64,000 nt of DNA from a virus: IMG/VR virus record IMGVR_UViG_3300044618_002782, positions 96,608 to 160,607 of that record. The stretch is one strand, 5' to 3'. Positions 1 through 64,000 of this stretch are shown in pieces; position 1 is the first letter of the stretch; each line of letters starts with the position of its first letter. Made by a program: the position numbers and the translations under genes. The notes under the pieces are model-generated. The model worked only from the letters and a program-made list of their open reading frames with translations. It did no database searches and was not told where the DNA came from.

Positions 1-249
1 GCTCATGGATTATATGCTGGACAGGTCACACAAGGTATCAACGCAGTGGCCATTGGTGCATACGCCGGGCAAACTGCGCAGGGCAACAATTCAATCATTA
101 TGAATGCCACAGGTGCTGCCCTAAATCAAACCACAGCCAACACATTCACTGTGAAACCTGTGCGCAACGGCGGATCCAGTGGATTACCTGCAGGATTTTT
201 TCAAATGGCATACAATCCCACAACAGGTGAGATTGTTTACTACACCTGA
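1..249 (+). CDS. C-terminal end of a fiber/adhesin-like virion protein (5' truncated by window edge)
   Basis: The frame is open from base 1, so only the last 82 residues are visible. They show AIGAYAG and QGINAVAIG steps typical of YadA-head-like or hep/hag repeats found in trimeric adhesins and phage fibers, followed by a short C-terminal domain (GGSSGLPAGFFQMAYNPTTG) and a stop. In the family such repeats form left-handed trimeric beta-rolls. A long tail-fiber or virion surface protein is inferred from this and from the neighbouring structural genes. The GTG at 46 is not taken as the start, because the frame continues upstream in the same repeat pattern. Confidence 0.6.
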   Translation, partial: AHGLYAGQVTQGINAVAIGAYAGQTAQGNNSIIMNATGAALNQTTANTFTVKPVRNGGSSGLPAGFFQMAYNPTTGEIVYYT

Positions 250-254
250 GTTAA

Positions 255-262
255 AATAAATA
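255..262 (+). promoter_or_regulatory. Late promoter motif AATAAATA before the kinase-like gene
   Basis: Seven of eight bases match the T4 late promoter TATAAATA. Seven bases separate it from the ATG at 270. With +1 six bases after the last A (T4 rule), the leader would be about 2 nt and holds no Shine-Dalgarno. Confidence 0.55.
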
Positions 263-269
263 CCCCACA

Positions 270-917
270 ATGAAAATCAATCAAATTGTCAACGAGGAAA
301 GTCACATAGATCCAGATATCATTGCTGCTCTCAAGAAAAAAGGTTACAAACCAAAAGGTCGTGGGGATGATGCAGTTGCATTTGTAGAACCCGGCACAGG
401 ACAAATTCTCAAAATATTTGGAACTGGCGACGGAGCAGATGTTACAAAAAAAGCTGGCCAGCAACAGACCAATTTTAATGAACATCAAAAGATGGCAATT
501 TACTGGGCCAAGTATTGCGCCGCAAATTCTGGTAATAAATTTCTACCAAAGTTTTCAGGGATTGAGAGCTTTCATTGGGGCAGTGCTGTGTATCTACAGA
601 TTCGTCAAGAAAGATTATATGACTTGGAAAAAGATCAAAAAAGAACGATAGAATCCATGGCCATGCAGGCCCGGCGCAAAGTTCCGTTTGACACCATGGA
701 TCAAAAGTACACCAATAATCATTATGCTGACACCAGAGCAGCATGGAAACAAATAAAAGACAAAATAGACAACAAAGATCTCAGATTGTTCTATCAGACC
801 ATGATAGATATTGCCAATATCGGGGATCAAAAAAACTGGGCCTACGATCTTCACGGTGACAACATAATGATGCGTCGAGATGGCACACCAGTTATACTTG
901 ATCCCTGGGCTCTGTAA
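270..917 (+). CDS. Kinase-like (protein kinase/APH fold) phage protein, putative internal protein
   Basis: A 215-residue protein. Near its C-terminus it carries DLHGDNIMM (Asp193 to Asn198), matching the D-x-x-x-x-N catalytic loop of protein kinases and aminoglycoside phosphotransferases. VILDPW follows (Asp211 in the position of the DFG aspartate), and an N-terminal RGDDAVAFVEPGTGQILKIFG stretch could serve as a nucleotide-binding strand-loop-lysine. It is shorter than a full kinase, with little after the metal-binding Asp, so the activity is inferred. The N-terminus MKINQIVNEESH loosely resembles the capsid-targeting leaders seen around 25.7-31 kb, and a late promoter sits directly upstream. 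It could be a kinase packaged in the head and delivered with DNA, or a catalytically dead homologue. Confidence 0.5.
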   Translation: MKINQIVNEESHIDPDIIAALKKKGYKPKGRGDDAVAFVEPGTGQILKIFGTGDGADVTKKAGQQQTNFNEHQKMAIYWAKYCAANSGNKFLPKFSGIESFHWGSAVYLQIRQERLYDLEKDQKRTIESMAMQARRKVPFDTMDQKYTNNHYADTRAAWKQIKDKIDNKDLRLFYQTMIDIANIGDQKNWAYDLHGDNIMMRRDGTPVILDPWAL

Positions 918-932
918 ACAAGCAGTATCAGT

Positions 933-940
933 GATAAATA
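933..940 (+). promoter_or_regulatory. Late promoter motif GATAAATA
   Basis: Matches T4 late TATAAATA at 7 of 8 positions. It is followed about 13 nt later by an AAGGAT Shine-Dalgarno and the ATG at 966, so this gene has a normal leader of about 20 nt. Confidence 0.55.
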
Positions 941-965
941 AACAAACCGATCAAGGATCTTTCCA

Positions 966-2729
966 ATGACTATCAAACCTGTGCTAGTGCCCGACCATAA
1001 CGCAGCTGACCTGCGTGACCTAATGAACCGATTCAGCACAGCAGCCCAATCAGCCACGCCGGCTGCACAAGCCAACCGAATAAGACAACAGCTAACTGAA
1101 AGCGCAGAACCGGGTGTGGCGGAAGCTCGTCCAGATGTCATGCGACATCGGGGTGATAAGACTGTGAAAATAGTCAAACGTGCGGGTAAACCCATTGGCG
1201 AGATTGGTACGGATGCAGAAGCCAGTCCCGGCAATGGTCAGTACTATGTCAAACTGTACGACGGCAGCTACGATGCTGTGGGATACGACACAGCTGAAGA
1301 AGCCTTAGCAGAATTAAAGGCAGCCATTAAACAAGGTGTGGCGGAAGGTGGGCGTCTGGACATGAGCAGCCCAGAAGAGAAAGCAGCCCGTAAAGCATAC
1401 ATCAAGGCACACGGACATCCCCCACCGCTGACTCCAGACAGCGTGGTGGCCAAATATAACCCTGAGAATGATAAAAAAGTCAGAGACTATTATCTCAGAA
1501 GAAAAGGAATTCCACAAGACAAGCTGGACAAGATGAAGGAAGATGGTGTGGCTGAAGGCGAAAAGCCAGAGTATCAAAAACTATTAAAACAAATAAAACA
1601 AAACGCTAAGAATGACCCAAATAGAATTCCTAGAGGTTATGAACTGACTGACCACGGCATGCTAGTAAAAAAACATAAGACCGAAAAGTCAAACGATGGT
1701 GTAGGCGGATTAGGGGAAGGCATGGTGGAAGGGACATTTCAAGATGATGGCAAGATGGATTGGAATGCATGGAAACAGAAAGCAAAAAAACACGGTGCAG
1801 TAAAGTTTACTGATACTGATAATAAGACTATTGCTTATGATAAAGATGGCAAAGTAGTCAGTTCTATAACCTGGTCGCAAAAGAAGTCAGGTATGGCGGA
1901 AGCAACTGGTGACACATCATTTGATTCAATGATGGGAAACATAGTCAAAGGTGCTAGATACAAGGGTGCCGCAGCTGATCAACGTGCCGATGCAGCATAC
2001 AGTGGCATGATGAACAATATTACTAAAAATGCTGCTGATGTTGCAAAACCATCTGCTGACTCTAAGTTTGAACAAGTGTATAGCGCAGTAGAGAGAATAC
2101 TTTTATCTAATAATGTTCATTGGGATATAGATGACGACATTTCGGACGCTCTTAAAAAGTTAAAAATCAAAGCATCGGACGCTCTCATGCAAAAACTTGA
2201 GAGAGAACTTATTAATCGTGTATCGGATGCGCTACAATATTATGATGATGGTGATTTAGCAGAGTCAGGTGTGGCGGAAGGATCAGAAAACAATCCAGTG
2301 GTCAATGCCATCACACGCAGAATTATGATGCAACGTTCAGACTTGTTGAGCAAGTACGGTCCAGAAAAGGTTGGGCAAGCTGTCGATGAAGTTGCTGACT
2401 TTGTGGGCAATGTGGAAGAAATTGGATCCAGCGATGTATCAGGTTGGGTTCGTCATGTGGAACAAATGTTGGGCAACATGGAGCAAGATGTAGCAGAAGA
2501 AGCAGCAGCGCCAACATTCAAGCCCGGAGATCGTGTGATGTATGCTGGTAAATTTGCCACTGTTGTTGCACAAGATGGTGATGCGTATGGTATTCGTGTT
2601 GACGCACAACCAGGAACAATGAAGGTTCTGGCTAGCCAAATCAAGAAACCCAGCTACGACGAAAGTGTTGCCGAGTCAATTGACCCTATAGAACAGCTTC
2701 GTGCAGATATTCGACGTTTTGCACTGTAA
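966..2729 (+). CDS. Modular polyprotein-like virion protein with repeated V/M-A-E sites (putative internal protein)
   Basis: A 587-residue protein with no recognised enzyme domain. Its striking feature is a recurring (G/D)(V/M)(A/V)E followed by G, A, S or E: LTE45, VAE53, VAE127, VAE197, MVE255, MAE312, LAE433, VAE438, VAE511 and VAE570. The T4 prohead protease gp21 cuts after (L/I)-x-E in scaffold and internal proteins, so these look like protease sites between modules of mostly 57-75 residues. Modules include a beta-rich segment (about 60-120, YVKLYDGSYDAVGYD), a basic helical segment (128-197), a small WNAWK module (256-312), a helical AITRRIMMQRSDLL module (439-511) and a KOW-like PGDRVMYAGKFATVV module near 520. 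AAGGAT is the Shine-Dalgarno. Being packaged in the head and processed there is inference. Confidence 0.5.
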   Translation: MTIKPVLVPDHNAADLRDLMNRFSTAAQSATPAAQANRIRQQLTESAEPGVAEARPDVMRHRGDKTVKIVKRAGKPIGEIGTDAEASPGNGQYYVKLYDGSYDAVGYDTAEEALAELKAAIKQGVAEGGRLDMSSPEEKAARKAYIKAHGHPPPLTPDSVVAKYNPENDKKVRDYYLRRKGIPQDKLDKMKEDGVAEGEKPEYQKLLKQIKQNAKNDPNRIPRGYELTDHGMLVKKHKTEKSNDGVGGLGEGMVEGTFQDDGKMDWNAWKQKAKKHGAVKFTDTDNKTIAYDKDGKVVSSITWSQKKSGMAEATGDTSFDSMMGNIVKGARYKGAAADQRADAAYSGMMNNITKNAADVAKPSADSKFEQVYSAVERILLSNNVHWDIDDDISDALKKLKIKASDALMQKLERELINRVSDALQYYDDGDLAESGVAEGSENNPVVNAITRRIMMQRSDLLSKYGPEKVGQAVDEVADFVGNVEEIGSSDVSGWVRHVEQMLGNMEQDVAEEAAAPTFKPGDRVMYAGKFATVVAQDGDAYGIRVDAQPGTMKVLASQIKKPSYDESVAESIDPIEQLRADIRRFAL

Positions 2730-2736
2730 GAAAACG

Positions 2737-2756
2737 GCCCCGCAAGGGGCTTTTTG
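2737..2756 (+). terminator. Rho-independent terminator
   Basis: Stem GCCCC/GGGGC (2737-2741 with 2746-2750), GCAA tetraloop, then five Ts. It ends the polyprotein-like gene just before the next late promoter. Confidence 0.8.
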
Positions 2757-2761
2757 TTCTC

Positions 2762-2769
2762 TATAAATA
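2762..2769 (+). promoter_or_regulatory. Consensus T4 late promoter TATAAATA
   Basis: Exact 8/8 match to the T4 late promoter, only four bases before the ATG at 2774. The predicted +1 falls at 2774-2775, implying a leaderless mRNA. No Shine-Dalgarno is present. Confidence 0.7.
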
Positions 2770-2773
2770 AAGC

Positions 2774-3379
2774 ATGCCCACATTCGTCACACCCTACTCT
2801 GGTTCAGCAGAACTCACAGCCAACACTGGATTAACAGTTGTCGACGCTGGCCTCTGGCGATACAGTCAAGCCGGTTACAACGACGGTGCTACTTTTGGAC
2901 TCAGCTTAGGTCATCCCAATCCTTTATCTGGTGGTCTCTTGCACTTACGAGCAATAAATTGGACAATAGCAGTGATTGGAAATCAACTCACTGCTTACAC
3001 TGATCCCGACACTGGTCAAACATATCCGTCAGCTGCTTGTAGAATTACCGTGGCCGGATCTTGGTCAGTGATTCGACAGCCCAACAGCAACAGCTACAAT
3101 AGTTTTGGTGTCAGCTGGGTGGGAACAACTGAAACAGATCTGGGCGGTCGAGAAATGAACCCTTACTTGTTAAGCTACAACAGTCCTGTAGCACAGTACG
3201 TGATACAAGGGTCAGCAGTGTCAGGCGGTGCGCAAAATACATTTAGCAGTCGTGTGTTTGAATGTAGAGCCACAGAATCTGCCACCAGCGACAACAGCAA
3301 TCGTGAGTTCCAAAGCAATACCATTACAAGACCAGTTTGGATTTATAACTATTCCAAGAGTTGGCAAACAGCAGCTTAA
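2774..3379 (+). CDS. Putative virion structural protein, unknown function
   Basis: A 201-residue protein rich in Ser, Thr, Asn and Tyr, with the alternating composition of a beta-sandwich virion protein. No domain recognised, no signal peptide and no membrane segment. It lies among fiber and capsid-accessory genes and is transcribed from an exact late promoter that abuts the start codon, so late expression is well supported. A small fiber, fiber tip or decoration protein is possible, but the sequence alone does not decide. Confidence 0.5.
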   Translation: MPTFVTPYSGSAELTANTGLTVVDAGLWRYSQAGYNDGATFGLSLGHPNPLSGGLLHLRAINWTIAVIGNQLTAYTDPDTGQTYPSAACRITVAGSWSVIRQPNSNSYNSFGVSWVGTTETDLGGREMNPYLLSYNSPVAQYVIQGSAVSGGAQNTFSSRVFECRATESATSDNSNREFQSNTITRPVWIYNYSKSWQTAA

Positions 3380-3407
3380 ACTGCTGGTATATAATAACAA
3401 GATTGCA

Positions 3408-3415
3408 ACTAAATA
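3408..3415 (+). promoter_or_regulatory. Late promoter motif ACTAAATA
   Basis: CTAAATA is the form of late promoter described for T4-like cyanophages. The predicted +1 near 3421 gives an unusually long, hairpin-rich 80-nt leader for the gene at 3501. Confidence 0.5.
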
Positions 3416-3423
3416 AATCATAC

Positions 3424-3462
3424 AACGCAAATGGTTGCGTTTTATGCGGTACCCCACCGCGT
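3424..3462 (+). other. Structured 5' leader with two hairpins
   Basis: Hairpin A pairs AACGCAA (3424-3430) with TTGCGTT (3435-3441) around ATGG. Hairpin B pairs ATGCGGT (3444-3450) with ACCGCGT (3456-3462), with one G-U. A weaker AGGC/GCCT pair follows at 3464-3478, then a strong AAAGGA Shine-Dalgarno. No T-tract follows the hairpins, so they are not a terminator. mRNA stabilisation is a likely role. Confidence 0.5.
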
Positions 3463-3500
3463 AAGGCCTAGAACGCCTAACTTTTAAAGGAAAAGAAAAA

Positions 3501-4103
3501 ATGGGTCGCCCACTAAAAATTAAAAAGAGTACAACCAAAGACATTGGTTTCAATGCTTGGGATCAGCTGACTAATCCAGTATATCCTGCTACATTCAACA
3601 CAGACCAGTATCTTGGTGTGGTTGGTGGTGAAGGCAACGGCGGTGGTGTTGCTACTGCAGCATATCCTGTTGTCAAGTGCAGAGTTTTCATCACAGGACA
3701 AAGTGAAGAAGATGGTTGGATCGTTCGCCAAAAAGGCACAAGAAAGTATCTGGTTGAAGGTGCCAGTTCAGGTGCACAAGGCGTTTGCGTTTTGGCCAAC
3801 GAAGCACAAGGCGTAATAACAGAAGGCAACATGAACATCAGCTTTGCCTTAGACGCAGACAGTTCCGAAGTTCTGATCAGCAAACTCACAAACAAGTATG
3901 CATATGACTTTACCGGCGGTGAAGTTGGTGGTGCAGCCGCTGGTGGCTTTGCGCAGAACCTGGTACAGCAGAACATTCGTTATGCAGCCAACTTCTTCAC
4001 AGACGAAGGCACAGAAATCAAGTCCGGTACTACAGGACAAGACAATACTGCTACACAGCAGAACCTGTTGAGCCTGGTAATTGTAGAAAACTACACTTCG
4101 TAA
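3501..4103 (+). CDS. Probable abundant virion protein (MGRPL family)
   Basis: A 200-residue protein starting MGRPLKIKK. This N-terminus recalls small proteins of aquatic T4-like phages that begin MGRPL and sit among structural genes. The body is Gly/Ala/Thr rich (GGEGNGGGVATAAYP, GGEVGGAAAGGFAQN) with predicted beta structure and no enzyme motif. A long structured leader, a near-ideal AAAGGA Shine-Dalgarno and a strong terminator suggest high expression as a single late transcript. A capsid decoration or other high-copy virion component is inferred; the exact role is unknown. Confidence 0.5.
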   Translation: MGRPLKIKKSTTKDIGFNAWDQLTNPVYPATFNTDQYLGVVGGEGNGGGVATAAYPVVKCRVFITGQSEEDGWIVRQKGTRKYLVEGASSGAQGVCVLANEAQGVITEGNMNISFALDADSSEVLISKLTNKYAYDFTGGEVGGAAAGGFAQNLVQQNIRYAANFFTDEGTEIKSGTTGQDNTATQQNLLSLVIVENYTS

Positions 4104-4122
4104 TTTTTATATTACCTAGGAA

Positions 4123-4153
4123 CCCCTCAGCTACATACTGAGGGGATTTTTTT
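4123..4153 (+). terminator. Terminator whose 3' arm doubles as the next gene's Shine-Dalgarno
   Basis: Perfect 8-bp stem CCCCTCAG/CTGAGGGG (4123-4130 with 4138-4145), 7-nt loop, then A and seven Ts. The ATG of the next gene follows at 4154. The only Shine-Dalgarno-like sequence for that gene, GAGGGGA, lies in the 3' arm of the stem. Confidence 0.8.
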
Positions 4154-4738
4154 ATGGCTGCTTTTGTATTAGGGAACGGTGTAAGCCGTAGTCACATTGA
4201 CGTAGATCAGTTGTTGCGTGTTGGACCTGTATACGGGTGTAATGCTCTGTATCGAACACACACGCCCACTGTTTTGGTCAGCACAGATCGGCCCATCAGT
4301 GCGGCTATTCAAGCAGCAGGCTACCCATCTAGAAATAGATTTTATACTCGTCGTCCAGAAAATGGCACCGGAGCACAACCTGTTCCGCAAAAGTATCGAG
4401 GATTCAGTAGTGGTCCCATTGCTGCTGGCATTGCAGCCGAGGATGGCAACACCATAATTTATCTGCTGGGGTTTGATTTAGGCCCCAACTCCACTGGAAA
4501 TTTCAACAATGTGTATGCCGGCACAGAATTTTATAAACCCACCACAGCTCTGCCAACTTACACAGGAAACTGGATCCGTCAGTTGATAACAGTCACAACT
4601 GACTATCCAAATCGGCAATTTATACGGGTACATGGCGACACAACTGCATCTATTGCAGAATTTTCCAAAATCAACAACCTCAGCAGTGTCACAATTGCAG
4701 ACTTTGTTGACCGCATAAATACTCCAAAGGATTTATAA
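4154..4738 (+). CDS. Conserved phage protein with Rossmann-like N-terminus, function unknown
   Basis: A 194-residue protein. The N-terminus LGNGVSRSHIDVDQLLRVG, then GCNALYR and VLVSTDRPI, resembles a Rossmann-like fold seen in MptE/DUF115-type proteins (nucleotide or sugar-nucleotide related), where a GNGxSR loop is followed by a GCNALYR motif and an aspartate after the third strand (TDRPI). The second half (IIYLLGFDLG, then ITVTTDYPNRQFIRV) is compatible with further alternating strands and helices. The start is fixed by the preceding stop and terminator. The assignment is from remembered family motifs and is weak. It is the only likely non-structural gene in this stretch. Confidence 0.4.
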   Translation: MAAFVLGNGVSRSHIDVDQLLRVGPVYGCNALYRTHTPTVLVSTDRPISAAIQAAGYPSRNRFYTRRPENGTGAQPVPQKYRGFSSGPIAAGIAAEDGNTIIYLLGFDLGPNSTGNFNNVYAGTEFYKPTTALPTYTGNWIRQLITVTTDYPNRQFIRVHGDTTASIAEFSKINNLSSVTIADFVDRINTPKDL

Positions 4739-4741
4739 CTC

Positions 4742-4837
4742 ATGCCCAACTGCATATTTGAAACAGTCAACCAAGGCAATCAGCTGACGCTTTCGTGCAC
4801 CGTGTTTTTATTGCTAAATAAGGAACGAGGGCAATAG
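4742..4837 (+). CDS. Possible 31-residue ORF between two genes
   Basis: ATG at 4742, three bases after the previous stop, reads 31 codons to a TAG that touches the next ATG at 4838. It encodes MPNCIFETVNQGN and a hydrophobic LSCTVFLLL stretch. No Shine-Dalgarno is seen and the late promoter of the next gene lies inside it, so it may be fortuitous. Confidence 0.2.
   Translation: MPNCIFETVNQGNQLTLSCTVFLLLNKERGQ
4813..4820 (+). promoter_or_regulatory. Late promoter motif GCTAAATA
   Basis: TAAATA core 17 nt before the ATG at 4838, leaving a leader of about 12 nt that contains a GAGG Shine-Dalgarno. Confidence 0.5.
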
Positions 4838-5317
4838 ATGGCAACCTATAAGAGAATCAAAGGCAATTATACAATATCAACGCTGGATCCCGGCGATAAA
4901 ATCATTCTGGATTCTGATGTTGAAATTACCGGCAACGTAACTGGCAATATCACAGCTGGTAATATCACAGCTGACGTTATCACTGCCACCTACTACCTCG
5001 GCGACGGGCAATTTTTAAGCAACGTCACTGCCAATGTTGGTGCAGCCACAATATTACAAAACGGAACTTCAAACGTTTCTATTCCTCAACTCAACGGAAA
5101 TGTTCTAGTAGGAGTCAACGGACTGGGTAATACAGTGGTGTTTTCTACAACAGGAGCCAATATTACAGTGGGAACTGTATCTACCAGCAACATTACTGGT
5201 GCATTGATTATCGATGGTGGCGCCGGAGTGGCAGGAAATATCTATGCTGATGCAATGTATGCTAACAATTTAGCAGTGTTAGATGTGGAATCTGTCATTG
5301 ACGGCGGAACCTACTAG
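4838..5317 (+). CDS. Small fiber-type virion protein
   Basis: A 159-residue protein starting MATYKRIKGNYTISTLDPGD. This opening, followed by repeated VTGNITAGNITAD-type strands and a C-terminal GGAGVAGNIYADAM motif, is typical of short fibers and fiber adaptors in T4-like aquatic phages. The repeats predict a trimeric beta-structured rod. The gene starts a run of four fiber genes (4838-11467) that end almost head-to-tail and probably share one late transcript ending at the bidirectional terminator near 11488. Confidence 0.55.
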   Translation: MATYKRIKGNYTISTLDPGDKIILDSDVEITGNVTGNITAGNITADVITATYYLGDGQFLSNVTANVGAATILQNGTSNVSIPQLNGNVLVGVNGLGNTVVFSTTGANITVGTVSTSNITGALIIDGGAGVAGNIYADAMYANNLAVLDVESVIDGGTY

Positions 5318-5331
5318 AGAAAAGGCAAGAT

Positions 5332-6990
5332 ATGGCAAATACGATTTTACTTAAACAAAGTGCTGTAGGTAACGCTGTTCCTGAACTTGCTGATCTCCAG
5401 TTAGGCGAAGTAGCAATCAACACCTATGACGCTAGACTGTACGCTATACAACAACAAGGCGCATCCGAAGAAGTTGTTGACTTAACAGCAGCCACTCCCA
5501 TCACCAACACACTGTTTGTACAAACAACCGGAAACAACGACAACCTGGGCACAAGCTGGGCAGAATCGTTTGCCACTATTGAACGAGCAGTCGAAGTTGC
5601 CGAAGAAAGACGAGTAGCTGGTGCCACAATCACTTTGATCGAAGTGGGTGCCGGAGTATATGTTACAGAAGGGCATATAGATTTCCCAGACAACACAGTT
5701 ATTAGATGTGCGCATAGAAGTGTTGCTATTCGTCCTGCAGCAGGATACGAAGAACGAAATGTGTTTCGAATAGGATCGGGTTGTTTTGTTGAAGGTTTTT
5801 TGTTTGAAAACTGGAGATTAGACAGTTTAACCGATCCATCAGAGGGATTTGCTATATCATTCAGACCAGGTGCTATAATTAATCGTGTACCATATGCTCA
5901 TAAAATTGCTGTTAGAACAAATCCCTACTGGACAACTGTTCCTCCGCCGCTGGACAGAGATGCAGAGCCAGAACCCAACCCCCTGGTTGGTATAGGAGCC
6001 GGTGTTGCACTAGCAGACGGTAACGTGTGTTCACAATACAGTGTTTTCCCCAACATAATGACATGGGGTGCAACCCCAGTGTCGCAAAACGGCATAGGAT
6101 ATTGCGCCAAAAAAGGTGGGCTGATCAACGCAGTTAACGCAGTCAGTTTATGGGCTCACAAGCATTTTCTTGCCTTAGACGGCGGACAAATTGTTCTTTC
6201 TGCTTGTAGCACACAGTTTGGTGATTACACCATGTGGGCAGAAGGATCACGACCAATTGTTGACCCAACAGAAACAACAGGTGTAACTTTAGTGATAGAT
6301 CTCACAGCCGAAGCAGCAATTGAAGCAGCACAAACCACAATAATCAACAACATGTGGACGGCATTAAGCACCACAGTTGATCCGGCCACGGGCCAGGTCT
6401 ATACCTTTGGATGGGATGCCGAGGACGAAGCTTACACACGTCTAGATGCTGCTAATTTTTTGCAGTGTATAAGATGGGTTCTGGAGTCAGCTGATGAGCT
6501 GCCCATGTTGAATTTTGCTGAAGGTCTTTTCAATGTCGAAGGCAACAAAGTATATTCTCCCGATAAAGAAGATGCTTTTATATTTTCTTTCGACAACATG
6601 CGCGATCAAATGACAGCACTGGCAGGTGTCGGCACACAGTCTGATTTGATTATCACGGCGCTGGTCACTGCCTTGGAAGAAACATTAACCAACACAGTTT
6701 TTCAAACTCAACCATCCACTATCACTGCAATTGGACACACCTGGACTGGTGTTTTGTCTGGTGTGGCATTGACCAAAATTCCGCCTGTCAGAAACGAAGG
6801 CCTCATTGAAGAAAGTATTGTGGAACTTGATGATGGCGTAGTTATTGCCAGCGGGCAGGATGATCAAGGCAACGCTATATTTGTCGGCGGCATGAAGATC
6901 AGTGCCGACACAGGCGAATTGTCTGGACCACCGTTTGAACAAGCAGTTAACCGTATTGCCACTAAAGCAGCTATTGCAAGGAGCTTTTAA
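5332..6990 (+). CDS. Tail fiber/tailspike-like protein with probable beta-helix
   Basis: A 552-residue protein. The N-terminal LKQSAVGNAVPELADLQLGEV followed by INTYDARLYA is a common attachment motif of phage tail fibers. Residues about 60-330 have the turn-rich, short-strand pattern of a right-handed beta-helix (TLFVQTTGNNDNLGTSW, DFPDNTVIRCAHRS, QYSVFPNIMTWG), as in tailspikes. The rest is helical (EAAIEAAQTTIINNMW) and then beta-rich up to the end. AAAAGG lies 7 nt before ATG. A depolymerase activity is possible but no catalytic residues can be named. Confidence 0.55.
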   Translation: MANTILLKQSAVGNAVPELADLQLGEVAINTYDARLYAIQQQGASEEVVDLTAATPITNTLFVQTTGNNDNLGTSWAESFATIERAVEVAEERRVAGATITLIEVGAGVYVTEGHIDFPDNTVIRCAHRSVAIRPAAGYEERNVFRIGSGCFVEGFLFENWRLDSLTDPSEGFAISFRPGAIINRVPYAHKIAVRTNPYWTTVPPPLDRDAEPEPNPLVGIGAGVALADGNVCSQYSVFPNIMTWGATPVSQNGIGYCAKKGGLINAVNAVSLWAHKHFLALDGGQIVLSACSTQFGDYTMWAEGSRPIVDPTETTGVTLVIDLTAEAAIEAAQTTIINNMWTALSTTVDPATGQVYTFGWDAEDEAYTRLDAANFLQCIRWVLESADELPMLNFAEGLFNVEGNKVYSPDKEDAFIFSFDNMRDQMTALAGVGTQSDLIITALVTALEETLTNTVFQTQPSTITAIGHTWTGVLSGVALTKIPPVRNEGLIEESIVELDDGVVIASGQDDQGNAIFVGGMKISADTGELSGPPFEQAVNRIATKAAIARSF

Positions 6991-6992
6991 TA

Positions 6993-7481
6993 ATGCCTAG
7001 AATATATTGTCGTACACCGTCTACTGGAAAACCGTTGAATCTCATTTATCCAAATGTAACAACTTCCTATGCAACTATTCCTCTTGCAAATGCTCCGGAT
7101 TATTCGGTGCCAGATCCTTCTGAAGTTTATTCCGAAAGAGATCCTGACTTTCCCAGCAGAGCAATAATACCAGGAGAAATATTTTTCCTTACTCCGCTGT
7201 CGGCAGTTAACAAAAGTGATGCAGAACAATGGGTAGAAGTAATTCTTCTTACACAGGATGGCACGACTGTTGCTGTTGGACGAGCTGTTATTCCTGCAAG
7301 AGACACTGCATATATTCCCTTGCAGGGTCGTAGCTTGCTCAAAACTGCCACTGAGGAACCTGCTGATGGCGACAGATTGCGAGTTCGTGCCAGTGCTGTT
7401 GATGTGATTGATGTATGGGTTGCAGCAGATGAATCACCTGCCAGCCAGAACATAGGTGTCTTTACACCGGTGGTGCCATAA
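6993..7481 (+). CDS. Small virion-associated protein of the fiber cluster
   Basis: A 162-residue protein beginning [21 protein letters not shown]. The middle ([31 protein letters not shown]) suggests a compact beta-sandwich. It starts 2 nt after the tailspike-like gene stop, and its own stop overlaps the start of the collagen-like fiber (TAATG), so all three are probably translated together. A fiber adaptor or tip protein is likely from context; no family is recognised. Confidence 0.5.
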
Positions 7482-10400
7482 TGGCTAAACTGTTATCAAA
7501 CCGAGTCCAAACAACTCCACCCGCTGATGCTGAACCAGATCGCACAGACTGGCTGGCACCGCAGGATGCAGAACCCAACTTAGGTGTTCCTGGAGCCAGC
7601 GGGCAAATTTTAGCATCGGGTGCTGATGGTTCTCGTTACTGGGTAGATCCAGGCGCAGGTGCAACTGGACCACAGGGCCCACAAGGACCGCGTGGACCAC
7701 AAGGTCCCACAGGATCAACAGGTGCAACTGGACTCACTGGAGCAACAGGGTTTGAAGGGGCAACAGGATTTAGTGGGGCAACAGGATTCGAGGGGGCAAC
7801 TGGAGCAACAGGATTTGAGGGGGCAACTGGATTCAGTGGTGCTACCGGACTAAATGGTTCTACTGGTGCAACCGGAACGGGTGGTGCCACCGGCGCCACC
7901 GGACTTCAAGGTGCAACTGGAATAGCTGGTTCAAATGGACTCGACGGAGCCACCGGAATTACCGGGGCAACTGGTGATATTGGCCAAACTGGAGCTACTG
8001 GGTTAGATGGAGCTACCGGAGCAGGTGCCACTGGAGCTACTGGGTTAGATGGAGCAACTGGAGCAGGCGCCACTGGCGCCACCGGTCCACAAGGCCCACA
8101 AGGCCCAGCAGGCTCAGGAGCTACTGGTTTTGATGGAGCTACAGGTGCAACTGGAGCAGGTGCCACAGGTGCCACAGGACCACAAGGACCACGCGGGCCA
8201 CAAGGAGTAAATGGATTTGTTGGAACTACTGGAGCTACAGGATCAGAAGGACCACAAGGACCCACTGGACCCACAGGACCACAAGGACCCACAGGACCCA
8301 CAGGACCACAAGGACCTGCTGGAACTTCTGTGACCATTATCGGATCAGTACCTGATGTTAATGTAGTACCACCTGGTAATCCTCAGACCACACTAAATGC
8401 TGCTTTTCCTGGTGCAATAGCCGGGAATGGTGTTATTGATACAGCCACTGGTAATTTATGGGTATACGACGGAGCTCTTTGGGAAAATGTGGGTCAAATC
8501 ACAGGTCCGCAAGGAGCTACTGGTGTTAACGGTCTTACAGGTGCAACTGGCCTAACTGGTACTACTGGACTAGAAGGATCAACGGGCCCACAAGGACCAC
8601 GCGGTCCTCAGGGATTCTTCGGATCTACCGGACCAGATGGAGCCACTGGAGCTACTGGTTTTGATGGATCTACAGGTGCAACTGGAGCAGGTGCCACTGG
8701 TGCTACAGGACCACAAGGACCACAAGGACCAGCAGGTGCAGGTAGTACAGTACCGGGACCACAAGGACCACAAGGACCACAAGGACCCATTGGACCGCAA
8801 GGACCCACAGGACCCATCGGACCCATTGGACCACAAGGACCACGTGGACCACAAGGACCACAAGGACCACAAGGACCACAAGGACCCATTGGACCACAAG
8901 GACCACAAGGACCCATTGGACTAACAGGTGCAGGTGCTACCGGAGCAACCGGACCACAAGGACCACAAGGATCAGAAGGACCACAAGGACCCACAGGACC
9001 ACAAGGACCACGTGGACCACAAGGACCCATTGGGTTAACTGGACCACAAGGACCCACAGGACCGCAAGGACCCACAGGACCACAAGGACCACAAGGACCA
9101 CAAGGACCACAAGGTTCTACAGGCTCAGGAGCTACTGGAGCAACAGGACCACAAGGACCACGCGGACCACAAGGTGAAGGTGCTACCGGAGCAACTGGAC
9201 CACAAGGACCACAAGGACCACAAGGACCCATTGGACTAACAGGTGCAGGTGCCACTGGAGCAACAGGACCACAAGGACCACAAGGACCACGTGGACCACA
9301 AGGTGAAGGTGCCACCGGAGCAACAGGACCACAAGGACCACAAGGACCCATTGGACCAACAGGTGCAGGAGCCACTGGAGCAACAGGACCACAAGGACCA
9401 CAAGGACCACAAGGTTCTACAGGTGCAGGAGCCACTGGAGCAACAGGACCACAAGGACCACAAGGACCACAAGGACCCATTGGCCCAACAGGTGCAGGAG
9501 CTACCGGAGCAACTGGTTTAACAGGATCCACTGGACCACGTGGACCACAAGGACCACAAGGACCCATTGGACCCATTGGACCACAAGGACCACAAGGACC
9601 AACAGGTGCAGGAGCCACTGGAGCAACAGGACCACAGGGACCGCAAGGACCACAAGGACCACAAGGTGCAGGTAGTACAGTACCAGGACCACAAGGACCA
9701 CAAGGACCACAAGGACCCATTGGACCACAAGGACCACAAGGACCAACAGGTGCAGGAGCCACTGGAGCAACAGGACCACAGGGACCGCAAGGACCGCAAG
9801 GACCCATTGGACCAACAGGTGCAGGTGCTACTGGAGCAACCGGACCACAAGGCCCACAAGGACCCATTGGACCAACAGGTGCAGGAGCCACTGGAGCAAC
9901 CGGACCACAAGGACCACAAGGCCCCAATGGAGCAACAGGATTAGGATCAACGGGTGCAACTGGACTAACAGGATCAACTGGGCCATCTGGAGGACCAGTA
10001 GGCTCAACCGGAGCAACCGGACCACAAGGACCCACAGGACCACAAGGACCACAAGGACCCACTGGACCACAAGGACCCACAGGACCACAAGGACCACAAG
10101 GACCACTGGGATCAACGGGTGCAACTGGACTAACAGGATCAACTGGGCCATCTGGAGGACCAGTAGGCTCAACCGGTGCAACTGGACCACAAGGACCACA
10201 AGGACCCATCGGACCACAAGGACCACAAGGACCGCGTGGACCACAAGGACCACAAGGACCCATTGGAGCAACAGGATCCGGTGCAACGGGTGCAACCGGA
10301 CTAACAGGATCAACTGGGCCATCTGGAGGACCAGTAGGCTCAACCGGTGCAACTGGACCACAAGGACCACAAGGACCGCGTGGACCACAAGGGCCTACAG

Positions 10401-11467
10401 GATCAACTGGGCCATCTGGAGGACCAGTAGGCTCAACCGGTGCAACTGGACCACAAGGACCACAAGGACCAGCAGGTGCAGGTGCCACTGGAGCTAGTGG
10501 TGCTACAGGACCACAAGGAGCAACTGGTGCAGGTAGTGCAGTACCTGGACCACAAGGACCCACAGGACCACGTGGACCACAAGGACCACAAGGACCAGCA
10601 GGCTCAGGTGCCACTGGAGCTAGTGGTGCTACAGGACCACAAGGAGCAACCGGTGCAGGTAGTGCAGTACCTGGTCCACAAGGACCACAAGGACCCATTG
10701 GACCACAAGGACCAACAGGACCACAAGGCCCACAAGGACCAGGCGGCATTGGACCACAAGGACCACAAGGACCCATTGGACCACAAGGACCACAAGGACC
10801 AGCAGGTGCAGGTGCAACTGGTGCTGCAGGACCACAAGGACCACAGGGACCACAAGGACCCATTGGACCACAAGGACCACAAGGACCGTCGGGTGATCCA
10901 GGCAGCGACACTAATATAAATGCTGTAGATACCGAAACCAACGCAAGTTATTATCCTGTGTTCGTATCTGCTACTGGGGAAAGTGTACTTGCTCGTGCCG
11001 ACAATGCTGGTCTGACCTACAATCCCTTTACCAAGACCATGACAACAACCAATTTTGCTGGTACTGCTACTACAGCACTATACGCCGACTTGGCAGAACG
11101 ATACTTGGCAGATGCAGAATATTCTCCAGGTACCTTGTTGGAGTTTGGTGGTGATCAAGAAGTTACACGCACAGCTACCAGTCACAGTGTACGTATAGCT
11201 GGAGTGGTATCAACTGATCCTGCTTACCTGATGAACTCTGGTTTGGAAGGAACTTTTGTAACCAGTGTAGCATTGACAGGTCGAGTGCCGTGCAGTGTGG
11301 TTGGTACAATTAGTAAAGGTGATCGATTGGTAGCAAGTGATATTCCGGGTGTGGCCACAGTGATGGATACTGCTCGATATCAGCCAGGATCAATTGTGGG
11401 TAAAGCTCTCGAGGATTACAATTCTGAAGATGTGGGAATTATAACAGTAGTAGTAGGAAGATTGTAA
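7481..11467 (+). CDS. Giant collagen-like tail fiber with C-terminal autoprocessing-type domain
   Basis: A 1328-residue protein. An N-terminal adaptor (1-60) is followed by G-x-y triplet repeats, mainly GATGATG and GPQGPQGP, to about residue 1146. A non-collagen interlude near 285-335 ([17 protein letters not shown]) separates two arms. Collagen-like triplets in phages form trimeric shafts. The C-terminal part (about 1150-1328: [44 protein letters not shown]) resembles the peptidase G2/intramolecular-chaperone region that ends many phage fibers and trims itself after trimerisation; autocleavage here is inferred. The DNA is highly repetitive in-frame, so length variants by slippage or recombination are likely. 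Confidence 0.8.
7650..10900 (+). repeat. In-frame tandem coding repeats (collagen triplets)
   Basis: 9- and 18-bp units such as GGACCACAA recur hundreds of times, together with longer higher-order repeats (for example the [12 protein letters not shown] block, seen about four times between 9980 and 10450). They explain the very long spurious antisense frames here. Expect assembly ambiguity and length polymorphism. Confidence 0.9.
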
Positions 11468-11476
11468 TAGTAAAAA

Positions 11477-11499
11477 TAAACGGGCAATTTGCCCGTTTA
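11477..11499. terminator. Bidirectional terminator between convergent genes
   Basis: 11-bp perfect inverted repeat TAAACGGGCAA/TTGCCCGTTTA around a single T, with A-rich left and T-rich right flanks. It serves both the fiber operon (plus) and the NUDIX/gp15/gp14 operon (minus). Confidence 0.8.
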
Positions 11500-11501
11500 T
11501 T

Positions 11502-11942
11502 TTATTGTGCTGGGTGAACTACATCTTTCAATGTGGCAATTTTCTGTTTGACAACATCAAAATTTACAGTATTCCACAGCCCAGGATGCATGGGTTTTGG
11601 CAATACTGAACTGTCCATCCAAGCATACCCTAGATGTTCTTCGTTGAGTTTGGGTCGGAATTCACTGGCCACACAGCAAAAAAATGTATGATAAACAAAT
11701 ACATTATCAGTGCTGGTAAATTTTTCTAGCGGGACCAATCTCAAGTAATCGGGCATGAATCCCAACTCTTCAGTGCATTCTCTTGTAATGGTGTCCATGA
11801 GGGTTTCTGCAGATTCGACCTTGCCACCGGGCAATCCCCATGTGTTTGGGTTTTTAGGATCGTTACGCATGAGATATAGATATCGTTGTGTATCAAAACT
11901 ATAAAACCAAACCCCAACTGCATTTACAGAACTATGCTCCAT
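11502..11942 (-). CDS. NUDIX hydrolase
   Basis: A 146-residue protein with a complete NUDIX box: GGKVESAETLMDTIT followed by RECTEELG (G-x5-E-x7-R-E-U-x-E-E-x-G), the Mg-binding helix that hydrolyses nucleoside diphosphates linked to another moiety. A substrate cannot be assigned: NUDIX proteins act on oxidised dNTPs, ADP-ribose, GDP-mannose, dinucleoside polyphosphates or RNA caps. The gene starts inside the last codons of gp15 (19-nt overlap) and ends next to the shared terminator, so it is probably made with the neck/tail completion genes. NUDIX genes are common in T4-like phages; T4 itself carries nudE. Confidence 0.85.
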   Translation of the reverse strand: MEHSSVNAVGVWFYSFDTQRYLYLMRNDPKNPNTWGLPGGKVESAETLMDTITRECTEELGFMPDYLRLVPLEKFTSTDNVFVYHTFFCCVASEFRPKLNEEHLGYAWMDSSVLPKPMHPGLWNTVNFDVVKQKIATLKDVVHPAQ

Positions 11943-13303
11943 TCGCCACCCGGATAAAGACCTTCGTAACTTTTAACCCATTCACTACCAGTCCAAAGAT
12001 ATTGTAATCCTGTGGTAATGTTTGTAGTGTATTGTATATTAGTTCCTGTGGTGCTGTCAAATGCAACTAACCAATCTTGCCCGTCGTATTCAATAATGTC
12101 ATTGGCTTGAGCCACTACAGCACCCCACGCTACAGATGGTGTTGTATTATCAGCATTACCGATACTGTTTAGAATAAGATATCGTTGCCCAATTGCAGAA
12201 ACAGGTAGTCCGGCTCCAGGACCACTTAGTAGTGGATCAATCACAGCATCTATTGCCGGCAATGTATTCTGTGGAACAGTGTCAGTGTCGACATCAAACA
12301 ACAGGAATCTCTGATCAGTTGGATCATAACTTACTGTTCCAATAATGTCGGCGGTTTCGTCCCAGGGATTGGTCAGTCGTATCTGTGTAATACCGGGTCT
12401 AAAATTTCCATACAGGTTCATCACTGTGGGCCAGTACTCGTTGCTGGGTGGCGAATCTGGCAACACAGGAGATGAGTTGGGTTCGTCAACTACAGCACTG
12501 AGTTTTAAAATTTGTAATTTATTACCAATTAACAAAACTTGGTACATGTATGGAGTAAATTTTTGCCTTGTGCCTAATAACAGATCACTGTTCTGAATGG
12601 CTTCTACCGCATCTCCTTGATCATCGAATGCAGAGGCAATGATTTTTTCAATCACACCCAACTTTTTGACCTTGGCTGGACTAGATATCCAAATTGGAAT
12701 TGAAAATTTCATAGTCATGATATCTATGGGATTTTCTGTTCCTTGCGGTATTGTACGACTAGACCATATAGTATCATCTAAATCCACAACGCTTAGGCTG
12801 GTCCAATCCAAATAGTTGTCGGTGCTTTGAATTTCCAGACTGGGATTGAACAACGTAGAAATTTGCTCAAATATCTGCAATTTTTGATTGGTGTTTGATG
12901 TCCAAATGTCCAAGCTCAAGGACATTTTGTAAGGCACTGGCATCAAGCGTTCGATTGTGAATGCATTACCTTGTGTGGTTTCATAACTTTCGGATTGAGT
13001 ATCATAAAATCGTTGACGCACCTGCTGGTTGCTGACAAAATAAGGATCCTGTAGTCGCTCACGTGCATAGTTCATACCGGTAATGTAAAAAGTCATCAAA
13101 GGAGTCGAAGGCAATGCACTTGATGAGTTTTCTTGCAACACTGTTTGAGCCAGTCGTGTCCAGTCACCATAGCGAACTGGCACCCGTATCAGCGCAGCTT
13201 CGTTAGAATTGGTACGTCCGTATTCAACTTGAAAGTTACTAAACATTCTAGTAAACTGCAAGAGAAAACGACGTATTTGAGCATCATAAAAAAATTGTTG
13301 CAT
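11924..13303 (-). CDS. 15: gp15-like tail sheath stabilizer and completion protein
   Basis: A 459-residue protein. The N-terminus MQQFFYDAQIRRFLLQFTRM with FSNFQVEYGR and ALIRVPVRYGD matches the T4 gp15 pattern (FYNSSFRRY, LFSNIQIKR, IRVPITYAS), and PVPYKMSLSLDIWTSN matches the T4 PSPIKMIYELSIFTR segment. In T4 a gp15 hexamer caps the sheath and tube and joins the neck. This protein is longer than T4 gp15 (about 270 residues); the extra C-terminal half (from about 240) is beta-rich and of unknown role. It lies 3 nt after gp14 on the minus strand, keeping the T4 14-15 order. Confidence 0.8.
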   Translation of the reverse strand: MQQFFYDAQIRRFLLQFTRMFSNFQVEYGRTNSNEAALIRVPVRYGDWTRLAQTVLQENSSSALPSTPLMTFYITGMNYARERLQDPYFVSNQQVRQRFYDTQSESYETTQGNAFTIERLMPVPYKMSLSLDIWTSNTNQKLQIFEQISTLFNPSLEIQSTDNYLDWTSLSVVDLDDTIWSSRTIPQGTENPIDIMTMKFSIPIWISSPAKVKKLGVIEKIIASAFDDQGDAVEAIQNSDLLLGTRQKFTPYMYQVLLIGNKLQILKLSAVVDEPNSSPVLPDSPPSNEYWPTVMNLYGNFRPGITQIRLTNPWDETADIIGTVSYDPTDQRFLLFDVDTDTVPQNTLPAIDAVIDPLLSGPGAGLPVSAIGQRYLILNSIGNADNTTPSVAWGAVVAQANDIIEYDGQDWLVAFDSTTGTNIQYTTNITTGLQYLWTGSEWVKSYEGLYPGGEWSIVL

Positions 13304-13306
13304 ATT

Positions 13307-14677
13307 TTAACTCGATCTTTGTCCAGGTTGTGTACCGGGATAAGGGTTAGCCGGTTTGTTGCCGCCTTGATTACCGTTGTCAGCTTGAGGTTTCAAAATC
13401 TCACTCAGACTCTGACGACTTGGTATATTACCCTGATCCGTAGTGGATGTAGTATATGTATTGTTAACAAACGTACTGCGTAAAGTATTGTTCTGTGGAC
13501 CGTTAGTTAGATTAGTTCTAACATTCTCTTCAATCTTGACCCAAGTACGCCCATTGTATCGAAACAATCGATTTGGAAAGTAGTCTAGTCGCAACGCATA
13601 CTGTCCGTCTTGCGGATTGATCGGAAATGACACGCCCGGAGTAACAGGCAACCCATTGGGTGCAATACCGTCGCCAGTTAGGTAGCCCATGGTCCATCCG
13701 TCGGACCGTGGAGATACCGATGCTTCGTCGGCATTGACTCCAGTCTGACTAGCATTAATATAGGTGCTGTCAATAGTTGGTCCTTGCGGATTGCCTGGTG
13801 TGCCAGTAGGATTGGTTGAGAATATGTAAAAGCTCGTTGTGTCGTAACCCGATAATGGAAGCTCGGCTTCGGCTTGATTCAAGATAGCATCGTTAATTTC
13901 CAGATCTTTGGGTCTGGTACTGGCTTCAGTTTCGACTGTATCGCACTCTTTGCTGATCCAGAAGTTGGTGTCGGTGATGTCTGTTCCAACAGGAACACCT
14001 TGTAGAGCACGATAGTGCTGATCTCCTGCCAACACAACTGACCCCACAGGATAGTAATTGCCTGAATCCCAAATGGCATTGTTGTCCAAACAGGCATTGA
14101 CAATGTCTTGGTACTCTTGACTATTGGTCATAGGAGTGGCTTTGACACGCCACAAGTGCGGCAACCAGGTTTGGCTAAATCCTTCGCTGGCAAAGCTGGC
14201 ATCTTGTATTACATAAAATCTTGGCAAGGGTGGCGTAGCTGGATTCAGTGGATTCCAGTCTTTGAGATTGGGAAATTCCAAAACATCGCCACTCATTAAC
14301 TTGCGTTGAAACGTATCAATCATGTCATTGTAGTGAAATGTAATAAACAAGGTATCGTTGTTTAAAAACAGTCCAAACTGTGTCAAGTCAAAATCAATAT
14401 CCTGTTGACGATAAACTCCGCGCATGCGATAAATGTCAGCATCGTATTTTCGGTCCCGTATTTCGCCCAACAACAAGTCTTCGATGAACAAGGGACTGCT
14501 CTCAGCGTAGTTGGGCTGAGTGGCATCACCATTTACTCCGGTGGTTGTAGAATTGTCAGCAGTGGGTTTTGGCCCCATGTACTTGTGAACAAAAATGTCA
14601 AGCCCGCCCACAGTGAACATTTCACTTATGGTGCGATCAAAATATCGATAATCGGCCGTTTTATTGGGCCGGTACAT
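13307..14677 (-). CDS. 14: gp14-like neck protein
   Basis: A 456-residue protein from the first ATG (MYRPNKTADYRYFDRTISEM). FGLFLNNDTLFITFHYNDM and LMSGDVLEFPNLKDWNPLN match the T4 gp14 segment where a beta strand is followed by GDLIYFP. T4 gp14 (256 residues) forms the head-to-tail neck with gp13. The C-terminal third here is extended and ends in a Pro/Gly/Gln/Asn-rich tail. The start is uncertain: an AAGGAG Shine-Dalgarno (14700-14705) lies 22 nt from this ATG but 7 nt from an in-frame ATT at 14692, so five extra residues (initiator plus PRLS) are possible. Confidence 0.75.
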   Translation of the reverse strand: MYRPNKTADYRYFDRTISEMFTVGGLDIFVHKYMGPKPTADNSTTTGVNGDATQPNYAESSPLFIEDLLLGEIRDRKYDADIYRMRGVYRQQDIDFDLTQFGLFLNNDTLFITFHYNDMIDTFQRKLMSGDVLEFPNLKDWNPLNPATPPLPRFYVIQDASFASEGFSQTWLPHLWRVKATPMTNSQEYQDIVNACLDNNAIWDSGNYYPVGSVVLAGDQHYRALQGVPVGTDITDTNFWISKECDTVETEASTRPKDLEINDAILNQAEAELPLSGYDTTSFYIFSTNPTGTPGNPQGPTIDSTYINASQTGVNADEASVSPRSDGWTMGYLTGDGIAPNGLPVTPGVSFPINPQDGQYALRLDYFPNRLFRYNGRTWVKIEENVRTNLTNGPQNNTLRSTFVNNTYTTSTTDQGNIPSRQSLSEILKPQADNGNQGGNKPANPYPGTQPGQRSS

Positions 14678-14709
14678 GCTGAGACGTGGAATTTTGGTTC
14701 TCCTTGCAG

Positions 14710-14717
14710 TATTTAGT
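14710..14717 (-). promoter_or_regulatory. Late promoter motif ACTAAATA for gp14-gp15-NUDIX
   Basis: Read on the minus strand, the motif ends at 14710. The predicted +1 near 14704 puts AAGGAG at the very 5' end of the mRNA. Confidence 0.5.
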
Positions 14718-14732
14718 TGTATCTTGCAACGG

Positions 14733-14761
14733 TTGACCGCTATCGGAACAGGTGCTATAAT
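14733..14761 (+). promoter_or_regulatory. Sigma70-type promoter TTGACC-17-TATAAT
   Basis: -35 TTGACC (14733-14738), 17-bp spacer, extended TGC and -10 TATAAT (14756-14761). It is divergent from and close to the minus-strand late promoter and drives the gene at 14795 (leader about 27 nt). Confidence 0.7.
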
Positions 14762-14794
14762 GCTATATACTTGGAAATTCCCAATAGGAACACA

Positions 14795-15940
14795 ATGAAA
14801 TCCGTAGCCCAAAAACCCATTAAGTCAATGACCCCGCGCAGCTTAGATGTTGGTACAGGTCCAGAACCTGATTGGAAACAGCAGCCCGAGGACGACTACA
14901 GAAAAAGCCGTTTGACAACCATGTTCAACTGGTATAACTATTACTACGGCAAAAAAGAAGCTAGAGATTGCATCATTGATTGGTTGAGCCGTACCGGTCG
15001 TGCTACAGAAGCCAAGGACTTTGCTCGGGTGCCCGAAAATGCTGTGACACGAATGGGAATCGGTTGGCTATGCCGTGCCAACCTGTTGGGATTGCAGTTG
15101 TCTGAATCTGAATTGGCCACAATCAATGCTGCCATAGCCGATTATATCGAAGCACATCGTCGTGTCAAAGCAGTGGTTGAAACTGCAGAGGCAGCAGTGA
15201 TACGACCCAATATTCAAGATCGTTTGCGTGAAAAACTGGTAGAAGCAGCCGGCGAACTAGAGGGCATGTACGACGAGATGATTCAGTCTGGTGCCAAGAT
15301 GTCAGCCAATTACAAGCCTGTGAGCCTGTTCCGCAGCATGAATGTAGCACCGCAAATGATCAACGAAATTGCCACTCAGTGGAAAACACGACTGGATGAA
15401 TTGGAAGAAGTTGCCAAAGGCAAAGACGCTGACCTAGTTGAAGGCTATAGCCAATTTGGCAAGCTGCAAATTCGTAATCTCATTAAATTTGCTGAAACAG
15501 TAATCAACGACTGCGGTGCGTACATTCAGATCAAGAAAGTTGAACGCAAGCCACGTGCCAAAAAAGCAGTACCGGTTGAAAAGATTGTGTCCAAATTCAA
15601 ACATCTAAGAGCCTTAACTGATCCAAAACTGCAGGGCGAACCAGCTACCAAGCTGGTTGGAGCCAGCGAGGCTTGGCTATATGATACTGCTAAACGCAAA
15701 TTGATTTATGTGGTAGCAGACACTCATGTGGGCAGTCTCACTGTCAAGGGATCCAGTGTTATTGGTTTTGATCCTGCAACAACAGTACAAAAAACTCTGC
15801 GTAAACCGGCAGAGCAACTCAAAAGTATTACCAGTGTGGGAAAACCAGCTGCACGTAAAGCTTTCAAAGAAATCAAAGCCACCGAAGTTAAATGGAATGG
15901 CCGCAGCAATGAGCATTTGCTGATACTAAAGGTTTACTAA
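14795..15940 (+). CDS. Conserved T4-like phage protein of unknown function
   Basis: A 381-residue protein. The ATG at 14795 is chosen because AGGAA lies 4 nt upstream, whereas an earlier in-frame start would lie upstream of the sigma70 promoter. Residues 35-60 (FNWYNYYYGKKEARDCIIDWL) are aromatic. A helical, charged middle is followed by a basic linker (VERKPRAKKAVPVEK) and a beta-rich C-terminal domain (KLIYVVADTHVGSLTVKGSS). Similar proteins occur in aquatic T4-like phages without a function. It sits between gp14 and gp13 on the opposite strand to gp14, under an early-type promoter, so a virion role is not implied. Confidence 0.55.
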   Translation: MKSVAQKPIKSMTPRSLDVGTGPEPDWKQQPEDDYRKSRLTTMFNWYNYYYGKKEARDCIIDWLSRTGRATEAKDFARVPENAVTRMGIGWLCRANLLGLQLSESELATINAAIADYIEAHRRVKAVVETAEAAVIRPNIQDRLREKLVEAAGELEGMYDEMIQSGAKMSANYKPVSLFRSMNVAPQMINEIATQWKTRLDELEEVAKGKDADLVEGYSQFGKLQIRNLIKFAETVINDCGAYIQIKKVERKPRAKKAVPVEKIVSKFKHLRALTDPKLQGEPATKLVGASEAWLYDTAKRKLIYVVADTHVGSLTVKGSSVIGFDPATTVQKTLRKPAEQLKSITSVGKPAARKAFKEIKATEVKWNGRSNEHLLILKVY

Positions 15941-15943
15941 ATA
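15936..15943 (+). promoter_or_regulatory. Late promoter motif ACTAAATA before gp13
   Basis: It overlaps the stop codon of the preceding gene. An AAGGAG Shine-Dalgarno at 15951-15956 sits in the short leader before the ATG at 15963. Confidence 0.6.
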
Positions 15944-15962
15944 CTAGGGTAAGGAGCCCCAA

Positions 15963-16727
15963 ATGGCAGACCAAACCCTAGATCCACTAAAAAAACAACT
16001 GATTGATTATGTACAACTACAGTTAGGCAGTCAAATTGTAGACGTTGAATTAGATCCTGCACACTACGAAGCAGCGTATCAGCGCACAATTGGTACTTAC
16101 CGTCAGCGTAGTCAAAATGCCTACGAAGAAAGCTATAGTTTTATGCAGTTGTTGGACAATGTAAACGAATACACTTTGCCACAAGAAGTCACACAAGTAC
16201 GGCAAATTTTTCGACGCACAATTGGATTGAGCACCGGTGGCAGTGCCAGCAGCTTTGATCCATTTGGCGCAGCAACATTAAACGTGTATCTGCTGAACTT
16301 TAACCAGTCGGGCGGCAGCCTGGCTACTTACGACTTTTATCAACAATATGTGGAGCTTGCTGCCAGAATGTTCGGCGGATACATCAACTACACATTCAAT
16401 CCTGTTACCAAAAAACTACAGCTGATTCGTGACCCTAAAGGCACTGGAGAAGTTGTCCTGCTGTGGACTTATAATCTGCGTCCAGAAATTGTATTACTGA
16501 GCGACTTTCAGATCAGTCAATGGATTCGTGACTACATGGTGGGTGCTTGTAAGTACATCATTGGTGAAGCTAGAGAAAAATTTGGTACTATTGCTGGTCC
16601 ACAAGGCGGCGGAACCTTAAACGGTGCTGCTATGAAGTCGGAAGGTCAAGCTATGATGGACAAATGCATAGAAGACCTCAAGTTGTATGTAGACGGTTCG
16701 CAACCATTGACCTTGGTAATCGGCTAA
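15963..16727 (+). CDS. 13: gp13-like neck protein
   Basis: A 254-residue protein. The N-terminal [22 protein letters not shown] with [16 protein letters not shown] and [18 protein letters not shown] is characteristic of gp13 neck proteins of T4-like aquatic phages (T4 gp13 is 309 residues). The C-terminal part ([22 protein letters not shown]) is helical. gp13 joins the portal vertex to gp14 and closes the filled head. The preceding AAGGAG and late promoter fit. Its stop overlaps by 4 nt the stop of the convergent homing endonuclease gene. Confidence 0.75.
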
Positions 16728-17359
16728 TTGTTTTTGCGAGCAGCATCACGTGCTCGCTTTTTAGCGCCAATGATTGCTCGAGTTGCGGCTGTTTGGATTC
16801 TTCCTTCTTGATTACTAGTGGCACCTCTGCCAATTTGCCATCCGTTGTTTAAGAAATTATTAACTTCTGTTAAATTGACTCGCATTGAATCTGTACTATT
16901 ATGGATCCATTTTTGATTTTTAGTGGTACCTTTTTTTGCATTAACTTGTGGCGAGTATGTTTTGCCTAAATTAATTTGCATTAGAGTTTTTTTAGTAGAG
17001 TTTGTGTGTTTAAATCCTGCATTTGATGCAATTCTTTTTGCAATAGTTTTAGGGCTTTGTTTGACTCCTGCTGCCCCATCGCCACCATCTGTTAAATTTC
17101 TAAGTATTCCTGTGCCTAAATCTTTTCGACCGTACCATCTTATTAGCCTACGTTCGATTGCTAATGCACCGATGTTAGTTAAGTTTGATTCTACAATAAC
17201 GATACGATGATAATCTGTTGGGACAATAACATTATGTTCTTTTTCCCACGCCCTGTATCGTTGTCCTTTACCGATATAATACGGTGTTAGATTACCTTTG
17301 CGTAGATATACGTAAACATAGAAACCGGGCGGATAAGTAGACAGGCTGATGCTCCTCAA
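16724..17359 (-). CDS. GIY-YIG family endonuclease (putative homing endonuclease)
   Basis: A 211-residue protein. [11 protein letters not shown] and [18 protein letters not shown] form the GIY-YIG-type core (Y-V-Y then Y-I-G-K-G), with a catalytic-type Arg (R in QRYRAW) and downstream [19 protein letters not shown]. The Lys/Asn-rich C-terminal half (about 90-211, [27 protein letters not shown]-like basic end) is probably DNA binding. There is no ATG: the frame opens with TTG at 17359, but GAGGAG lies inside it, 7 nt before an in-frame CTG at 17344, a possible true start. It is a free-standing homing gene sitting between gp13 and the exonuclease gene. Confidence 0.75.
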
Positions 17360-17405
17360 AAGCGTTAGAACGGGTGGATGTTGGTAGCATCGCGATCCGT
17401 GCTAT

Positions 17406-17413
17406 TATTTATT
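17406..17413 (-). promoter_or_regulatory. Late-type motif AATAAATA (minus) upstream of the GIY-YIG gene
   Basis: Seven of eight match to T4 late consensus, about 40 nt upstream of the possible starts. Weak because this short gap is A+T rich. Confidence 0.3.
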
Positions 17414-17422
17414 CTGATTTCA

Positions 17423-17451
17423 TTGACAATTGCATAGTATTGTCTTATAAT
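17423..17451 (+). promoter_or_regulatory. Perfect sigma70 promoter TTGACA-17-TATAAT
   Basis: Both hexamers match the consensus 6/6 with a 17-bp spacer. Six bases separate -10 from the ATG at 17458, so the predicted +1 is the A of the start codon. Likely a strong early promoter making a leaderless mRNA. Confidence 0.85.
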
Positions 17452-17457
17452 AATGGT

Positions 17458-17982
17458 ATGAGCTCCCTTATGATCGATATCGAAACCATTGGAGTAGCAC
17501 CTGCTGCTACTATTCTAACCATTGCTGCCCAATCTTTTGATCCATTGGGTTCCGGGTACTACAAACAACATTACTATGCTAGAATTGATTTAGACAGCCA
17601 AGAAAATCGTACCATTGACGAAAGCACATTAAACTGGTGGGCTACTCAACCTGCAGTAGCCCGTGACGAAGCATTTGCTGAAGATAATCGAGTACCTCTT
17701 GACCAAGCCTTAGATGAGTTAGGTAAGCTTATTTGGACTAGCAATTTTTTATGGTGTCAAGGCCCTACATTTGACTGCACTATTCTAGAACATGCCTACA
17801 AGAGCTACAATAAACCTATACCTTGGCAATATTTCAAAGTTAGGGACAGCCGAACACTTTGTAGTGTATGGCCCAACCGCCCCAAACCACCCACAACACA
17901 CCATGCATTAGAAGATTGTCGCAAGCAGATTGATCTAGTGCAAGCAACACTTAGACATTTGAACGTTAAGGAATTATCATGA
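17458..17982 (+). CDS. DEDD-type 3'-5' exonuclease
   Basis: A 174-residue protein from ATG 17458 (MSSLMIDIETIG). Motif I is MIDIETIG (D-x-E), motif II is FLWCQGPTFDCTIL (Asp), and motif III is HHALEDCRKQIDL (H-x-A-x-x-D), which together give the DEDDh-type arrangement of the DnaQ/DexA superfamily. PWQYFKVRDSRTLC links II and III. It is closest in feel to the Rv2179c/phage DUF5051 exoribonuclease-like group; T4 has DexA (exonuclease A), about 227 residues. Upstream extension is rejected because it would lie upstream of the promoter. It overlaps the next gene by 4 nt (ATGA). Confidence 0.8.
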   Translation: MSSLMIDIETIGVAPAATILTIAAQSFDPLGSGYYKQHYYARIDLDSQENRTIDESTLNWWATQPAVARDEAFAEDNRVPLDQALDELGKLIWTSNFLWCQGPTFDCTILEHAYKSYNKPIPWQYFKVRDSRTLCSVWPNRPKPPTTHHALEDCRKQIDLVQATLRHLNVKELS

Positions 17983-18617
17983 TTATTGGAATTTGCGGCC
18001 TGATTGGGTCCGGCAAAGACACTGTAGCTGACTACTTGGTAAACGTACACGGGTTTAGGCGTGAAAGCTTTGCAGGCACTTTAAAAGATGCTGTGGCTGC
18101 TGTGTTTGACTGGGATCGTACCTTGTTGGAAGGACGTACCAGAGCCTCCAGAGAGTGGCGCGAGCAACGCGATGAATGGTGGAGCCGCCGTTTAGGACAA
18201 GACATTACACCACGCTGGGTGCTGCAATACTGGGGCACAGAAGTCATGCGCCGCGGATTTCACGACGATATTTGGATTGCTAGCATTGAAAACAAAATAC
18301 GCAACAGCAGCGACAACGTGGTCTTAAGTGATTGCCGTTTCCCCAATGAAATTGCCAGTATTCGCAACGCTGGTGGGCGTATTGTGCGCACTTGTCGTGG
18401 ACCAGATCCCGAATGGTTTCATGCTGCCGAAGTGGTAAATCGTGGTCCTACACTGAATTTGTCCTGGGCCAGTAATCGATCTGTACTAGACACATTCAAG
18501 GTGCATGCCAGCGAAACTGCCTGGGTAGGAACTGATTTTGACCATGTGCTTGACAATAATCATTCAATGGATGACTTGTATGCTCAAGTAGATCGCATTG
18601 TCAAAAATCAGGAGTAA
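17979..18617 (+). CDS. 1: Deoxynucleoside monophosphate kinase (T4 gp1-like)
   Basis: A 212-residue protein with a P-loop GLIGSGKDTVADYL at residues 7-20 and the gp1-type pattern FAGTLKDAVAAVFDWDR, RWVLQYWGTEVMR and VLSDCRFPNEIASI. In T4, gp1 converts dGMP, dTMP and hm-dCMP to diphosphates to feed phage DNA synthesis. T4 gp1 is 241 residues, so this is a compact version. It is translationally coupled to the exonuclease (ATGA overlap), suggesting an early salvage unit: nucleic acid breakdown followed by rephosphorylation. The 3' end overlaps the convergent HNH gene by 17 nt. Confidence 0.85.
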   Translation: MIIGICGLIGSGKDTVADYLVNVHGFRRESFAGTLKDAVAAVFDWDRTLLEGRTRASREWREQRDEWWSRRLGQDITPRWVLQYWGTEVMRRGFHDDIWIASIENKIRNSSDNVVLSDCRFPNEIASIRNAGGRIVRTCRGPDPEWFHAAEVVNRGPTLNLSWASNRSVLDTFKVHASETAWVGTDFDHVLDNNHSMDDLYAQVDRIVKNQE

Positions 18618-18945
18618 TATCACCTGCACGCCAGGGTAGTTCCAATCTGACAATTTCAGCAATACAGTTCAAGCACACTGTTTTTAAGTTTCGTGTTTCG
18701 CAGTTATTTAGATCCCCGTCTACATGATACACAGTCAACTGAGTATGGTGTCTAGCCCGAAACCCACATCTATCACATGTGGGTTTTTTCTTGTAACCGG
18801 CTGTCAGCCATCTGGGTCTGGCTGGTTTGATCTTTTTGTCTTGCCTAATACACACGTTACAACGACTGCGATAGTACAGTTTTTCACGGTGATAGCCATT
18901 TATAGCAGCGGGATTTTTGTTGCAAACCTTGCATAGCGGTCTCAT
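18601..18945 (-). CDS. HNH-type endonuclease / zinc-finger protein
   Basis: A 114-residue protein. Two cysteine pairs open it (CKVCNKNPAA, CNVCIRQ), then PTCDRCGFRA and a core YHVDGDLNNCETRNLKTVC-LNC, an H-x-D-G-x-x-x-N-x-x-x-x-N-L pattern with a CxxC knuckle typical of HNH endonucleases in phages. The first domain resembles a zinc-binding module found in small T4-like HNH proteins. It lies between the dNMP kinase and the tail sheath gene, reading against both, as free-standing homing nucleases often do. Confidence 0.7.
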   Translation of the reverse strand: MRPLCKVCNKNPAAINGYHREKLYYRSRCNVCIRQDKKIKPARPRWLTAGYKKKPTCDRCGFRARHHTQLTVYHVDGDLNNCETRNLKTVCLNCIAEIVRLELPWRAGDITPDF

Positions 18946-19008
18946 ACGACTATTTATTGATTAGACCTTAATCAAGGTATACATAATCACCTGATTTTTG
19001 GTCGATGC

Positions 19009-19016
19009 AATAAATA
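19009..19016 (+). promoter_or_regulatory. Late promoter motif AATAAATA before tail sheath
   Basis: Predicted +1 near 19022. A leader of about 23 nt contains AAAAGGA and precedes the ATG at 19045. Confidence 0.6.
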
Positions 19017-19044
19017 TCATTAACCCATTTAAAAGGATAACATT

Positions 19045-22000
19045 ATGGCACTAGTATCCCCCGGCGTAGAAGTAACCATCATTGATGAGTCCAGCTATCT
19101 ACCAGCAGGTACCAATTCGGTACCTTATATTTTGCTGGCAACAGCACAAGACAAAATTTCTGGTACAGGTGTCACTGTTGCTCCTGGCACCACTGAAGCA
19201 AACGCTGACAAAGTGTATTTAATTACTAGTCAACGCGATCTTGCTGCAACATTTGGTAACCCTTTCTTTTACAAGACAACCAACGGTACACCAATCAATG
19301 GATATGAACTCAATGAATACGGACTGCTTGCTGCACACAGTGTATTGGGTATCAGCAATCGTGCATATATCCAACGTGCAAACGTAGACTTGGCAGAATT
19401 AACAGCCACTTTGGTACGTCCCACAGGTGCACCTGACAATGGAACCACATGGCTAGACACAACACTTACGCTGTGGGGTATCAATCAGTGGAATCAAACA
19501 ACAGGTGAATTTACTGTAGCAACTCCGTTGGTTATTACTGATACCACACAACTAGAGTCCGGAATTCCTGCTGCCAGCTTCGGATCAATCGGGCAATATG
19601 CAGTTGTTGCAACCAACACTGCTAACCCTGTATACTACAAAAACACAGCCAACGACTGGGTACTGGTTGGATCCGACGACTGGAAACTGTCGTGGCCCAC
19701 AGTGCAAGGTACAGAAAGTGTCACTGGCGCAGTATTGCCTGTTGGTGCTGTATTAATTATTAATGGGCAAACTGCAACTGTGCCTGGCGCAGCCACTTTG
19801 GCTGGACTAGTTACTGCCATTAACAACCTTAGCATTGACGGTGTCACAGCCGAAGCTGATTCCAGTAATCGCCTGATTCTTCTTGCTGATAGTTCGGCCG
19901 AAGCCGACGGTTCAACTGCCGACGGCGGTGCTGTCAACATTGAACTAGCAAGCACAGCTGGCCTGCTGACTGCTTTGGGAATCACAGCTGGCACTTACTA
20001 TGCACCAGCTCTACAACAAAGTCCTAACTATACTGTGCCACGTTGGAGAACAACTGATACATCGCCGCGTCCAACTGGTTCTGTGTGGAATAAAACCACT
20101 GACCCTAACTTGGGAGCTAAAATTGTTGTCAAAGAATACAGCACAGTGTTTGGTACTTTTACTACTAAAGCAGCTCCAATATACCAAACTGATCGTGACG
20201 CAAATGCTGCGCTAGATCCTGCAGGAGGTGGCAAGAACATCTCAGCTGGTACATTGTACACTCAATATGATGTGAGTCCAGAAGTAGTACCATCCGGCTA
20301 CAACGACACATTTACGTTGAAGATTTTTGAACGACTGACTACTGGTCCCACAATTATCACTGGTAACACAGTTGATCCAGTGTTTATCAACGGTAACCAA
20401 TTTACCATTCGGACCAGTCAAGCAAACAGTACAGTATATACACCATTTGTTACTGTCACTATAAACGGAACAACAGCAGCTGATTTTGTTGCTGCAGTTT
20501 CGGCTGCTGGCGTTCCCAACGTTAGTGCATCGGTATCGTCAACTGGTCAGATTGTGTTTACACAAAGTATAGGTGGCGTAATTTCTGTTGTGAATACAAC
20601 AGGAACACCTATAACTACAGCTGGTTTCACCACTGCTGTAACAGGAGTGCGCGATGGTACAACAACAGGAACACTGTTGTTGTCAAACTGGGTGCCGTTA
20701 GAATATACAGCCAGTGCCACTGCACCTGATCAAGATCCTGACAACGGTCGTTACTGGTATTACTCTGCTACAAACCAAGTTGACATCATGATCAACACAG
20801 GTTCAGCCTGGGTAGGTTACCAGAATGTATCAAACGATGCACGTGGCTTTAATTTAACACTGACCAATCCAACAGGTCCTATTATCAGTGCAACAGAACC
20901 CTTGTTGCAGACAGACGGGACACCGTTGGTATACGGTGACTTGTGGATTAACACCAGCAATCTTGAGATTTATCCGGTTATCAACCGTTGGCAAATTGTG
21001 GAAGGTGTGGATCAGTGGGTTGTGGTAGACAACACTGATCAAACAACTTCCAATGGTATCTTGTTTGAAGATGCACGCTGGGCACCCAATGGTACTACAG
21101 ATCCAATTGTTGCTGCAATACCATCAATTACTAGTTTGCTGACCAGTAATTATCTTGACATTGATGCTCCTTCTGCAACAATTTATGCAGCAGGCACACT
21201 GTTGTTTAACACACGTCGCAGCGGATTTAATGTCAAAGAATTCCGCACAAATTACTTCAACGCTTTGAGCTTTGATGTTGATCCGTACAATAACACAGTT
21301 GAGTATGTTGTGGGCAACAAGGTACTTTACAACGGTTCTATATACGTAGCGATATTGGGTGGACAAGGCAATCTTCCATCCAATGTCACTTACTGGTCGC
21401 CGTTGGAAACCAATGCATGGGTAACTGCCAGCGGTAACCGTGCAGACGGTTCGCCTAACATGGGTCGTTTGGCAGTTCGTGCAATTATAGTAGCTGCACT
21501 TAAATCTGCTATTGACAGCCAGGAAACCTTGCGCGAAGAGCAAAATGTGTTCAACTTGATTGCTTGCCCGCAGTATCCAGAACTGATCCCCAACATGATC
21601 GCACTCAACAACGAGCGCAGTAACACTGCATTTATTGTAGGTGACACTCCATTGCGCCTTGGACCTGATGGAAATTCCTTAGTGGCATGGGCCAACAACA
21701 ACGGCGGTCTTGGTGTATTTGCTGGCGACAGCATACCTCTAGGTGACCCATATGTTGGTGTGTTCTATCCCAGCTGTCAGACAACTGACTTGTCTGGAAG
21801 CGTAGTAGTTCAGCCTCCAAGTCACATGATGTTGCGTACAATTGTTCGCAGCGACGAAATTGCGTATCCGTGGTTAGCTCCAGCAGGTACACGTCGTGGT
21901 CTAATTGACAATGCTGCGCAGATTGGTTATGTCAACGCACAAACAGGTGAATTTGTATCTATCGCCACAGGCCAGGGTGTACGTGATGTGTTGTACGAAA

Positions 22001-22428
22001 ATCGTATCAATCCAATCACATTCATTCCTGGCACAGGTATTACCAACTACGGTAACAAGACTGTGGCTGCCAGCCCAAGTGCGCTGGATCGCATCAACGT
22101 GGCACGTTTGGTAGCATTTATTCGCGCACGTTTGAACCAAATTGGCAAGAGCTTTGTGTTCGAGCCAAACGATCAGATCACACGCAACGAACTCACCAAT
22201 GCTATTACCGGCTTGATGACAGACTTGGTGGCCAAACGCGGTATCTATGACTACCTGGTTGTTTGCGACTTGAGCAACAACACACCTGCACGTATTGATC
22301 GCAATGAGCTGTATGTTGATATTGCGATTGAGCCTGTTAAGGCGGTTGAATTTATCTACATTCCGGTTCGTCTCAAGAACACTGGCGAAATTGCTGCAGG
22401 GAATGTATCAAGTTCTGCTTCTGTTTAA
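19045..22428 (+). CDS. 18: Tail sheath protein gp18 (large)
   Basis: A 1127-residue protein. The N-terminus MALVSPGVEVTIIDESSYLP is the classic sheath opening. The C-terminal third carries the conserved sheath core: NERSNTAFIVGDTPLRLG, WLAPAGTRRGLIDNAAQIGY, LYENRINPITFIPGTGI, TRNELTNAITGLMTDLV and VKAVEFIYIPVRLKNTGEI. The sheath contracts around the tube to drive DNA entry. T4 gp18 has 659 residues; the excess here lies in the middle (about 130-780), a Thr/Asn-rich beta region with Ig-like or carbohydrate-binding character (TVTINGTTAADFVAAVSAAG). A dedicated late promoter, good Shine-Dalgarno and terminator fit an abundant single-gene transcript. Confidence 0.95.
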   Translation: MALVSPGVEVTIIDESSYLPAGTNSVPYILLATAQDKISGTGVTVAPGTTEANADKVYLITSQRDLAATFGNPFFYKTTNGTPINGYELNEYGLLAAHSVLGISNRAYIQRANVDLAELTATLVRPTGAPDNGTTWLDTTLTLWGINQWNQTTGEFTVATPLVITDTTQLESGIPAASFGSIGQYAVVATNTANPVYYKNTANDWVLVGSDDWKLSWPTVQGTESVTGAVLPVGAVLIINGQTATVPGAATLAGLVTAINNLSIDGVTAEADSSNRLILLADSSAEADGSTADGGAVNIELASTAGLLTALGITAGTYYAPALQQSPNYTVPRWRTTDTSPRPTGSVWNKTTDPNLGAKIVVKEYSTVFGTFTTKAAPIYQTDRDANAALDPAGGGKNISAGTLYTQYDVSPEVVPSGYNDTFTLKIFERLTTGPTIITGNTVDPVFINGNQFTIRTSQANSTVYTPFVTVTINGTTAADFVAAVSAAGVPNVSASVSSTGQIVFTQSIGGVISVVNTTGTPITTAGFTTAVTGVRDGTTTGTLLLSNWVPLEYTASATAPDQDPDNGRYWYYSATNQVDIMINTGSAWVGYQNVSNDARGFNLTLTNPTGPIISATEPLLQTDGTPLVYGDLWINTSNLEIYPVINRWQIVEGVDQWVVVDNTDQTTSNGILFEDARWAPNGTTDPIVAAIPSITSLLTSNYLDIDAPSATIYAAGTLLFNTRRSGFNVKEFRTNYFNALSFDVDPYNNTVEYVVGNKVLYNGSIYVAILGGQGNLPSNVTYWSPLETNAWVTASGNRADGSPNMGRLAVRAIIVAALKSAIDSQETLREEQNVFNLIACPQYPELIPNMIALNNERSNTAFIVGDTPLRLGPDGNSLVAWANNNGGLGVFAGDSIPLGDPYVGVFYPSCQTTDLSGSVVVQPPSHMMLRTIVRSDEIAYPWLAPAGTRRGLIDNAAQIGYVNAQTGEFVSIATGQGVRDVLYENRINPITFIPGTGITNYGNKTVAASPSALDRINVARLVAFIRARLNQIGKSFVFEPNDQITRNELTNAITGLMTDLVAKRGIYDYLVVCDLSNNTPARIDRNELYVDIAIEPVKAVEFIYIPVRLKNTGEIAAGNVSSSASV

Positions 22429-22446
22429 TGTAGTAGCAACACAAAA

Positions 22447-22472
22447 ATGGGGCTTTATGCCCCATTTTTTTT
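22447..22472 (+). terminator. Rho-independent terminator after tail sheath
   Basis: 7-bp stem ATGGGGC/GCCCCAT with TTTAT loop, followed by eight Ts. Confidence 0.85.
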
Positions 22473-22484
22473 GATCATCAAGAT

Positions 22485-22492
22485 CATAAATA
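22485..22492 (+). promoter_or_regulatory. Late promoter motif CATAAATA before tail tube
   Basis: 7/8 match to T4 late consensus. Predicted +1 near 22498 excludes an upstream ATG at 22494 and selects ATG 22515, which has TAGGAGA 8 nt upstream. Confidence 0.65.
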
Positions 22493-22514
22493 ATTGCATA
22501 TAGGAGATATACTC

Positions 22515-23159
22515 ATGTCCGTTTCATCACTCTCAAGAATGACGGTGCCGTTGGCAAGCGATCAATCCAGCCCAACCCAAGGCCTGCTCATGCCCAAGCT
22601 CAAGTATCGCTTTCGAGTGACACTTGAAAACTTTGGCGTAAGTACACCCAGAACAGAATTAACCAAACAAGTTATGGACTTCACAAGACCGTCGGTTTCG
22701 TTTGAAGACATCACAATCGATCTGTACAATTCCAAATTGAAATTGGCAGGCAAGAGCTCGTGGGAAGACACTACTCTCAACCTGCGTGATGATGCCAGCG
22801 GACAAGTTCAGCGCCTAGTTGGCGAACAATTGCAAAAGCAAATGGACTTTTATGAACAGGCCTCAGCACGCTCTGGCGGTGACTACAAGTTCCTGACACG
22901 TTGCGAAATTCTCGACGGCGGCAATGGAAACTTGGTTCCCACTGTGTTAGAAACTTGGGAATTGTATGGGTGCTTCTTGCAAGCAGCTAACTACGGCGAC
23001 TTAAACTATGCCACCAGCGAGCCAGTTACTATTGCACTGACCATTAGATTTGACAATGCATTACAGACTCCGCTTGGTACTGGGGTGGGTATATTTATTA
23101 CTCGTGGTACTAACGGCACGGTAACATCGACTGGTGCTGGAATACCCGGCGACGAATAA
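22515..23159 (+). CDS. 19: Tail tube protein gp19
   Basis: A 214-residue protein from ATG 22515, chosen by Shine-Dalgarno and promoter position. YRFRVTLENFG, SVSFEDITIDLYNSKLKLAG, WEDTTLNLRDDASG and LETWELYGCFLQAANYGDL follow the T4 gp19 layout (FQVEISYLG, IPVGFMNRKINVAGDRTFDDWTVTV, IKGLWPTNVGELQLDW) in order. gp19 hexamers stack into the tube that carries DNA. The protein is somewhat longer than T4 gp19 (163 residues), with a Gly/Thr-rich C-terminal tail. It follows gp18 as in T4. Confidence 0.9.
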   Translation: MSVSSLSRMTVPLASDQSSPTQGLLMPKLKYRFRVTLENFGVSTPRTELTKQVMDFTRPSVSFEDITIDLYNSKLKLAGKSSWEDTTLNLRDDASGQVQRLVGEQLQKQMDFYEQASARSGGDYKFLTRCEILDGGNGNLVPTVLETWELYGCFLQAANYGDLNYATSEPVTIALTIRFDNALQTPLGTGVGIFITRGTNGTVTSTGAGIPGDE

Positions 23160-23168
23160 GGCTAACCT

Positions 23169-24062
23169 GTGTCATCATTCGGCCAGCAGTATATCACCAA
23201 TACTTACGGTACAGAAACTCTTAGGGACTATGCACATGCTCCTAAGTTTTTCCGTGCCAATAGTCTTGAGTATGTACCGCGGGTCAAGTTTCTATTTCAT
23301 GTTTACTTTAATCTCAACACAGATCCACAAACTGGTATTCCAGCCTTACGTAATGTATTCAGTGAGGATCAAGCTACAATTGGCCTATTGGTCAAAACTA
23401 TTCAGTTACCGCAATTTACCATCGCGACAGAAGTACTGAATCAATACAATCGCAAACGAGTAATACAGAAAAAGATAGAATACAATCCTGTGCAAGTAGA
23501 AATGCACGACGACGGCGGCGATCTGATACGTACACTTTGGTATAATTATTTTTCATACTATTACAAAGACCCAAACCAACCTTACAATAATGTTTCATCT
23601 ACTAACGGAGCTGCTGGAGTTGACTCATCGCAGGCCGCGGGTTTCAGTTACAACAATCGTGATATCTATGTCAATGACCGAACAGTAAACGACTGGGGTT
23701 ACATTGGCGAAAGTTTCAACGACGGAACCAATGCCGAAAACGGCAAACCAGCCTTTTTCAGAGACATCACAATTTACGGTTTCGACCAGCACAAGTGGGT
23801 GTCGTATGTGCTGGTCAATCCGTTGATCAGCACCTGGAATCACGACACGTACAATTACAGCGAAGATGGCGGCATCATGCAAAATAGCATGACTATACAG
23901 TACGAAACAGTAAAATACTACTCGGGTACGATCGGAGCAGAACGTCCAGATACTAATGTGGTTGGATTTGCAGATCCCAATGCATATGATCAGATTCTCA
24001 GCCCTTTGTCAACGCGAGATCAGACATCATTCGTCAACGGACAAGGAGGTAATATACCATGA
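23169..24062 (+). CDS. Second tube-fold protein (gp19/gp54-like)
   Basis: A 297-residue protein with a GTG start at 23169 (AAGG 8 nt upstream). It repeats the tube signature: VKFLFHVYFNLNT, LLVKTIQLPQFTIATEVLNQY, KRVIQKKIEYNPVQVEMHDD, IRTLWYNYFSYY and, near the end, NSMTIQYETVKYYSG. This is the order seen in gp19 and in gp54, the baseplate tube-initiator fold. The length is closer to T4 gp54 (320) than gp19, and the Tyr/Asn-rich insert between the strands (about 130-200) is unusual. Tube initiator, tube terminator or a minor tube ring are all possible; a virion tube role is likely. Confidence 0.6.
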   Translation: MSSFGQQYITNTYGTETLRDYAHAPKFFRANSLEYVPRVKFLFHVYFNLNTDPQTGIPALRNVFSEDQATIGLLVKTIQLPQFTIATEVLNQYNRKRVIQKKIEYNPVQVEMHDDGGDLIRTLWYNYFSYYYKDPNQPYNNVSSTNGAAGVDSSQAAGFSYNNRDIYVNDRTVNDWGYIGESFNDGTNAENGKPAFFRDITIYGFDQHKWVSYVLVNPLISTWNHDTYNYSEDGGIMQNSMTIQYETVKYYSGTIGAERPDTNVVGFADPNAYDQILSPLSTRDQTSFVNGQGGNIP

Positions 24063-24367
24063 GTAGGGGTAGTATTTCAGATCTTCAAGCAACTGCAACT
24101 GCATCGGTACTGGGTAACGTCAAGCGAGCCGACATCAACTACAACTTGAGAATGGCCCCACCTGTGCCCACCAATACTAATCCACGGGCTACTGCAGGTC
24201 GCGTTAATAATTTACGAAATGGTCTTCCAGGCGAGAATAGAGCACAGCCCAATCAAACAGGAATTAGCGCACCGTTGATACCAACGCCACCGTTACGCAG
24301 ACAATTTAATTCCACAACTGGCGTAATGGGCGGCGGTGCAGGATCTGACCTACCGATCGCACCATAA
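24059..24367 (+). CDS. Small Pro/Asn-rich phage protein, unknown
   Basis: A 102-residue protein whose start overlaps the previous stop (ATGA). The composition is low complexity: Ala, Asn, Pro, Arg and Gly rich (MAPPVPTNTNPRATAGRVN, PLIPTPPLRRQ), suggesting an extended or disordered linker. No domain seen. It is co-translated with the second tube protein and precedes two small structural or completion genes, so a tail or neck role is plausible. Confidence 0.5.
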   Translation: MSRGSISDLQATATASVLGNVKRADINYNLRMAPPVPTNTNPRATAGRVNNLRNGLPGENRAQPNQTGISAPLIPTPPLRRQFNSTTGVMGGGAGSDLPIAP

Positions 24368-24379
24368 GGACATTTTTAT

Positions 24380-24739
24380 ATGAGTACTGTAAATGCTATA
24401 AATCCCAATGTCGATTTATCTGCTAGAGTATTTGACACATTTGATGCGCCGCAGATACAACTAGATGCCAACGAGTACGACATAGTCAGTAGTTTTTTTG
24501 AATCAATATTCACTGACCAAACTGCAGCTAGAAATCTAACACTGACATTTTTTACCATTGCAGAACAAACCAAGACACCTGTATTGACCTTGCTGGATCA
24601 AGTTGTAGACCAGGACGCCATACAGCTCACAGCCACCATGGCCTATTATCTCAATGGTCTTCGTAGCCCTAGTACATTGCTGGGCGTCAACAGCTCAGTG
24701 ACGCCAAACTTCTATACCGCGCGAAACATAGCAGCATGA
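24380..24739 (+). CDS. Small conserved structural protein of aquatic T4-like phages
   Basis: A 119-residue, mostly helical acidic protein (YDIVSSFFESIFTDQTAARN, TLTFFTIAEQTKTPVLTLLD) ending in GVNSSVTPNFYTARNIAA. That C-terminal pattern is familiar from small structural proteins of cyanophage-type T4-like viruses, but no function is known to me. AAGGA lies upstream of the ATG. The stop overlaps the gp4 start (ATGA), tying it to head completion. Confidence 0.55.
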   Translation: MSTVNAINPNVDLSARVFDTFDAPQIQLDANEYDIVSSFFESIFTDQTAARNLTLTFFTIAEQTKTPVLTLLDQVVDQDAIQLTATMAYYLNGLRSPSTLLGVNSSVTPNFYTARNIAA

Positions 24740-25167
24740 GTAAATTTGCTCAAGGTACCTACCAGCCAGTCAACAAACAAAAATACGCAGGAACACGGGA
24801 TCCAAGATATAGATCCAGTTGGGAATTGGCGTTTATGAACTTTTGCGACCACAACGATCATATACTGCAATGGGCAAGCGAATCAATTTCTATTCCTTAT
24901 CGACATCCGCTCACAGGAAAAATGACCATGTATGTGCCTGATTTTCTAATCACCTACATGAACAAGTCAGGACAGCAGATTGCAGAATTGATAGAAATTA
25001 AACCACGCAAACAAAGTGTGATCGAAGGCAAGATGACCGAAAAAGATCGTATGATTGTGGCAGTGAACTATGCCAAATGGGATTCTGCACAGAAGTGGGC
25101 TCGCCGTAACGGGCTAACATTCAGAGTAATCAACGAAGACAACATCTTTCACAACGGCAGAAGATAG
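24736..25167 (+). CDS. 4: Head completion protein gp4-like nuclease-fold
   Basis: A 143-residue protein: YRSSWELAFMNFCDHNDHIL, then MYVPDFLITYMNKSGQQIAELIEIKPRKQS, with the PDF...E-x-K pattern of a PD-(D/E)xK-type fold. This matches T4 gp4 (150 residues, also called gp50/65), required to finish packaged heads before tail joining. The RYRSSWE start and the KPRKQ motif are the family hallmarks. It sits directly before the small terminase gene, a sensible assembly neighbourhood. Confidence 0.85.
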   Translation: MSKFAQGTYQPVNKQKYAGTRDPRYRSSWELAFMNFCDHNDHILQWASESISIPYRHPLTGKMTMYVPDFLITYMNKSGQQIAELIEIKPRKQSVIEGKMTEKDRMIVAVNYAKWDSAQKWARRNGLTFRVINEDNIFHNGRR

Positions 25168-25169
25168 TC

Positions 25170-25177
25170 GGTAAATA
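25170..25177 (+). promoter_or_regulatory. Late promoter motif GGTAAATA abutting the gp16 start
   Basis: TAAATA then four bases then ATG at 25182. Predicted +1 is within one base of the ATG, with no Shine-Dalgarno. Confidence 0.6.
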
Positions 25178-25181
25178 CGGT

Positions 25182-25670
25182 ATGACCCGTAAACTCGAAT
25201 CCTTGTTTGATCTCCCTTCCTCTGTGTCGGATGAGCTCACTGACCCAACTACCCAAGAACAAACCAGTCTAGAAAATTTACCTGACACCTTGGCTGCACT
25301 CGACAAAATCGAAGCAGCTCTTCCGGCAGTAAAGGGACTGGAATCATCTGATTCTGAAATGGACGAGCTGGCCGGAATGGCAGTGAAAGAATTTCACAAC
25401 TTGCTGGACCTAGGCATGAATGTAGATAGCCGGTATGCTAGTGAAATTTTTGGAGTAGCTAGCCAAATGTTAGGGCATGCAATCACAGCCAAAACTGCCA
25501 AGGTAAACAAAAAACTACGCATGATCGATCTGCAGTTAAAGAAAGCCAAGTTAGATCAAGACACCAACAAAGACGATGCATTGCCGGTTGGGCAAGGTAC
25601 AGTGCTGGATCGCAACGAATTGTTGGCCAGTTTGCTAAAGCGCAATGAATCAGATACACCAAAAAAGTAA
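25182..25670 (+). CDS. 16: Terminase small subunit gp16-like
   Basis: A 162-residue protein, close to T4 gp16 (164). The central helical hairpin (MAVKEFHNLLDLGMNVDSRY, ASEIFGVASQMLGHAITAKT, KVNKKLRMIDLQLKKAKLDQD) follows the gp16 arrangement in which long antiparallel helices form a ring. The C-terminal part (ALPVGQGTVLDRNELLASLL) mirrors the T4 VPTGQMNIQNATVF region. gp16 rings recognise or regulate the DNA end for gp17. Unusually, gp17 lies 8.3 kb downstream rather than adjacent. Confidence 0.75.
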   Translation: MTRKLESLFDLPSSVSDELTDPTTQEQTSLENLPDTLAALDKIEAALPAVKGLESSDSEMDELAGMAVKEFHNLLDLGMNVDSRYASEIFGVASQMLGHAITAKTAKVNKKLRMIDLQLKKAKLDQDTNKDDALPVGQGTVLDRNELLASLLKRNESDTPKK

Positions 25671-25674
25671 TTGT

Positions 25675-25682
25675 GCTAAATA
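25675..25682 (+). promoter_or_regulatory. Late promoter motif GCTAAATA before the internal-protein block
   Basis: Predicted +1 near 25688. A leader of about 13 nt with AGGA precedes the ATG at 25701. It would drive the near-contiguous block to about 31561. Confidence 0.55.
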
Positions 25683-25700
25683 TATCCATAGGACTATGAC

Positions 25701-26312
25701 ATGAAAACATTTGCACAATACCTGACAGAAAGCGAAAAAACCTTTGATTATCGTATCAAAATCTGCGGAGATGTTGGGGCTGACCTCTTAAAGATGTTTA
25801 AGGAAAAACTTAAAAAGTTTGATCCTGTAAAGATTTCAGATCCAAAGACCACACCTGTACAGGCCAAGCCTGTAGACTTTCCCGGACAAACTAATCAACG
25901 AGTGACCATGATTGATGGCAGTTTTAGATACCCAGCAACGCCTCCGCAGATTCAACAGATGGCAGAGCTTTGCGGAGTACCTGCTACTGATATTTGTATC
26001 AATGACTTGCATTGGTCAGAAGGAATGGATCAAGAGTTACTGGGCATTGAAGAAGAAAATTCTCCTTCCTTGCTGGAAAAAGATTACCCAGCTAACTCAG
26101 CAGAACAGAACAAGCTCAAGAAAGAATACGCCGACAGCAATCAGCAGATAGTAAAAAACTCAGCTGAAAAAGCCACATGGACTGTAGCTGGCGGCCGTAC
26201 TCCACCAGCTGTCACAACAAACGATTTGCCACAGGGCGTCAAGAGTCCTATGTCAACAATAAAACGTCCACCACGTCCAGCCACTGGATTTAAATCTCAA
26301 GGAAAAAAGTAA
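25701..26312 (+). CDS. Putative internal/core protein with T4-type capsid-targeting N-terminus
   Basis: A 203-residue protein. The N-terminus MKTFAQYLTE|SEKT is strikingly like the T4 internal-protein leader MKTYQEFIAE|A, which directs IPI, IPII and IPIII into the prohead and is cut after Glu by the gp21 protease. Then EKTFDYRIKICGDVG opens a beta-rich domain seen in aquatic T4-like phages (ISDPKTTPVQAKPVDFPG, RVTMIDGSFRYPATPPQIQ). The C-terminus is Lys/Pro-rich and probably flexible. Function unknown; packaging within the capsid is inferred from the leader. It is coupled to the next gene by a TAATG overlap. Confidence 0.55.
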   Translation: MKTFAQYLTESEKTFDYRIKICGDVGADLLKMFKEKLKKFDPVKISDPKTTPVQAKPVDFPGQTNQRVTMIDGSFRYPATPPQIQQMAELCGVPATDICINDLHWSEGMDQELLGIEEENSPSLLEKDYPANSAEQNKLKKEYADSNQQIVKNSAEKATWTVAGGRTPPAVTTNDLPQGVKSPMSTIKRPPRPATGFKSQGKK

Positions 26313-29104
26313 TGGATATCTATCAAATCATGGCTCGACTTGACGCCATTGGCTCAAAGAAAAATCTGACAGAAAGTCAGGATATGATGCAACCTGTTGC
26401 TGAAGGTCGCTTCAAAGAATTAGATATAATTCTGCAGGATTTTCCTGAGGATGTGGAAGAATTTAAACGCAGTGGCGATTTAGGCAGTAGATTTTATGAG
26501 GCCCTGGTTAACCATTATCTGGATTCGGGCGAAATGCCTTATGGCGTAGCTAAAGCACGCACTGGCGATCCGTATGACTGGGTTGTAAATCGGTTGGCTA
26601 GCGAGTTGGGTCTGGACGAAGCATCTGCAAGAAACCGCGGCGATGTTGCTGAAGCCAAGACTTCTAAGCCTGACTTTTTAGATCTTGACAAAGATGGCGA
26701 CAAGAAAGAGCCAATGAAAAAGGCAGTTGCTGATAAGAAAAAAGGTGCAGTTAAAGAAAGCGAACAGAATATGAGTCGCGCTGCCAAAGGTTATGAAAAA
26801 TATGGCAAACAAGGTATGCAGGCATTAGCCAAGGCTGGTAAAGAAGGTAAAAGTCTTGATCCCGTCAGAAAAAAATACGACAGGTATGACGAATCACTTA
26901 GTCAAGATGACTTTGACCAAGCCGCAATTGCCCAGGGCAAACGTGGACGTGATGCTCGTGACAATCCTTCAAAAGCAGTAGCGGCAGCTAAACGTAGTCC
27001 AGCAGCTCAAGATGCACGTGCCAAACTTGACAAAGTACGTCAATCTGAAATCAAAGTCAAAGAGTCAGCAAAACCAGACTTCTTGGACATGGACCAAGAT
27101 GGCAACAAGAAAGAGTCAATGAAGAAAGCTGTCCAAGACAAGAATCGTGTTAAGAAAGTCGACGAAGCCGGCAAAAATCTATTCCCAGGCACACCTGAGT
27201 ACGAATTGCGTTTTGGCAAAGACGATGCTTCTAGTGCGTTTGATAAGAAAAAGATTTCAACAGGTACAGTGTATAGCCGCAAGCATCACGAAGAGCCTGA
27301 AGCAGCCGACAACGATGATACACCAAAGAAAAAAGGCCGCCCAGTTGGCGCCAAACGACGCCTAGGAGCCAAAGGACCCAGTGTTAACAGTTTACTGTTA
27401 AAAGGCAAAGGCGGTTTGAAAGAACACGATATCGATATTCAAGATAGAGGTGAATACGATCGCGAAGGCGATATGGCCTTGAATCAAGTGCACCAAATTG
27501 CAGACGCTGCTCGAGAATTGCATGCTATTTTGGCATCAGACGATAATCTGCCGGAATGGGTACAAAGCAAGATCACCAAGGCCTTGGATTACATTGACAC
27601 AGCCAGAGATTATCTAGGTGCCGAAGGCGAAATGGATCGCGAAGAATTACCTGAAATTGCTCCTATCGTTGGGGCTCTTGCCGGTCGTGCATTGGCTGGA
27701 GCAGCTGGCGCAGGATCAACAGGACAAGCAATTGGGAGCCTAGCTGGAAGAGCAGTTGCAGGTGCAATGAACGGCAACGATGAAGTTGAAGAAGCTGGAT
27801 ATTCAGCCAAATCAGCTCGTGCAGGTAAAGACATTGGCAAGCCCGGCAAGAACTTTAACAAGATTGCCAAAGGTGCTGCTGAACGTTACGGCAGCAAGGC
27901 TGCTGGTGAACGTGTTGCCGGCGCAGTGTTAAACAAACTGCGTGCCAAGGAAGGCGTTGAAGAAGGACCCGACACCGGAATTGGATCTAAACTACCAAAA
28001 AGCGACATCGAAACTTTTGGATTACAAAAAGGACGACCATACAAAATCAATCCTCCTCAAGATTTCAAACCAGGTGATAGAAAACGTGCTGTTCAACAAC
28101 TTATTCCCACTCAAGACAAGAAAGATCACATTCGCAGTCGATTGGGTAAACATGTAGCTCCTGTATTGCCCGAACAAGATGTCGAAGAAGAATCTACTAA
28201 CAAAAAAGATGTACCGTTTGACGGACCATATCGTAAAAAAGGCGATGACAAAGACCAATTCGGCAACAAGATCAAGCATGTTGCTCGTCATGCCGCACGC
28301 CAAGGTTTAGCAGACATGACCACAGCTGAACTCAAGGCTGAACTCAAGCGCAGAAGTCAAGTAGAAGAAGAGTCTACTGATACTCAAGACCAGCATGCAG
28401 AAAAGGCCGGCAAGAAAGTCACCAAAGATCTTGAGTACGACATGAAGCACAAGGGCAAAGACGATGCCAAGGCAGAAAAGGCCGGTAAGAAAGTCACCAA
28501 AGATATCGAGTATGACGACAAGAAAGACAAAGAAAAGAAAGTCGACGAAACCACAGTGTCGGGTTCAGTAGCTACAGGTGGCGATGCTCCTAAGAAAAGC
28601 AAAGGCGGAATGCAGTTTGGTCAAGGTGTCTACGAAGGCGCTATTGCAGAAAGTTTTGACAAGAAGCTGGGCGGAATACTCACCGAAGGCATGAGTGTCA
28701 ATGTCAGCACAGACGATACAGGCAAAAAGAGTATCACGGTCAATGCCACAGATGCTGATGCTGATTCCTTGGGCAACATGCTGAAGATGGCAGGTTTGTT
28801 CTCTAGCGAAGGCTACAGCAGAACATGCGAAAGTTGCCACGGCATACACGAAGCAGGTGCTTGTCAAGCAGAGCAAGTTGCTGAAGAATTGGCCAACAGC
28901 CCTGACGAAGTGTATGCTGACAAAGACTACATGACACAAACACTATCGGGTGGATTAAATGGTCCCAAGACAACAGGTCAAACAACAGGGCCTGTTGTGA
29001 ATCGTCAAGATAGTCGTCAAGGTGTAATGGCTGAAGCTGAACGAGTTGTTGAGCAATCAGAATCACGCTTGTGGAATCTTTACAAGCAATACGAGAAAAA
29101 ATGA
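26312..29104 (+). CDS. Large modular internal protein with prohead-protease-like sites and DxDxDG loops
   Basis: A 930-residue, highly charged, Lys-rich protein. LTE21 and VAE31 near the N-terminus are followed by many (V/I/M)-x-E sites (VAEA, VDEA, VEEA, VEEG, VEEE, VDET, IAES, VAEE, MAEA, VVEQ) between modules. Two copies of KPDFLD(L/M)D(K/Q)DG with KKE-MKKAV downstream (about 26666 and 27070) contain EF-hand/dockerin-type D-x-D-x-D-G loops. A glycine/alanine-rich hydrophobic segment (GALAGRALAGAAGAGS) lies midway, and near the C-terminus CESCHGIHEAGACQ looks like a zinc knuckle. A direct repeat of EKAGKKVTKD occurs near 28400 and 28480. The basic charge suits DNA contact inside the head. 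Processing and packaging are inferred. Confidence 0.5.
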   Translation: MDIYQIMARLDAIGSKKNLTESQDMMQPVAEGRFKELDIILQDFPEDVEEFKRSGDLGSRFYEALVNHYLDSGEMPYGVAKARTGDPYDWVVNRLASELGLDEASARNRGDVAEAKTSKPDFLDLDKDGDKKEPMKKAVADKKKGAVKESEQNMSRAAKGYEKYGKQGMQALAKAGKEGKSLDPVRKKYDRYDESLSQDDFDQAAIAQGKRGRDARDNPSKAVAAAKRSPAAQDARAKLDKVRQSEIKVKESAKPDFLDMDQDGNKKESMKKAVQDKNRVKKVDEAGKNLFPGTPEYELRFGKDDASSAFDKKKISTGTVYSRKHHEEPEAADNDDTPKKKGRPVGAKRRLGAKGPSVNSLLLKGKGGLKEHDIDIQDRGEYDREGDMALNQVHQIADAARELHAILASDDNLPEWVQSKITKALDYIDTARDYLGAEGEMDREELPEIAPIVGALAGRALAGAAGAGSTGQAIGSLAGRAVAGAMNGNDEVEEAGYSAKSARAGKDIGKPGKNFNKIAKGAAERYGSKAAGERVAGAVLNKLRAKEGVEEGPDTGIGSKLPKSDIETFGLQKGRPYKINPPQDFKPGDRKRAVQQLIPTQDKKDHIRSRLGKHVAPVLPEQDVEEESTNKKDVPFDGPYRKKGDDKDQFGNKIKHVARHAARQGLADMTTAELKAELKRRSQVEEESTDTQDQHAEKAGKKVTKDLEYDMKHKGKDDAKAEKAGKKVTKDIEYDDKKDKEKKVDETTVSGSVATGGDAPKKSKGGMQFGQGVYEGAIAESFDKKLGGILTEGMSVNVSTDDTGKKSITVNATDADADSLGNMLKMAGLFSSEGYSRTCESCHGIHEAGACQAEQVAEELANSPDEVYADKDYMTQTLSGGLNGPKTTGQTTGPVVNRQDSRQGVMAEAERVVEQSESRLWNLYKQYEKK

Positions 29105-29862
29105 AGAAACTAGCAGATTATATCGCTGAATCCGAATCCCCAGTCGCTGGGGATCGATTTGCTATCAATATTCGAGAAGAATGCCTGATTGAATCGCATG
29201 TGGTTGATGTGGTTGAAGATGGCATTGTGATCGAAGGCGACGAACGCTTGTTGGCCCTGTTGGAAGAATACGGCTTTCAGCTGGAAACTGTTCGTCGATA
29301 CGGTGCTGTGGGTTCCAGTGCAGGAATGGGATTTACCACAGCCGAATCAGATGTCAACGATGCTGGTAGCGACAACAGCGACCGAGAGTTACGCTTGATC
29401 CGCAGCCGTGCCGGACTGGCCGAAACAGCACCCGATCAGCCCGAAACTGATGCTGACCATAACGATCCCTTGGCAGCCAAGGCAGCAAACCTTGCACCAG
29501 TGGGTGCCATTGGATCAGAACTTGATGAAGATGGAGTTGATCCAGTAAACGCACAAGGACAAGATGCAGAAGATCTGCATGGCCAAGCCACATCAAGTGT
29601 TGCCGGTGCTGTAGACGAAGCTGAATACCAAGGTCGTGAAGTCAAGTTAGGCAAGCCTTTTTTAACACCAGGCGGTCCAAAGAAACGTAGCGTTTATGTA
29701 AAAAATCCTAAAGGCAACATAGTCAAGGTCAACTTTGGCGATCCTAACATGCGTATCAAAAAGTCAAATCCGGCACGTAGGAAAAACTTCAGGGCCAGAC
29801 ATAACTGTGCCAATCCGGGTCCTCGCACATCGGCTCGTTATTGGTCTTGTAGAGCTTGGTAA
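29101..29862 (+). CDS. Conserved phage head-associated protein with Arg/Cys-rich C-terminus and targeting-like leader
   Basis: A 253-residue protein from ATG 29101, which overlaps the previous stop (ATGA); an upstream GTG in frame is less likely. The N-terminus MKKLADYIAE|SESP again matches the capsid-targeting pattern. The middle is acidic and disordered. The C-terminal 60 residues (KRSVYVKNPKGNIVKVNFGD, ARRKNFRARHNC, TSARYWSCRAW) form a compact Cys/Arg/Trp-rich domain that I recall from many aquatic T4-like phages near capsid genes, always without a function. Likely a virion or head-assembly component. Confidence 0.55.
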   Translation: MKKLADYIAESESPVAGDRFAINIREECLIESHVVDVVEDGIVIEGDERLLALLEEYGFQLETVRRYGAVGSSAGMGFTTAESDVNDAGSDNSDRELRLIRSRAGLAETAPDQPETDADHNDPLAAKAANLAPVGAIGSELDEDGVDPVNAQGQDAEDLHGQATSSVAGAVDEAEYQGREVKLGKPFLTPGGPKKRSVYVKNPKGNIVKVNFGDPNMRIKKSNPARRKNFRARHNCANPGPRTSARYWSCRAW

Positions 29863-29881
29863 TAAAAAAAAGGAATCATAA

Positions 29882-30160
29882 ATGCCACAAGCAAACGTAT
29901 ATACATCAGTATCAGCACAAGCCTGGTTAACAGACAAATGTAAAATTGCCACAGGAAATACGGCTGTGACTTTTAACGTAGATCTCGTCTATCCAACTGC
30001 CACTGGCAATTTGTACGGTAATTCAGTTTCTATTCCTGCAAACTACACACAAACAGTATTTGTGGGTGTAGGTAATAAACTTACTGTAGCCGGTGCTAAC
30101 TTTACAGCACAAGAAATTGGAACAACCAGTTCAGGCAGTTACTCAGTACGACAGGTATAA
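29882..30160 (+). CDS. Small beta-type virion protein, unknown
   Basis: A 92-residue protein with AAAAGGA 8 nt before the ATG. Short alternating strands (VTFNVDLVYPTATGN, VSIPANYTQTVFVGVGN) suggest a single beta-sandwich, with no Cys pairs beyond one residue. It interrupts the run of leader-bearing internal proteins and has a good Shine-Dalgarno of its own, so it may be needed in higher copy, for example as a decoration or spike protein. No family recognised. Confidence 0.45.
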   Translation: MPQANVYTSVSAQAWLTDKCKIATGNTAVTFNVDLVYPTATGNLYGNSVSIPANYTQTVFVGVGNKLTVAGANFTAQEIGTTSSGSYSVRQV

Positions 30161-30168
30161 GGTCGCAC

Positions 30169-30552
30169 ATGCGAGCCAGAGAATTTGTTTCTGCTAGAAT
30201 AACCGAAACAGCAGATGCCAAGATTTCCCGCAGGCTGCAAGCGGCCACTCGCGGCCTAAATGTCTATAGTGATGCTGAACGCTGGAACGGTGATTATGTA
30301 TTGAGTCGTTTGGGCCAAGCAGTGGCCTCAACAGATGGTACGTTTGTACCTGATATTGATATGAAATCGTGGATAGGTAAAAACAAAAGTACTCATCCAT
30401 ACACTCCAGAAGAACAAGCCATGCTGAAAATGGCGTACCGGGCCATTGGTGCTGACTATACGGATCTCAACGGCGGCAACATGAACAGTGAAGAAATGTC
30501 AGAAGTCAATCGAGTTAGCCCAGTGCAGGGATTTAAAGGTTATCCCAGATGA
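30169..30552 (+). CDS. MRAREF-family putative internal protein, copy A
   Basis: A 127-residue protein. It starts MRAREFVSARITE|TADA and ends VSPVQGFKGYPR, termini shared with the next gene while the middle differs. The leader has the basic/aromatic pattern of the capsid-targeting sequence and ends in I-T-E. The core (RRLQAATRGLNVYSDAERWN, EEQAMLKMAYRAIGADYTDL) is helical and unrecognised. The stop overlaps the following start (ATGA). Confidence 0.5.
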   Translation: MRAREFVSARITETADAKISRRLQAATRGLNVYSDAERWNGDYVLSRLGQAVASTDGTFVPDIDMKSWIGKNKSTHPYTPEEQAMLKMAYRAIGADYTDLNGGNMNSEEMSEVNRVSPVQGFKGYPR

Positions 30553-30953
30553 GAGCCAGAGAATTTATTCGCGAACAACGAGATTTACCCCCTGAAAGCA
30601 AAGGACCCATGCGTTACACTTATGTGATCCCAGGGTTGAGTGCTTCCGACCCTTATGGAAACTATCGTATGGGTGTGGCAATGGCACGTGCCAGAAGCGA
30701 TTATGCCAACGAACTCAGCAGTGAAAACGAAGGAATTGATCCCTACAAGCCTGAATGGTCTGCTGAAACTGCGTTTGGTGAACATGCTGTTGTTGTGGGA
30801 TCTAGCCCGCACATTGCACAATTGATTGACCGTGCTTTGGCAATGACTGGAACACCCGGCGGCAAGCGATTAGTCAGCAGTGCTGACAGTGACGAGCCTG
30901 CTTTTGTAGCAAACAAAAGTCCTGTTCGGGCCTTTAAAGGATACCCGAGATAA
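30549..30953 (+). CDS. MRAREF-family putative internal protein, copy B
   Basis: A 134-residue tandem paralogue of the previous gene at its ends only: MRAREFIRE|Q at the start and KSPVRAFKGYPR at the end. The core (RMGVAMARARSDYANELSSE, FGEHAVVVGSSPHIAQLIDR) differs. Conserved termini around variable cores suit a family of cargoes sharing targeting signals. The stop overlaps the next start (TAATG). Function unknown. Confidence 0.5.
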   Translation: MRAREFIREQRDLPPESKGPMRYTYVIPGLSASDPYGNYRMGVAMARARSDYANELSSENEGIDPYKPEWSAETAFGEHAVVVGSSPHIAQLIDRALAMTGTPGGKRLVSSADSDEPAFVANKSPVRAFKGYPR

Positions 30954-31561
30954 TGGCCAATAACCCGCCACCATACGACAATATTACTGGCATCTCTCGT
31001 GCTGTAATGAAAGACAACGCACAAGAAACCATTGGCGCATACAATGGCGTTGCTAGACCCAGCGAATTAGTAGTCAACCAACTCACACAAGATATCTATG
31101 TAGGCAACGTCAATGGAAATCTAAATTTGGTCGCATACGGATCTGGTGTTACCAGCACCACAACATTCAACCCGCAGTTCACTGACGGATCAGGCACATT
31201 TGCTGGCGGTACTACCACAGCATCCTATGTGCGTATGGGTCCGCTGATGTATATACATGTGTATGTGGATTTTACAGGGGTTACCAACTTTGGCAGCACA
31301 GGATATCAGATTACACTGCCCACACCCGCAATAAACACATTTAGACTGGCCGGCGGCAGCCTGCATCAAACAGCCGGTGCTGGTTCTCCTGCCTTGTACC
31401 ATATTGCTGGAATCACAGACGTCATTGACAGCACCACAGTCATGAAACTGTATTATTCTGGTAGTGTCTCTGATCTAGTTTGGAAATTCAACACTCCAGC
31501 CACAGGCGCCTGGCAATCAGGCGCACACTTTGATCTTTCTGGCACATATCAAGTAGCTTAA
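30953..31561 (+). CDS. Putative virion fiber/surface protein
   Basis: A 202-residue protein. The N-terminal ISRAVMKDNAQETIGAYNG and RPSELVVNQLTQDIYVGNVN resemble the attachment segments of small fibers in T4-like phages (compare the 5332 gene: LADLQLGEVAINTYDARLYA). The C-terminal 120 residues look like a beta-sandwich (YIHVYVDFTGVTNFGSTGYQ, VMKLYYSGSVSDLVWKF). A small fiber or head fiber is most likely. It is the last gene of the late block before the leaderless nuclease gene. Confidence 0.5.
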   Translation: MANNPPPYDNITGISRAVMKDNAQETIGAYNGVARPSELVVNQLTQDIYVGNVNGNLNLVAYGSGVTSTTTFNPQFTDGSGTFAGGTTTASYVRMGPLMYIHVYVDFTGVTNFGSTGYQITLPTPAINTFRLAGGSLHQTAGAGSPALYHIAGITDVIDSTTVMKLYYSGSVSDLVWKFNTPATGAWQSGAHFDLSGTYQVA

Positions 31562-31564
31562 ATA
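31557..31564 (+). promoter_or_regulatory. Late promoter motif CTTAAATA abutting the nuclease start
   Basis: TAAATA, four bases, ATG at 31569; it overlaps the preceding stop codon. Predicted leaderless transcript; no Shine-Dalgarno. Confidence 0.55.
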
Positions 31565-31568
31565 CCAT

Positions 31569-32006
31569 ATGAAAAAACTCATCCTATTCTTACTCGTAGT
31601 GCCTTGCTTGGCACTAGCACAACCCAAACAACGACCTGGAGTGACCTATGACGCTGTGATCACCAGAGTCATAGACGGCGACACAGTGGGCATACAAGCC
31701 ACTTGGTTACCAGCACCACTCAAACAGGAACTCAGTATCCGTGTGTTCGGAGTTGACACTCCTGAAAAGGGCTTTCGTGCTCAGTGCCCCAGTGAAGCAC
31801 AGCGTGGCGAAGCAGCCACAGCGTTTACCAAACAAATGATTGCCAACTCACAAAAGCGTCAAATTGTGCTCATGGACTGGGACAAATACGGCGGGCGTGT
31901 GTTGGGCGATGTGCTGTTAAACGGTGTTAGCCTACGCCAGCAACTGATTGCCAACGGATTTGCACGTGAATACTACGGTGAAGCCAAAACATCTTGGTGC
32001 AACTAA
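31569..32006 (+). CDS. Secreted thermonuclease (staphylococcal nuclease-like)
   Basis: A 145-residue protein. A textbook signal peptide, MKKLILFLLVVPCLALA with cleavage before QPKQ, is followed by an SNase fold: ITRVIDGDTV (Ca-binding Asp), IRVFGVDTPE (catalytic Arg and Glu) and KYGGRVLGDVLL (second catalytic Arg). All residues needed for catalysis in the SNase family appear present. It should be exported by Sec to the periplasm and degrade DNA or RNA there. Late, leaderless expression is predicted. Possible roles are destroying incoming competitor DNA or scavenging nucleotides; neither can be read from the sequence. Confidence 0.85.
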   Translation: MKKLILFLLVVPCLALAQPKQRPGVTYDAVITRVIDGDTVGIQATWLPAPLKQELSIRVFGVDTPEKGFRAQCPSEAQRGEAATAFTKQMIANSQKRQIVLMDWDKYGGRVLGDVLLNGVSLRQQLIANGFAREYYGEAKTSWCN

Positions 32007-32012
32007 CTCGCC

Positions 32013-32020
32013 CGTAAATA
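32013..32020 (+). promoter_or_regulatory. Late promoter motif CGTAAATA abutting radical SAM gene 1
   Basis: TAAATA, four bases, ATG at 32025, within a short dyad CCCGTA-AA-TACGGG. Predicted leaderless. Confidence 0.55.
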
Positions 32021-32024
32021 CGGG

Positions 32025-33173
32025 ATGACGAATTTCTATTGTGCCGCACCCTGGCGCGGCCTACATATCAATCCCAGGGGCGATGTAAAAACCTGCTGTG
32101 CAGGTAACCCCAACATGTTGGGCAATCTCAATCAAAATTCAATTGTGGAAATACTCAATAGTACACAAATGAAAGAAATTAGATCCAGTTTATCGCAGGG
32201 AATCCCGCACGAGTACTGCAGTAATTGTGTACGTGCTGAAAGATTTGGTGCTGATTCAGAACGCAAGTGGCACAACAATGTCAATCCTGATTTTGATTAT
32301 GCCGCTGCCGGCACTGAATATCACTATCCAGTGATTGTGGATGTGCGGTGGAATACCACTTGTAATCTCAGTTGCAACTACTGCGGAGAGTTTTGCAGTT
32401 CAAAATGGTCTGCTATAAAAAACATACCATTCAAGTCAGGTGCCCGTCCCTACTACGATCAAGTGTGCGACTTTATTGAGCAACATCAAGAACACATTCA
32501 CGAAGTGGCATTAGTCGGCGGCGAACCCTTGTTGTTGCCAGAAAATGAACGCCTGCTGGATGTTATACCTGCCGATGCAATTGTTACGCTGATTACCAAC
32601 CTCAATGTCAATTTAGAAAATAACAAAATTTTCAAGAAGTTGACAACCAGGAATAAGGTAGGCTGGAGCATGAGTTTTGATAACGTCGGAGATCGATTTG
32701 AGTATGTTCGACACGGCAGCAATTGGAATCTGTTAAAGCAAAATTTAGCTACAGTCAAAGATCTCATGACCACACAAGGGCAGTGGGGCGGTATACATGC
32801 AGTTTATAATATTTACAATGCTACTCGTGTGTGTGAATTGAGAGAGTTTGCCGAAGAACAAGGTGTTAGTGTGTTATGGCAAAACTTATTCCAGCCTGAA
32901 TATCTGGATCCGTTTTTACACAACGGACAATTGGCTGAGTTAGCTGCAGCCGAGATCGAGCGTTTCTATAATCTAGGAATTACTCGTGACATGGATCGCA
33001 ATTTTTTTGATCAAGCTTTAAGAACCTATCAAGGCAAAATTGGATCAACATCTACTATCGCTGCCAAGTTCCGACAACACATTGTTGTTAACGAAACTCG
33101 ATATCACCCAGACAAGGCCGGCGAATTTGTTGAACTATGGCCTGAACTGAAATTTTTAATAGACACTCAATAA
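32025..33173 (+). CDS. Radical SAM protein with SPASM/twitch-like cysteines (copy 1)
   Basis: A 382-residue protein. The radical SAM core begins at CNLSCNYC (Cx3Cx2C binding the catalytic 4Fe-4S cluster), followed by the GGEPLL SAM motif. The N-terminal CAAPWRGLHINPRGDVKTCC and a later CSNCVRAE provide extra cysteines, as in proteins where a SPASM/twitch auxiliary cluster precedes the core. Such enzymes modify peptides or sugars by radical chemistry. It is followed 3 nt later by an SGNH-like gene; an equivalent pair exists at 55751-57645. Substrate unknown: virion protein, host surface glycan or a small peptide are candidates. Confidence 0.8.
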   Translation: MTNFYCAAPWRGLHINPRGDVKTCCAGNPNMLGNLNQNSIVEILNSTQMKEIRSSLSQGIPHEYCSNCVRAERFGADSERKWHNNVNPDFDYAAAGTEYHYPVIVDVRWNTTCNLSCNYCGEFCSSKWSAIKNIPFKSGARPYYDQVCDFIEQHQEHIHEVALVGGEPLLLPENERLLDVIPADAIVTLITNLNVNLENNKIFKKLTTRNKVGWSMSFDNVGDRFEYVRHGSNWNLLKQNLATVKDLMTTQGQWGGIHAVYNIYNATRVCELREFAEEQGVSVLWQNLFQPEYLDPFLHNGQLAELAAAEIERFYNLGITRDMDRNFFDQALRTYQGKIGSTSTIAAKFRQHIVVNETRYHPDKAGEFVELWPELKFLIDTQ

Positions 33174-33176
33174 ATT

Positions 33177-33977
33177 ATGACTAAAGATACAGGATATACC
33201 ATAAACATCGCACCATCACTTAGTGATCAACCACCATTTCAACACAATTATTTTTACAAAGGATCGACTATACATTGGAATGGGTCAGACCAGTTAGAAC
33301 TTTATGAAAAAAACATGCAAACAAGTTCCGCTTATATCTTATTGCAGAAACACGGATGGATAAATTCGACCATAGAATATTCGTACAACAGTCATGGATT
33401 CAGATGTTTAGAATTTGATGATAAGCCGTGTGCGCTAGCATTGGGATGTAGTTTTACTGAAGGAACAGGTTTACATCTGTATCAAACTTGGTCTCGCCGT
33501 TTATCTTCAATGCTAGATTTTACAGTGCGGAATTTAGGAAGCGGCGGCGGCACAATTGATACAGTATTTAGAATATTGGAACACTACATTGATCGGTTGA
33601 ATACAAAATATATTTTTCTGTTGATACCTCCTGTAAATAGACTTGAGTATTGCGACATCGAAAATGAATTTCCTGTAATACACCCATCCAATATTAGGAA
33701 TCATAAAAGTTTTGCCAAGGAATGGTTATCTCAACCGTTTAACGGAATTTATAACACAAAGAAAACCTTACTTGCTATAGAACAATTATGTGCAAAAGCT
33801 AACATTCCGCTATTTACATATTGCTCTCATGATGCACTTTCCGAGTATATTCATAATGACACTAGAAACACTGATTTTGCCAGAGATTTAATGCATCCAG
33901 GAGTTTCATATCAGGAATACGTGGCAAACATAATGTATTCAAAATTTCAATCTTTCAATAAAGCACACTATGGGTAA
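33177..33977 (+). CDS. SGNH/GDSL hydrolase-like protein (copy 1, paired with radical SAM)
   Basis: A 266-residue protein. Block I is ALGCSFTEGTG (nucleophile Ser in G-C-S-F), block II Gly lies in RNLGSGGGTIDT, and block V DLMHPG provides Asp and His. That is the SGNH arrangement of esterases and acyl-sugar hydrolases or acetyltransferase partners. The region is visibly A+T richer than gp17 next to it, suggesting transfer. It follows the radical SAM stop by 3 nt with no clear Shine-Dalgarno, so coupled translation is likely. The 3' end overlaps gp17 by 8 nt. Deacylation of a glycan is a reasonable guess only. Confidence 0.65.
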   Translation: MTKDTGYTINIAPSLSDQPPFQHNYFYKGSTIHWNGSDQLELYEKNMQTSSAYILLQKHGWINSTIEYSYNSHGFRCLEFDDKPCALALGCSFTEGTGLHLYQTWSRRLSSMLDFTVRNLGSGGGTIDTVFRILEHYIDRLNTKYIFLLIPPVNRLEYCDIENEFPVIHPSNIRNHKSFAKEWLSQPFNGIYNTKKTLLAIEQLCAKANIPLFTYCSHDALSEYIHNDTRNTDFARDLMHPGVSYQEYVANIMYSKFQSFNKAHYG

Positions 33978-35520
33978 CAACACAGAATCGGCACTGGTCA
34001 AGTCCCCACATCAGAGAAATCTGTATACCGACCAACAAATACAAGAATTCATGGCTTGTGCTGACCCAGTAATGGGTCCTTTGTATTTTATGGACAATTT
34101 CTTTTTTATACAGCATCCTACCCGCGGGCGCATGTTGTATCACCCATTTCCGTATCAAACTCGACTGATTGAAGTATATCATAACTATCGTTACAGCATA
34201 TCGATGATGCCAAGGCAAACAGGCAAGTCAACTAGTGCTGCTGGATATCTCTTATGGTATGCTATGTTTGTGCCAGATTCTACCATACTGGTAGCAGCAC
34301 ACAAGTACACAGGCTCTCAAGAAATCATGCAGCGTGTCCGCTATGCTTATGAAAGTGTTCCAGATCATATACGTGCCGGGGCCACAAACTACAACAAAGG
34401 CTCGATAGAATTTGACAACGGAAGTCGTATTGTGTCAGCTACCACAACTGAAAACACCGGTCGAGGTATGAGTATTTCGCTCTTGTATGCTGACGAATTT
34501 GCATTTGTGCGTCCCACTATTGCCACAGAATTCTGGACTTCGATATCACCTACCTTGGCAACAGGTGGTAAGGCCATTATTACATCGACGCCAAACTCAG
34601 ACGAAGACCAGTTTGCCTTACTATGGAAAGGTGCCAATAAGTGTGAAGACGAGTATGGCAATCCAACTGAAGTGGGACAGAACGGATTCCGAGCCTATCG
34701 AAGCTTTTGGAATGAGCACCCCGACAGAGACGAAACCTGGGCTCAACAACAACGTGCTGCTTTAGGAGTTGATCGTTTCCGTAGAGAAATGGATTGCGAA
34801 TTCATTATTGCAGACGAAACACTGATTGCTCCTACTACACTAATTGACTTAGAAGGATGTAATCCTTTGTATAAGACCGGCGAAGTGCGATGGTATAAAA
34901 AACCCTCTGCAGATCGCATCTATGTAGTAGGACTTGATCCCAGTCTGGGTACTGGGGGAGATCCTGCTGCAATACAGGTATTCGAAGCAAACTCAACTGA
35001 GCAGGTAGCCGAATGGCGACACAACCGCACTGATATTCCATCACAAATTCGCATCTTAGCCGACATTATTCGACACATCAACGATGTAGTGCGTGATCCT
35101 AAAAGTATCTATTACAGTGTGGAAAACAATTCAATCGGCGAAGCTGCTCTAATCAGCATTGCTGAATACGGCGAAGAAAACATACAGGGCTATTTCTTAA
35201 GTGAGCCTGGAAAAAATCGCAAAGGATTCAACACATCAAACAAGCCCAAATTGGCAGCTTGTGCAAAATTCAAGCATCTGATAGAAAGCAATCGAATGAC
35301 AATTTCCAGTCCCAGTCTTGTAACCGAATTGAAGAATTTTGTAGCACACGGTGTCGGCTATGCAGCTAAACCAGGCGAAACTGACGATTTGATCATGGCA
35401 ACTTTGTTGGTAACACGCATGCTGCAGGTACTGCAAAGCTATCACAGTGAACTAGACACTCAAATGCGAGATCACCAAGACAGCATCATTGAACCTTTGC
35501 CGTTCATTATGTCAATGTAA
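33970..35520 (+). CDS. 17: Terminase large subunit gp17
   Basis: A 516-residue protein. The ATPase half has Walker A MMPRQTGKSTSAAGYLLWY and Walker B SLLYADEFAF, with coupling motif IITSTPN. The nuclease half has VGLDPSLGTGGDPAA (first Asp), YYSVENNSIGEAAL and AKPGETDDLIMATLL (last acidic pair). This is the packaging motor and headful nuclease of T4-like phages. T4 gp17 has 610 residues; the N-terminal part is shorter here. Its start lies within the end of the SGNH gene and no separate promoter is seen. Confidence 0.95.
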   Translation: MGNNTESALVKSPHQRNLYTDQQIQEFMACADPVMGPLYFMDNFFFIQHPTRGRMLYHPFPYQTRLIEVYHNYRYSISMMPRQTGKSTSAAGYLLWYAMFVPDSTILVAAHKYTGSQEIMQRVRYAYESVPDHIRAGATNYNKGSIEFDNGSRIVSATTTENTGRGMSISLLYADEFAFVRPTIATEFWTSISPTLATGGKAIITSTPNSDEDQFALLWKGANKCEDEYGNPTEVGQNGFRAYRSFWNEHPDRDETWAQQQRAALGVDRFRREMDCEFIIADETLIAPTTLIDLEGCNPLYKTGEVRWYKKPSADRIYVVGLDPSLGTGGDPAAIQVFEANSTEQVAEWRHNRTDIPSQIRILADIIRHINDVVRDPKSIYYSVENNSIGEAALISIAEYGEENIQGYFLSEPGKNRKGFNTSNKPKLAACAKFKHLIESNRMTISSPSLVTELKNFVAHGVGYAAKPGETDDLIMATLLVTRMLQVLQSYHSELDTQMRDHQDSIIEPLPFIMSM

Positions 35521-35526
35521 TAAATA
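35519..35526 (+). promoter_or_regulatory. Late promoter motif AATAAATA abutting the next start
   Basis: It overlaps the gp17 stop. Five bases separate it from the ATG at 35532, so the predicted +1 is exactly the A of ATG. No Shine-Dalgarno. Confidence 0.6.
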
Positions 35527-35531
35527 CAATT

Positions 35532-36911
35532 ATGCAGAATTCACCACAAACTCAACTATACAATATCTTAATCACCCGGGACTTTGAGCCTGAGATTTTG
35601 GATGCCAAGGGCGTAGCCGTAGACAACCCAGACGAAGCTACAATGTTTAGTTTTGATTGGAAAACTGAAAACAAAAATTACGGAACTGTGGTAATTTTAT
35701 TCGGTGAAGACAACAACTTAAAAATATTTTTCGGTGATAATCTTGGTCGCAGCATGGAAGGTGCCGACAAAAGCGAATGGTACGAATTCTTAAATCAAAT
35801 AAAGGAATTCAGTGTTCGTAACAACTTAATGGGATTTGATATCGAAAATCTCAACCGTCTCAAGTACACCATGCAAGGCATTGCAGCCATCAAAGAAGGC
35901 CTGTTTGAAGGCTATTACGGTAACAAGAAGTTCAGCTACAGTGATCAACCCAAGCAGGTCAAACTGGTAATCAAACACAATCGTCCCTTGGGCGAAGGTG
36001 ACAAGCGTTACAGAAATATTGAAAGCTTGTTTGTGGAAACACAGGATGGTGAACGATTCAAAGTTCCTAGCAAAAATCTTGCTCACGGAAGAATGCTGTC
36101 GCGACATATCAGCGAAGGCGGAAATCCTTACGATGCTTTTGGTCAGCACATTAACGAAATTGTCAGCGAAATGAGTACACTGTCTAAATTTGTACGAGCT
36201 GCTAGAAGCAAGCAGTTCAGTGGCGACGCTGCTGCTATGTGCGAAACTGCTATTCGTCATTATCAAGACCTCAAAGACAAAGCCAAACGAATTATAAGTC
36301 AACGCGGGTATCATCGCGAATTAGAAAGCTACGATCCTGCAGCAGCAACCAATGCACAGGATCTAACTGATTCAATTAGAAACATGTTTATTGAGCAGTC
36401 ACTGGACAGCAGAATTGAAGAAGCTATTCCGTTGTTGACAAAACTATCCGAAATGGGAAGATACAACGACATGAAAGAAGCAGATCAATTTGAATCCTGG
36501 GCTGATTCAGTAACTGAAGGTACTTGGGCAACTCCCGACTCGCCTGCTAGTGAATCAAAATTGAAAGAACTCATGGCACAAGAGATGCCAGTGGGGCCAG
36601 ATGCAACCAATGCCACAGAACAACTGTATGATGTGTTTGGCGACGACGAATTGTTCGATCAGCTGGCTGACTTGGCTGCTGAAGATGCCAACGCCGACGC
36701 TAGACCTTTGGTGCAAGCCAGATTGGCCGAACTAGGGATCAATATAGAGATCCCTCCCACTGACCCGACTGCTGCTGCAACACCACCCCAAGATCAAGAA
36801 TCAGTGCAAGCTGAGAATTTGGATGTGGATGGTGTTATGATGACCAAGCCCAGTAATATGAGCAGTGAGAGTGTAGAGCGTATTTTGCGATTGGCACAAC
36901 TGCTCAAATAA
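35532..36911 (+). CDS. Conserved aquatic T4-like phage protein, unknown
   Basis: A 459-residue protein. Recognisable conserved stretches are LKYTMQGIAAIKEGLFEGYY, KLVIKHNRPLGEGDKRYRNI, SLFVETQDGERFKVPSKNL and GRMLSRHISEGGNPYDAFGQ, which I recall from pelagiphage and cyanophage-like genomes without a function. An alpha/beta N-terminal half is followed by a helical middle and an acidic, Pro/Ala-rich tail. The position after gp17 and the late promoter suggest a virion or packaging role. It ends with helical SESVERILRLAQLLK. Confidence 0.55.
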   Translation: MQNSPQTQLYNILITRDFEPEILDAKGVAVDNPDEATMFSFDWKTENKNYGTVVILFGEDNNLKIFFGDNLGRSMEGADKSEWYEFLNQIKEFSVRNNLMGFDIENLNRLKYTMQGIAAIKEGLFEGYYGNKKFSYSDQPKQVKLVIKHNRPLGEGDKRYRNIESLFVETQDGERFKVPSKNLAHGRMLSRHISEGGNPYDAFGQHINEIVSEMSTLSKFVRAARSKQFSGDAAAMCETAIRHYQDLKDKAKRIISQRGYHRELESYDPAAATNAQDLTDSIRNMFIEQSLDSRIEEAIPLLTKLSEMGRYNDMKEADQFESWADSVTEGTWATPDSPASESKLKELMAQEMPVGPDATNATEQLYDVFGDDELFDQLADLAAEDANADARPLVQARLAELGINIEIPPTDPTAAATPPQDQESVQAENLDVDGVMMTKPSNMSSESVERILRLAQLLK

Positions 36912-36932
36912 ATTTATAAATTTTTACATAGA

Positions 36933-36940
36933 TATAAATA
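36933..36940 (+). promoter_or_regulatory. Consensus late promoter TATAAATA upstream of the homing gene and gp32
   Basis: Exact 8/8 match to the T4 late consensus in an A+T-rich gap, 56 nt before the ATG at 36996. Confidence 0.5.
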
Positions 36941-36957
36941 GTATTAAGATTTAAAAA

Positions 36958-36990
36958 CAACTTAAACAGGCAACTTAAACAGGCAACTTA
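36958..36990 (+). repeat. 2.5 tandem copies of CAACTTAAACAGG
   Basis: Two perfect 13-bp copies (36958-36970, 36971-36983) plus CAACTTA. Related CAACTTAA elements recur at 37752-37794 before gp32, so the two leaders flanking the homing gene look related. Confidence 0.7.
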
Positions 36991-36995
36991 TTAAA

Positions 36996-37724
36996 ATGAT
37001 ACCATATACATATCTCATCAGATGGACCCAGCTAAACATTAGTTACTACGGCGTTAGATACGCTCAAGATTGCGACCCAGGTGATCTTTGGAATCCATAC
37101 AAAACCTCATCCAAATACGTAGCAGAATTTATTGCTCGATACGGCGAGCCTGACGTTATCCAGGTGCGTAAAACATTTACGGACGTTTCTGTTGCTCAAA
37201 ACTGGGAGCATCGTGTATTGAAACGGGCAAGGGCAGTTAGTAGTGATAAATGGTTGAACAGAACGGATAACAAGTCTATTGCTCCGCTATATGGAGTAGA
37301 CCATCCGCACTACGGTAAAAAAGGTGAAGCTCATCATTCCTACGGTAAACCAAATACAGGAGCCTCAAAGGCACAAACGCAAAAGTGGGCTAATTTTGTT
37401 GGTCAGCATCCTTGGAGTGATCCAGAATTTATATCTCGTAATGTAGCAAGCAAAAGTGGTGATAATCATCATATGAAAAAAGCAGATGTAGCAGAGAAAA
37501 TATCTGGTAAAAATAACTGGATATACCAAAAGCCTGGTGCGTTAGAAGCAAGAAGCAAACAGTTTATAGAAATGAACAAGGCTCGCAAAGGCACGCACTA
37601 CCGTAGGGTAGACTGTAAGTATTGTGGCAAAGATTACTCCTCTGTACAAATCAACCAGCACGAAAAGAGATGCGAAACGAATTTAGCCAGATTAGTAGCA
37701 AACACGAAACAATGTCGTGTATAA
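36996..37724 (+). CDS. Putative homing endonuclease with NUMOD3-like motifs and C-terminal zinc finger
   Basis: A 242-residue protein. The N-terminal YTYLIRWTQLNISYYGVRYA, then SKYVAEFIARYGEPDVIQVRK, is a GIY-YIG-like core variant seen in phage endonucleases. The middle has NUMOD3-type DNA-binding repeats (HPHYGKKGEAHHSYGK, SGDNHHMKK, SGKNNW). The C-terminus CKYCGKDYSSVQINQHEKRC is a C2HC zinc finger. It is a free-standing mobile nuclease gene inserted between the unknown gene at 35532 and gp32. No Shine-Dalgarno is evident. The catalytic activity is inferred from motifs. Confidence 0.65.
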   Translation: MIPYTYLIRWTQLNISYYGVRYAQDCDPGDLWNPYKTSSKYVAEFIARYGEPDVIQVRKTFTDVSVAQNWEHRVLKRARAVSSDKWLNRTDNKSIAPLYGVDHPHYGKKGEAHHSYGKPNTGASKAQTQKWANFVGQHPWSDPEFISRNVASKSGDNHHMKKADVAEKISGKNNWIYQKPGALEARSKQFIEMNKARKGTHYRRVDCKYCGKDYSSVQINQHEKRCETNLARLVANTKQCRV

Positions 37725-37725
37725 T
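37720..37725 (+). promoter_or_regulatory. Possible -10 (TATAAT) for gp32
   Basis: TGTATAAT straddles the stop of the homing gene; the -35 position (AGCAAA) is poor. Weak call. Confidence 0.3.
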
Positions 37726-37751
37726 AGCATTGTAGTAAGGCAACATTTAAG

Positions 37752-37796
37752 ACAACTTAACTTAAATCATATTAAATCAACTTAGAGAGAAAATAC
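37752..37796 (+). promoter_or_regulatory. A/T-rich gp32 leader, possible autogenous operator
   Basis: The leader before ATG 37800 repeats CAACTTA and TTAAAT and is nearly free of G until GAGAG. In T4, gp32 represses its own mRNA by binding an unstructured A/U-rich leader beside a pseudoknot. A similar role is inferred here; no pseudoknot was found by eye. Confidence 0.35.
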
Positions 37797-37799
37797 AAA

Positions 37800-38792
37800 A
37801 TGGCCAGCTTAGCAGAAATCAGAGCAAGACTCCAAGCAGCAGAATCAAACAAAGGTGGACAATCATCCGGTGGTGGCGATAATGCAATTTATCCGCACTG
37901 GAATATGGAAGAAGGTAGTTCCGCACTCCTGCGTTTTCTTCCAGACGCAAACTCCAAAAACACATTTTTCTGGGTCGAACGAGCAATGATTCGTTTGCCG
38001 TTCAATGGCATCAAAGGAGAGATGGATTCTAAACAGGTACAAGTACAAGTACCATGCGTAGAAATGTGGGGCGAGGCATGCCCAATTCTAGCCGAAGTAC
38101 GCGGCTGGTTCAAAGACAAGAGTCTTGAAGAAATGGGTCGCAAGTACTGGAAGAAGCGTAGCTACGTGTTCCAGGGCTTTGTGCGTGAGAATCCCATTAC
38201 CGAAGACCGCACACCAGAAAATCCAATTCGTCGTTTCATTATCGGTCCGCAAATCTTTGCAACCATTAAGTCGGCTCTTATGGATCCTGAACTTGAGGAA
38301 TTGCCAACAGACATGTTGCGTGGTCTGGACTTCCGTATTGCTAAAACCAGCAAGGGCGGATATGCCGACTACAACACAAGCAAGTGGTCACGCAAAGAAT
38401 CAGCCTTGACCGAAGCTGAACAAGCAGCAGTTGAGCAATATGGATTATTTGATCTTTCTTCATTCATGCCCAAGAAACCAACTGATGTTGAACTAAAGGT
38501 CATGAAAGAAATGTTTGAAGCTTCGGTGGATGGTCAACCGTATGACACAGAGCGGTGGGGACAGTACTACCGGCCGGCCGGAGTTCAGGCACCAGCAGGA
38601 TCGTCAACAGAGTCAGCGACACCAGCAGTTGCAGCAGTAGCTAAATCTTCTGCACCAGTCGACGATGACGTTCCATTTGAGCCAGATGCTCCTGCACCTG
38701 CAGCAGCGGCGTCGCCGGTTGAAGCCAAACCAGCCGGCGGGCAAAATGCACAGGACATCTTGGCTATGATCCGGGCTCGTAATCAGAAGTAA
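37800..38792 (+). CDS. 32: Single-stranded DNA-binding protein gp32
   Basis: A 330-residue protein. The N-terminal basic LAEIRARLQAAE region matches the cooperative-binding domain. The OB-fold core has LLRFLPDANSKNTFFWVER, PCVEMWGEACPILAEVRGWF and KYWKKRSYVFQGFVRENPI, typical of aquatic T4-like gp32. Of the T4 zinc ligands only two cysteines are evident (PCVEMWGEAC); the His and third Cys are not, so zinc binding may be lost. An Ala/Pro-rich linker and acidic VDDDVPFEPDAP tail form the protein-interaction end. It coats ssDNA in replication and recombination and stands next to uvsX. Confidence 0.9.
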   Translation: MASLAEIRARLQAAESNKGGQSSGGGDNAIYPHWNMEEGSSALLRFLPDANSKNTFFWVERAMIRLPFNGIKGEMDSKQVQVQVPCVEMWGEACPILAEVRGWFKDKSLEEMGRKYWKKRSYVFQGFVRENPITEDRTPENPIRRFIIGPQIFATIKSALMDPELEELPTDMLRGLDFRIAKTSKGGYADYNTSKWSRKESALTEAEQAAVEQYGLFDLSSFMPKKPTDVELKVMKEMFEASVDGQPYDTERWGQYYRPAGVQAPAGSSTESATPAVAAVAKSSAPVDDDVPFEPDAPAPAAAASPVEAKPAGGQNAQDILAMIRARNQK

Positions 38793-38802
38793 ACTTAACT
38801 CA

Positions 38803-38825
38803 GCAGAGGATTAATAATCCTCTGC
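38803..38825. terminator. 11-bp perfect inverted repeat after gp32 (possible terminator)
   Basis: GCAGAGGATTA/TAATCCTCTGC around one A. No T-tract follows immediately (ATCTATATTATG), so rho-independent function is uncertain; it may instead stabilise the gp32 mRNA 3' end. Confidence 0.5.
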
Positions 38826-38834
38826 ATCTATATT

Positions 38835-39734
38835 ATGTATTTTTGTTTGGCATTTGAGAACTCAGGGGATGTACTACCGTTTGAATCTGTTAACTCAGAA
38901 ATTCTTGAGTATTATGTTGATTGTTTAAATCAACTTAAAATTAATTATTTTAAGATTTTTAATCCCACAGCCGAGACGATCCAGCAAAATATAAATGGAT
39001 TAGACTCAATTATACAAAAGTTTAATGATATGCCAATACAGCATATCATCAATACCGATATTCACAGACCAAACCATCTAACTTATTTAGATCAGTCTTA
39101 TCTTAATAAATTACATGCAGATTGGGTAAGTTTTCAAAAACAGCAATACGTGATTGTGGATCAACGTAAAAGATATAACAATTCTGAAATAGTGGAACAA
39201 ATACATAACATTTATCCAGACGAGTTGCCGGTTGTTCGGGTAGGCGATATTTTAGACAAATTACATGTCAAAAAAGAGTTCGATGACATAAATCTTTATG
39301 TACATCAGCTGGAATCAATATTTAAATATGTTCGTGCTAAGTCCGAGATTGAGAATTGGATTGAAATGTCAAATCCTTTTCCTAAGAGTTGTCTCAGTAA
39401 CAGTACTGCTAATTTATCAATAGACTTTAATCATTTAGGACGTACACTGTATGACAAGTTTCAAAACTTTGATACTGATTTGATGTACGACGACGAAAAC
39501 TCCTACAACGAATTATTAAATTACGTAGCCATTAGGATCAAACCTCCCGAGACAATTTCAATGAGCGTAGAGTATGTGGAGTCGTGTCGTCGGAACAATC
39601 GCGAACCAATTGGCAATTTTTTAAATATTGGTAATCTTATTAATTTAAATGATAACTTGACAAAGTACAGGCAAATCTTGTATAAAAATATACAAGCGAA
39701 TAATAGATTCTCAATTATATTACACAAGGAATAA
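38835..39734 (+). CDS. A+T-rich insert gene of unknown function
   Basis: A 299-residue protein rich in Asn, Ile, Tyr and Asp, visibly more A+T rich than gp32 and uvsX on either side, which suggests a moron. INTDIHRPNHLTYLDQSYLN and KLHADWVSF form a His/Asp-containing segment, followed by RVGDILDKLHVKKEFDDINL and a C-terminal IRIKPPETISMSVEYVESC. No known fold recognised. It starts 9 nt after the palindrome and ends 2 nt before uvsX; no Shine-Dalgarno is clear. Confidence 0.5.
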   Translation: MYFCLAFENSGDVLPFESVNSEILEYYVDCLNQLKINYFKIFNPTAETIQQNINGLDSIIQKFNDMPIQHIINTDIHRPNHLTYLDQSYLNKLHADWVSFQKQQYVIVDQRKRYNNSEIVEQIHNIYPDELPVVRVGDILDKLHVKKEFDDINLYVHQLESIFKYVRAKSEIENWIEMSNPFPKSCLSNSTANLSIDFNHLGRTLYDKFQNFDTDLMYDDENSYNELLNYVAIRIKPPETISMSVEYVESCRRNNREPIGNFLNIGNLINLNDNLTKYRQILYKNIQANNRFSIILHKE

Positions 39735-39736
39735 AC

Positions 39737-40801
39737 ATGGCAAAACCATTTGACGTAAGCAAATTCCGCAAGGAAATTACAAAAAGTATTGATGGACTCA
39801 GTATCGGATTCAACGATCCCACAGACTGGATCTCAACAGGCAATTACGCACTCAACTACTTGATCTCTGGCGATTTCAACAAGGGTGTACCCTTGGGCAA
39901 GGTCACTGTGTTTGCAGGCGAGTCCGGTGCAGGCAAGAGTTATTTCTGCAGCGGCAACATTATCAAGAATGCACAAGAACAAGGCATCTTTGTTGTGTTA
40001 GTTGATAGTGAAAACGCCCTGGATGAATCATGGATGAAGGCCCTGGGTGTAGACACCAGCCCAGAAAAACTTCTCAAACTGTCCATGTCCATGATCGATG
40101 ATGTAGCAAAAACCATTGCCACATTCATGAGCGAATACAAATCTCTGCCCGACGGAGAACGTCCTAAAGTCTTGTTTGTTATTGACAGCCTGGGTATGTT
40201 GTTAACTCCTACAGATGTTAACCAGTTTGAAGCAGGCGAAATGAAAGGTGACTTGGGTCGTAAGCCCAAGGCCTTGACAGCCCTGGTTCGCAACTGCGTC
40301 AACATGTTTGGTAATTACAACGTGGGTATGGTCTGTACCAATCACACATACGCTAGTCAAGACATGTTTGACCCTGATGACAAAATCTCAGGTGGACAAG
40401 GCTTTATCTACGCAAGTAGCATTGTTATTGCTATGAAAAAGCTCAAGTTGAAAGAGGACGAGGATGGTAACAAGATCTCTGATGTCATGGGTATTCGAGC
40501 CGCTTGCAAGGTCATGAAGACACGCTATGCTAAACCTTTTGAAGGCGTCCAGGTCAAGATTCCGTATGAAACTGGTATGAATCCTTACAGCGGTCTAGTA
40601 GACTTGGCAGAAAAGCGTGGCTTACTAAAGAAAGACGGTAATAGATTGGCCTTTACCACAACTGATGGCGAAGTTATCAAACAGTTCCGCAAGGCCTGGG
40701 AAAGCAACGAAGATGGTTGCCTGGACAAGGTCATGCAAGATTTTTCCAAGCCAGTGGCTGAGGTAAGTACACCTGACGTTGACACAGAAGGAGATGTATA
40801 A
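39737..40801 (+). CDS. uvsX: UvsX RecA-like recombinase
   Basis: A 354-residue protein. Walker A is FAGESGAGKSYFCSG, Walker B is PKVLFVIDSLGML, and the L2 region TNHTYASQDMFDPDDKISGG matches UvsX/RecA. Its C-terminus (MRAACKVMKTRYAKPF pattern, then KRGLLKKDGNRLAF) is as in UvsX of T4-like phages (T4 391 residues). It catalyses strand exchange for recombination-dependent replication, working with gp32, UvsY and UvsW, all present in this window. The next gene overlaps by the TAAATG junction. Confidence 0.93.
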   Translation: MAKPFDVSKFRKEITKSIDGLSIGFNDPTDWISTGNYALNYLISGDFNKGVPLGKVTVFAGESGAGKSYFCSGNIIKNAQEQGIFVVLVDSENALDESWMKALGVDTSPEKLLKLSMSMIDDVAKTIATFMSEYKSLPDGERPKVLFVIDSLGMLLTPTDVNQFEAGEMKGDLGRKPKALTALVRNCVNMFGNYNVGMVCTNHTYASQDMFDPDDKISGGQGFIYASSIVIAMKKLKLKEDEDGNKISDVMGIRAACKVMKTRYAKPFEGVQVKIPYETGMNPYSGLVDLAEKRGLLKKDGNRLAFTTTDGEVIKQFRKAWESNEDGCLDKVMQDFSKPVAEVSTPDVDTEGDV

Positions 40802-41059
40802 ATGTCAGTAGATTTAGCAGCAGCAGTATGGGAAGAACTCAAACGTTATATCGGCACGTTAGACAGGACCGAAGCGGCCGATGCTATGGTCAACCTGTTG
40901 ATAGACAGCAACTTTGATTCTGACGAAATTCGTGACGCATTTAAAGGTGATCCTGAAATTAAAAAAGCACTCAATGCTTACGTCAGTGATCGCTCGGATG
41001 ACGAAGAAGAATCAGATGATGAAGATGCTGACTACGATGACGACGAAGAAGACTATTAA
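40802..41059 (+). CDS. Small acidic protein following uvsX
   Basis: An 85-residue protein: helical N-terminal 60 residues (AAVWEELKRYIGTLDRTEAA, RDAFKGDPEIKKALNAYV), then a strongly acidic Asp/Glu tail (DDEEESDDEDADYDDDEEDY). It starts directly after the uvsX stop. Acidic-tailed small proteins often sit next to uvsX in such phages; the tail could contact DNA-binding proteins or mimic DNA. Function unknown. Confidence 0.6.
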   Translation: MSVDLAAAVWEELKRYIGTLDRTEAADAMVNLLIDSNFDSDEIRDAFKGDPEIKKALNAYVSDRSDDEEESDDEDADYDDDEEDY

Positions 41060-41061
41060 CC

Positions 41062-41514
41062 ATGTGGTATAATCGCATAGTCACTGATCTCGGTACTATC
41101 CCAGACTTTGTGTCCTACTACGAAAGTCAGCTGATAGATGCCAAGAAAGATTGTCGCCTTGGTGGCTATGTTGAAATCAATATCAAAGAATTGCCCGGCA
41201 TTACTGAGCATCGTTATGGTCAGTTGCAGGAAATCGAAGCAGTGCTTAACTTTTTAAATATTCAATTGAGAAAAATACGACGTAGACATTTTCAAAAATA
41301 TTTAGAAGGTTATGCACGAGCTTTGACCAGTAGGGATGCAGAAAAATATGTTGACGGTGAGGACGAAGTAATTGATTTTGAAACGCTGATCAATGAAGTG
41401 GCATTGTTACGTAATCGATGGTTAGGCATCATGAAAGGTCTTGAGAGTAAGCAATGGATGTCGGGCCATGTTGTAAAGCTACGAACAGCAGGCATGGAAG
41501 ATATACAGGTATAA
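41062..41514 (+). CDS. uvsY: UvsY-like recombination mediator (tentative)
   Basis: A 150-residue protein, the same size class as T4 UvsY (137). It is helical with a basic middle (IQLRKIRRRHFQKYLEGYAR) and a C-terminal segment LLRNRWLGIMKGLESKQWMS then HVVKLRTAGMEDIQV, which follows the UvsY layout of a W-G-I-L helix, a linker and K-x-I-x-x-M-R-x-x-x-A-G. UvsY loads UvsX onto gp32-covered ssDNA. Position in the uvsX operon supports this, but overall identity is low; SALTSRDAEKYVDGEDE-like residues are specific to this aquatic group. Confidence 0.5.
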   Translation: MWYNRIVTDLGTIPDFVSYYESQLIDAKKDCRLGGYVEINIKELPGITEHRYGQLQEIEAVLNFLNIQLRKIRRRHFQKYLEGYARALTSRDAEKYVDGEDEVIDFETLINEVALLRNRWLGIMKGLESKQWMSGHVVKLRTAGMEDIQV

Positions 41515-41516
41515 CT

Positions 41517-41749
41517 ATGTTAATGCCCTTAGATAAACAAATGTACAATAGTGATACGTTCCGAGATCGTGCTGTATGGAGAATGAAATTTGCCTGGCGT
41601 CCTGTTCGATGCTATATATCAAACCGGTGGATCTGGTTGGAATTGTCCTATAAGGGAAGTGCCATGTGGTTTGGACCAGGCGAACCAGTAGTGGTGTATC
41701 GATGGGTCAAGTCAGATGAATATCTTGTGGCAAAAATCAAAGGAATATT

Positions 41750-41753
<4 letters not shown>
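41517..41753 (+). CDS. Small basic/aromatic protein, unknown
   Basis: A 78-residue protein from ATG 41517, 2 nt after the uvsY-like stop; an ATG at 41523 is also possible. The sequence is rich in Trp and Arg (VWRMKFAWRPVRCYISNRWI, GPGEPVVVYRWVKSDEY). It overlaps the cupin gene by 4 nt (ATGA). No function recognised; it links the recombination operon to the glycan island. Confidence 0.5.
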
Positions 41754-43911
<2,158 letters not shown>

Positions 43912-43915
43912 TTGA

Positions 43916-43923
43916 GTTAAATA
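43916..43923 (+). promoter_or_regulatory. Late promoter motif GTTAAATA before the FkbM-like gene
   Basis: TAAATA core seven bases before ATG 43931. Predicted leader of about 2 nt, no Shine-Dalgarno. Confidence 0.4.
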
Positions 43924-43930
43924 GTTATAT

Positions 43931-44674
43931 ATGTATAATTTCTCTCTCCCTTACGAATATCAAGGCCACAGTCAATTTGGAGAAACTGGAATAATAGAAC
44001 TAATATTGACTGGACTTAAAGATCCTCATAAAACTTTTGTTGAAATTGGATTCGGTACTGGCAATCAGAATATGACCATGGATCTATTAGATCGCGGATA
44101 TACTGGAGTTGGCGTCGATGGCAGAGATTGGGATCTAGATACACCTAATCGTTGGGGTAATTCTATAACTAAAATACAACAAATGATTACAGTTGATGAT
44201 GTTGTTGATTTACTAAAACCAGTAGCAGATTGGCAATGTGATTTTTTTAGTCTCGACATAGATAGTTTTGATTACGAAGTTGCAAAATTATTATTAGAAT
44301 CTGGATTTAAACCAGCTGTTGTATGTGTAGAAATTAATCCAAATTTTGGGTCAACTACAAAAGCCAGTTTCCCGTACATACCTAATGTTAAGAAAAAAAC
44401 TTATACACGCCGACATTTTTGCGGCTCTAGTCTGAGCAAGTATACGCATTTATGGGAAACACATGGACTGAAATTTTTTACTCTAAACAGCATCAGCTAT
44501 CACAACGCATTTTACTACGATCCTGCTAGGGTTTCGTTGCCGGATGTACCAGTTATAACGCAAATTCAAGACAATCAGTTTGATCCGGTAATTTACAACG
44601 AAACTGAATTGAGAAAAATGATAGCAGAACACGCCTTCTGGAAAGATTATCAAGACGTTATTTTTAAGACATAA
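43931..44674 (+). CDS. FkbM-like SAM-dependent methyltransferase
   Basis: A 247-residue protein. FVEIGFGTGNQNMTMDLLDR is motif I of class I methyltransferases, YTGVGVDGRDWD carries the acidic residue contacting ribose, and FFSLDIDSFDYEVAKLLLES matches the FkbM-type D-x-D-S-x-D-Y motif. FkbM proteins methylate sugar hydroxyls. It sits in the glycan island and is A+T richer than gmd. The substrate is presumably a glycan. Confidence 0.6.
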   Translation: MYNFSLPYEYQGHSQFGETGIIELILTGLKDPHKTFVEIGFGTGNQNMTMDLLDRGYTGVGVDGRDWDLDTPNRWGNSITKIQQMITVDDVVDLLKPVADWQCDFFSLDIDSFDYEVAKLLLESGFKPAVVCVEINPNFGSTTKASFPYIPNVKKKTYTRRHFCGSSLSKYTHLWETHGLKFFTLNSISYHNAFYYDPARVSLPDVPVITQIQDNQFDPVIYNETELRKMIAEHAFWKDYQDVIFKT

Positions 44675-44697
44675 ATTAATTTTCTACGGACACCTCA

Positions 44698-45516
44698 ATG
44701 AAATACTCAGTAGTCACTACATTTAATCACAGCGGTTACGAACGCTATGCCAGCCGCATGATTGACACCTTCTTGCAAAACTGGCCTAGAGAAATTGATC
44801 TATACGTCTACACTGAAGATTGTGCAATACATCAAAGCGCACCCAATCTTCATGTTAGAGATTTACATGCTGTAAGTCCTGAAATTGTAGCCTTCAAGCA
44901 ATGCTGGGGTAATGATCCTAGAGCACGTGGCCTGATTGCTACTGGGCCAGAAGATCGCAAAGGTAAAGCACCGGGTATAGGTTTTCGTTGGGACGCTATT
45001 AGATTCAGTCACAAAGCATATTCAGTATTTCACAGCGCGGCCAATTGCAATGCTGATGTGTTGTTTTGGATGGACGCAGACATGGTGTGTCACACACCTA
45101 TCACTACAGAATTTATTGACAGTCAAATGCCGCCCAAGATTGGCTTGGCCTATCTAGGACGCGAACGAAAGTTTAGCGAATGCGGTCTGTACGGTATGAA
45201 CCTACGTGATAACATTACATTGAACTGGCTTAAAGAGTTTCAGTTAGCGTATGATTCAGGACGTCTTATGACCATGGCTGAGTGGAATGACTGCTGGGTA
45301 TTTGATGAAACTCGAAACGAAGTACAAGCGGCCCACCCTAAGTGGCGTCAGCTAAACTGGAGTCACGGGTTGATCAAAGGAGAAGGGCATCCTTTGATCA
45401 ACACTGCTTGGGGTGCATACCTTGACCATCTCAAAGGCAAACGCAAAGAAACTGGCCGTAGTCCAGCTAAAGATCTTATTCAGCCTCGAAACGAAAGTTA
45501 TTGGACAGTAAATTAA
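44698..45516 (+). CDS. Glycosyltransferase with D-x-D motif, paralogue of the gene at 45513
   Basis: A 272-residue protein: YSVVTTFNHSGYERYASRMI and FLQNWPREIDLYVYTEDC form the nucleotide-binding N-terminus, VLFWMDADMVCH gives the D-x-D metal site, and LNWSHGLIKGEGHPLINTAW closes the domain. The convergent gene (45513-46283, minus) has the same layout (FLKHWPKELTLTCYVEE, WIVWLDADVI), so the two arose by duplication with inversion and their 3' ends overlap by 4 nt. Sugar donor unknown. Confidence 0.7.
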   Translation: MKYSVVTTFNHSGYERYASRMIDTFLQNWPREIDLYVYTEDCAIHQSAPNLHVRDLHAVSPEIVAFKQCWGNDPRARGLIATGPEDRKGKAPGIGFRWDAIRFSHKAYSVFHSAANCNADVLFWMDADMVCHTPITTEFIDSQMPPKIGLAYLGRERKFSECGLYGMNLRDNITLNWLKEFQLAYDSGRLMTMAEWNDCWVFDETRNEVQAAHPKWRQLNWSHGLIKGEGHPLINTAWGAYLDHLKGKRKETGRSPAKDLIQPRNESYWTVN

Positions 45517-46283
45517 AGATGGTCTGCCTGGACGCAATCAGGGTCAAAACACATATCATCTACATTGGATTTACTATATTCGGCCTTTGAGTGCTTGGCT
45601 TTGTGATGAATAAGATACTCGCCAAGCACTGTATGCCGCAAGGGTGTTTTATATCCTTTCTGGAATCCTGTACATAAATCGTTCACCATAAGTGGTTGTA
45701 CCACATTTAATGCAGCCCCAAGTACATCGTTGTCGTAAAATCTACGTAGATCTTGATAATCTCTTTCGTGATATCTTCTGCAGTATTCGGCTCTGAACTG
45801 ATTAAATTTTTCGTGCTGAGTATTAACTGCAAATATTCCTGTTTCAGGACACAACCATTTTCCAGGTTTGCCATCTTTGCTTGTGTCGTAGGTTACACCC
45901 ATGTACATGCTTAAATATTCAGGCAATAACAAATCAGTCAACACTGACAACGGTAGTTTCTTAGCAGTAATCACATCAGCATCCAGCCATACTATCCAAT
46001 CAGCAGTTCTGTGATTCATGGCATGCATAAAACTGTATGCTTTTTTGGCAAACTTTTTGTCTGACTGTCTTAGTGTTGTATCCGCCTGATATCGAGCGTA
46101 ATCTGGATCCAACTCAGAAAAATCAATCTGCTTAATTCTTTTACTGCGAGTAGATAATTTAAATTCCTCTACATAGCAGGTAAGAGTCAGCTCTTTGGGC
46201 CAGTGCTTGAGAAAACTTGCCATACTATCCTTGCCAATGAGATCGTAATATCGTTGATTAAAACTTGTAATAACCTGTATCAT
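45513..46283 (-). CDS. Glycosyltransferase with D-x-D motif, paralogue of the gene at 44698
   Basis: A 256-residue protein: VITSFNQRYYDLIGKDSMAS, KKAYSFMHAMNHRTADWIVW then LDADVITAKKLP (D-x-D), and GKWLCPETGIFAVNTQHEKF. It is the last gene of a five-gene minus-strand operon (49504 to 45513) in which each start overlaps the previous stop by 4 nt. The role in glycan assembly is inferred from fold and context. Confidence 0.7.
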   Translation of the reverse strand: MIQVITSFNQRYYDLIGKDSMASFLKHWPKELTLTCYVEEFKLSTRSKRIKQIDFSELDPDYARYQADTTLRQSDKKFAKKAYSFMHAMNHRTADWIVWLDADVITAKKLPLSVLTDLLLPEYLSMYMGVTYDTSKDGKPGKWLCPETGIFAVNTQHEKFNQFRAEYCRRYHERDYQDLRRFYDNDVLGAALNVVQPLMVNDLCTGFQKGYKTPLRHTVLGEYLIHHKAKHSKAEYSKSNVDDMCFDPDCVQADHL

Positions 46284-47245
46284 TTAATTGCCCATCCTTT
46301 CATATGCGCCCAGCACTCGCCCGATTTTAACTCGTCGTGACTCCAATGAACCTGCGAAATTTTTTCTATCCATTGTTGCCGATCAGGCATGAGTGGATTT
46401 TCAATTCTAAAAATATCACTGCAAGCAACTTCTTTTGCTTGGCTTCGTTCTGGATCAGTTACAAATACCGGAACACCTTCTATTGCTGCTGCTACACCTG
46501 GGCTAGAGTTATGACTAACTACAGCCCAGCACTGTTTAAAATCGCGAGCAAGACTAGTACCTGACTCACTTAGGTGTACATTTAACAGCCTTCTTCCGAC
46601 ACAAAGTTTCAATAATCTTTCGCAGTATTTTACAGCTCTTCTATCGCCCGGGTGTGGTCTAATCCTAATAGGTCTGTCCGAATACTTTCTTATCTCCGTA
46701 ATAGTTTTAATAGCCCAGTCTAATACGTCCCACCCTGCCATACTCCAACCACCATCTCTCTGTAAGCATAGTAAAATATGATCACCTCGGGTTCTCCAGT
46801 TGGCCAACTTGACTCCCAACTGTTTTTGTATTTCTACCCATCTGACCGGATCAGGATTTTGGTTGCAATATTCTCCTGTGTTGGGAAATATTCCGTCGTA
46901 GCTGTAGCGTAACCAATATCCAGGATTGTTTGTATTTTTATACAGAAACAGATTTGAATCTGCTATGATAGTACGATTGTTTGATTGTTGTTGTCCGTCG
47001 AGAATGTCTTGTCGCAATTGCAAATGCGATGCAGTTTTTCCTTGTTCGTGTACCCATCCTAAGATTACAGCCACTGGACTTGGCTGATATACTGACGAAT
47101 CTTCTACAATGCCTTCGTCACCGCATCTGGATACACCTTGAACAAAGTATCTAAGTGTATTGCTTTTATCTTGTGCTTTTTGCAAAGATTCAGGAGTATA
47201 TATTTCTTTTTTGGGCAATGTGGCTGTATAACTTACGACTTTCAT
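46280..47245 (-). CDS. Capsule-synthesis-like glycosyltransferase, paralogue 2
   Basis: A 321-residue protein: PIRIRPHPGDRRAVKYCERL and HNSSPGVAAAIEGVPVFVTD are the two core motifs of the capsule polysaccharide (KpsC/KpsS) family, and LMPDRQQWIEKISQVHWSHDE is the shared C-terminus. The N-terminus (ATLPKKEIYTPESLQK) is longer than in paralogue 1. It probably uses a nucleotide sugar made in this island. Overlaps of 4 nt with both neighbours indicate strict co-translation. Confidence 0.65.
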   Translation of the reverse strand: MKVVSYTATLPKKEIYTPESLQKAQDKSNTLRYFVQGVSRCGDEGIVEDSSVYQPSPVAVILGWVHEQGKTASHLQLRQDILDGQQQSNNRTIIADSNLFLYKNTNNPGYWLRYSYDGIFPNTGEYCNQNPDPVRWVEIQKQLGVKLANWRTRGDHILLCLQRDGGWSMAGWDVLDWAIKTITEIRKYSDRPIRIRPHPGDRRAVKYCERLLKLCVGRRLLNVHLSESGTSLARDFKQCWAVVSHNSSPGVAAAIEGVPVFVTDPERSQAKEVACSDIFRIENPLMPDRQQWIEKISQVHWSHDELKSGECWAHMKGWAIK

Positions 47246-48054
47246 TCTTGCATCATCCTAAATGCTGTGCCATTCTGAAGCTCTTTCACATGATATTGAC
47301 CATATGCCATACTGTGACACCAGGCATCTAATAGGTCTTGATCGGGCCAAAACGGATTGTCTATTGTGTCAAGCTTGGTATTTGCAACAGGCCGGGCCAC
47401 ATGACTTGGTGCTAGTACAAATGCCGGCACTCCTGCAAGTATAGCTTCTACTGCAGCAACACTGTTGAATGTCACTACGGCATGTACATCTTGTGTTAGT
47501 AATCGATTCAGTGGAGTGGTTACAATTCTGTCAATTCTTTTTGGTGCTCGTTGCCTTACTTCGATTGGCCGATCCGTTAATGTTTTAAGTTGAGCAACAG
47601 TTTCATCTACCCATGCAGCCTGATCAATGCCGTAGAACCTACAAGGTTTTTCGTCTGGTGCTGCCACAATAATTTTTGATCCTGTTCGACGAGGATGTGC
47701 AGTAATACCCAATGCTTGCCATCTATCTGCTGGACGTTGTTTTATTTCATTATGCTGCAAATCATTTTTTACTATTCTATGATAAAGTTTTGAACCGTGA
47801 CTATTCTTACTACTGACACTGTTGCCCACATACCCTGAATCAACATACCAAAAGTCGTGCTTACCAGCCAAACACTTGTGCATAACTTTATATTTGAGTA
47901 TTCCCCGCAGTACAACTTTTCTATGATCTACTTCGACATCATAATGAAAATCAAAGTAATCACCGTCAGTTGGTTCTGTGCCAGCACTACGAGCCAGCAT
48001 GTTGATATATTCGTCTTGATTATTTTTACTTAGGAATACCCAATCTTCGTTCAT
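47242..48054 (-). CDS. Capsule-synthesis-like glycosyltransferase, paralogue 3 (diverged)
   Basis: A 270-residue protein. TFNSVAAVEAILAGVPAFVL corresponds to the N-S-x-A/G...G-x-P motif, and FWPDQDLLDAWCHSMAYGQY to the shared C-terminus, but the R-P-H-P motif of its paralogues is replaced by VRQRAPKR. That may alter donor binding or mark a specialised enzyme. It lies between the GT8-like gene and paralogue 2. Confidence 0.55.
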   Translation of the reverse strand: MNEDWVFLSKNNQDEYINMLARSAGTEPTDGDYFDFHYDVEVDHRKVVLRGILKYKVMHKCLAGKHDFWYVDSGYVGNSVSSKNSHGSKLYHRIVKNDLQHNEIKQRPADRWQALGITAHPRRTGSKIIVAAPDEKPCRFYGIDQAAWVDETVAQLKTLTDRPIEVRQRAPKRIDRIVTTPLNRLLTQDVHAVVTFNSVAAVEAILAGVPAFVLAPSHVARPVANTKLDTIDNPFWPDQDLLDAWCHSMAYGQYHVKELQNGTAFRMMQE

Positions 48055-48740
48055 TTAATATCTCTCTGTAAGCAATACTCTGCAAGCATTCGTTCACGAT
48101 GCCACTCATCTGCCATTGGAGTAGTAGCAAAATCGTGGAAGCAAGGAGCGCCTAAGGTATAATGCAACAAGTCTGCATTGCAGTTAGGACCATACTCGTC
48201 TGGCAACCAATTCCATTCTGCAGGTAAATCACCAATTTTTTCATCTTTGATCCAGGTAAAACGATGTAGTTCTGCACCCGTGGATCGTTGAACAAACTCC
48301 GGTGTTAGGCATTGATTAGCTGAGCTCTCACAATTCCAGATAATAACACTTGACCAGTTTTTGCGAGGGTAGTTTTCGTTCTTTGAACCCAGATACTTTT
48401 CTTTCATGCATGTTTCGTAGTTGTGTTTAACTACCTGTACATCATAATGATTCTGCCGCCAGTCCCAAAGCTCTGCAATGTCACTACGCACAATCATATC
48501 ACCATCAATAAAAATAGCATGACCGGTGTAATCCATCAAGTGCGGCACTAAGAATCTGCTGTAGATAAACTGATTGCTACCATCTGTGTGAGTTTCGGTA
48601 TAGTCGGTGAACAAGTTTAGTGCCAGCGGTATGATGCTGACAGGTCTACTGGCATGTCTAATAATGCTATTGGCACACACATGATAAGCAACAGCTTCAC
48701 GAGGATCATAACCAATAAAAATAGGTATCAGTTTACTCAT
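48051..48740 (-). CDS. Family 8-like glycosyltransferase
   Basis: A 229-residue protein: IFIGYDPREAVAYHVCANSI is the usual opening of phage and bacterial GT8-like transferases, FIYSRFLVPHLMDYTGHAIF then IDGDMIVRSDIAEL gives the D-x-D metal site, and LPAEWNWLPDEYGPNCNADL then LLHYTLGAPCF forms the C-terminal catalytic region. The enzyme retains the donor sugar stereochemistry in this family. It is the second gene of the minus operon, directly after the cytidylyltransferase/PMI fusion. Confidence 0.8.
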   Translation of the reverse strand: MSKLIPIFIGYDPREAVAYHVCANSIIRHASRPVSIIPLALNLFTDYTETHTDGSNQFIYSRFLVPHLMDYTGHAIFIDGDMIVRSDIAELWDWRQNHYDVQVVKHNYETCMKEKYLGSKNENYPRKNWSSVIIWNCESSANQCLTPEFVQRSTGAELHRFTWIKDEKIGDLPAEWNWLPDEYGPNCNADLLHYTLGAPCFHDFATTPMADEWHRERMLAEYCLQRDIK

Positions 48741-49504
48741 GAGAATTTTCTCTCAATATCATCTTCCTCGCATCGGTCTCCGTATTGTATTTCTACAATT
48801 TTTAATGGATCGCTTTGTTCGTTAACGAGTTGATGCCATTTTTCTGACTCTATATGTAAATATTCGTGGCGATGATAATGTCCTTGAAATTCAGCATCGC
48901 TGGCCATGTTCAAAGTCATTACTGTTGCAACTCCGGCACTGACCAACCAGAATTCTGATCTTCCTTTGTGTCTTTGCATACTGAGTGCCGCACCCGGATC
49001 CACTGTGAGTTCTTTGACTTTAACTCCCGGTGCTTCGTGCAGTACACGATAATATCCCCAGGGTCGGCGTGTTTGAGGAGCCTTCCATTCTTGCAGTATC
49101 CACGAACTACTGTTTCTTTTATCTTGACCACCTACGCCAAATACAAACTCGACGTTGTCATCTTTGATATCTTGTTCTAGTATATTTTCAGTTGTGCGAT
49201 CACCACCGTTGGCAAAAATAATACGGTCATTGGGATAGCTCTGTCTTACCATCCATAATGCATTTCGTGCAGAACCATCACTGTCGTCAAAATCAATTAC
49301 AAAGTTGACATTTTGCATATTTCGTACTACGGCGACACGTTCTTTTAACGGCATAAATGCTCGACCTTTTTTTCTTTCTAGCCACGAATCTGAGTTGATG
49401 CCCACAATTAAAAGATCTCCCAATTTGCCGGCAGCCTGCAAGTAGGAGATATGGCCGGAGTGTACAGGATCAAATCCGCCAGTGACAAGTACAATAGTTT
49501 TCAT
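48737..49504 (-). CDS. Fusion: HxGH nucleotidyltransferase + type II phosphomannose isomerase-like cupin
   Basis: A 255-residue protein from ATG 49504. Residues 1-130 form a cytidylyltransferase-like domain: VTGGFDPVHSGHISYLQAAG with the HxGH motif at 15-18, VGINSDSWLERKKGRAFMPL, and NSSSWIL near the position of the second nucleotide motif. Such domains (HldE C-terminal, TagD type) activate heptose-1-P or glycerol-3-P. Residues about 145-255 match the isomerase domain of ManC/AlgA: RRPWGYYRVL, VKELTVDPGAALSMQRHKGR, SEFWLVSAGVATV, EKWHQLVNEQSDPLKIVEIQ and EEDDIERK. In ManC this domain is fused to a different nucleotidyltransferase, so the pairing here is unusual. It heads the minus operon. Confidence 0.8.
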   Translation of the reverse strand: MKTIVLVTGGFDPVHSGHISYLQAAGKLGDLLIVGINSDSWLERKKGRAFMPLKERVAVVRNMQNVNFVIDFDDSDGSARNALWMVRQSYPNDRIIFANGGDRTTENILEQDIKDDNVEFVFGVGGQDKRNSSSWILQEWKAPQTRRPWGYYRVLHEAPGVKVKELTVDPGAALSMQRHKGRSEFWLVSAGVATVMTLNMASDAEFQGHYHRHEYLHIESEKWHQLVNEQSDPLKIVEIQYGDRCEEDDIERKFS

Positions 49505-49509
49505 AACAA

Positions 49510-49517
49510 TATTTATA
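49510..49517 (-). promoter_or_regulatory. Consensus late promoter TATAAATA (minus) for the glycan operon
   Basis: Exact 8/8 T4 late match on the minus strand, five bases before the ATG at 49504. The predicted +1 is exactly the A of ATG, with no Shine-Dalgarno. Confidence 0.65.
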
Positions 49518-49529
49518 TGTATACATAAT

Positions 49530-49537
49530 GGTAAATA
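49530..49537 (+). promoter_or_regulatory. Late promoter motif GGTAAATA (plus), divergent
   Basis: TAAATA, four bases, ATG at 49542. Together with the minus-strand site this makes a 37-bp divergent late promoter region, leaderless in both directions. Confidence 0.55.
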
Positions 49538-49541
49538 CATT

Positions 49542-50108
49542 ATGGAACATTTTTATCAAACAGTAGAAGGATTTATGGGACCAAGAAACATTATGATGTT
49601 TGACTTGGTTATAAAAGATTTCCCTCAAGCAGGAACCTGGGTTGAGATAGGATCCTGGATGGGACGCAGCACAGCATATTGTGCAGTTGAACTATTAAAT
49701 TGCAATAAAATGGGAAAATTCTACTGCATAGATACCTGGCAAGGAGGCGATACTCTTGAAAATCATCAATATGTATTAGAAGGAAAACTCAAACAGGTAT
49801 TTCTTGATAATATTGCACCGGTGGCTGATTATATTACGCCCATTGAGAGTCTAAGCTGGGCAGCCGCTGACCAATTTGCTGATAGCAGCGTGGATTTTTG
49901 TTACGTTGATGCATTGCACACATACGAAGCAGTCATGCAAGATTTAACAGCTTGGTGGCCTAAAATACGCCCCGGCTCGTGGTTTGCTGGCGACGACTAT
50001 ACCAAAGGTTGGCCTGGCGTCCAGCAAGCAGTACAGCAGTTTTTTGGTGAACTCGGTGTAAGATACGATCGATGTGGACGTTGTTGGATAGTTAAAAAGC
50101 CTGAATAA
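49542..50108 (+). CDS. Class I SAM-dependent methyltransferase
   Basis: A 188-residue protein from ATG 49542, chosen by promoter position. TWVEIGSWMGRSTAYCAVEL is motif I, KFYCIDTWQGGDTLENHQYV carries the second motif, and DFCYVDALHTYEAVMQDLTA then PKIRPGSWFAGDDY matches the Methyltransf_24 layout. Members methylate sugars or small molecules. It leads a plus-strand set of methyltransferases and glycosyltransferases to 53066. Confidence 0.75.
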   Translation: MEHFYQTVEGFMGPRNIMMFDLVIKDFPQAGTWVEIGSWMGRSTAYCAVELLNCNKMGKFYCIDTWQGGDTLENHQYVLEGKLKQVFLDNIAPVADYITPIESLSWAAADQFADSSVDFCYVDALHTYEAVMQDLTAWWPKIRPGSWFAGDDYTKGWPGVQQAVQQFFGELGVRYDRCGRCWIVKKPE

Positions 50109-50109
50109 A

Positions 50110-50745
50110 ATGCCAAATTGGTTAGACACATATAAACATAATTACTACCCTCGTCTTGATTCCAATCTCAGTGGAGCCAAACGTGGACTTGTCGAAGGAC
50201 TAGGACAACGAGCCCGTGGCTTTCAATTGATGTTCGAGTTGTTGCTGGCCAAAACTCAAAGTCAGTATCACATTATCGAAACAGGTACCTGTCGAAATCC
50301 AGGAAATTGGAAAGATGGGCAGAGTGCAGTGATATTCACAGATTTTGTTCAGCACACAGGAGGATCACTGCGTAGTGTAGACATAGATCCAGATGCCTGT
50401 GCAGCAGCACGTAAACACATCACCAGTGGTCTTTTTCAAGTGACCTGCAGCGACAGTGTGCAATGGCTAGAACAACAGACAGATCTGGACCAGGTTGATC
50501 TTTTTTATCTCGACAGCTACGATGTAAAATGGAACAACGACTCTGCCAGTGCCGAACATCATTTACGCGAATTCCAAACAATTGAATCCAGAATTCAGCC
50601 AGGCACAGTAGTAGCCATTGACGACAATGCTAGGTTTTTAAACAATAATGGTCGCACTGGCAAAGGACGACGGATAGTGGAATATTTAGAATCCAAAGGA
50701 ATACAGCCGTTATATGATGCTTATCAAATAATATATCAATTATGA
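50110..50745 (+). CDS. Class I SAM-binding methyltransferase-like protein
   Basis: A 211-residue protein: HIIETGTCRNPGNWKDGQSA (motif I variant), GGSLRSVDIDPDACAAARKH (acidic SAM contact), VDLFYLDSYDVKWNN and QPGTVVAIDDNARFL. The loop E-T-G-T-x-x is less glycine-rich than typical, but the D-x-D-P that follows supports SAM binding. It begins 1 nt after the previous stop and overlaps the next gene by 4 nt. Likely a glycan-modifying enzyme. Confidence 0.65.
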   Translation: MPNWLDTYKHNYYPRLDSNLSGAKRGLVEGLGQRARGFQLMFELLLAKTQSQYHIIETGTCRNPGNWKDGQSAVIFTDFVQHTGGSLRSVDIDPDACAAARKHITSGLFQVTCSDSVQWLEQQTDLDQVDLFYLDSYDVKWNNDSASAEHHLREFQTIESRIQPGTVVAIDDNARFLNNNGRTGKGRRIVEYLESKGIQPLYDAYQIIYQL

Positions 50746-51533
50746 TAGTTGACACATTCATGTTCAATGACGAGTTTGACATGTTAGATATACATCTGGC
50801 AATCACAGATTCGTACGTGGATCGTTGGATTATATTGGAAGGCAACCGAACCTGGAGTGGAATATCAAAACCTTACTATCTTTTAAACTGCCTGGACAAA
50901 TATGCAAAATACGGTGATAGAATACAACTAATCAGTCTAGACATACCCGACGGTTATGTGAATTGGCAGTGTGAAAATTACAGTAGAGCCAGTTTGCAGC
51001 AAGGAATCGATTGTCTAGATGACGAAGATATTGTTTTGCACGGGGATCTGGATGAAATATTAGACCCGACAAAATTTAGCAGTATAGTTGATTTGATGGA
51101 TCTGCATGATCGTCCTGTAAATTGTTCTCTAGAAATGTTTATATATAGATTTGATCAACAAACTGATCGTCGATGGAGCGGAACTGTAGTGGCCCGAAAA
51201 CACATGTTTGATAATCCTCAACAGTTATATAAAGGCATCAACATAAAGAAAAAAGATCGTAGTCATTGTGTAGCATATCCAGACACTGCAGGCTGGCACT
51301 GGACCTGGATAGGATCAGACCAACGAATACGCAGCAAGGTTGCAAGCTGTATTGAAAGCCAACATCGAGACCCAGAACAGGTGTTGAACTCTTTCAAACA
51401 GTTAGACACAGCAGCAGCTATAAATCACAAGTGTACCTCAACCACAGTTGAATACACTTACCCTAACGAAGTAAACAAAATACTTGAGCAGTATCCTCAA
51501 TATTGGAACATACCGTCATGTCAGACACAATAA
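50742..51533 (+). CDS. Glycosyltransferase family 17-like
   Basis: A 263-residue protein. IVDTFMFNDEFDMLDIHLAI, YVDRWIILEGNRTWSGISKP, DEDIVLHGDLDEIL (D-x-D) and AGWHWTWIGSDQRIRSKVAS are the hallmarks of GT17 (beta-1,4-N-acetylglucosaminyltransferase-like) enzymes, which bacteria and phages also use. ATGA overlap with the preceding gene. Acceptor unknown. Confidence 0.8.
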   Translation: MIVDTFMFNDEFDMLDIHLAITDSYVDRWIILEGNRTWSGISKPYYLLNCLDKYAKYGDRIQLISLDIPDGYVNWQCENYSRASLQQGIDCLDDEDIVLHGDLDEILDPTKFSSIVDLMDLHDRPVNCSLEMFIYRFDQQTDRRWSGTVVARKHMFDNPQQLYKGINIKKKDRSHCVAYPDTAGWHWTWIGSDQRIRSKVASCIESQHRDPEQVLNSFKQLDTAAAINHKCTSTTVEYTYPNEVNKILEQYPQYWNIPSCQTQ

Positions 51534-52219
51534 AACAGATCAACGGTTGGAATTTTCCAGCAGGAGACATAGGTCCTAGTACCTGGGCTGACTGTGAATG
51601 GGGAGAACCGATTCTCAACACCGTTATGTTTGAACAAATCTTGTTGGTGTTTGAGGGACGTGATCGAAAACATGCTTTAGACATCGGTGCTAATATAGGC
51701 TATGTTACTTCCTGGCTAGGCAAACGTTGGCCGCGAGTGACCAGTTTTGAACCTACCCCAAACACTTATGAATGCTTGCAATTGAATTGTACAAGATCAC
51801 ACATACGTTTACATAATTTTGGGTTAAGCAATATCAATGGGAATCTTTGTTTTGCCATAAGCGATGCTAAACCTGATCAAAATCAAATAATTACTGATGA
51901 AAGTAAATTACGTAAACATTGGGGAGTTACCCGTGTTCCGACTCGTAGATTAGATAGTTTTAATTTTAGTACGGTTGATTTTATTAAAATTGATGTAGAA
52001 GGACACGAATACCAAGTGATACAAGGTGCTCTCAAAACTATACAGCGTTGCCGACCTGCTGTTGTTATAGAAATCAGTTATGAAGGGAAACTACTGGATC
52101 ATGATCTGTCGGCTGATCACAAAAAAACTGTGGGCTTGATAGAAAGCTTAGGTTATCAAACAGTTTGGCAACACAAGCATGATTGGTTATTGCTGCCCAA
52201 CGATTGGTACAACAGATAA
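51518..52219 (+). CDS. FkbM family methyltransferase
   Basis: A 233-residue protein from ATG 51518, overlapping the GT17 gene by 16 nt; a TTG at 51503 is less likely. ALDIGANIGYVTSWLGKRWP (motif I), TSFEPTPNTYECLQLNC, TRRLDSFNFSTVDFIKIDVE and GHEYQVIQGALKTIQRCRPA are textbook FkbM motifs. FkbM enzymes O-methylate sugars. It works in the glycan island with the adjoining transferases. Confidence 0.88.
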   Translation: MSDTIKQINGWNFPAGDIGPSTWADCEWGEPILNTVMFEQILLVFEGRDRKHALDIGANIGYVTSWLGKRWPRVTSFEPTPNTYECLQLNCTRSHIRLHNFGLSNINGNLCFAISDAKPDQNQIITDESKLRKHWGVTRVPTRRLDSFNFSTVDFIKIDVEGHEYQVIQGALKTIQRCRPAVVIEISYEGKLLDHDLSADHKKTVGLIESLGYQTVWQHKHDWLLLPNDWYNR

Positions 52220-52253
52220 AGCCCACTAAGTTAAAGGATACCTTTATAAACAA

Positions 52254-53066
52254 ATGAAGCACAATGTACCTGTATCACCAAAACAACAACACCAATTAGA
52301 TCGACAACGTCACAGGGAGATGAAATATAACACGTCTGAATTGCCTGCCGTCGACTGTGCGTGTGTAATTCACGGCTCTGTGTATACATGGGACTATGTA
52401 GAACGCTTGTATAGCATGCTGATCGCCAACAGCAGTAGAAAAATTCGCATGCACGTTTTTACTGAACCAGACCGAGTAGTACCGTCTTACATGACCAAAC
52501 ATGTGCTGGAAGAGTGGCCGGGAATAAGCGGACCCAAGAAGTCCTGGTGGTACAAGATGCAGATGTTTGATTCAAACTATATTCCTGGACGTGTCTTTTA
52601 TCTAGACCTGGATACAGTTGTGGTGGGCAATATTGATTGGATATGGGAGTTGAGCGATGACTATTTTTGGGCCATCCGAGACTTTAAATATCTGTGGCGC
52701 CCAGGTTGGCACGGACTCAACAGTAGTGTAATGACTTGGAATACTACCAAATTTGATTGGATATGGCGAGCGTTTTGCAAACAGGATATTGTGCTGTTAT
52801 CTAAAAAATATCACGGTGATCAAAACTATTTAGATGCAGTGCTGACCGACAAACACTTGAGATTTATTCCCGACGGTGTGGCAAAAAGCTGGCGCTGGCA
52901 ATGCAAGGATGGCGGCATGGATATGAAATCTCGTCAGTATCGTTCGCCAGGGTCGGGTACAAGTTTAGCACCAGACACTAAAATTGTAGTTTTTCACGGA
53001 CATCCCAAGCCACACGAAGTAGCGGATCCCTTGATCAGCCAACTTTGGAAATTAACAAGCAACTAA
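52254..53066 (+). CDS. Glycosyltransferase (family 8-like fold)
   Basis: A 270-residue protein: VIHGSVYTWDYVERLYSMLI, MHVFTEPDRVVPSYMTKHVL, GRVFYLDLDTVVVGNIDWIW (D-x-D) and KIVVFHGHPKPHEVAD at the end follow a phage transferase family related to GT8. AAAGGA precedes the start. It is the last gene of the island and ends before a strong terminator, marking the island boundary. Confidence 0.75.
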   Translation: MKHNVPVSPKQQHQLDRQRHREMKYNTSELPAVDCACVIHGSVYTWDYVERLYSMLIANSSRKIRMHVFTEPDRVVPSYMTKHVLEEWPGISGPKKSWWYKMQMFDSNYIPGRVFYLDLDTVVVGNIDWIWELSDDYFWAIRDFKYLWRPGWHGLNSSVMTWNTTKFDWIWRAFCKQDIVLLSKKYHGDQNYLDAVLTDKHLRFIPDGVAKSWRWQCKDGGMDMKSRQYRSPGSGTSLAPDTKIVVFHGHPKPHEVADPLISQLWKLTSN

Positions 53067-53104
53067 GTAACTGTCTAACATGTTGTAAAAATACAACAAA
53101 ATTC

Positions 53105-53127
53105 AGCCCCGGTTTTGGGGCTTTTTT
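53105..53127 (+). terminator. Rho-independent terminator at the end of the glycan island
   Basis: 6-bp stem AGCCCC/GGGGCT with GGTTTT loop, followed by Ts. It separates the island from the early promoter cassettes. Confidence 0.85.
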
Positions 53128-53147
53128 GTGGCTAAAACAGTACATTT

Positions 53148-53179
53148 TGGTAGACCAGAAACCGCCCAAATGCTATACT
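53148..53179 (+). promoter_or_regulatory. Early promoter cassette copy 1 (TGGTAGACC-17-TATACT)
   Basis: -35 TAGACC (53151-53156), 17-bp spacer, extended TGC, -10 TATACT. First of four near-identical promoter units. A shared ACAGTAACAAAACAGGAGCTCAAA downstream supplies the Shine-Dalgarno (split here: ACAGTAACAAAAC and AGGAGC). Confidence 0.75.
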
Positions 53180-53209
53180 AGTTTTACAGTAACAAAACAG
53201 GAGCTCAAA

Positions 53210-53401
53210 ATGACCAAGCAAGAATTAGGCGAGTTAGCAATGGAAATCCTCAACACAGCGGATACCAGCGGTCCTGACACAGAAGACGGCGTTATCACTG
53301 TAGATTCCGACCTGTTGTTTCGCTACTACATTATGCGTGGTGTGGCTAACAGCGAAGCTAAAAAAGAAAGCAAAAAATTGTCGCATAAAAACAACAGTTA
53401 A
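53210..53401 (+). CDS. Small early protein 1 of the promoter-cassette array
   Basis: A 63-residue acidic helical protein from ATG 53210 (CAGGAGC 9 nt upstream): MTKQELGELAMEILNTADTS at the start and VITVDSDLLFRYYIMRGVA in the middle. It ends KLSHKNNS, and the DNA of this ending (TCGCATAAAAACAACA) recurs at the ends of the next two genes as part of the cassette. Small early proteins in such arrays usually act on host functions; the target is unknown. Confidence 0.6.
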   Translation: MTKQELGELAMEILNTADTSGPDTEDGVITVDSDLLFRYYIMRGVANSEAKKESKKLSHKNNS

Positions 53402-53468
53402 CAAGTGGTAGACCAGTAATTCACTACCAGCTATAATGTTTATACAGTAACAAAACAGGAGCTCAAAA
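53381..53468 (+). repeat. Promoter cassette copy 2: gene end, promoter and Shine-Dalgarno
   Basis: TCGCATAAAAACAACA (53381-53396), GTGGTAGACC with -35 TAGACC at 53409-53414, 17-bp spacer, -10 TATAAT 53432-53437, then AACAAAACAGGAGCTC. It is homologous to copies 3 and 4 over the whole span and to copy 1 from the -35 onward. Confidence 0.8.
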
Positions 53469-53653
53469 TGAGCGCAATTCTTAGAAAAGACATTGGACGT
53501 GAGATCCTAGAGACACTTAGGGAATCTGCCAGAGAAGCCCTTCCGGATGCTACAGAAGCAGAACGTGAAGAAAGCATAGCCAAATTCCTAGGTATTATGA
53601 GTGATGTAATGTTTGCTGGTCCAGCAAAAACGTCGCATAAAAACAACACATAA
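53468..53653 (+). CDS. Small early protein 2 of the promoter-cassette array
   Basis: A 61-residue helical protein: ILRKDIGREILETLRESARE, EAEREESIAKFLGIMSDVMF, ending KTSHKNNT. The body is unrelated to protein 1, yet the last five codons are shared through the DNA-level cassette. It has its own promoter and CAGGAGC Shine-Dalgarno. Function unknown; probably an early host-directed protein. Confidence 0.6.
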   Translation: MSAILRKDIGREILETLRESAREALPDATEAEREESIAKFLGIMSDVMFAGPAKTSHKNNT

Positions 53654-53718
53654 AAAGTGGTAGACCGGAAATACCCAAATTGCTATAATGTATATACGCT
53701 AACAAAACGGGGTAAAAC
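53633..53718 (+). repeat. Promoter cassette copy 3
   Basis: TCGCATAAAAACAACA (53633-53648), -35 TAGACC 53661-53666, 17-bp spacer, TGC plus -10 TATAAT 53684-53689, then AACAAAACGGGG before ATG 53719. Confidence 0.8.
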
Positions 53719-54054
53719 ATGTTAAATGATAAAGATCTCAATAACAAGTCCGCAGGTCGCTTCTCGTTTGCTGCCGCAAGAGACGCTAATCGTTATAGCG
53801 ATGAATGCCGCATGACGTTTACCCCTAGTCAACGTGCCTATGCAGAAACATTTAGAGATCTGCTGACGTTGGCATACAGTGCAAACGAAGTGTTTATTAA
53901 CTTCCGCAAAACTATTATTAGCATTAAGCTCACTAAGCCTCAAGTGCGAGACCGCAAAATTGTACGCGAGCTCGATGAGCTTTGTGCAGAACGCGGCTAT
54001 GTAAAAGCTCGTAGCGAGCAGGGCTTGCTGTACAAAATCCCAAAAGTTGCATAA
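53719..54054 (+). CDS. Early protein 3 of the promoter-cassette array
   Basis: A 111-residue basic protein: GRFSFAAARDANRYSDECRM, SQRAYAETFRDLLTLAYSAN, IISIKLTKPQVRDRKIVREL and ARSEQGLLYKIPKVA. The compact alpha/beta pattern and charge suggest nucleic-acid or protein binding, but no family is recognised. Here the cassette DNA falls after or across the stop (GCATAA), in a different frame from the previous two genes. Confidence 0.6.
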   Translation: MLNDKDLNNKSAGRFSFAAARDANRYSDECRMTFTPSQRAYAETFRDLLTLAYSANEVFINFRKTIISIKLTKPQVRDRKIVRELDELCAERGYVKARSEQGLLYKIPKVA

Positions 54055-54133
54055 AAACAACACATAAAAAGTGGTAGACCGGTAATACAATATCGGCTAT
54101 AATGTACTTACACTAACAAAACAGGAGCAGTAA
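54047..54133 (+). repeat. Promoter cassette copy 4
   Basis: TGCATAAAAACAACA (54048-54062), -35 TAGACC 54075-54080, 17-bp spacer, -10 TATAAT 54098-54103, then AACAAAACAGGAGC before ATG 54134. It drives the AAA ATPase gene and what follows. Confidence 0.8.
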
Positions 54134-55153
54134 ATGACCCAAGTCCTAATCCGCAACGGCGTTTATCGCAATAAACCCGTACACAACGAAGTGTTTGAAT
54201 TGGTCAAAGACTATACAGCCGGTGCTAAGGGTGGTTTTGTCACCATCGACAGCAAAGGATTTTTTGGACCCGAGTTTGGTATTGCTCGTGTCAAGGTAGA
54301 CAGCATGGAAGACATTGAAATCCAAGGTGCTACAGCCACCACAGCGTCTGCTGTGAAAGCAGCACCTGTTCCAGAGGCTAGTGACGAAGAAGTCATGGCT
54401 CGTATCCGTGAGCGTTTTGAAATCCTAGACGAAATGACCAAGGCCGCTGTGGCCGGTGATGTCCGTGCCATGATTGTGTCGGGTCCTCCGGGCGTGGGCA
54501 AGAGCTACGGCGTGGAGAAAATTATCGAAGCTGCCTGTTTGTTTGACAAGATCTCTGGCAAGCGACTACGTGCTGAAGTGGTCAAAGGTTCAGCCACAGC
54601 ATTGGGTCTGTACCAAACACTATACAAGTACAGCGACAAAAACTGTGTGCTGGTGTTTGATGACTGCGACAGCATCCTGTTGGATGACGTGGCCTTGAAC
54701 TTGTTGAAAGGTGCCCTGGACTCAGGCAAGAAGCGTAAGATTTCGTGGTTGTCGGACAGCTCAGTGCTACGCCGTGAAGGTGTGCCAGACAGCTTCAACT
54801 TCAACGGTACAGTGATTTTTATTACTAATTTGAAGTTTGACAAGATGAAAAGCCAGAAACTGCGTGATCACTTGGATGCACTGCAATCACGCTGCCACTA
54901 CTTGGACTTGACCTTGGACACCATGCGTGACAAGATCTTGCGTATCAAACAGATTGCCAACGACGGTCAGTTGTTTGAAGAATACGAGTTTGACGCAGAA
55001 ACGCAAGAGGAGATCATTGACTTCATGACGCACAACGCTACTCGCTTCCGTGAGATGAGCTTGCGTATGGCAATCAAGATTGCTGACTTGCGTAAGAGCT
55101 TTCCGCTCAAATGGAAGGCCATGACCGAAGTCACTTGTATGAAAGCAGCCTAA
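54134..55153 (+). CDS. AAA+ ATPase, unknown partner
   Basis: A 339-residue protein. After an N-terminal beta domain (VLIRNGVYRNKPVHNEVFEL, KGFFGPEFGIARVKVDS) comes an AAA+ core: Walker A VSGPPGVGKSYGVEKI, Walker B CVLVFDDCDSILLDD, sensor FNGTVIFITNLKFDK and an Arg-rich second-region helix (NATRFREMSLRMAIKI). It lacks clamp-loader landmarks, so gp44 is not called. It resembles MoxR/RuvB-like phage ATPases of unknown role. It is expressed from the fourth early cassette, followed by tiny genes with AAGGAG. Confidence 0.75.
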   Translation: MTQVLIRNGVYRNKPVHNEVFELVKDYTAGAKGGFVTIDSKGFFGPEFGIARVKVDSMEDIEIQGATATTASAVKAAPVPEASDEEVMARIRERFEILDEMTKAAVAGDVRAMIVSGPPGVGKSYGVEKIIEAACLFDKISGKRLRAEVVKGSATALGLYQTLYKYSDKNCVLVFDDCDSILLDDVALNLLKGALDSGKKRKISWLSDSSVLRREGVPDSFNFNGTVIFITNLKFDKMKSQKLRDHLDALQSRCHYLDLTLDTMRDKILRIKQIANDGQLFEEYEFDAETQEEIIDFMTHNATRFREMSLRMAIKIADLRKSFPLKWKAMTEVTCMKAA

Positions 55154-55164
55154 GGAGTTAAACA

Positions 55165-55371
55165 ATGAACCAATCAATTCGCGAACTTGCTGAACAGGCC
55201 GGATATGAAGCAGACTTGTTTGGTGTAGGGCATTGGAATATGCCCGAGTGTCAAAAGTTCGTTGAGTTGATTGTTCGGGAATGTGGCAACATTGCTTTTG
55301 AACATTGGGCTCTGACACACAGCAACTCACCTCAAGAGGCCATACTCAAACATTTCGGAGTTGAAGCATGA
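55165..55371 (+). CDS. MNxxIRELAEQAG family small protein, copy 1
   Basis: A 68-residue protein: MNQSIRELAEQAGYEADLFG, KFVELIVRECGNIAFEHWAL. This is a widespread family of short phage proteins that start I-R-E-L-A-x-Q-A-G and carry E-L-I-V-R-E-C. Function unknown. AAGGAG precedes it; its stop overlaps the next start (ATGA). Confidence 0.65.
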   Translation: MNQSIRELAEQAGYEADLFGVGHWNMPECQKFVELIVRECGNIAFEHWALTHSNSPQEAILKHFGVEA

Positions 55372-55604
55372 ATGAACGAATTCGAGAACTTGCTGAACAG
55401 GCTGGATTACCAAAGTATATCACACGAGAGATCGGTCCAACAATAATTCAAAAGTTTGCCGAATTATTGATCAAGGAATGTTATGAAAGTTGCCGAAGTC
55501 AGGTACTTGATAAAGAAACTGCTGACACAAACGAACTAACATATAATGATGCTGTCAGTGATTGTGCAATTGGGTTATTACAACATTTTGAGATGATGGA
55601 ATGA
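55368..55604 (+). CDS. MNxxIRELAEQAG family small protein, copy 2
   Basis: A 78-residue tandem paralogue: MNERIRELAEQAGLPKYITR, KFAELLIKECYESCRSQVLD. It retains the family N-terminus and the E-L-(I/L)-(V/I)-(R/K)-E-C helix. Its stop overlaps the start of copy 3 (ATGA), so all three would be translated in series. Confidence 0.65.
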   Translation: MNERIRELAEQAGLPKYITREIGPTIIQKFAELLIKECYESCRSQVLDKETADTNELTYNDAVSDCAIGLLQHFEMME

Positions 55605-55654
55605 ACGAACGAATTCGAGAATTGGCAGATAGATTTTACCCGGATTGTCTGTAG
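55601..55654 (+). CDS. Truncated third copy, 17-residue ORF
   Basis: ATG 55601 reads MNERIRELADRFYPDCL and stops at 55654. The first nine residues match copy 2 and then diverge. It could be a remnant of a third gene or a real micropeptide, since the start is coupled to copy 2. Confidence 0.4.
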   Translation: MNERIRELADRFYPDCL

Positions 55655-55684
55655 TAAACGCTCCTGTTTAGACAATCTGTTTGG

Positions 55685-55716
55685 GGCATCGTAGCAATAC
55701 GGTGCCTCTTTTTTTT
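55685..55716 (+). terminator. Rho-independent terminator
   Basis: 9-bp stem GGCATCGTA/TACGGTGCC (one T-G pair) with GCAA loop, then TC and eight Ts. It ends the early array. Confidence 0.85.
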
Positions 55717-55743
55717 GACTTCTGTCTGCAAATAGTGTACTAT
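55715..55743 (+). promoter_or_regulatory. Sigma70-like promoter TTGACT-17-TACTAT abutting radical SAM gene 2
   Basis: -35 TTGACT begins inside the terminator T-tract; 17-bp spacer; -10 TACTAT (4/6). The ATG at 55751 lies 7 nt after the -10, so the mRNA is predicted to be leaderless or nearly so. Confidence 0.55.
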
Positions 55744-55750
55744 ATACATT

Positions 55751-56872
55751 ATGACCTTTTGCTATTCGCCATGGACCAATATTGACATCGACCCTAAGGG
55801 TAATATAGCTCCGTGCTGTAAGTTTCAGTTTGATAAAAATACAGAAAAATTTAACATTCAAACTCATACTATAAAACAATATTCAAAAAGCGATTTTCTT
55901 CAACAAATTCGCAGCGAATTTATGCAGGGAAATTGGCCTGCTGGCTGTGAACGTTGTAAAATTGAAGAACAAAATAATATTGAAAGCAAACGAAACCTAG
56001 ATAACACACGCTGGAAAGACCATTACAACCGATACAATTTAGACAGTAAAGAATTTATAACAGCAAGTATTGCATTTGGTAATACTTGCAATCTAAAATG
56101 CATAATATGCAGTCCGTATGCATCTAGTAAATGGCAAAAAGAGTACAAAACCATCTACGGAATTGATATTGCTCATAATAAGTTTTATAAAAATAATTTT
56201 GTAAAAGATCTTGTCGAAGCTGCGCCAAATCTGATACATCTTGACATACCCGGAGGAGAACCATTGCTCAGTGGAGTGCCAGAACAAAAAGAATTGCTTG
56301 GTTATTATATTCAATCTGGGAAGTCTCAAAATATGTCATTGCACTATACAACTAATGCCACTATATTTCCAGATCCGGAATGGTGGGAGATTTGGAGTTG
56401 TTTTCAAAATGTAGACATACAATTAAGTATAGATGCCATCGGTGATCGATACGAATATGTAAGATATCCAGCCAATTGGAAAACAACACTCCACAATGTG
56501 GAACAATACATGCAGCGACAAAAAGATAACATCCAGTTAAGTATAAGTCATAGTGTAAGTGCCTATAATATATATTATCTTGACGAATTTTTTGAATGGT
56601 GCTATACTATGGGATTGCCGCGTCCTTGGATAGGGAGAGTACATACTCCTGCACATATGAGACCAAGTGTTTGGCATGATACTGCCCGCCAAGCCATTAT
56701 AGATAAATTGTCACAAAGTCAATATTCGGATGTACATGCTTGGAAAGAGATGATTGCTAATTCTGATGATAGTGCATTATTTGAAACCTTTAAAAAATAT
56801 CTACTACAACATGACCAATATCGTGGCACAAGTTTTGCTAAAGTATTTCCGGAACTAAACAAATACCTATGA
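55751..56872 (+). CDS. Radical SAM protein with SPASM/twitch-like cysteines (copy 2)
   Basis: A 373-residue protein laid out like copy 1 at 32025: FCYSPWTNIDIDPKGNIAPC with CC, then CERCKIEEQ, the radical SAM triad CNLKCIIC, PGGEPLL and a TIM-barrel C-terminal half (VDIQLSIDAIGDRYEYVRYP, matching SMSFDNVGDRFEYVRHG in copy 1). It is A+T rich. It overlaps its SGNH partner by 4 nt. Unlike copy 1 it has a sigma70-type promoter, so expression should be early. Confidence 0.8.
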   Translation: MTFCYSPWTNIDIDPKGNIAPCCKFQFDKNTEKFNIQTHTIKQYSKSDFLQQIRSEFMQGNWPAGCERCKIEEQNNIESKRNLDNTRWKDHYNRYNLDSKEFITASIAFGNTCNLKCIICSPYASSKWQKEYKTIYGIDIAHNKFYKNNFVKDLVEAAPNLIHLDIPGGEPLLSGVPEQKELLGYYIQSGKSQNMSLHYTTNATIFPDPEWWEIWSCFQNVDIQLSIDAIGDRYEYVRYPANWKTTLHNVEQYMQRQKDNIQLSISHSVSAYNIYYLDEFFEWCYTMGLPRPWIGRVHTPAHMRPSVWHDTARQAIIDKLSQSQYSDVHAWKEMIANSDDSALFETFKKYLLQHDQYRGTSFAKVFPELNKYL

Positions 56873-57645
56873 AATTATTAATTGCAGGATGTTCATATAC
56901 TAACGGATGTGGCTTACCAGGAGAAAAAGATAATCCTAAAATTTGGCCCAATCAATTAGCCCAACGACTCAATGTTGATTCTATAACAAATGTTGCCAAG
57001 TCTGGTGCCAATAATCAAAAAATATTTTTAGAAACAATATCAGCAATGATTAAAAATCACTATGATCTAATACTAGTCTCGTGGTCAGTCATTGGTAGAT
57101 TTAATTTCCATGTAGGATTAGAACGCTATCCAGTTGGAACATTATTAACAGATTCACACGATGTAAATATTGTTGGAGGCCAAACTATTTCAAAAAAATG
57201 GTTATTGGAAACAGGAGATCGTCTAAGAAAATTACATAACGACCATTGGGATTTATTGGAGTTAGTAAAGTATGTTAATGTGTTAGTTGGATTACAAAAA
57301 TCTTCCGGTGGTAAAATATTTTTTGTGAACGGTATTGGAAGTTGGTCTGATCAATATTTTGTTAAAAAACAAATTCAACTTCCGTCAGATCTTGACAGAT
57401 ACACCTACAATTTATTAGATGCAGACATGCGCGATGACGAAGAGATATTTGCATTGTACAACATGATACATCAACATTATAACGAATACGGCGGCATACA
57501 AGAAAATTTGTGGTTGAATCTATATCAATCATTGTTAAAGATGAAGATAGATTCAGTTAGTAATGATGATCTACATCCTGGAATATTAAGCCAGGACTTG
57601 TTTACTGATTTTTTGTATAAGCGCATAACTGAAAAAATAAAATGA
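56869..57645 (+). CDS. SGNH/GDSL hydrolase-like protein (copy 2, paired with radical SAM)
   Basis: A 258-residue protein: LLIAGCSYTNGCGL (block I Ser), DSITNVAKSGANNQKIFLET (block II/III region), VSWSVIGRFNF and, near the end, DDLHPG (block V Asp/His). It is related in plan to the gene at 33177, which also follows a radical SAM gene. Acting on acylated glycans is a family-based guess. Its stop overlaps the uvsW start (ATGA). Confidence 0.65.
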   Translation: MKLLIAGCSYTNGCGLPGEKDNPKIWPNQLAQRLNVDSITNVAKSGANNQKIFLETISAMIKNHYDLILVSWSVIGRFNFHVGLERYPVGTLLTDSHDVNIVGGQTISKKWLLETGDRLRKLHNDHWDLLELVKYVNVLVGLQKSSGGKIFFVNGIGSWSDQYFVKKQIQLPSDLDRYTYNLLDADMRDDEEIFALYNMIHQHYNEYGGIQENLWLNLYQSLLKMKIDSVSNDDLHPGILSQDLFTDFLYKRITEKIK

Positions 57646-59132
57646 CAACAGCAACCATAATCATACACGACGAAGTCAATATCAAGATTGAAGGCCTAGA
57701 TCTTGATACTCGTCGCAAGCTGGTCAATCGATTCAAGTATCTGAACCCTGCTGCACGTTATCTACCTGCTGTAAGACTGGGACGATGGGATGGAAAAGTA
57801 GCTTACTTTCAATTGGGCGGCAGCACTTATGTAAACTTGCTGCCAGAAATTGTACCTATCTTAGAAGACGCTGGGTACGATATAGAACTAGATGATCGTA
57901 GAACTTACAGCACTAAGTTTGAGTTTGCTGCAATGTCAGAAAACACGTTTAGTGATCGTGCGTGGCCCAAGGGACATGAACGAGAAGGGCAACCCGTAGT
58001 ACTACGTGATTATCAAGTGGAAATCATCAACGAGTTTCTTGCAAATCCTCAAAGCCTACAAGAAGTGGCAACAGGTGCCGGAAAAACACTTATCACAGCA
58101 GCACTGAGCTGGCAAGCTGGTCACTACGGACGCACTATTGTGATTGTGCCCAACAAGAGTCTAGTAACACAAACTGAAATAGACTATCGTAACTTGGGAT
58201 TAGATGTTGGTGTTTACTTTGGTGATCGCAAAGAATGGGGCCGTCAACACACCATCTGCACTTGGCAAAGTCTAAACGTGTTGTTGAAGAACACCAAGTC
58301 CGGCGAAGCTGATTGCACTATACAAGACTTTATTGAGGATGTGGTTTGTGTTATTGTAGACGAAGTACACATGGCCAAGGCTGATGCACTTAAAACTTTA
58401 CTGACCGGAGTAATGGCTCATATTCCCATACGTTGGGGGCTGACCGGTACTGTGCCCAAGGAAGATTTTGAGTTTCAGTCACTGCATGTGAGCCTTGGTC
58501 CGGTAGTGGGGAGACTGCGGGCCAGCGAATTACAAGCACAGGGCGTACTTGCACAATGCCATGTAAATATTGTGCAACTGGTTGATCATGTTGAATACAA
58601 GGACTATCAAAGCGAATTAAAGTACTTGGTTACTACGCCGGAGAGAATTGATGCCATTGCTCGACTAGTTGATCGCATCAAAGATTCGGGCAATACACTT
58701 ATCTTAGTTGATCGAATTGAAACTGGCAAGATACTGCAAGCACATCTTAGCACACTGTTTAGCCTGCTGTCAGACCGACCCGATGTGGTATTTGTGTCAG
58801 GTGCAACCAAAGCTGCTGATAGAAAAGATGAATACGATGAAATTGCCACTAGTACCAACAAGATCATCATTGCCACTTACGGTGTGGCAGCAGTGGGCAT
58901 CAATATACCGCGTATTTTTAACTTGGTCATGATTGAATCGGGCAAGAGCTTTACCAGAGTTATTCAAAGTATCGGTCGTGGAATTAGAAAAGCTGAAGAC
59001 AAGGACCACGTGGAGATTTGGGACATTACAAGTACCTGCAAGTTTGCTCGTCGACACTTGACACGACGCAAGGCATTCTACAAAGAAGCAAACTATCCTT
59101 TTAGTGCAGAAAAATTGGAGTGGCAAAAGTAA
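57642..59132 (+). CDS. uvsW: UvsW helicase
   Basis: A 496-residue SF2 helicase, like T4 UvsW in size (503). The N-terminal DNA-binding cap (FKYLNPAARYLPAVRLGRWD) is followed by QEVATGAGKTLITAALSW (motif I), CVIVDEVHMAKADAL (motif II), WGLTGTVPKEDFE (motif III), VAAVGINIPRIFNLVMIESG and RVIQSIGRGIRKAEDKD (motif VI). It migrates branches and remodels R-loops, moving T4 from origin to recombination-dependent replication. It is coupled to the SGNH gene upstream and to a methyltransferase-like gene downstream (TAATG). Confidence 0.93.
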   Translation: MTTATIIIHDEVNIKIEGLDLDTRRKLVNRFKYLNPAARYLPAVRLGRWDGKVAYFQLGGSTYVNLLPEIVPILEDAGYDIELDDRRTYSTKFEFAAMSENTFSDRAWPKGHEREGQPVVLRDYQVEIINEFLANPQSLQEVATGAGKTLITAALSWQAGHYGRTIVIVPNKSLVTQTEIDYRNLGLDVGVYFGDRKEWGRQHTICTWQSLNVLLKNTKSGEADCTIQDFIEDVVCVIVDEVHMAKADALKTLLTGVMAHIPIRWGLTGTVPKEDFEFQSLHVSLGPVVGRLRASELQAQGVLAQCHVNIVQLVDHVEYKDYQSELKYLVTTPERIDAIARLVDRIKDSGNTLILVDRIETGKILQAHLSTLFSLLSDRPDVVFVSGATKAADRKDEYDEIATSTNKIIIATYGVAAVGINIPRIFNLVMIESGKSFTRVIQSIGRGIRKAEDKDHVEIWDITSTCKFARRHLTRRKAFYKEANYPFSAEKLEWQK

Positions 59133-59716
59133 TGGGACAAGTATTTAAACACGCAGTAAATTTTACAAAGAATATACAACCGTTTTCGGTGTTTGTAGAA
59201 ATCGGCAGCGATCGATGGGAAGGCAGTACAGAATTTTTGGCCAACTTGGCAGCAGAACGCAATACTGTATTGCATTCTGTGGATATCAATTCTAGTGCCA
59301 GTGACAGGATTAACAATCCGTCTATTAAGTGGCATGTCGGATCTGGGTCAACTTGGTGTCAGCAGTATTCGGCTAATATAGGAAAACGTATAGGTTTACT
59401 GTACTTGGACAATTTTGATTATGACTGGGATATTAATCAAGTTAATAAAATGATACAAGATCAAAAAATTGAATACCTTAATAACTATGGTGTAACAATG
59501 AATAATCAAACTTGTCAAATCGAACACATGAAACAGATTATTGCATTAACGCCTTGGCTTGCTAGTCAGTGTATTGTTATGTTTGACGATACATACCGTT
59601 ATAATGATTGCTGGATTGGTAAATGTGGTCCTGCTGTTGTTTATCTATTGGCATTGGGATTTGAAATTGTCAGAGACGAAGAACGTGAATTCGGTATCAT
59701 AATGATTCGTGGTTGA
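59132..59716 (+). CDS. Putative class I methyltransferase-like protein
   Basis: A 194-residue protein from ATG 59132, overlapping the uvsW stop (TAATG); an in-frame GTG at 59120 is an alternative. FVEIGSDRWEGSTEFLANLA resembles motif I, HSVDINSSASDRI carries the acidic residue, and IGLLYLDNFDYDWDI and QCIVMFDDTYRYNDCWIGKC resemble later strands. The glycine loop is imperfect, so SAM binding is uncertain. Similar to the glycan-island methyltransferases in plan. Confidence 0.5.
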   Translation: MGQVFKHAVNFTKNIQPFSVFVEIGSDRWEGSTEFLANLAAERNTVLHSVDINSSASDRINNPSIKWHVGSGSTWCQQYSANIGKRIGLLYLDNFDYDWDINQVNKMIQDQKIEYLNNYGVTMNNQTCQIEHMKQIIALTPWLASQCIVMFDDTYRYNDCWIGKCGPAVVYLLALGFEIVRDEEREFGIIMIRG

Positions 59717-59742
59717 CTTTAGTAATTCATTTATTGTATAAT
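59713..59742 (+). promoter_or_regulatory. Sigma70-like promoter TTGACT-18-TATAAT
   Basis: -35 TTGACT (59713-59718), 18-bp spacer, -10 TATAAT (59737-59742), six bases before ATG 59749. Predicted +1 is the A of ATG; leaderless. Confidence 0.7.
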
Positions 59743-59748
59743 TAAAGC

Positions 59749-60249
59749 ATGAGAATACTTACACTTGACAACTTGGCTTATGATTTAGATACACTTCCGG
59801 AAGAAGTGGATGACATGCGATTTGCTATTTTAGACAATAGCGATCCGCAAAACCCCGACTATCACTATATTCCTCTTATCTTTTTGGAAAGTTTTAATGC
59901 TCCGGCATTGGTGTTGCAAATCGGAGACCACACAATCAAAATGCCCATGGATTGGCGTATCCTTATTGGCGAACCCGACGGCGGTGACCTAGAAGTGTTG
60001 TCATTGACCAGTATCAATGATCGCGGGTTCAAGGCATTTCAGTTCAATCCGCTAACCAGTTTTCGTCCCAGTTTTCCCGACATTGAAATTGTAGATGTAT
60101 ATCACGACGTGGCTTGGTATGCACCCAAGCTGAAAAATGGACAAATGCTGAGTGTGCCGTTGGATGATACACACAAACCTGACTGTGTGTATTTTGTCAA
60201 GGACATCAGCAGAAACTGCGAAATTCTAGACTACAACAAGGCCTGGTAA
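59749..60249 (+). CDS. Conserved T4-like phage protein, unknown
   Basis: A 166-residue protein: ILTLDNLAYDLDTLPEEVDD, MRFAILDNSDPQNPDYHYIP, LLIFLESFNAP-type strand and VLSLTSINDRGFKAFQFNPL. This arrangement is highly conserved in aquatic T4-like phages, where it has no assigned role that I know. It is alpha/beta and cytosolic. No Shine-Dalgarno precedes the ATG; a promoter sits directly upstream. Next gene begins 1 nt after its stop. Confidence 0.6.
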   Translation: MRILTLDNLAYDLDTLPEEVDDMRFAILDNSDPQNPDYHYIPLIFLESFNAPALVLQIGDHTIKMPMDWRILIGEPDGGDLEVLSLTSINDRGFKAFQFNPLTSFRPSFPDIEIVDVYHDVAWYAPKLKNGQMLSVPLDDTHKPDCVYFVKDISRNCEILDYNKAW

Positions 60250-60250
60250 C

Positions 60251-60451
60251 ATGACACAATATTCCTCCAAAGAAAAACCACCGGTTGCCAAAATTCAAGC
60301 TGCAGATTCTGCCAGCGAAAAAAAGCTTGATCGTCGAATTAGAAAATTAATCGACCAGGTGGAAGAGCAACAAAAAGTCATTGACAGAATGCACAGAGAT
60401 ATAGTACGCTTGCGTGTAGCTATCAACGAAGTTTCAGCAAGGATCAAATAG
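60251..60451 (+). CDS. Short coiled-coil protein
   Basis: A 66-residue protein. Residues 22-66 (SEKKLDRRIRKLIDQVEEQQ, KVIDRMHRDIVRLRVAINEV) form heptads with Leu/Ile/Val spacing, predicting a coiled coil. It begins 1 nt after the previous stop. A structural or adaptor role is likely; nothing more can be said. Confidence 0.6.
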   Translation: MTQYSSKEKPPVAKIQAADSASEKKLDRRIRKLIDQVEEQQKVIDRMHRDIVRLRVAINEVSARIK

Positions 60452-60453
60452 TC

Positions 60454-61587
60454 ATGCCACAAGTAGCCATGTACAATTGCTTATCCTATAATCTATTACC
60501 GCATGAGACTATTGATGTAAGTTTAATTAAAGTCTACAACGAAAATCCGCTTTCTAACTCGACTGATGAGTTAGAAAAATTTTTACTTGATACAACTTCG
60601 ATCAAGTTGGCTTTGGTGCATATAACTGATGATCTCAATTCTACCAAGACACGACTTGATCGACTCATTGGTTGTACACAAGTTATAGTTAAAGGTGTAG
60701 AGTTTAAAGCAGGCGTTCCAGAACTTGTCCTCAAGTACGATCTTCCCAATTTTGTATTCATACTTAACGGTTATTTAAATTTTGAGTTGCAACACGCAAC
60801 AGTTGATCAAGACCTGTATTGGATTAAATCCACTACAGATCCATATATAAAAGATTGGGGTCATGTTTTAGAAAAAAATCTGCATCCTTTTGACAAAAAA
60901 CCTTTTATGTTTGATGTGCTGTACGGTGTTCCAAAATCTCACAGAATGTTTGTTAAGAAAAAACTTCAGACTATCGCAGACCCGACATGGTATTATGAGT
61001 CACCGGTCTTTGTTAAACCAGGGGCAGATAGTAAAAATTGGGCCGGTTTTAATTTTGATCAGACTGATCTGTGGGAAGATAATATGGAAATCAATATCGA
61101 GCAGACTTATCGCTGTCGATACCGCGGTAAAGAAATGCATATAAGTCAAGTTCTGCCACTTAAGATTTATAACAAGACAGCATACAGCATTGTTATGGAA
61201 ACTTGGGCAGACAATCGTTACAGTTTCTTCACAGAAAAGATTGCCAAACCCATTTTGGGTCGCCGTCTGTTTGTAGTAATATCTGGGCAGCACTTTCTTC
61301 GCAATTTACGACAGTTGGGATTTAAAACGTTTGACGGCATAATTGACGAGTCATATGATAGCATCCAAGAAAGCACAACACGCTGGGCAAAAGCTATTGA
61401 ACAAACTAAATGGCTTTGCCAGCAGCCCCAGGAGAAGATATTATCGCAGATTGCACCAATAGTAATACATAACTTTGCAGTACTTAGTAATTTACGTCTT
61501 TCACCAGTTGATGAATATGCTGAAAAATTTTTAATACAGAACGGATGCGCTAGTAAAGGAACAGTATATGAGTCAGACAACAGATAA
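60454..61587 (+). CDS. Putative glycosyltransferase with GT10-like C-terminal signature
   Basis: A 377-residue protein. The C-terminal part YSIVMETWADNRYSFFTEKI, AKPILGRRLFVVISGQHFLR and LRQLGFKTFDGIIDESYDSI resembles the E-K-x-x-x-x-x-x-x-G-x-x-P-V/F-V region of fucosyltransferase-like enzymes found in phages. The N-terminal half is unrecognised. It is A+T rich relative to uvsW and likely acquired. A link to GDP-fucose via gmd is possible but not shown. Confidence 0.4.
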   Translation: MPQVAMYNCLSYNLLPHETIDVSLIKVYNENPLSNSTDELEKFLLDTTSIKLALVHITDDLNSTKTRLDRLIGCTQVIVKGVEFKAGVPELVLKYDLPNFVFILNGYLNFELQHATVDQDLYWIKSTTDPYIKDWGHVLEKNLHPFDKKPFMFDVLYGVPKSHRMFVKKKLQTIADPTWYYESPVFVKPGADSKNWAGFNFDQTDLWEDNMEINIEQTYRCRYRGKEMHISQVLPLKIYNKTAYSIVMETWADNRYSFFTEKIAKPILGRRLFVVISGQHFLRNLRQLGFKTFDGIIDESYDSIQESTTRWAKAIEQTKWLCQQPQEKILSQIAPIVIHNFAVLSNLRLSPVDEYAEKFLIQNGCASKGTVYESDNR

Positions 61588-61870
61588 ATCGACACGCAGT
61601 CAGCGTATTCAACAAAAGAATCGACACATTGCACGGCAAGTACGAATTCGTCAGGCACACAAGTTTCCTGCGATCAATACCAGCAAGGTAGACAGCCCGC
61701 ATCGTTATCACAAGACAACAGGTGTAACCTGTGGCGATAGCCGCTGTGCCATGTGCGGAAATCCACGCAAGTTTTTCAAAGAACCTACTATGCAGGAAAA
61801 GCGTTGGTTACAGGACATGGATACCACCCGCGAACGTCGCAGCAACGGAACAATAAACAACGATGAGTGA
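61568..61870 (+). CDS. Small conserved phage zinc-knuckle protein
   Basis: A 100-residue basic protein with HRYHKTTGVTCGDSRCAMCG then NPRKFFKEPTMQEKR. The C-x4-C-x2-C-G-N-P-R core is a very common motif of short T4-like phage proteins, probably a zinc-binding knuckle. The N-terminus is Arg/Gln rich. It overlaps the preceding gene by 20 nt and the following gene by 8 nt. Function unknown; nucleic-acid binding plausible. Confidence 0.65.
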   Translation: MSQTTDKSTRSQRIQQKNRHIARQVRIRQAHKFPAINTSKVDSPHRYHKTTGVTCGDSRCAMCGNPRKFFKEPTMQEKRWLQDMDTTRERRSNGTINNDE

Positions 61871-62312
61871 TAAACTAAACATTGCCAACGAAATGCAGCA
61901 GTTGGACCTCAAAAACCGACAATTTTATAATGAGCTGACACCAGAGGAACGTAAAAAGTTTTCTAACTTTCTTATGATTCGCTGGGGCAGCAGTGTTCAA
62001 GGTCCTCGAGAGTTGCAGGAATACTATGTGCAAAGTTGCAATCATTACTTTAACAAACATTTCTTTTCTATAAACAAGCATCCCGAACTACAATGGCTTT
62101 GTGCCACTGCTGTCAGTCCAGGCATGGGCGCACATCGACACCAGTGGATTGCACCCAAAAAGAAAGAAGGTAGTAACAGTGCTGTTAGAAAAAAATTAGC
62201 AGAGTTGCACCCCAGCATGAAAGACGACGAGTTAGATCTTTTGGCCAAGATAACAACCAAACAAGAATTGGATGAATATGTTAAAGCTCACGGTAACGAA
62301 GTAAAGAAATAA
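61863..62312 (+). CDS. Clamp-loader small subunit gp62-like (tentative)
   Basis: A 149-residue protein. LTPEERKKFSNFLMIRWGSS, VQSCNHYFNKHFFSINKHPE, LQWLCATAVSPGMGAHRHQW and IAPKKK loosely follow T4 gp62 (FMVENALSQ, MNLIGSGLSDEAHFNYLMAA, VPRGKRYGKWAK), with a final small helical domain (LLAKITTKQELDEYVKAHG) like gp62's C-terminus. T4 gp62 has 187 residues. No gp44 gene is in the window, so context does not confirm it. Confidence 0.4.
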   Translation: MSDKLNIANEMQQLDLKNRQFYNELTPEERKKFSNFLMIRWGSSVQGPRELQEYYVQSCNHYFNKHFFSINKHPELQWLCATAVSPGMGAHRHQWIAPKKKEGSNSAVRKKLAELHPSMKDDELDLLAKITTKQELDEYVKAHGNEVKK

Positions 62313-62313
62313 C

Positions 62314-62342
62314 TTGTCCAACAAGATCTTCAGTGTTATACT
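62314..62342 (+). promoter_or_regulatory. Sigma70-like promoter TTGTCC-17-TATACT
   Basis: It begins directly after the preceding stop; 17-bp spacer; GAAGAAG Shine-Dalgarno 5-11 nt before ATG 62366, so this one has a conventional leader. Confidence 0.55.
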
Positions 62343-62365
62343 AACCATTTTATCTGTGAAGAAGA

Positions 62366-63040
62366 ATGAAATTTGAATGTCAATACTGTAAAAAATCTTT
62401 TGCCAAAGAAACCACACTTATAGTACATGTTTGTGAGCAGAAGAAACGCTACCAAAGTCAAAATGAAACTGGTATACAGATAGGATTACGTGCTTATCAA
62501 AAATTCTATGACATGAGTCAAGGCACAGGGCGGTCAAAATCATTTGATGACTTTGCTGCCAGTCCCTACTATCGTGCATTTGCTCGTTTTGGACAATACT
62601 GTGTCAGTGTACGTGCTGTCAACGTTCCGCGTTTTGTTGAATGGCTACTAAAGAACAACAAGAAAATTGATTACTGGTGTAAGGACAGTGTTTACGAAGA
62701 ATTCTTGGCAGAATATCTGCGAGTGGAAAATGTCATGGATGCCATATATCGAGCAATTGAAACCAGTATCGACTGGGCAGAAAAAACTGGCAATCCAGCA
62801 CATGATTACATAAGATTCGGCAACGACAATGTTATATGTCATGCTGTTTCGTCAGGCCGAGTCTCAGCTTGGGCACTGTATAACTCCACCTCCGGAGTAG
62901 AATTTTTATCTCGATTGAACAGTAATCAAATCAATCTGATTTGGCCGTATGTGGATGCTGACTTTTGGCAAAAACGGTTTCGAGACTACCCAGAAGACAC
63001 AGCAGCAGCTCGTGACATTTTAAAACAGGCAGGATGGTGA
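62366..63040 (+). CDS. Conserved zinc-finger phage protein
   Basis: A 224-residue protein: an N-terminal C2HC finger, CQYCKKSFAKETTLIVHVC, followed by a helical domain conserved in T4-like aquatic phages (RAYQKFYDMSQGTGRSKSFD, DFAASPYYRAFARFGQYCVS, WCKDSVYEEFLAEYLRVENV). The function is unknown; DNA binding is likely from the finger. The stop overlaps the next start. Confidence 0.65.
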   Translation: MKFECQYCKKSFAKETTLIVHVCEQKKRYQSQNETGIQIGLRAYQKFYDMSQGTGRSKSFDDFAASPYYRAFARFGQYCVSVRAVNVPRFVEWLLKNNKKIDYWCKDSVYEEFLAEYLRVENVMDAIYRAIETSIDWAEKTGNPAHDYIRFGNDNVICHAVSSGRVSAWALYNSTSGVEFLSRLNSNQINLIWPYVDADFWQKRFRDYPEDTAAARDILKQAGW

Positions 63041-63630
63041 TGTCAGCAGATATTGATATAGACCTGGCAGATCGTACTCAACTGTTGAACTTGATCCGGC
63101 ATACTACTGCACGACAACTGCATCAAGGACAGGTGCGTCGACACAACAGCGGAGTATATGTAACTGCTATTCCTCAGGATCCTGTAAATGGCTGTGCTGC
63201 GATCGATTATAACGAAGCAGAATCTCGCGGATATTTTAAAATCGATTTCTTAAACATGTCGGTTTATCAGCTGGTACGCGACCCTGAGCATTACGAATCT
63301 GTGCTGGCAGCTGATGTCAACTGGGCACGATTGTGGACTGATCCAACCTGGGCAACACAACTGGTTCATGTGGGAAACTATGCGGATCTGCTGCAGACAA
63401 TGAAACCAGATTCTATTCCTCGTATGGCAGCATTTATCAGCGTCATTAGACCTGGAAAAGCTCATTTGCAGAAATGTGCCTGGGATCAAGTATTTGCGTC
63501 AGTGTGGGACGGCGACGACAGTCGAGGCTACACCTTTAAGAAAAGCCACAGCTTGGGTTATGCACGATTGGTTGCACTGCATATGAATTTACTAGAAGAT
63601 GCAGAACGCAACTCTATTCAACCCGTTTGA
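63040..63630 (+). CDS. Conserved phage protein resembling a minimal DnaE-type polymerase palm
   Basis: A 196-residue protein from ATG 63040 (AGGA 5 nt upstream, TGATG overlap). ADIDIDLADRTQLLNLI (Asp6, Asp8) resembles the P-D-I-D-I-D-F-x-D-R catalytic motif of DNA polymerase III alpha. HNSGVYVTAIP recalls A-A-G-V-V-I. AAIDYNEAESRGYFKIDFLN (Asp69) recalls the T-Q-Y-D-M-x-x-x-E-x-x-G-L-L-K-x-D-F-L-G segment holding the third catalytic Asp, and MAAFISVIRPGKAH recalls A-L-x-R-P-G-P. The order is the same, but the protein is far too short for a polymerase. The family is known to me only as a conserved T4-like unknown. Confidence 0.5.
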   Translation: MSADIDIDLADRTQLLNLIRHTTARQLHQGQVRRHNSGVYVTAIPQDPVNGCAAIDYNEAESRGYFKIDFLNMSVYQLVRDPEHYESVLAADVNWARLWTDPTWATQLVHVGNYADLLQTMKPDSIPRMAAFISVIRPGKAHLQKCAWDQVFASVWDGDDSRGYTFKKSHSLGYARLVALHMNLLEDAERNSIQPV

Positions 63631-63991
63631 CCAGAGTAACACTTTTTCTTTTTGATTTTTTACGACTCAGGTCGCTTAGGCTACAAACAGGTCCGCATAA
63701 AATTGTTAGATCTTTGTTGACAAAAGTACGACGATACTGCCGGAATGGTTCCCATTCTGACTTCAAAAAAATATTAATAGGTATGCTTCTATTGCTTTCC
63801 CACCACCATACCGCTGCCAACTCAATAAACAACAATTTGAGTTGAGTATCTTGTATGTTGCCAAAGTCGTAAATGGTGGTAATGGTTTCGTCGCGATTTT
63901 GTACGATGCCAACATATTCCATGTTGGCATAAATGCATAGAGACATGAAAGGATATTTGGCAGTAAGCTGTTCTATTATGTTGTTGCCCAT
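63614..63991 (-). CDS. Conserved T4-like phage protein, unknown
   Basis: A 125-residue protein: MGNNIIEQLTAKYPFMSLCI, YVGIVQNRDETITTIYDFGN, LAAVWWWESNRSIPINIFLK. The tract W-W-W-E-S-N-R-x-I-P-I-N-I-F-L is a highly conserved signature in aquatic T4-like phages. The basic C-terminal tail (RKKSKRKSVTLVKRV) suggests nucleic-acid contact. It is convergent with the previous gene, overlapping by 17 nt. No role assigned. Confidence 0.6.
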   Translation of the reverse strand: MGNNIIEQLTAKYPFMSLCIYANMEYVGIVQNRDETITTIYDFGNIQDTQLKLLFIELAAVWWWESNRSIPINIFLKSEWEPFRQYRRTFVNKDLTILCGPVCSLSDLSRKKSKRKSVTLVKRVE

Positions 63992-64000
63992 GCGGGTATT

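Follow-up and report, generated by a model that had tools for sequence, protein, structure and literature searches.

On balance, the two genes located directly upstream of the terminase gene of a large freshwater phage, which encode a radical SAM enzyme (rSAM1) and an SGNH-like protein (SGNH1), probably supply tailoring enzymes to a large phage glycan-decoration system, whose target would be virion sugars or, as a second choice, the host envelope. The pair lies in a stretch of 64,000 nucleotides (the window) from a source record of 160,607 bases, and is a side branch of a widely conserved, apparently undescribed multi-rSAM system situated beside tail-fibre genes. The analysis establishes the identities of the genes, their conserved residues, and, for SGNH1, the predicted fold; their order recurs in related phages, and the main cluster is syntenic with glycosyltransferase (GT)-like genes and with a tail-fibre operon. 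It is this last synteny that favours the virion as the target.

Identity of rSAM1 and SGNH1

Both open reading frames (ORFs) are present on the plus strand, 3 nt apart, with rSAM1 at 32025-33173 and SGNH1 at 33177-33977. The 3' end of SGNH1 (33977) overlaps the start of gp17 (33970-35520, plus strand), the terminase large subunit (TerL) gene and fixed right-hand neighbour, which was identified by tblastn to annotated TerL genes and has its best match (53%) in the Pseudomonas phage PA5oct group of jumbo phages. The arrangement described in an earlier note on this DNA, an rSAM gene and then an SGNH gene directly before gp17, was thus confirmed. The gp17 locus does not adjoin the main tail-fibre operon. 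The same note had placed the pair in A+T-richer DNA. This is true of SGNH1 (35% GC) and of the second pair described below (rSAM2, 35%; SGNH2, 32%); it does not apply to rSAM1, whose 42% compares with 44% in the window as a whole. The late promoter that it assigned to the pair was not found: the T4-type late promoter TATAAATA is absent from positions 30362-32413, exact or with one mismatch, and none lies upstream of rSAM1. With at most one mismatch, TATAAATA occurs at 108 sites on both strands of the window versus 64.6 expected, so T4-type late promoters may serve the phage, though not before rSAM1.

The 382-aa rSAM1 protein has an N-terminal SPASM/twitch region and a radical SAM core. It scored 208.9 bits, and rSAM2 318.4 bits, against the NCBIfam family NF033640 (N_Twi_rSAM, "twitch domain-containing radical SAM protein"), for which the curated cut-off is 170 bits, and Pfam SPASM was matched at residues 6-68, in agreement with the type first proposed. 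In the rSAM1 alignment, the CxxxCxxC cysteines C113, C117, and C120 are invariant, as are C6, C24, C25, C65, and C68. All 597 family ORFs longer than 330 aa keep the radical SAM motif, and 441 of the 453 phage members the N-terminal SPASM/twitch cysteine pattern. Because core and N-terminal cysteines are retained, rSAM should, by prediction, be an active radical enzyme carrying an auxiliary cluster. In its N-terminal part, the rSAM profile is similar to the twitch domain found in the aminoglycoside enzyme BtrN (E 5e-4). Most characterised SPASM/twitch enzymes have peptides as substrates, and the weaker profile matches of rSAM in the NCBIfam search include peptide maturases.

A scan of IMG/VR yielded 125 relatives of rSAM1, of which 80 were kept (70-98% identical). 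No match was found in 50,697 phage records by near and protein searches with rSAM1, SGNH1, and the cluster protein u373. For rSAM2 or another rSAM of the genome, the matches came solely from distant Vibrio jumbo phages and from one marine single-cell virus record. Variant architectures were also seen. Single ORFs with two tandem N_Twi_rSAM domains are found at L190:9354-11810 (818 aa) and L113:10239-12869 (876 aa), and one rSAM of the conserved cluster (L094:12453-14159, L175, L181, L233, and others) has an extra N-terminal region of ~165 aa, giving ORFs of ~560 aa. Two more radical-SAM-like ORFs, at L263:325-2240, fall below the N_Twi cut-off.

SGNH1 (266 aa) matched no Pfam family. Its AlphaFold2 model, built from a 26-sequence alignment, has a mean pLDDT of 89 and, by Foldseek, shows the three-layer SGNH fold of a GDSL/SGNH serine hydrolase or acyltransferase-like protein, matching PDB structures of the SGNH domains of TesA/TAP, CE3 esterase, and OatA (probability 1.00; E values of 8e-6 or weaker; target-normalised TM ~0.5) as well as viral SGNH proteins. 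S92 (block I), G124 (block II), and D237 and H240 (block V, DxxH) are invariant in 36 of 36 relatives, so that the Ser-Asp-His hydrolase-like character reported earlier stands, and the loss of catalytic residues that had been named as a refutation is not seen for the triad. Like TesA/TAP, CE3, and OatA, SGNH1 has the fold, the block I Ser, the block II Gly, and the block V DxxH; unlike them, it has an additional N-terminal region of ~80 aa and, in block III, no conserved oxyanion-hole Asn, for which reason we call it SGNH-like. In the place of this Asn the family has Pro-Pro-x-x-Arg, with Arg155 invariant, which suggests that the oxyanion hole, or the way in which the substrate is gripped, has changed. 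The SGNH1 fold also matched UniProt A0A6J5LTW5 (E 9e-10), a viral protein of 602 aa named as a Radical_SAM protein and, as a lead, a possible rSAM-SGNH fusion.

A multi-rSAM cluster beside the tail-fibre operon

The genome encodes nine N_Twi_rSAMs above the NF033640 cut-off (rSAM1, rSAM2, and seven more), six of them in a main cluster (L094, C1 22-42 kb). The title of NF033640 describes domain content only, without a function, and to this we add phage and cellular neighbourhoods. Also in the L094 cluster are GT-like genes, u373, two SGNH-like genes, a kinase/cytidylyltransferase-like gene, a NodU-type carbamoyltransferase (Pfam Carbam_trans, 4e-49), and a gene that we take, from its motifs, to be amidinotransferase-like, for which the profile search gave no match. 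A profile scan of IMG/VR identified at least 565 related stretches, and the cluster order was read in the best 80 loci. In most of these 80 it is GTu165 > rSAM > GTx > rSAM > rSAM > rSAM, followed by optional GT, SGNH, or OX genes and then by rSAM > u373 > carbamoyltransferase. About five rSAMs share a gapless cluster with glycosyltransferases and a NodU-type carbamoyltransferase. All 16 large related contigs (214-364 kb; 13 once near-duplicates are set aside) carry 7-16 N_Twi_rSAMs. Vibrio phage K566, a phage of the isolate collection, carries four rSAMs, between which lie three genes that are GT-like by motifs. Outside the clusters, an N_Twi_rSAM of our phage (L096:3377-4516, C1 ~75 kb) is wedged between two core-type genes, presumably, by recognition, those for the counterparts of the T4 gp47 and gp46 recombination nuclease subunits.

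In nine of nine phages, our own plus eight more, the same block lies directly before the cluster. It consists of large fibre-like proteins, of which one matches a virion structural PHROG (6e-10), and of u102, two GT-A-like genes, u114, and GTu165. The glycosyltransferase reading is in part based on motifs, since the AlphaFold2 model of GTx was poor (pLDDT 55), with GT-B/fucosyltransferases as its best but not significant Foldseek matches (E 0.07), and Pfam gave no match for GTu165 or for the two small GT-A-like genes. Comparing the profiles of OX and of GTx with PDB sequences gave nothing useful. GTu165 is 165 aa long here (L094:19429-19926) versus 307-322 aa in eight relatives (L254-L261), and so looks truncated in this genome.

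The window contains further glycan-related genes. Genes that resemble methyltransferases and glycosyltransferases are densely packed into an island at 43931-53066; at its end, upstream of the second pair, an FkbM methyltransferase and a GT8-like glycosyltransferase occupy 51503-53066 on the plus strand (Pfam Methyltransf_21, 3e-23; PHROG glycosyltransferase, 1e-24). At 48737-49540, a sugar nucleotidyltransferase (cytidylyltransferase) is fused to a cupin/mannose-6-phosphate isomerase C-terminal domain, and a glycosyltransferase-like protein assigned by HMM to the GTx family, the same family as the fixed member of the rSAM cluster, is encoded at 60454-61587 (plus strand). A collagen-like tail fibre of 1328 aa is encoded at 7481-11467 on the plus strand (PF01391, E 1e-99; PHROG tail fibre) and is a plausible target of hydroxylation and glycosylation. 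Homing-endonuclease-like ORFs were noticed at 36996-37724 (plus strand; weak PHROG homing endonuclease match) and 16724-17359 (minus strand).

These surroundings also bear on the reading in which the protein itself is modified, the rSAMs altering tail-fibre side chains, the OX-like protein hydroxylating them, the glycosyltransferases glycosylating them, and SGNH trimming acyl groups. We consider it rather unlikely. It would fit the SPASM/twitch homology and the peptide maturases among the weaker NCBIfam matches, the constant synteny with the tail-fibre operon, the collagen-like fibre, and an rSAM-OX fusion (below), but cellular homologues lie in sugar-type clusters and not beside fibre genes, and no RiPP precursor fits the cluster junctions, though the fibre itself could be the substrate. 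Of 528 cluster junctions, 95% overlap or leave at most 10 nt and 14 exceed 90 nt, and rSAM1 and SGNH1 are 3 nt apart; a RiPP cluster was rejected because this leaves no room for an encoded precursor, and no precursor gene was found.

A variable cassette between rSAM1 and gp17

Nearly all of the 80 rSAM1 relatives sit just upstream of gp17, and gene content was counted in 48 dereplicated rSAM1-gp17 intervals. The order is constant, namely rSAM-A, then optionally OX, rSAM-B, and SGNH, and then gp17: 14 intervals are empty, 29 contain SGNH, 20 contain OX, and 13 contain rSAM-B, which is followed by SGNH in 13 of 13. SGNH is missing from 19 of the 48. The conserved gp17-side gene is rSAM1, with or without SGNH, while SGNH is one of the genes that may or may not stand between the two. 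OX matched no profile; 21 relatives share H108-x-D110, H170, and R182, and from this H-x-D/H/R signature we take it to be 2OG-Fe(II) oxygenase-like. In L058 and L059, rSAM and OX are fused into one protein of 564 aa.

A search that started from SGNH, and so did not presuppose rSAM, gave 62 dereplicated viral relatives; an rSAM is immediately upstream in 32 of them and within 3 kb in 43. This cassette can contain GTx as well, which in L295 is fused to SGNH. At a single locus of this sample (L308), OX is placed after SGNH. In L285, L291, L322, and L325, near rSAMs, an ORF of 198-206 aa precedes one SGNH and an ORF of 192-207 aa precedes a second. Genome-wide in large phages, SGNH is adjacent to rSAM in 3 of 20 cases versus 0.95 expected, and within 3 kb in 7 of 20 versus 2.6; outside the gp17 locus, the adjacency is thus weak, being modestly above chance. 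In Mantel comparisons, SGNH distances correlated with those of gp17 (r 0.56) as well as with those of rSAM1 (r 0.51), which makes their co-inheritance ordinary linkage. A special co-inheritance of rSAM1 and SGNH1, one of the checks set out beforehand, was rejected on these grounds.

The second pair

The pair said to recur at 55751-57645 is present in the same order, as a distant relative and not as a copy. On the plus strand, rSAM2 (55751-56872, 373 aa) overlaps by 4 nt with SGNH2 (56869-57645, 258 aa), a distant SGNH-like protein with a weak match to Pfam Lipase_GDSL_2. The right-hand neighbour, at 57642-59132 on the plus strand, is by recognition what we take to be a UvsW-like helicase. Identity is 25% between rSAM1 and rSAM2 and 24% over 111 aa between SGNH1 and SGNH2, so a recent duplication of the pair was rejected. 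By hhalign, SGNH2 matched the SGNH1 family with 93.4% probability (E 2.5e-7), which supports a common superfamily. The main cluster in L094 contains a third rSAM>SGNH-like pair (4627-6045 and 3854-4648, minus strand), and the match of the L094 SGNH-like protein to the SGNH1 family is weaker (66% probability, E 5.6e-5).

Relatives of rSAM2 that are 58-77% identical were found upstream of the UvsW-like helicase in L098, L100, L101, and L103, with no gene between the two in the first three and one different gene in L103. None of these four diverged relatives, all with a readable gene 3' of rSAM2, has an SGNH there; in L100, a further GDS-type ORF follows the helicase. We conclude that rSAM2 is what stays constant at this place and that SGNH2 was inserted locally. 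The recurrence, which had been put forward as an argument for a working system, does not prove a fixed pair.

Bacterial relatives and the link between the two families

In a scan of GTDB genomes, the N_Twi_rSAM family was found in Bdellovibrionota, Bacteroidota, and other lineages. In 17 genomes with both families, chosen for rSAM, 16 of the 58 SGNH homologues detected with the phage profile are within 5 kb of an N_Twi_rSAM versus 0.42 expected, with nine genomes contributing neighbours; the Poisson P of 3e-20 assumes independent matches, though the genomes are related. Because the genomes were picked for rSAM, and because surface-polysaccharide loci in general may attract both families, this points to shared neighbourhoods and not to a private pair. 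At L109 and L134, the neighbours include a carbamoyltransferase and, from sequence reading, GT, epimerase, and PhyH-type (2OG-oxygenase) genes.

Taken together, the pattern at the gp17 locus and the enrichment in bacteria speak for a genuine association of rSAM with SGNH. An obligate pair was rejected, given the intervals and rSAM2 relatives without SGNH and the weak genome-wide adjacency. What remains of the recurring module in the earlier note is therefore that the families associate and are often neighbours, in viruses and in bacteria, among glycan-type genes; a self-contained two-gene module is not supported, given the empty intervals and the few adjacent cases in large phages. Weak genome-wide adjacency and equal tracking of gp17 argue for SGNH as one member of a set of tailoring parts that can be exchanged for each other. 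The same observations, with the 19 intervals and the diverged copy-2 relatives that lack SGNH, could also be explained if rSAM1 and SGNH1 were unrelated accessory genes at an insertion hotspot beside gp17, their adjacency being functionally meaningless. This we regard as quite unlikely in view of the independent bacterial enrichment, the fixed order rSAM > OX > rSAM-B > SGNH with its 13 of 13, and the fusions among the same parts (rSAM-OX and GTx-SGNH).

Comparison with known systems

Radical SAM cassettes have been mentioned in passing as a variable addition to the host-recognition hypervariable cluster of pelagimyophages, whose glycosyltransferases were proposed to act on the host envelope (PMC7029224). 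As in that cluster type, glycosyltransferases, identified partly by motif, lie beside the tail-fibre operon in 9/9 phages; unlike in it, about five rSAMs in fixed order are accompanied by u373 and the carbamoyltransferase in most of the best 80 loci, and dispersed rSAM/OX/SGNH cassettes are present too. In the jumbo cyanophage S-SSM6a, a cluster of carbamoyltransferases and 2OG-oxygenases was proposed to decorate capsular polysaccharide or to make a metabolite (PMC7824862). Our phages likewise combine a carbamoyltransferase with 2OG-oxygenase-type genes, but the halogenase and phosphatases of S-SSM6a were not seen here, and the terms "radical SAM," "SGNH," and "GDSL" are absent from the text of that paper (PMC7824862). 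Our literature search, which covered open-licence papers, retrieved no account of an rSAM and SGNH phage system, a multi-rSAM cluster, or rSAM/OX/SGNH cassettes.

The least probable reading, that the cluster makes a carbamoylated and guanidinylated sugar- or cyclitol-like metabolite by an aminoglycoside-like logic, with rSAM1 and SGNH1 tailoring it, draws on the carbamoyltransferase and the gene amidinotransferase-like by motifs beside the rSAMs, the BtrN-like N-terminal profile, and the metabolite or capsule decoration proposed by Iyer et al. (PMC7824862), but is opposed by a cluster in which no scaffold-making enzyme was recognised and which holds several glycosyltransferase-like genes and is contiguous with the tail-fibre operon in every phage compared.

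Proposed function

In the glycan-decoration system that we favour, rSAM1 would carry out a radical SAM step on a sugar carbon, for example a dehydrogenation, epimerisation, or deoxygenation, and SGNH1, a predicted esterase/acyltransferase, would add or remove an acyl group. Their partners would be the phage glycosyltransferases, the 2OG-oxygenase-like protein, and the NodU-type carbamoyltransferase. The substrate would most readily be sugars on the tail-fibre or other virion proteins of the phage itself, with the host envelope as second choice, and the benefit may lie in receptor binding, in shielding, or in blocking rival phages. Besides the synteny, this reading is favoured by the nine rSAMs of the genome, the fixed cluster order, the rSAM-OX and GTx-SGNH fusions, the bacterial neighbours, Vibrio phage K566, and the glycan island of the window. 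Against it stand the peptide substrates of most characterised SPASM/twitch enzymes, the glycosyltransferase assignments made by motif, the weak SGNH-rSAM adjacency away from gp17, and the position of the gp17 locus apart from the main tail-fibre operon. More tentatively, and with more doubt than conviction, the 7-16 rSAM paralogues per phage, about five of them in fixed order, may form a deeply conserved, undescribed viral pathway to a novel radical-modified, carbamoylated, and acyl-edited tail-fibre glycan, diversified by mini-cassettes of rSAM, OX, GTx, and SGNH at gp17 and elsewhere and with a cellular counterpart in Bdellovibrionota and Bacteroidota.

Radical SAM enzymes are oxygen-sensitive and costly, and freshwater phages keep 7-16 copies of one N_Twi_rSAM subfamily despite this cost. 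If glycans are what these enzymes modify, then viruses would be making new sugars for surfaces by means of radical chemistry. The cluster, together with the related one of Vibrio phage K566, would in that case offer a testable route to the function of NF033640 in bacteria. It would also have a bearing on how large phages change their receptor binding or exclude their rivals.
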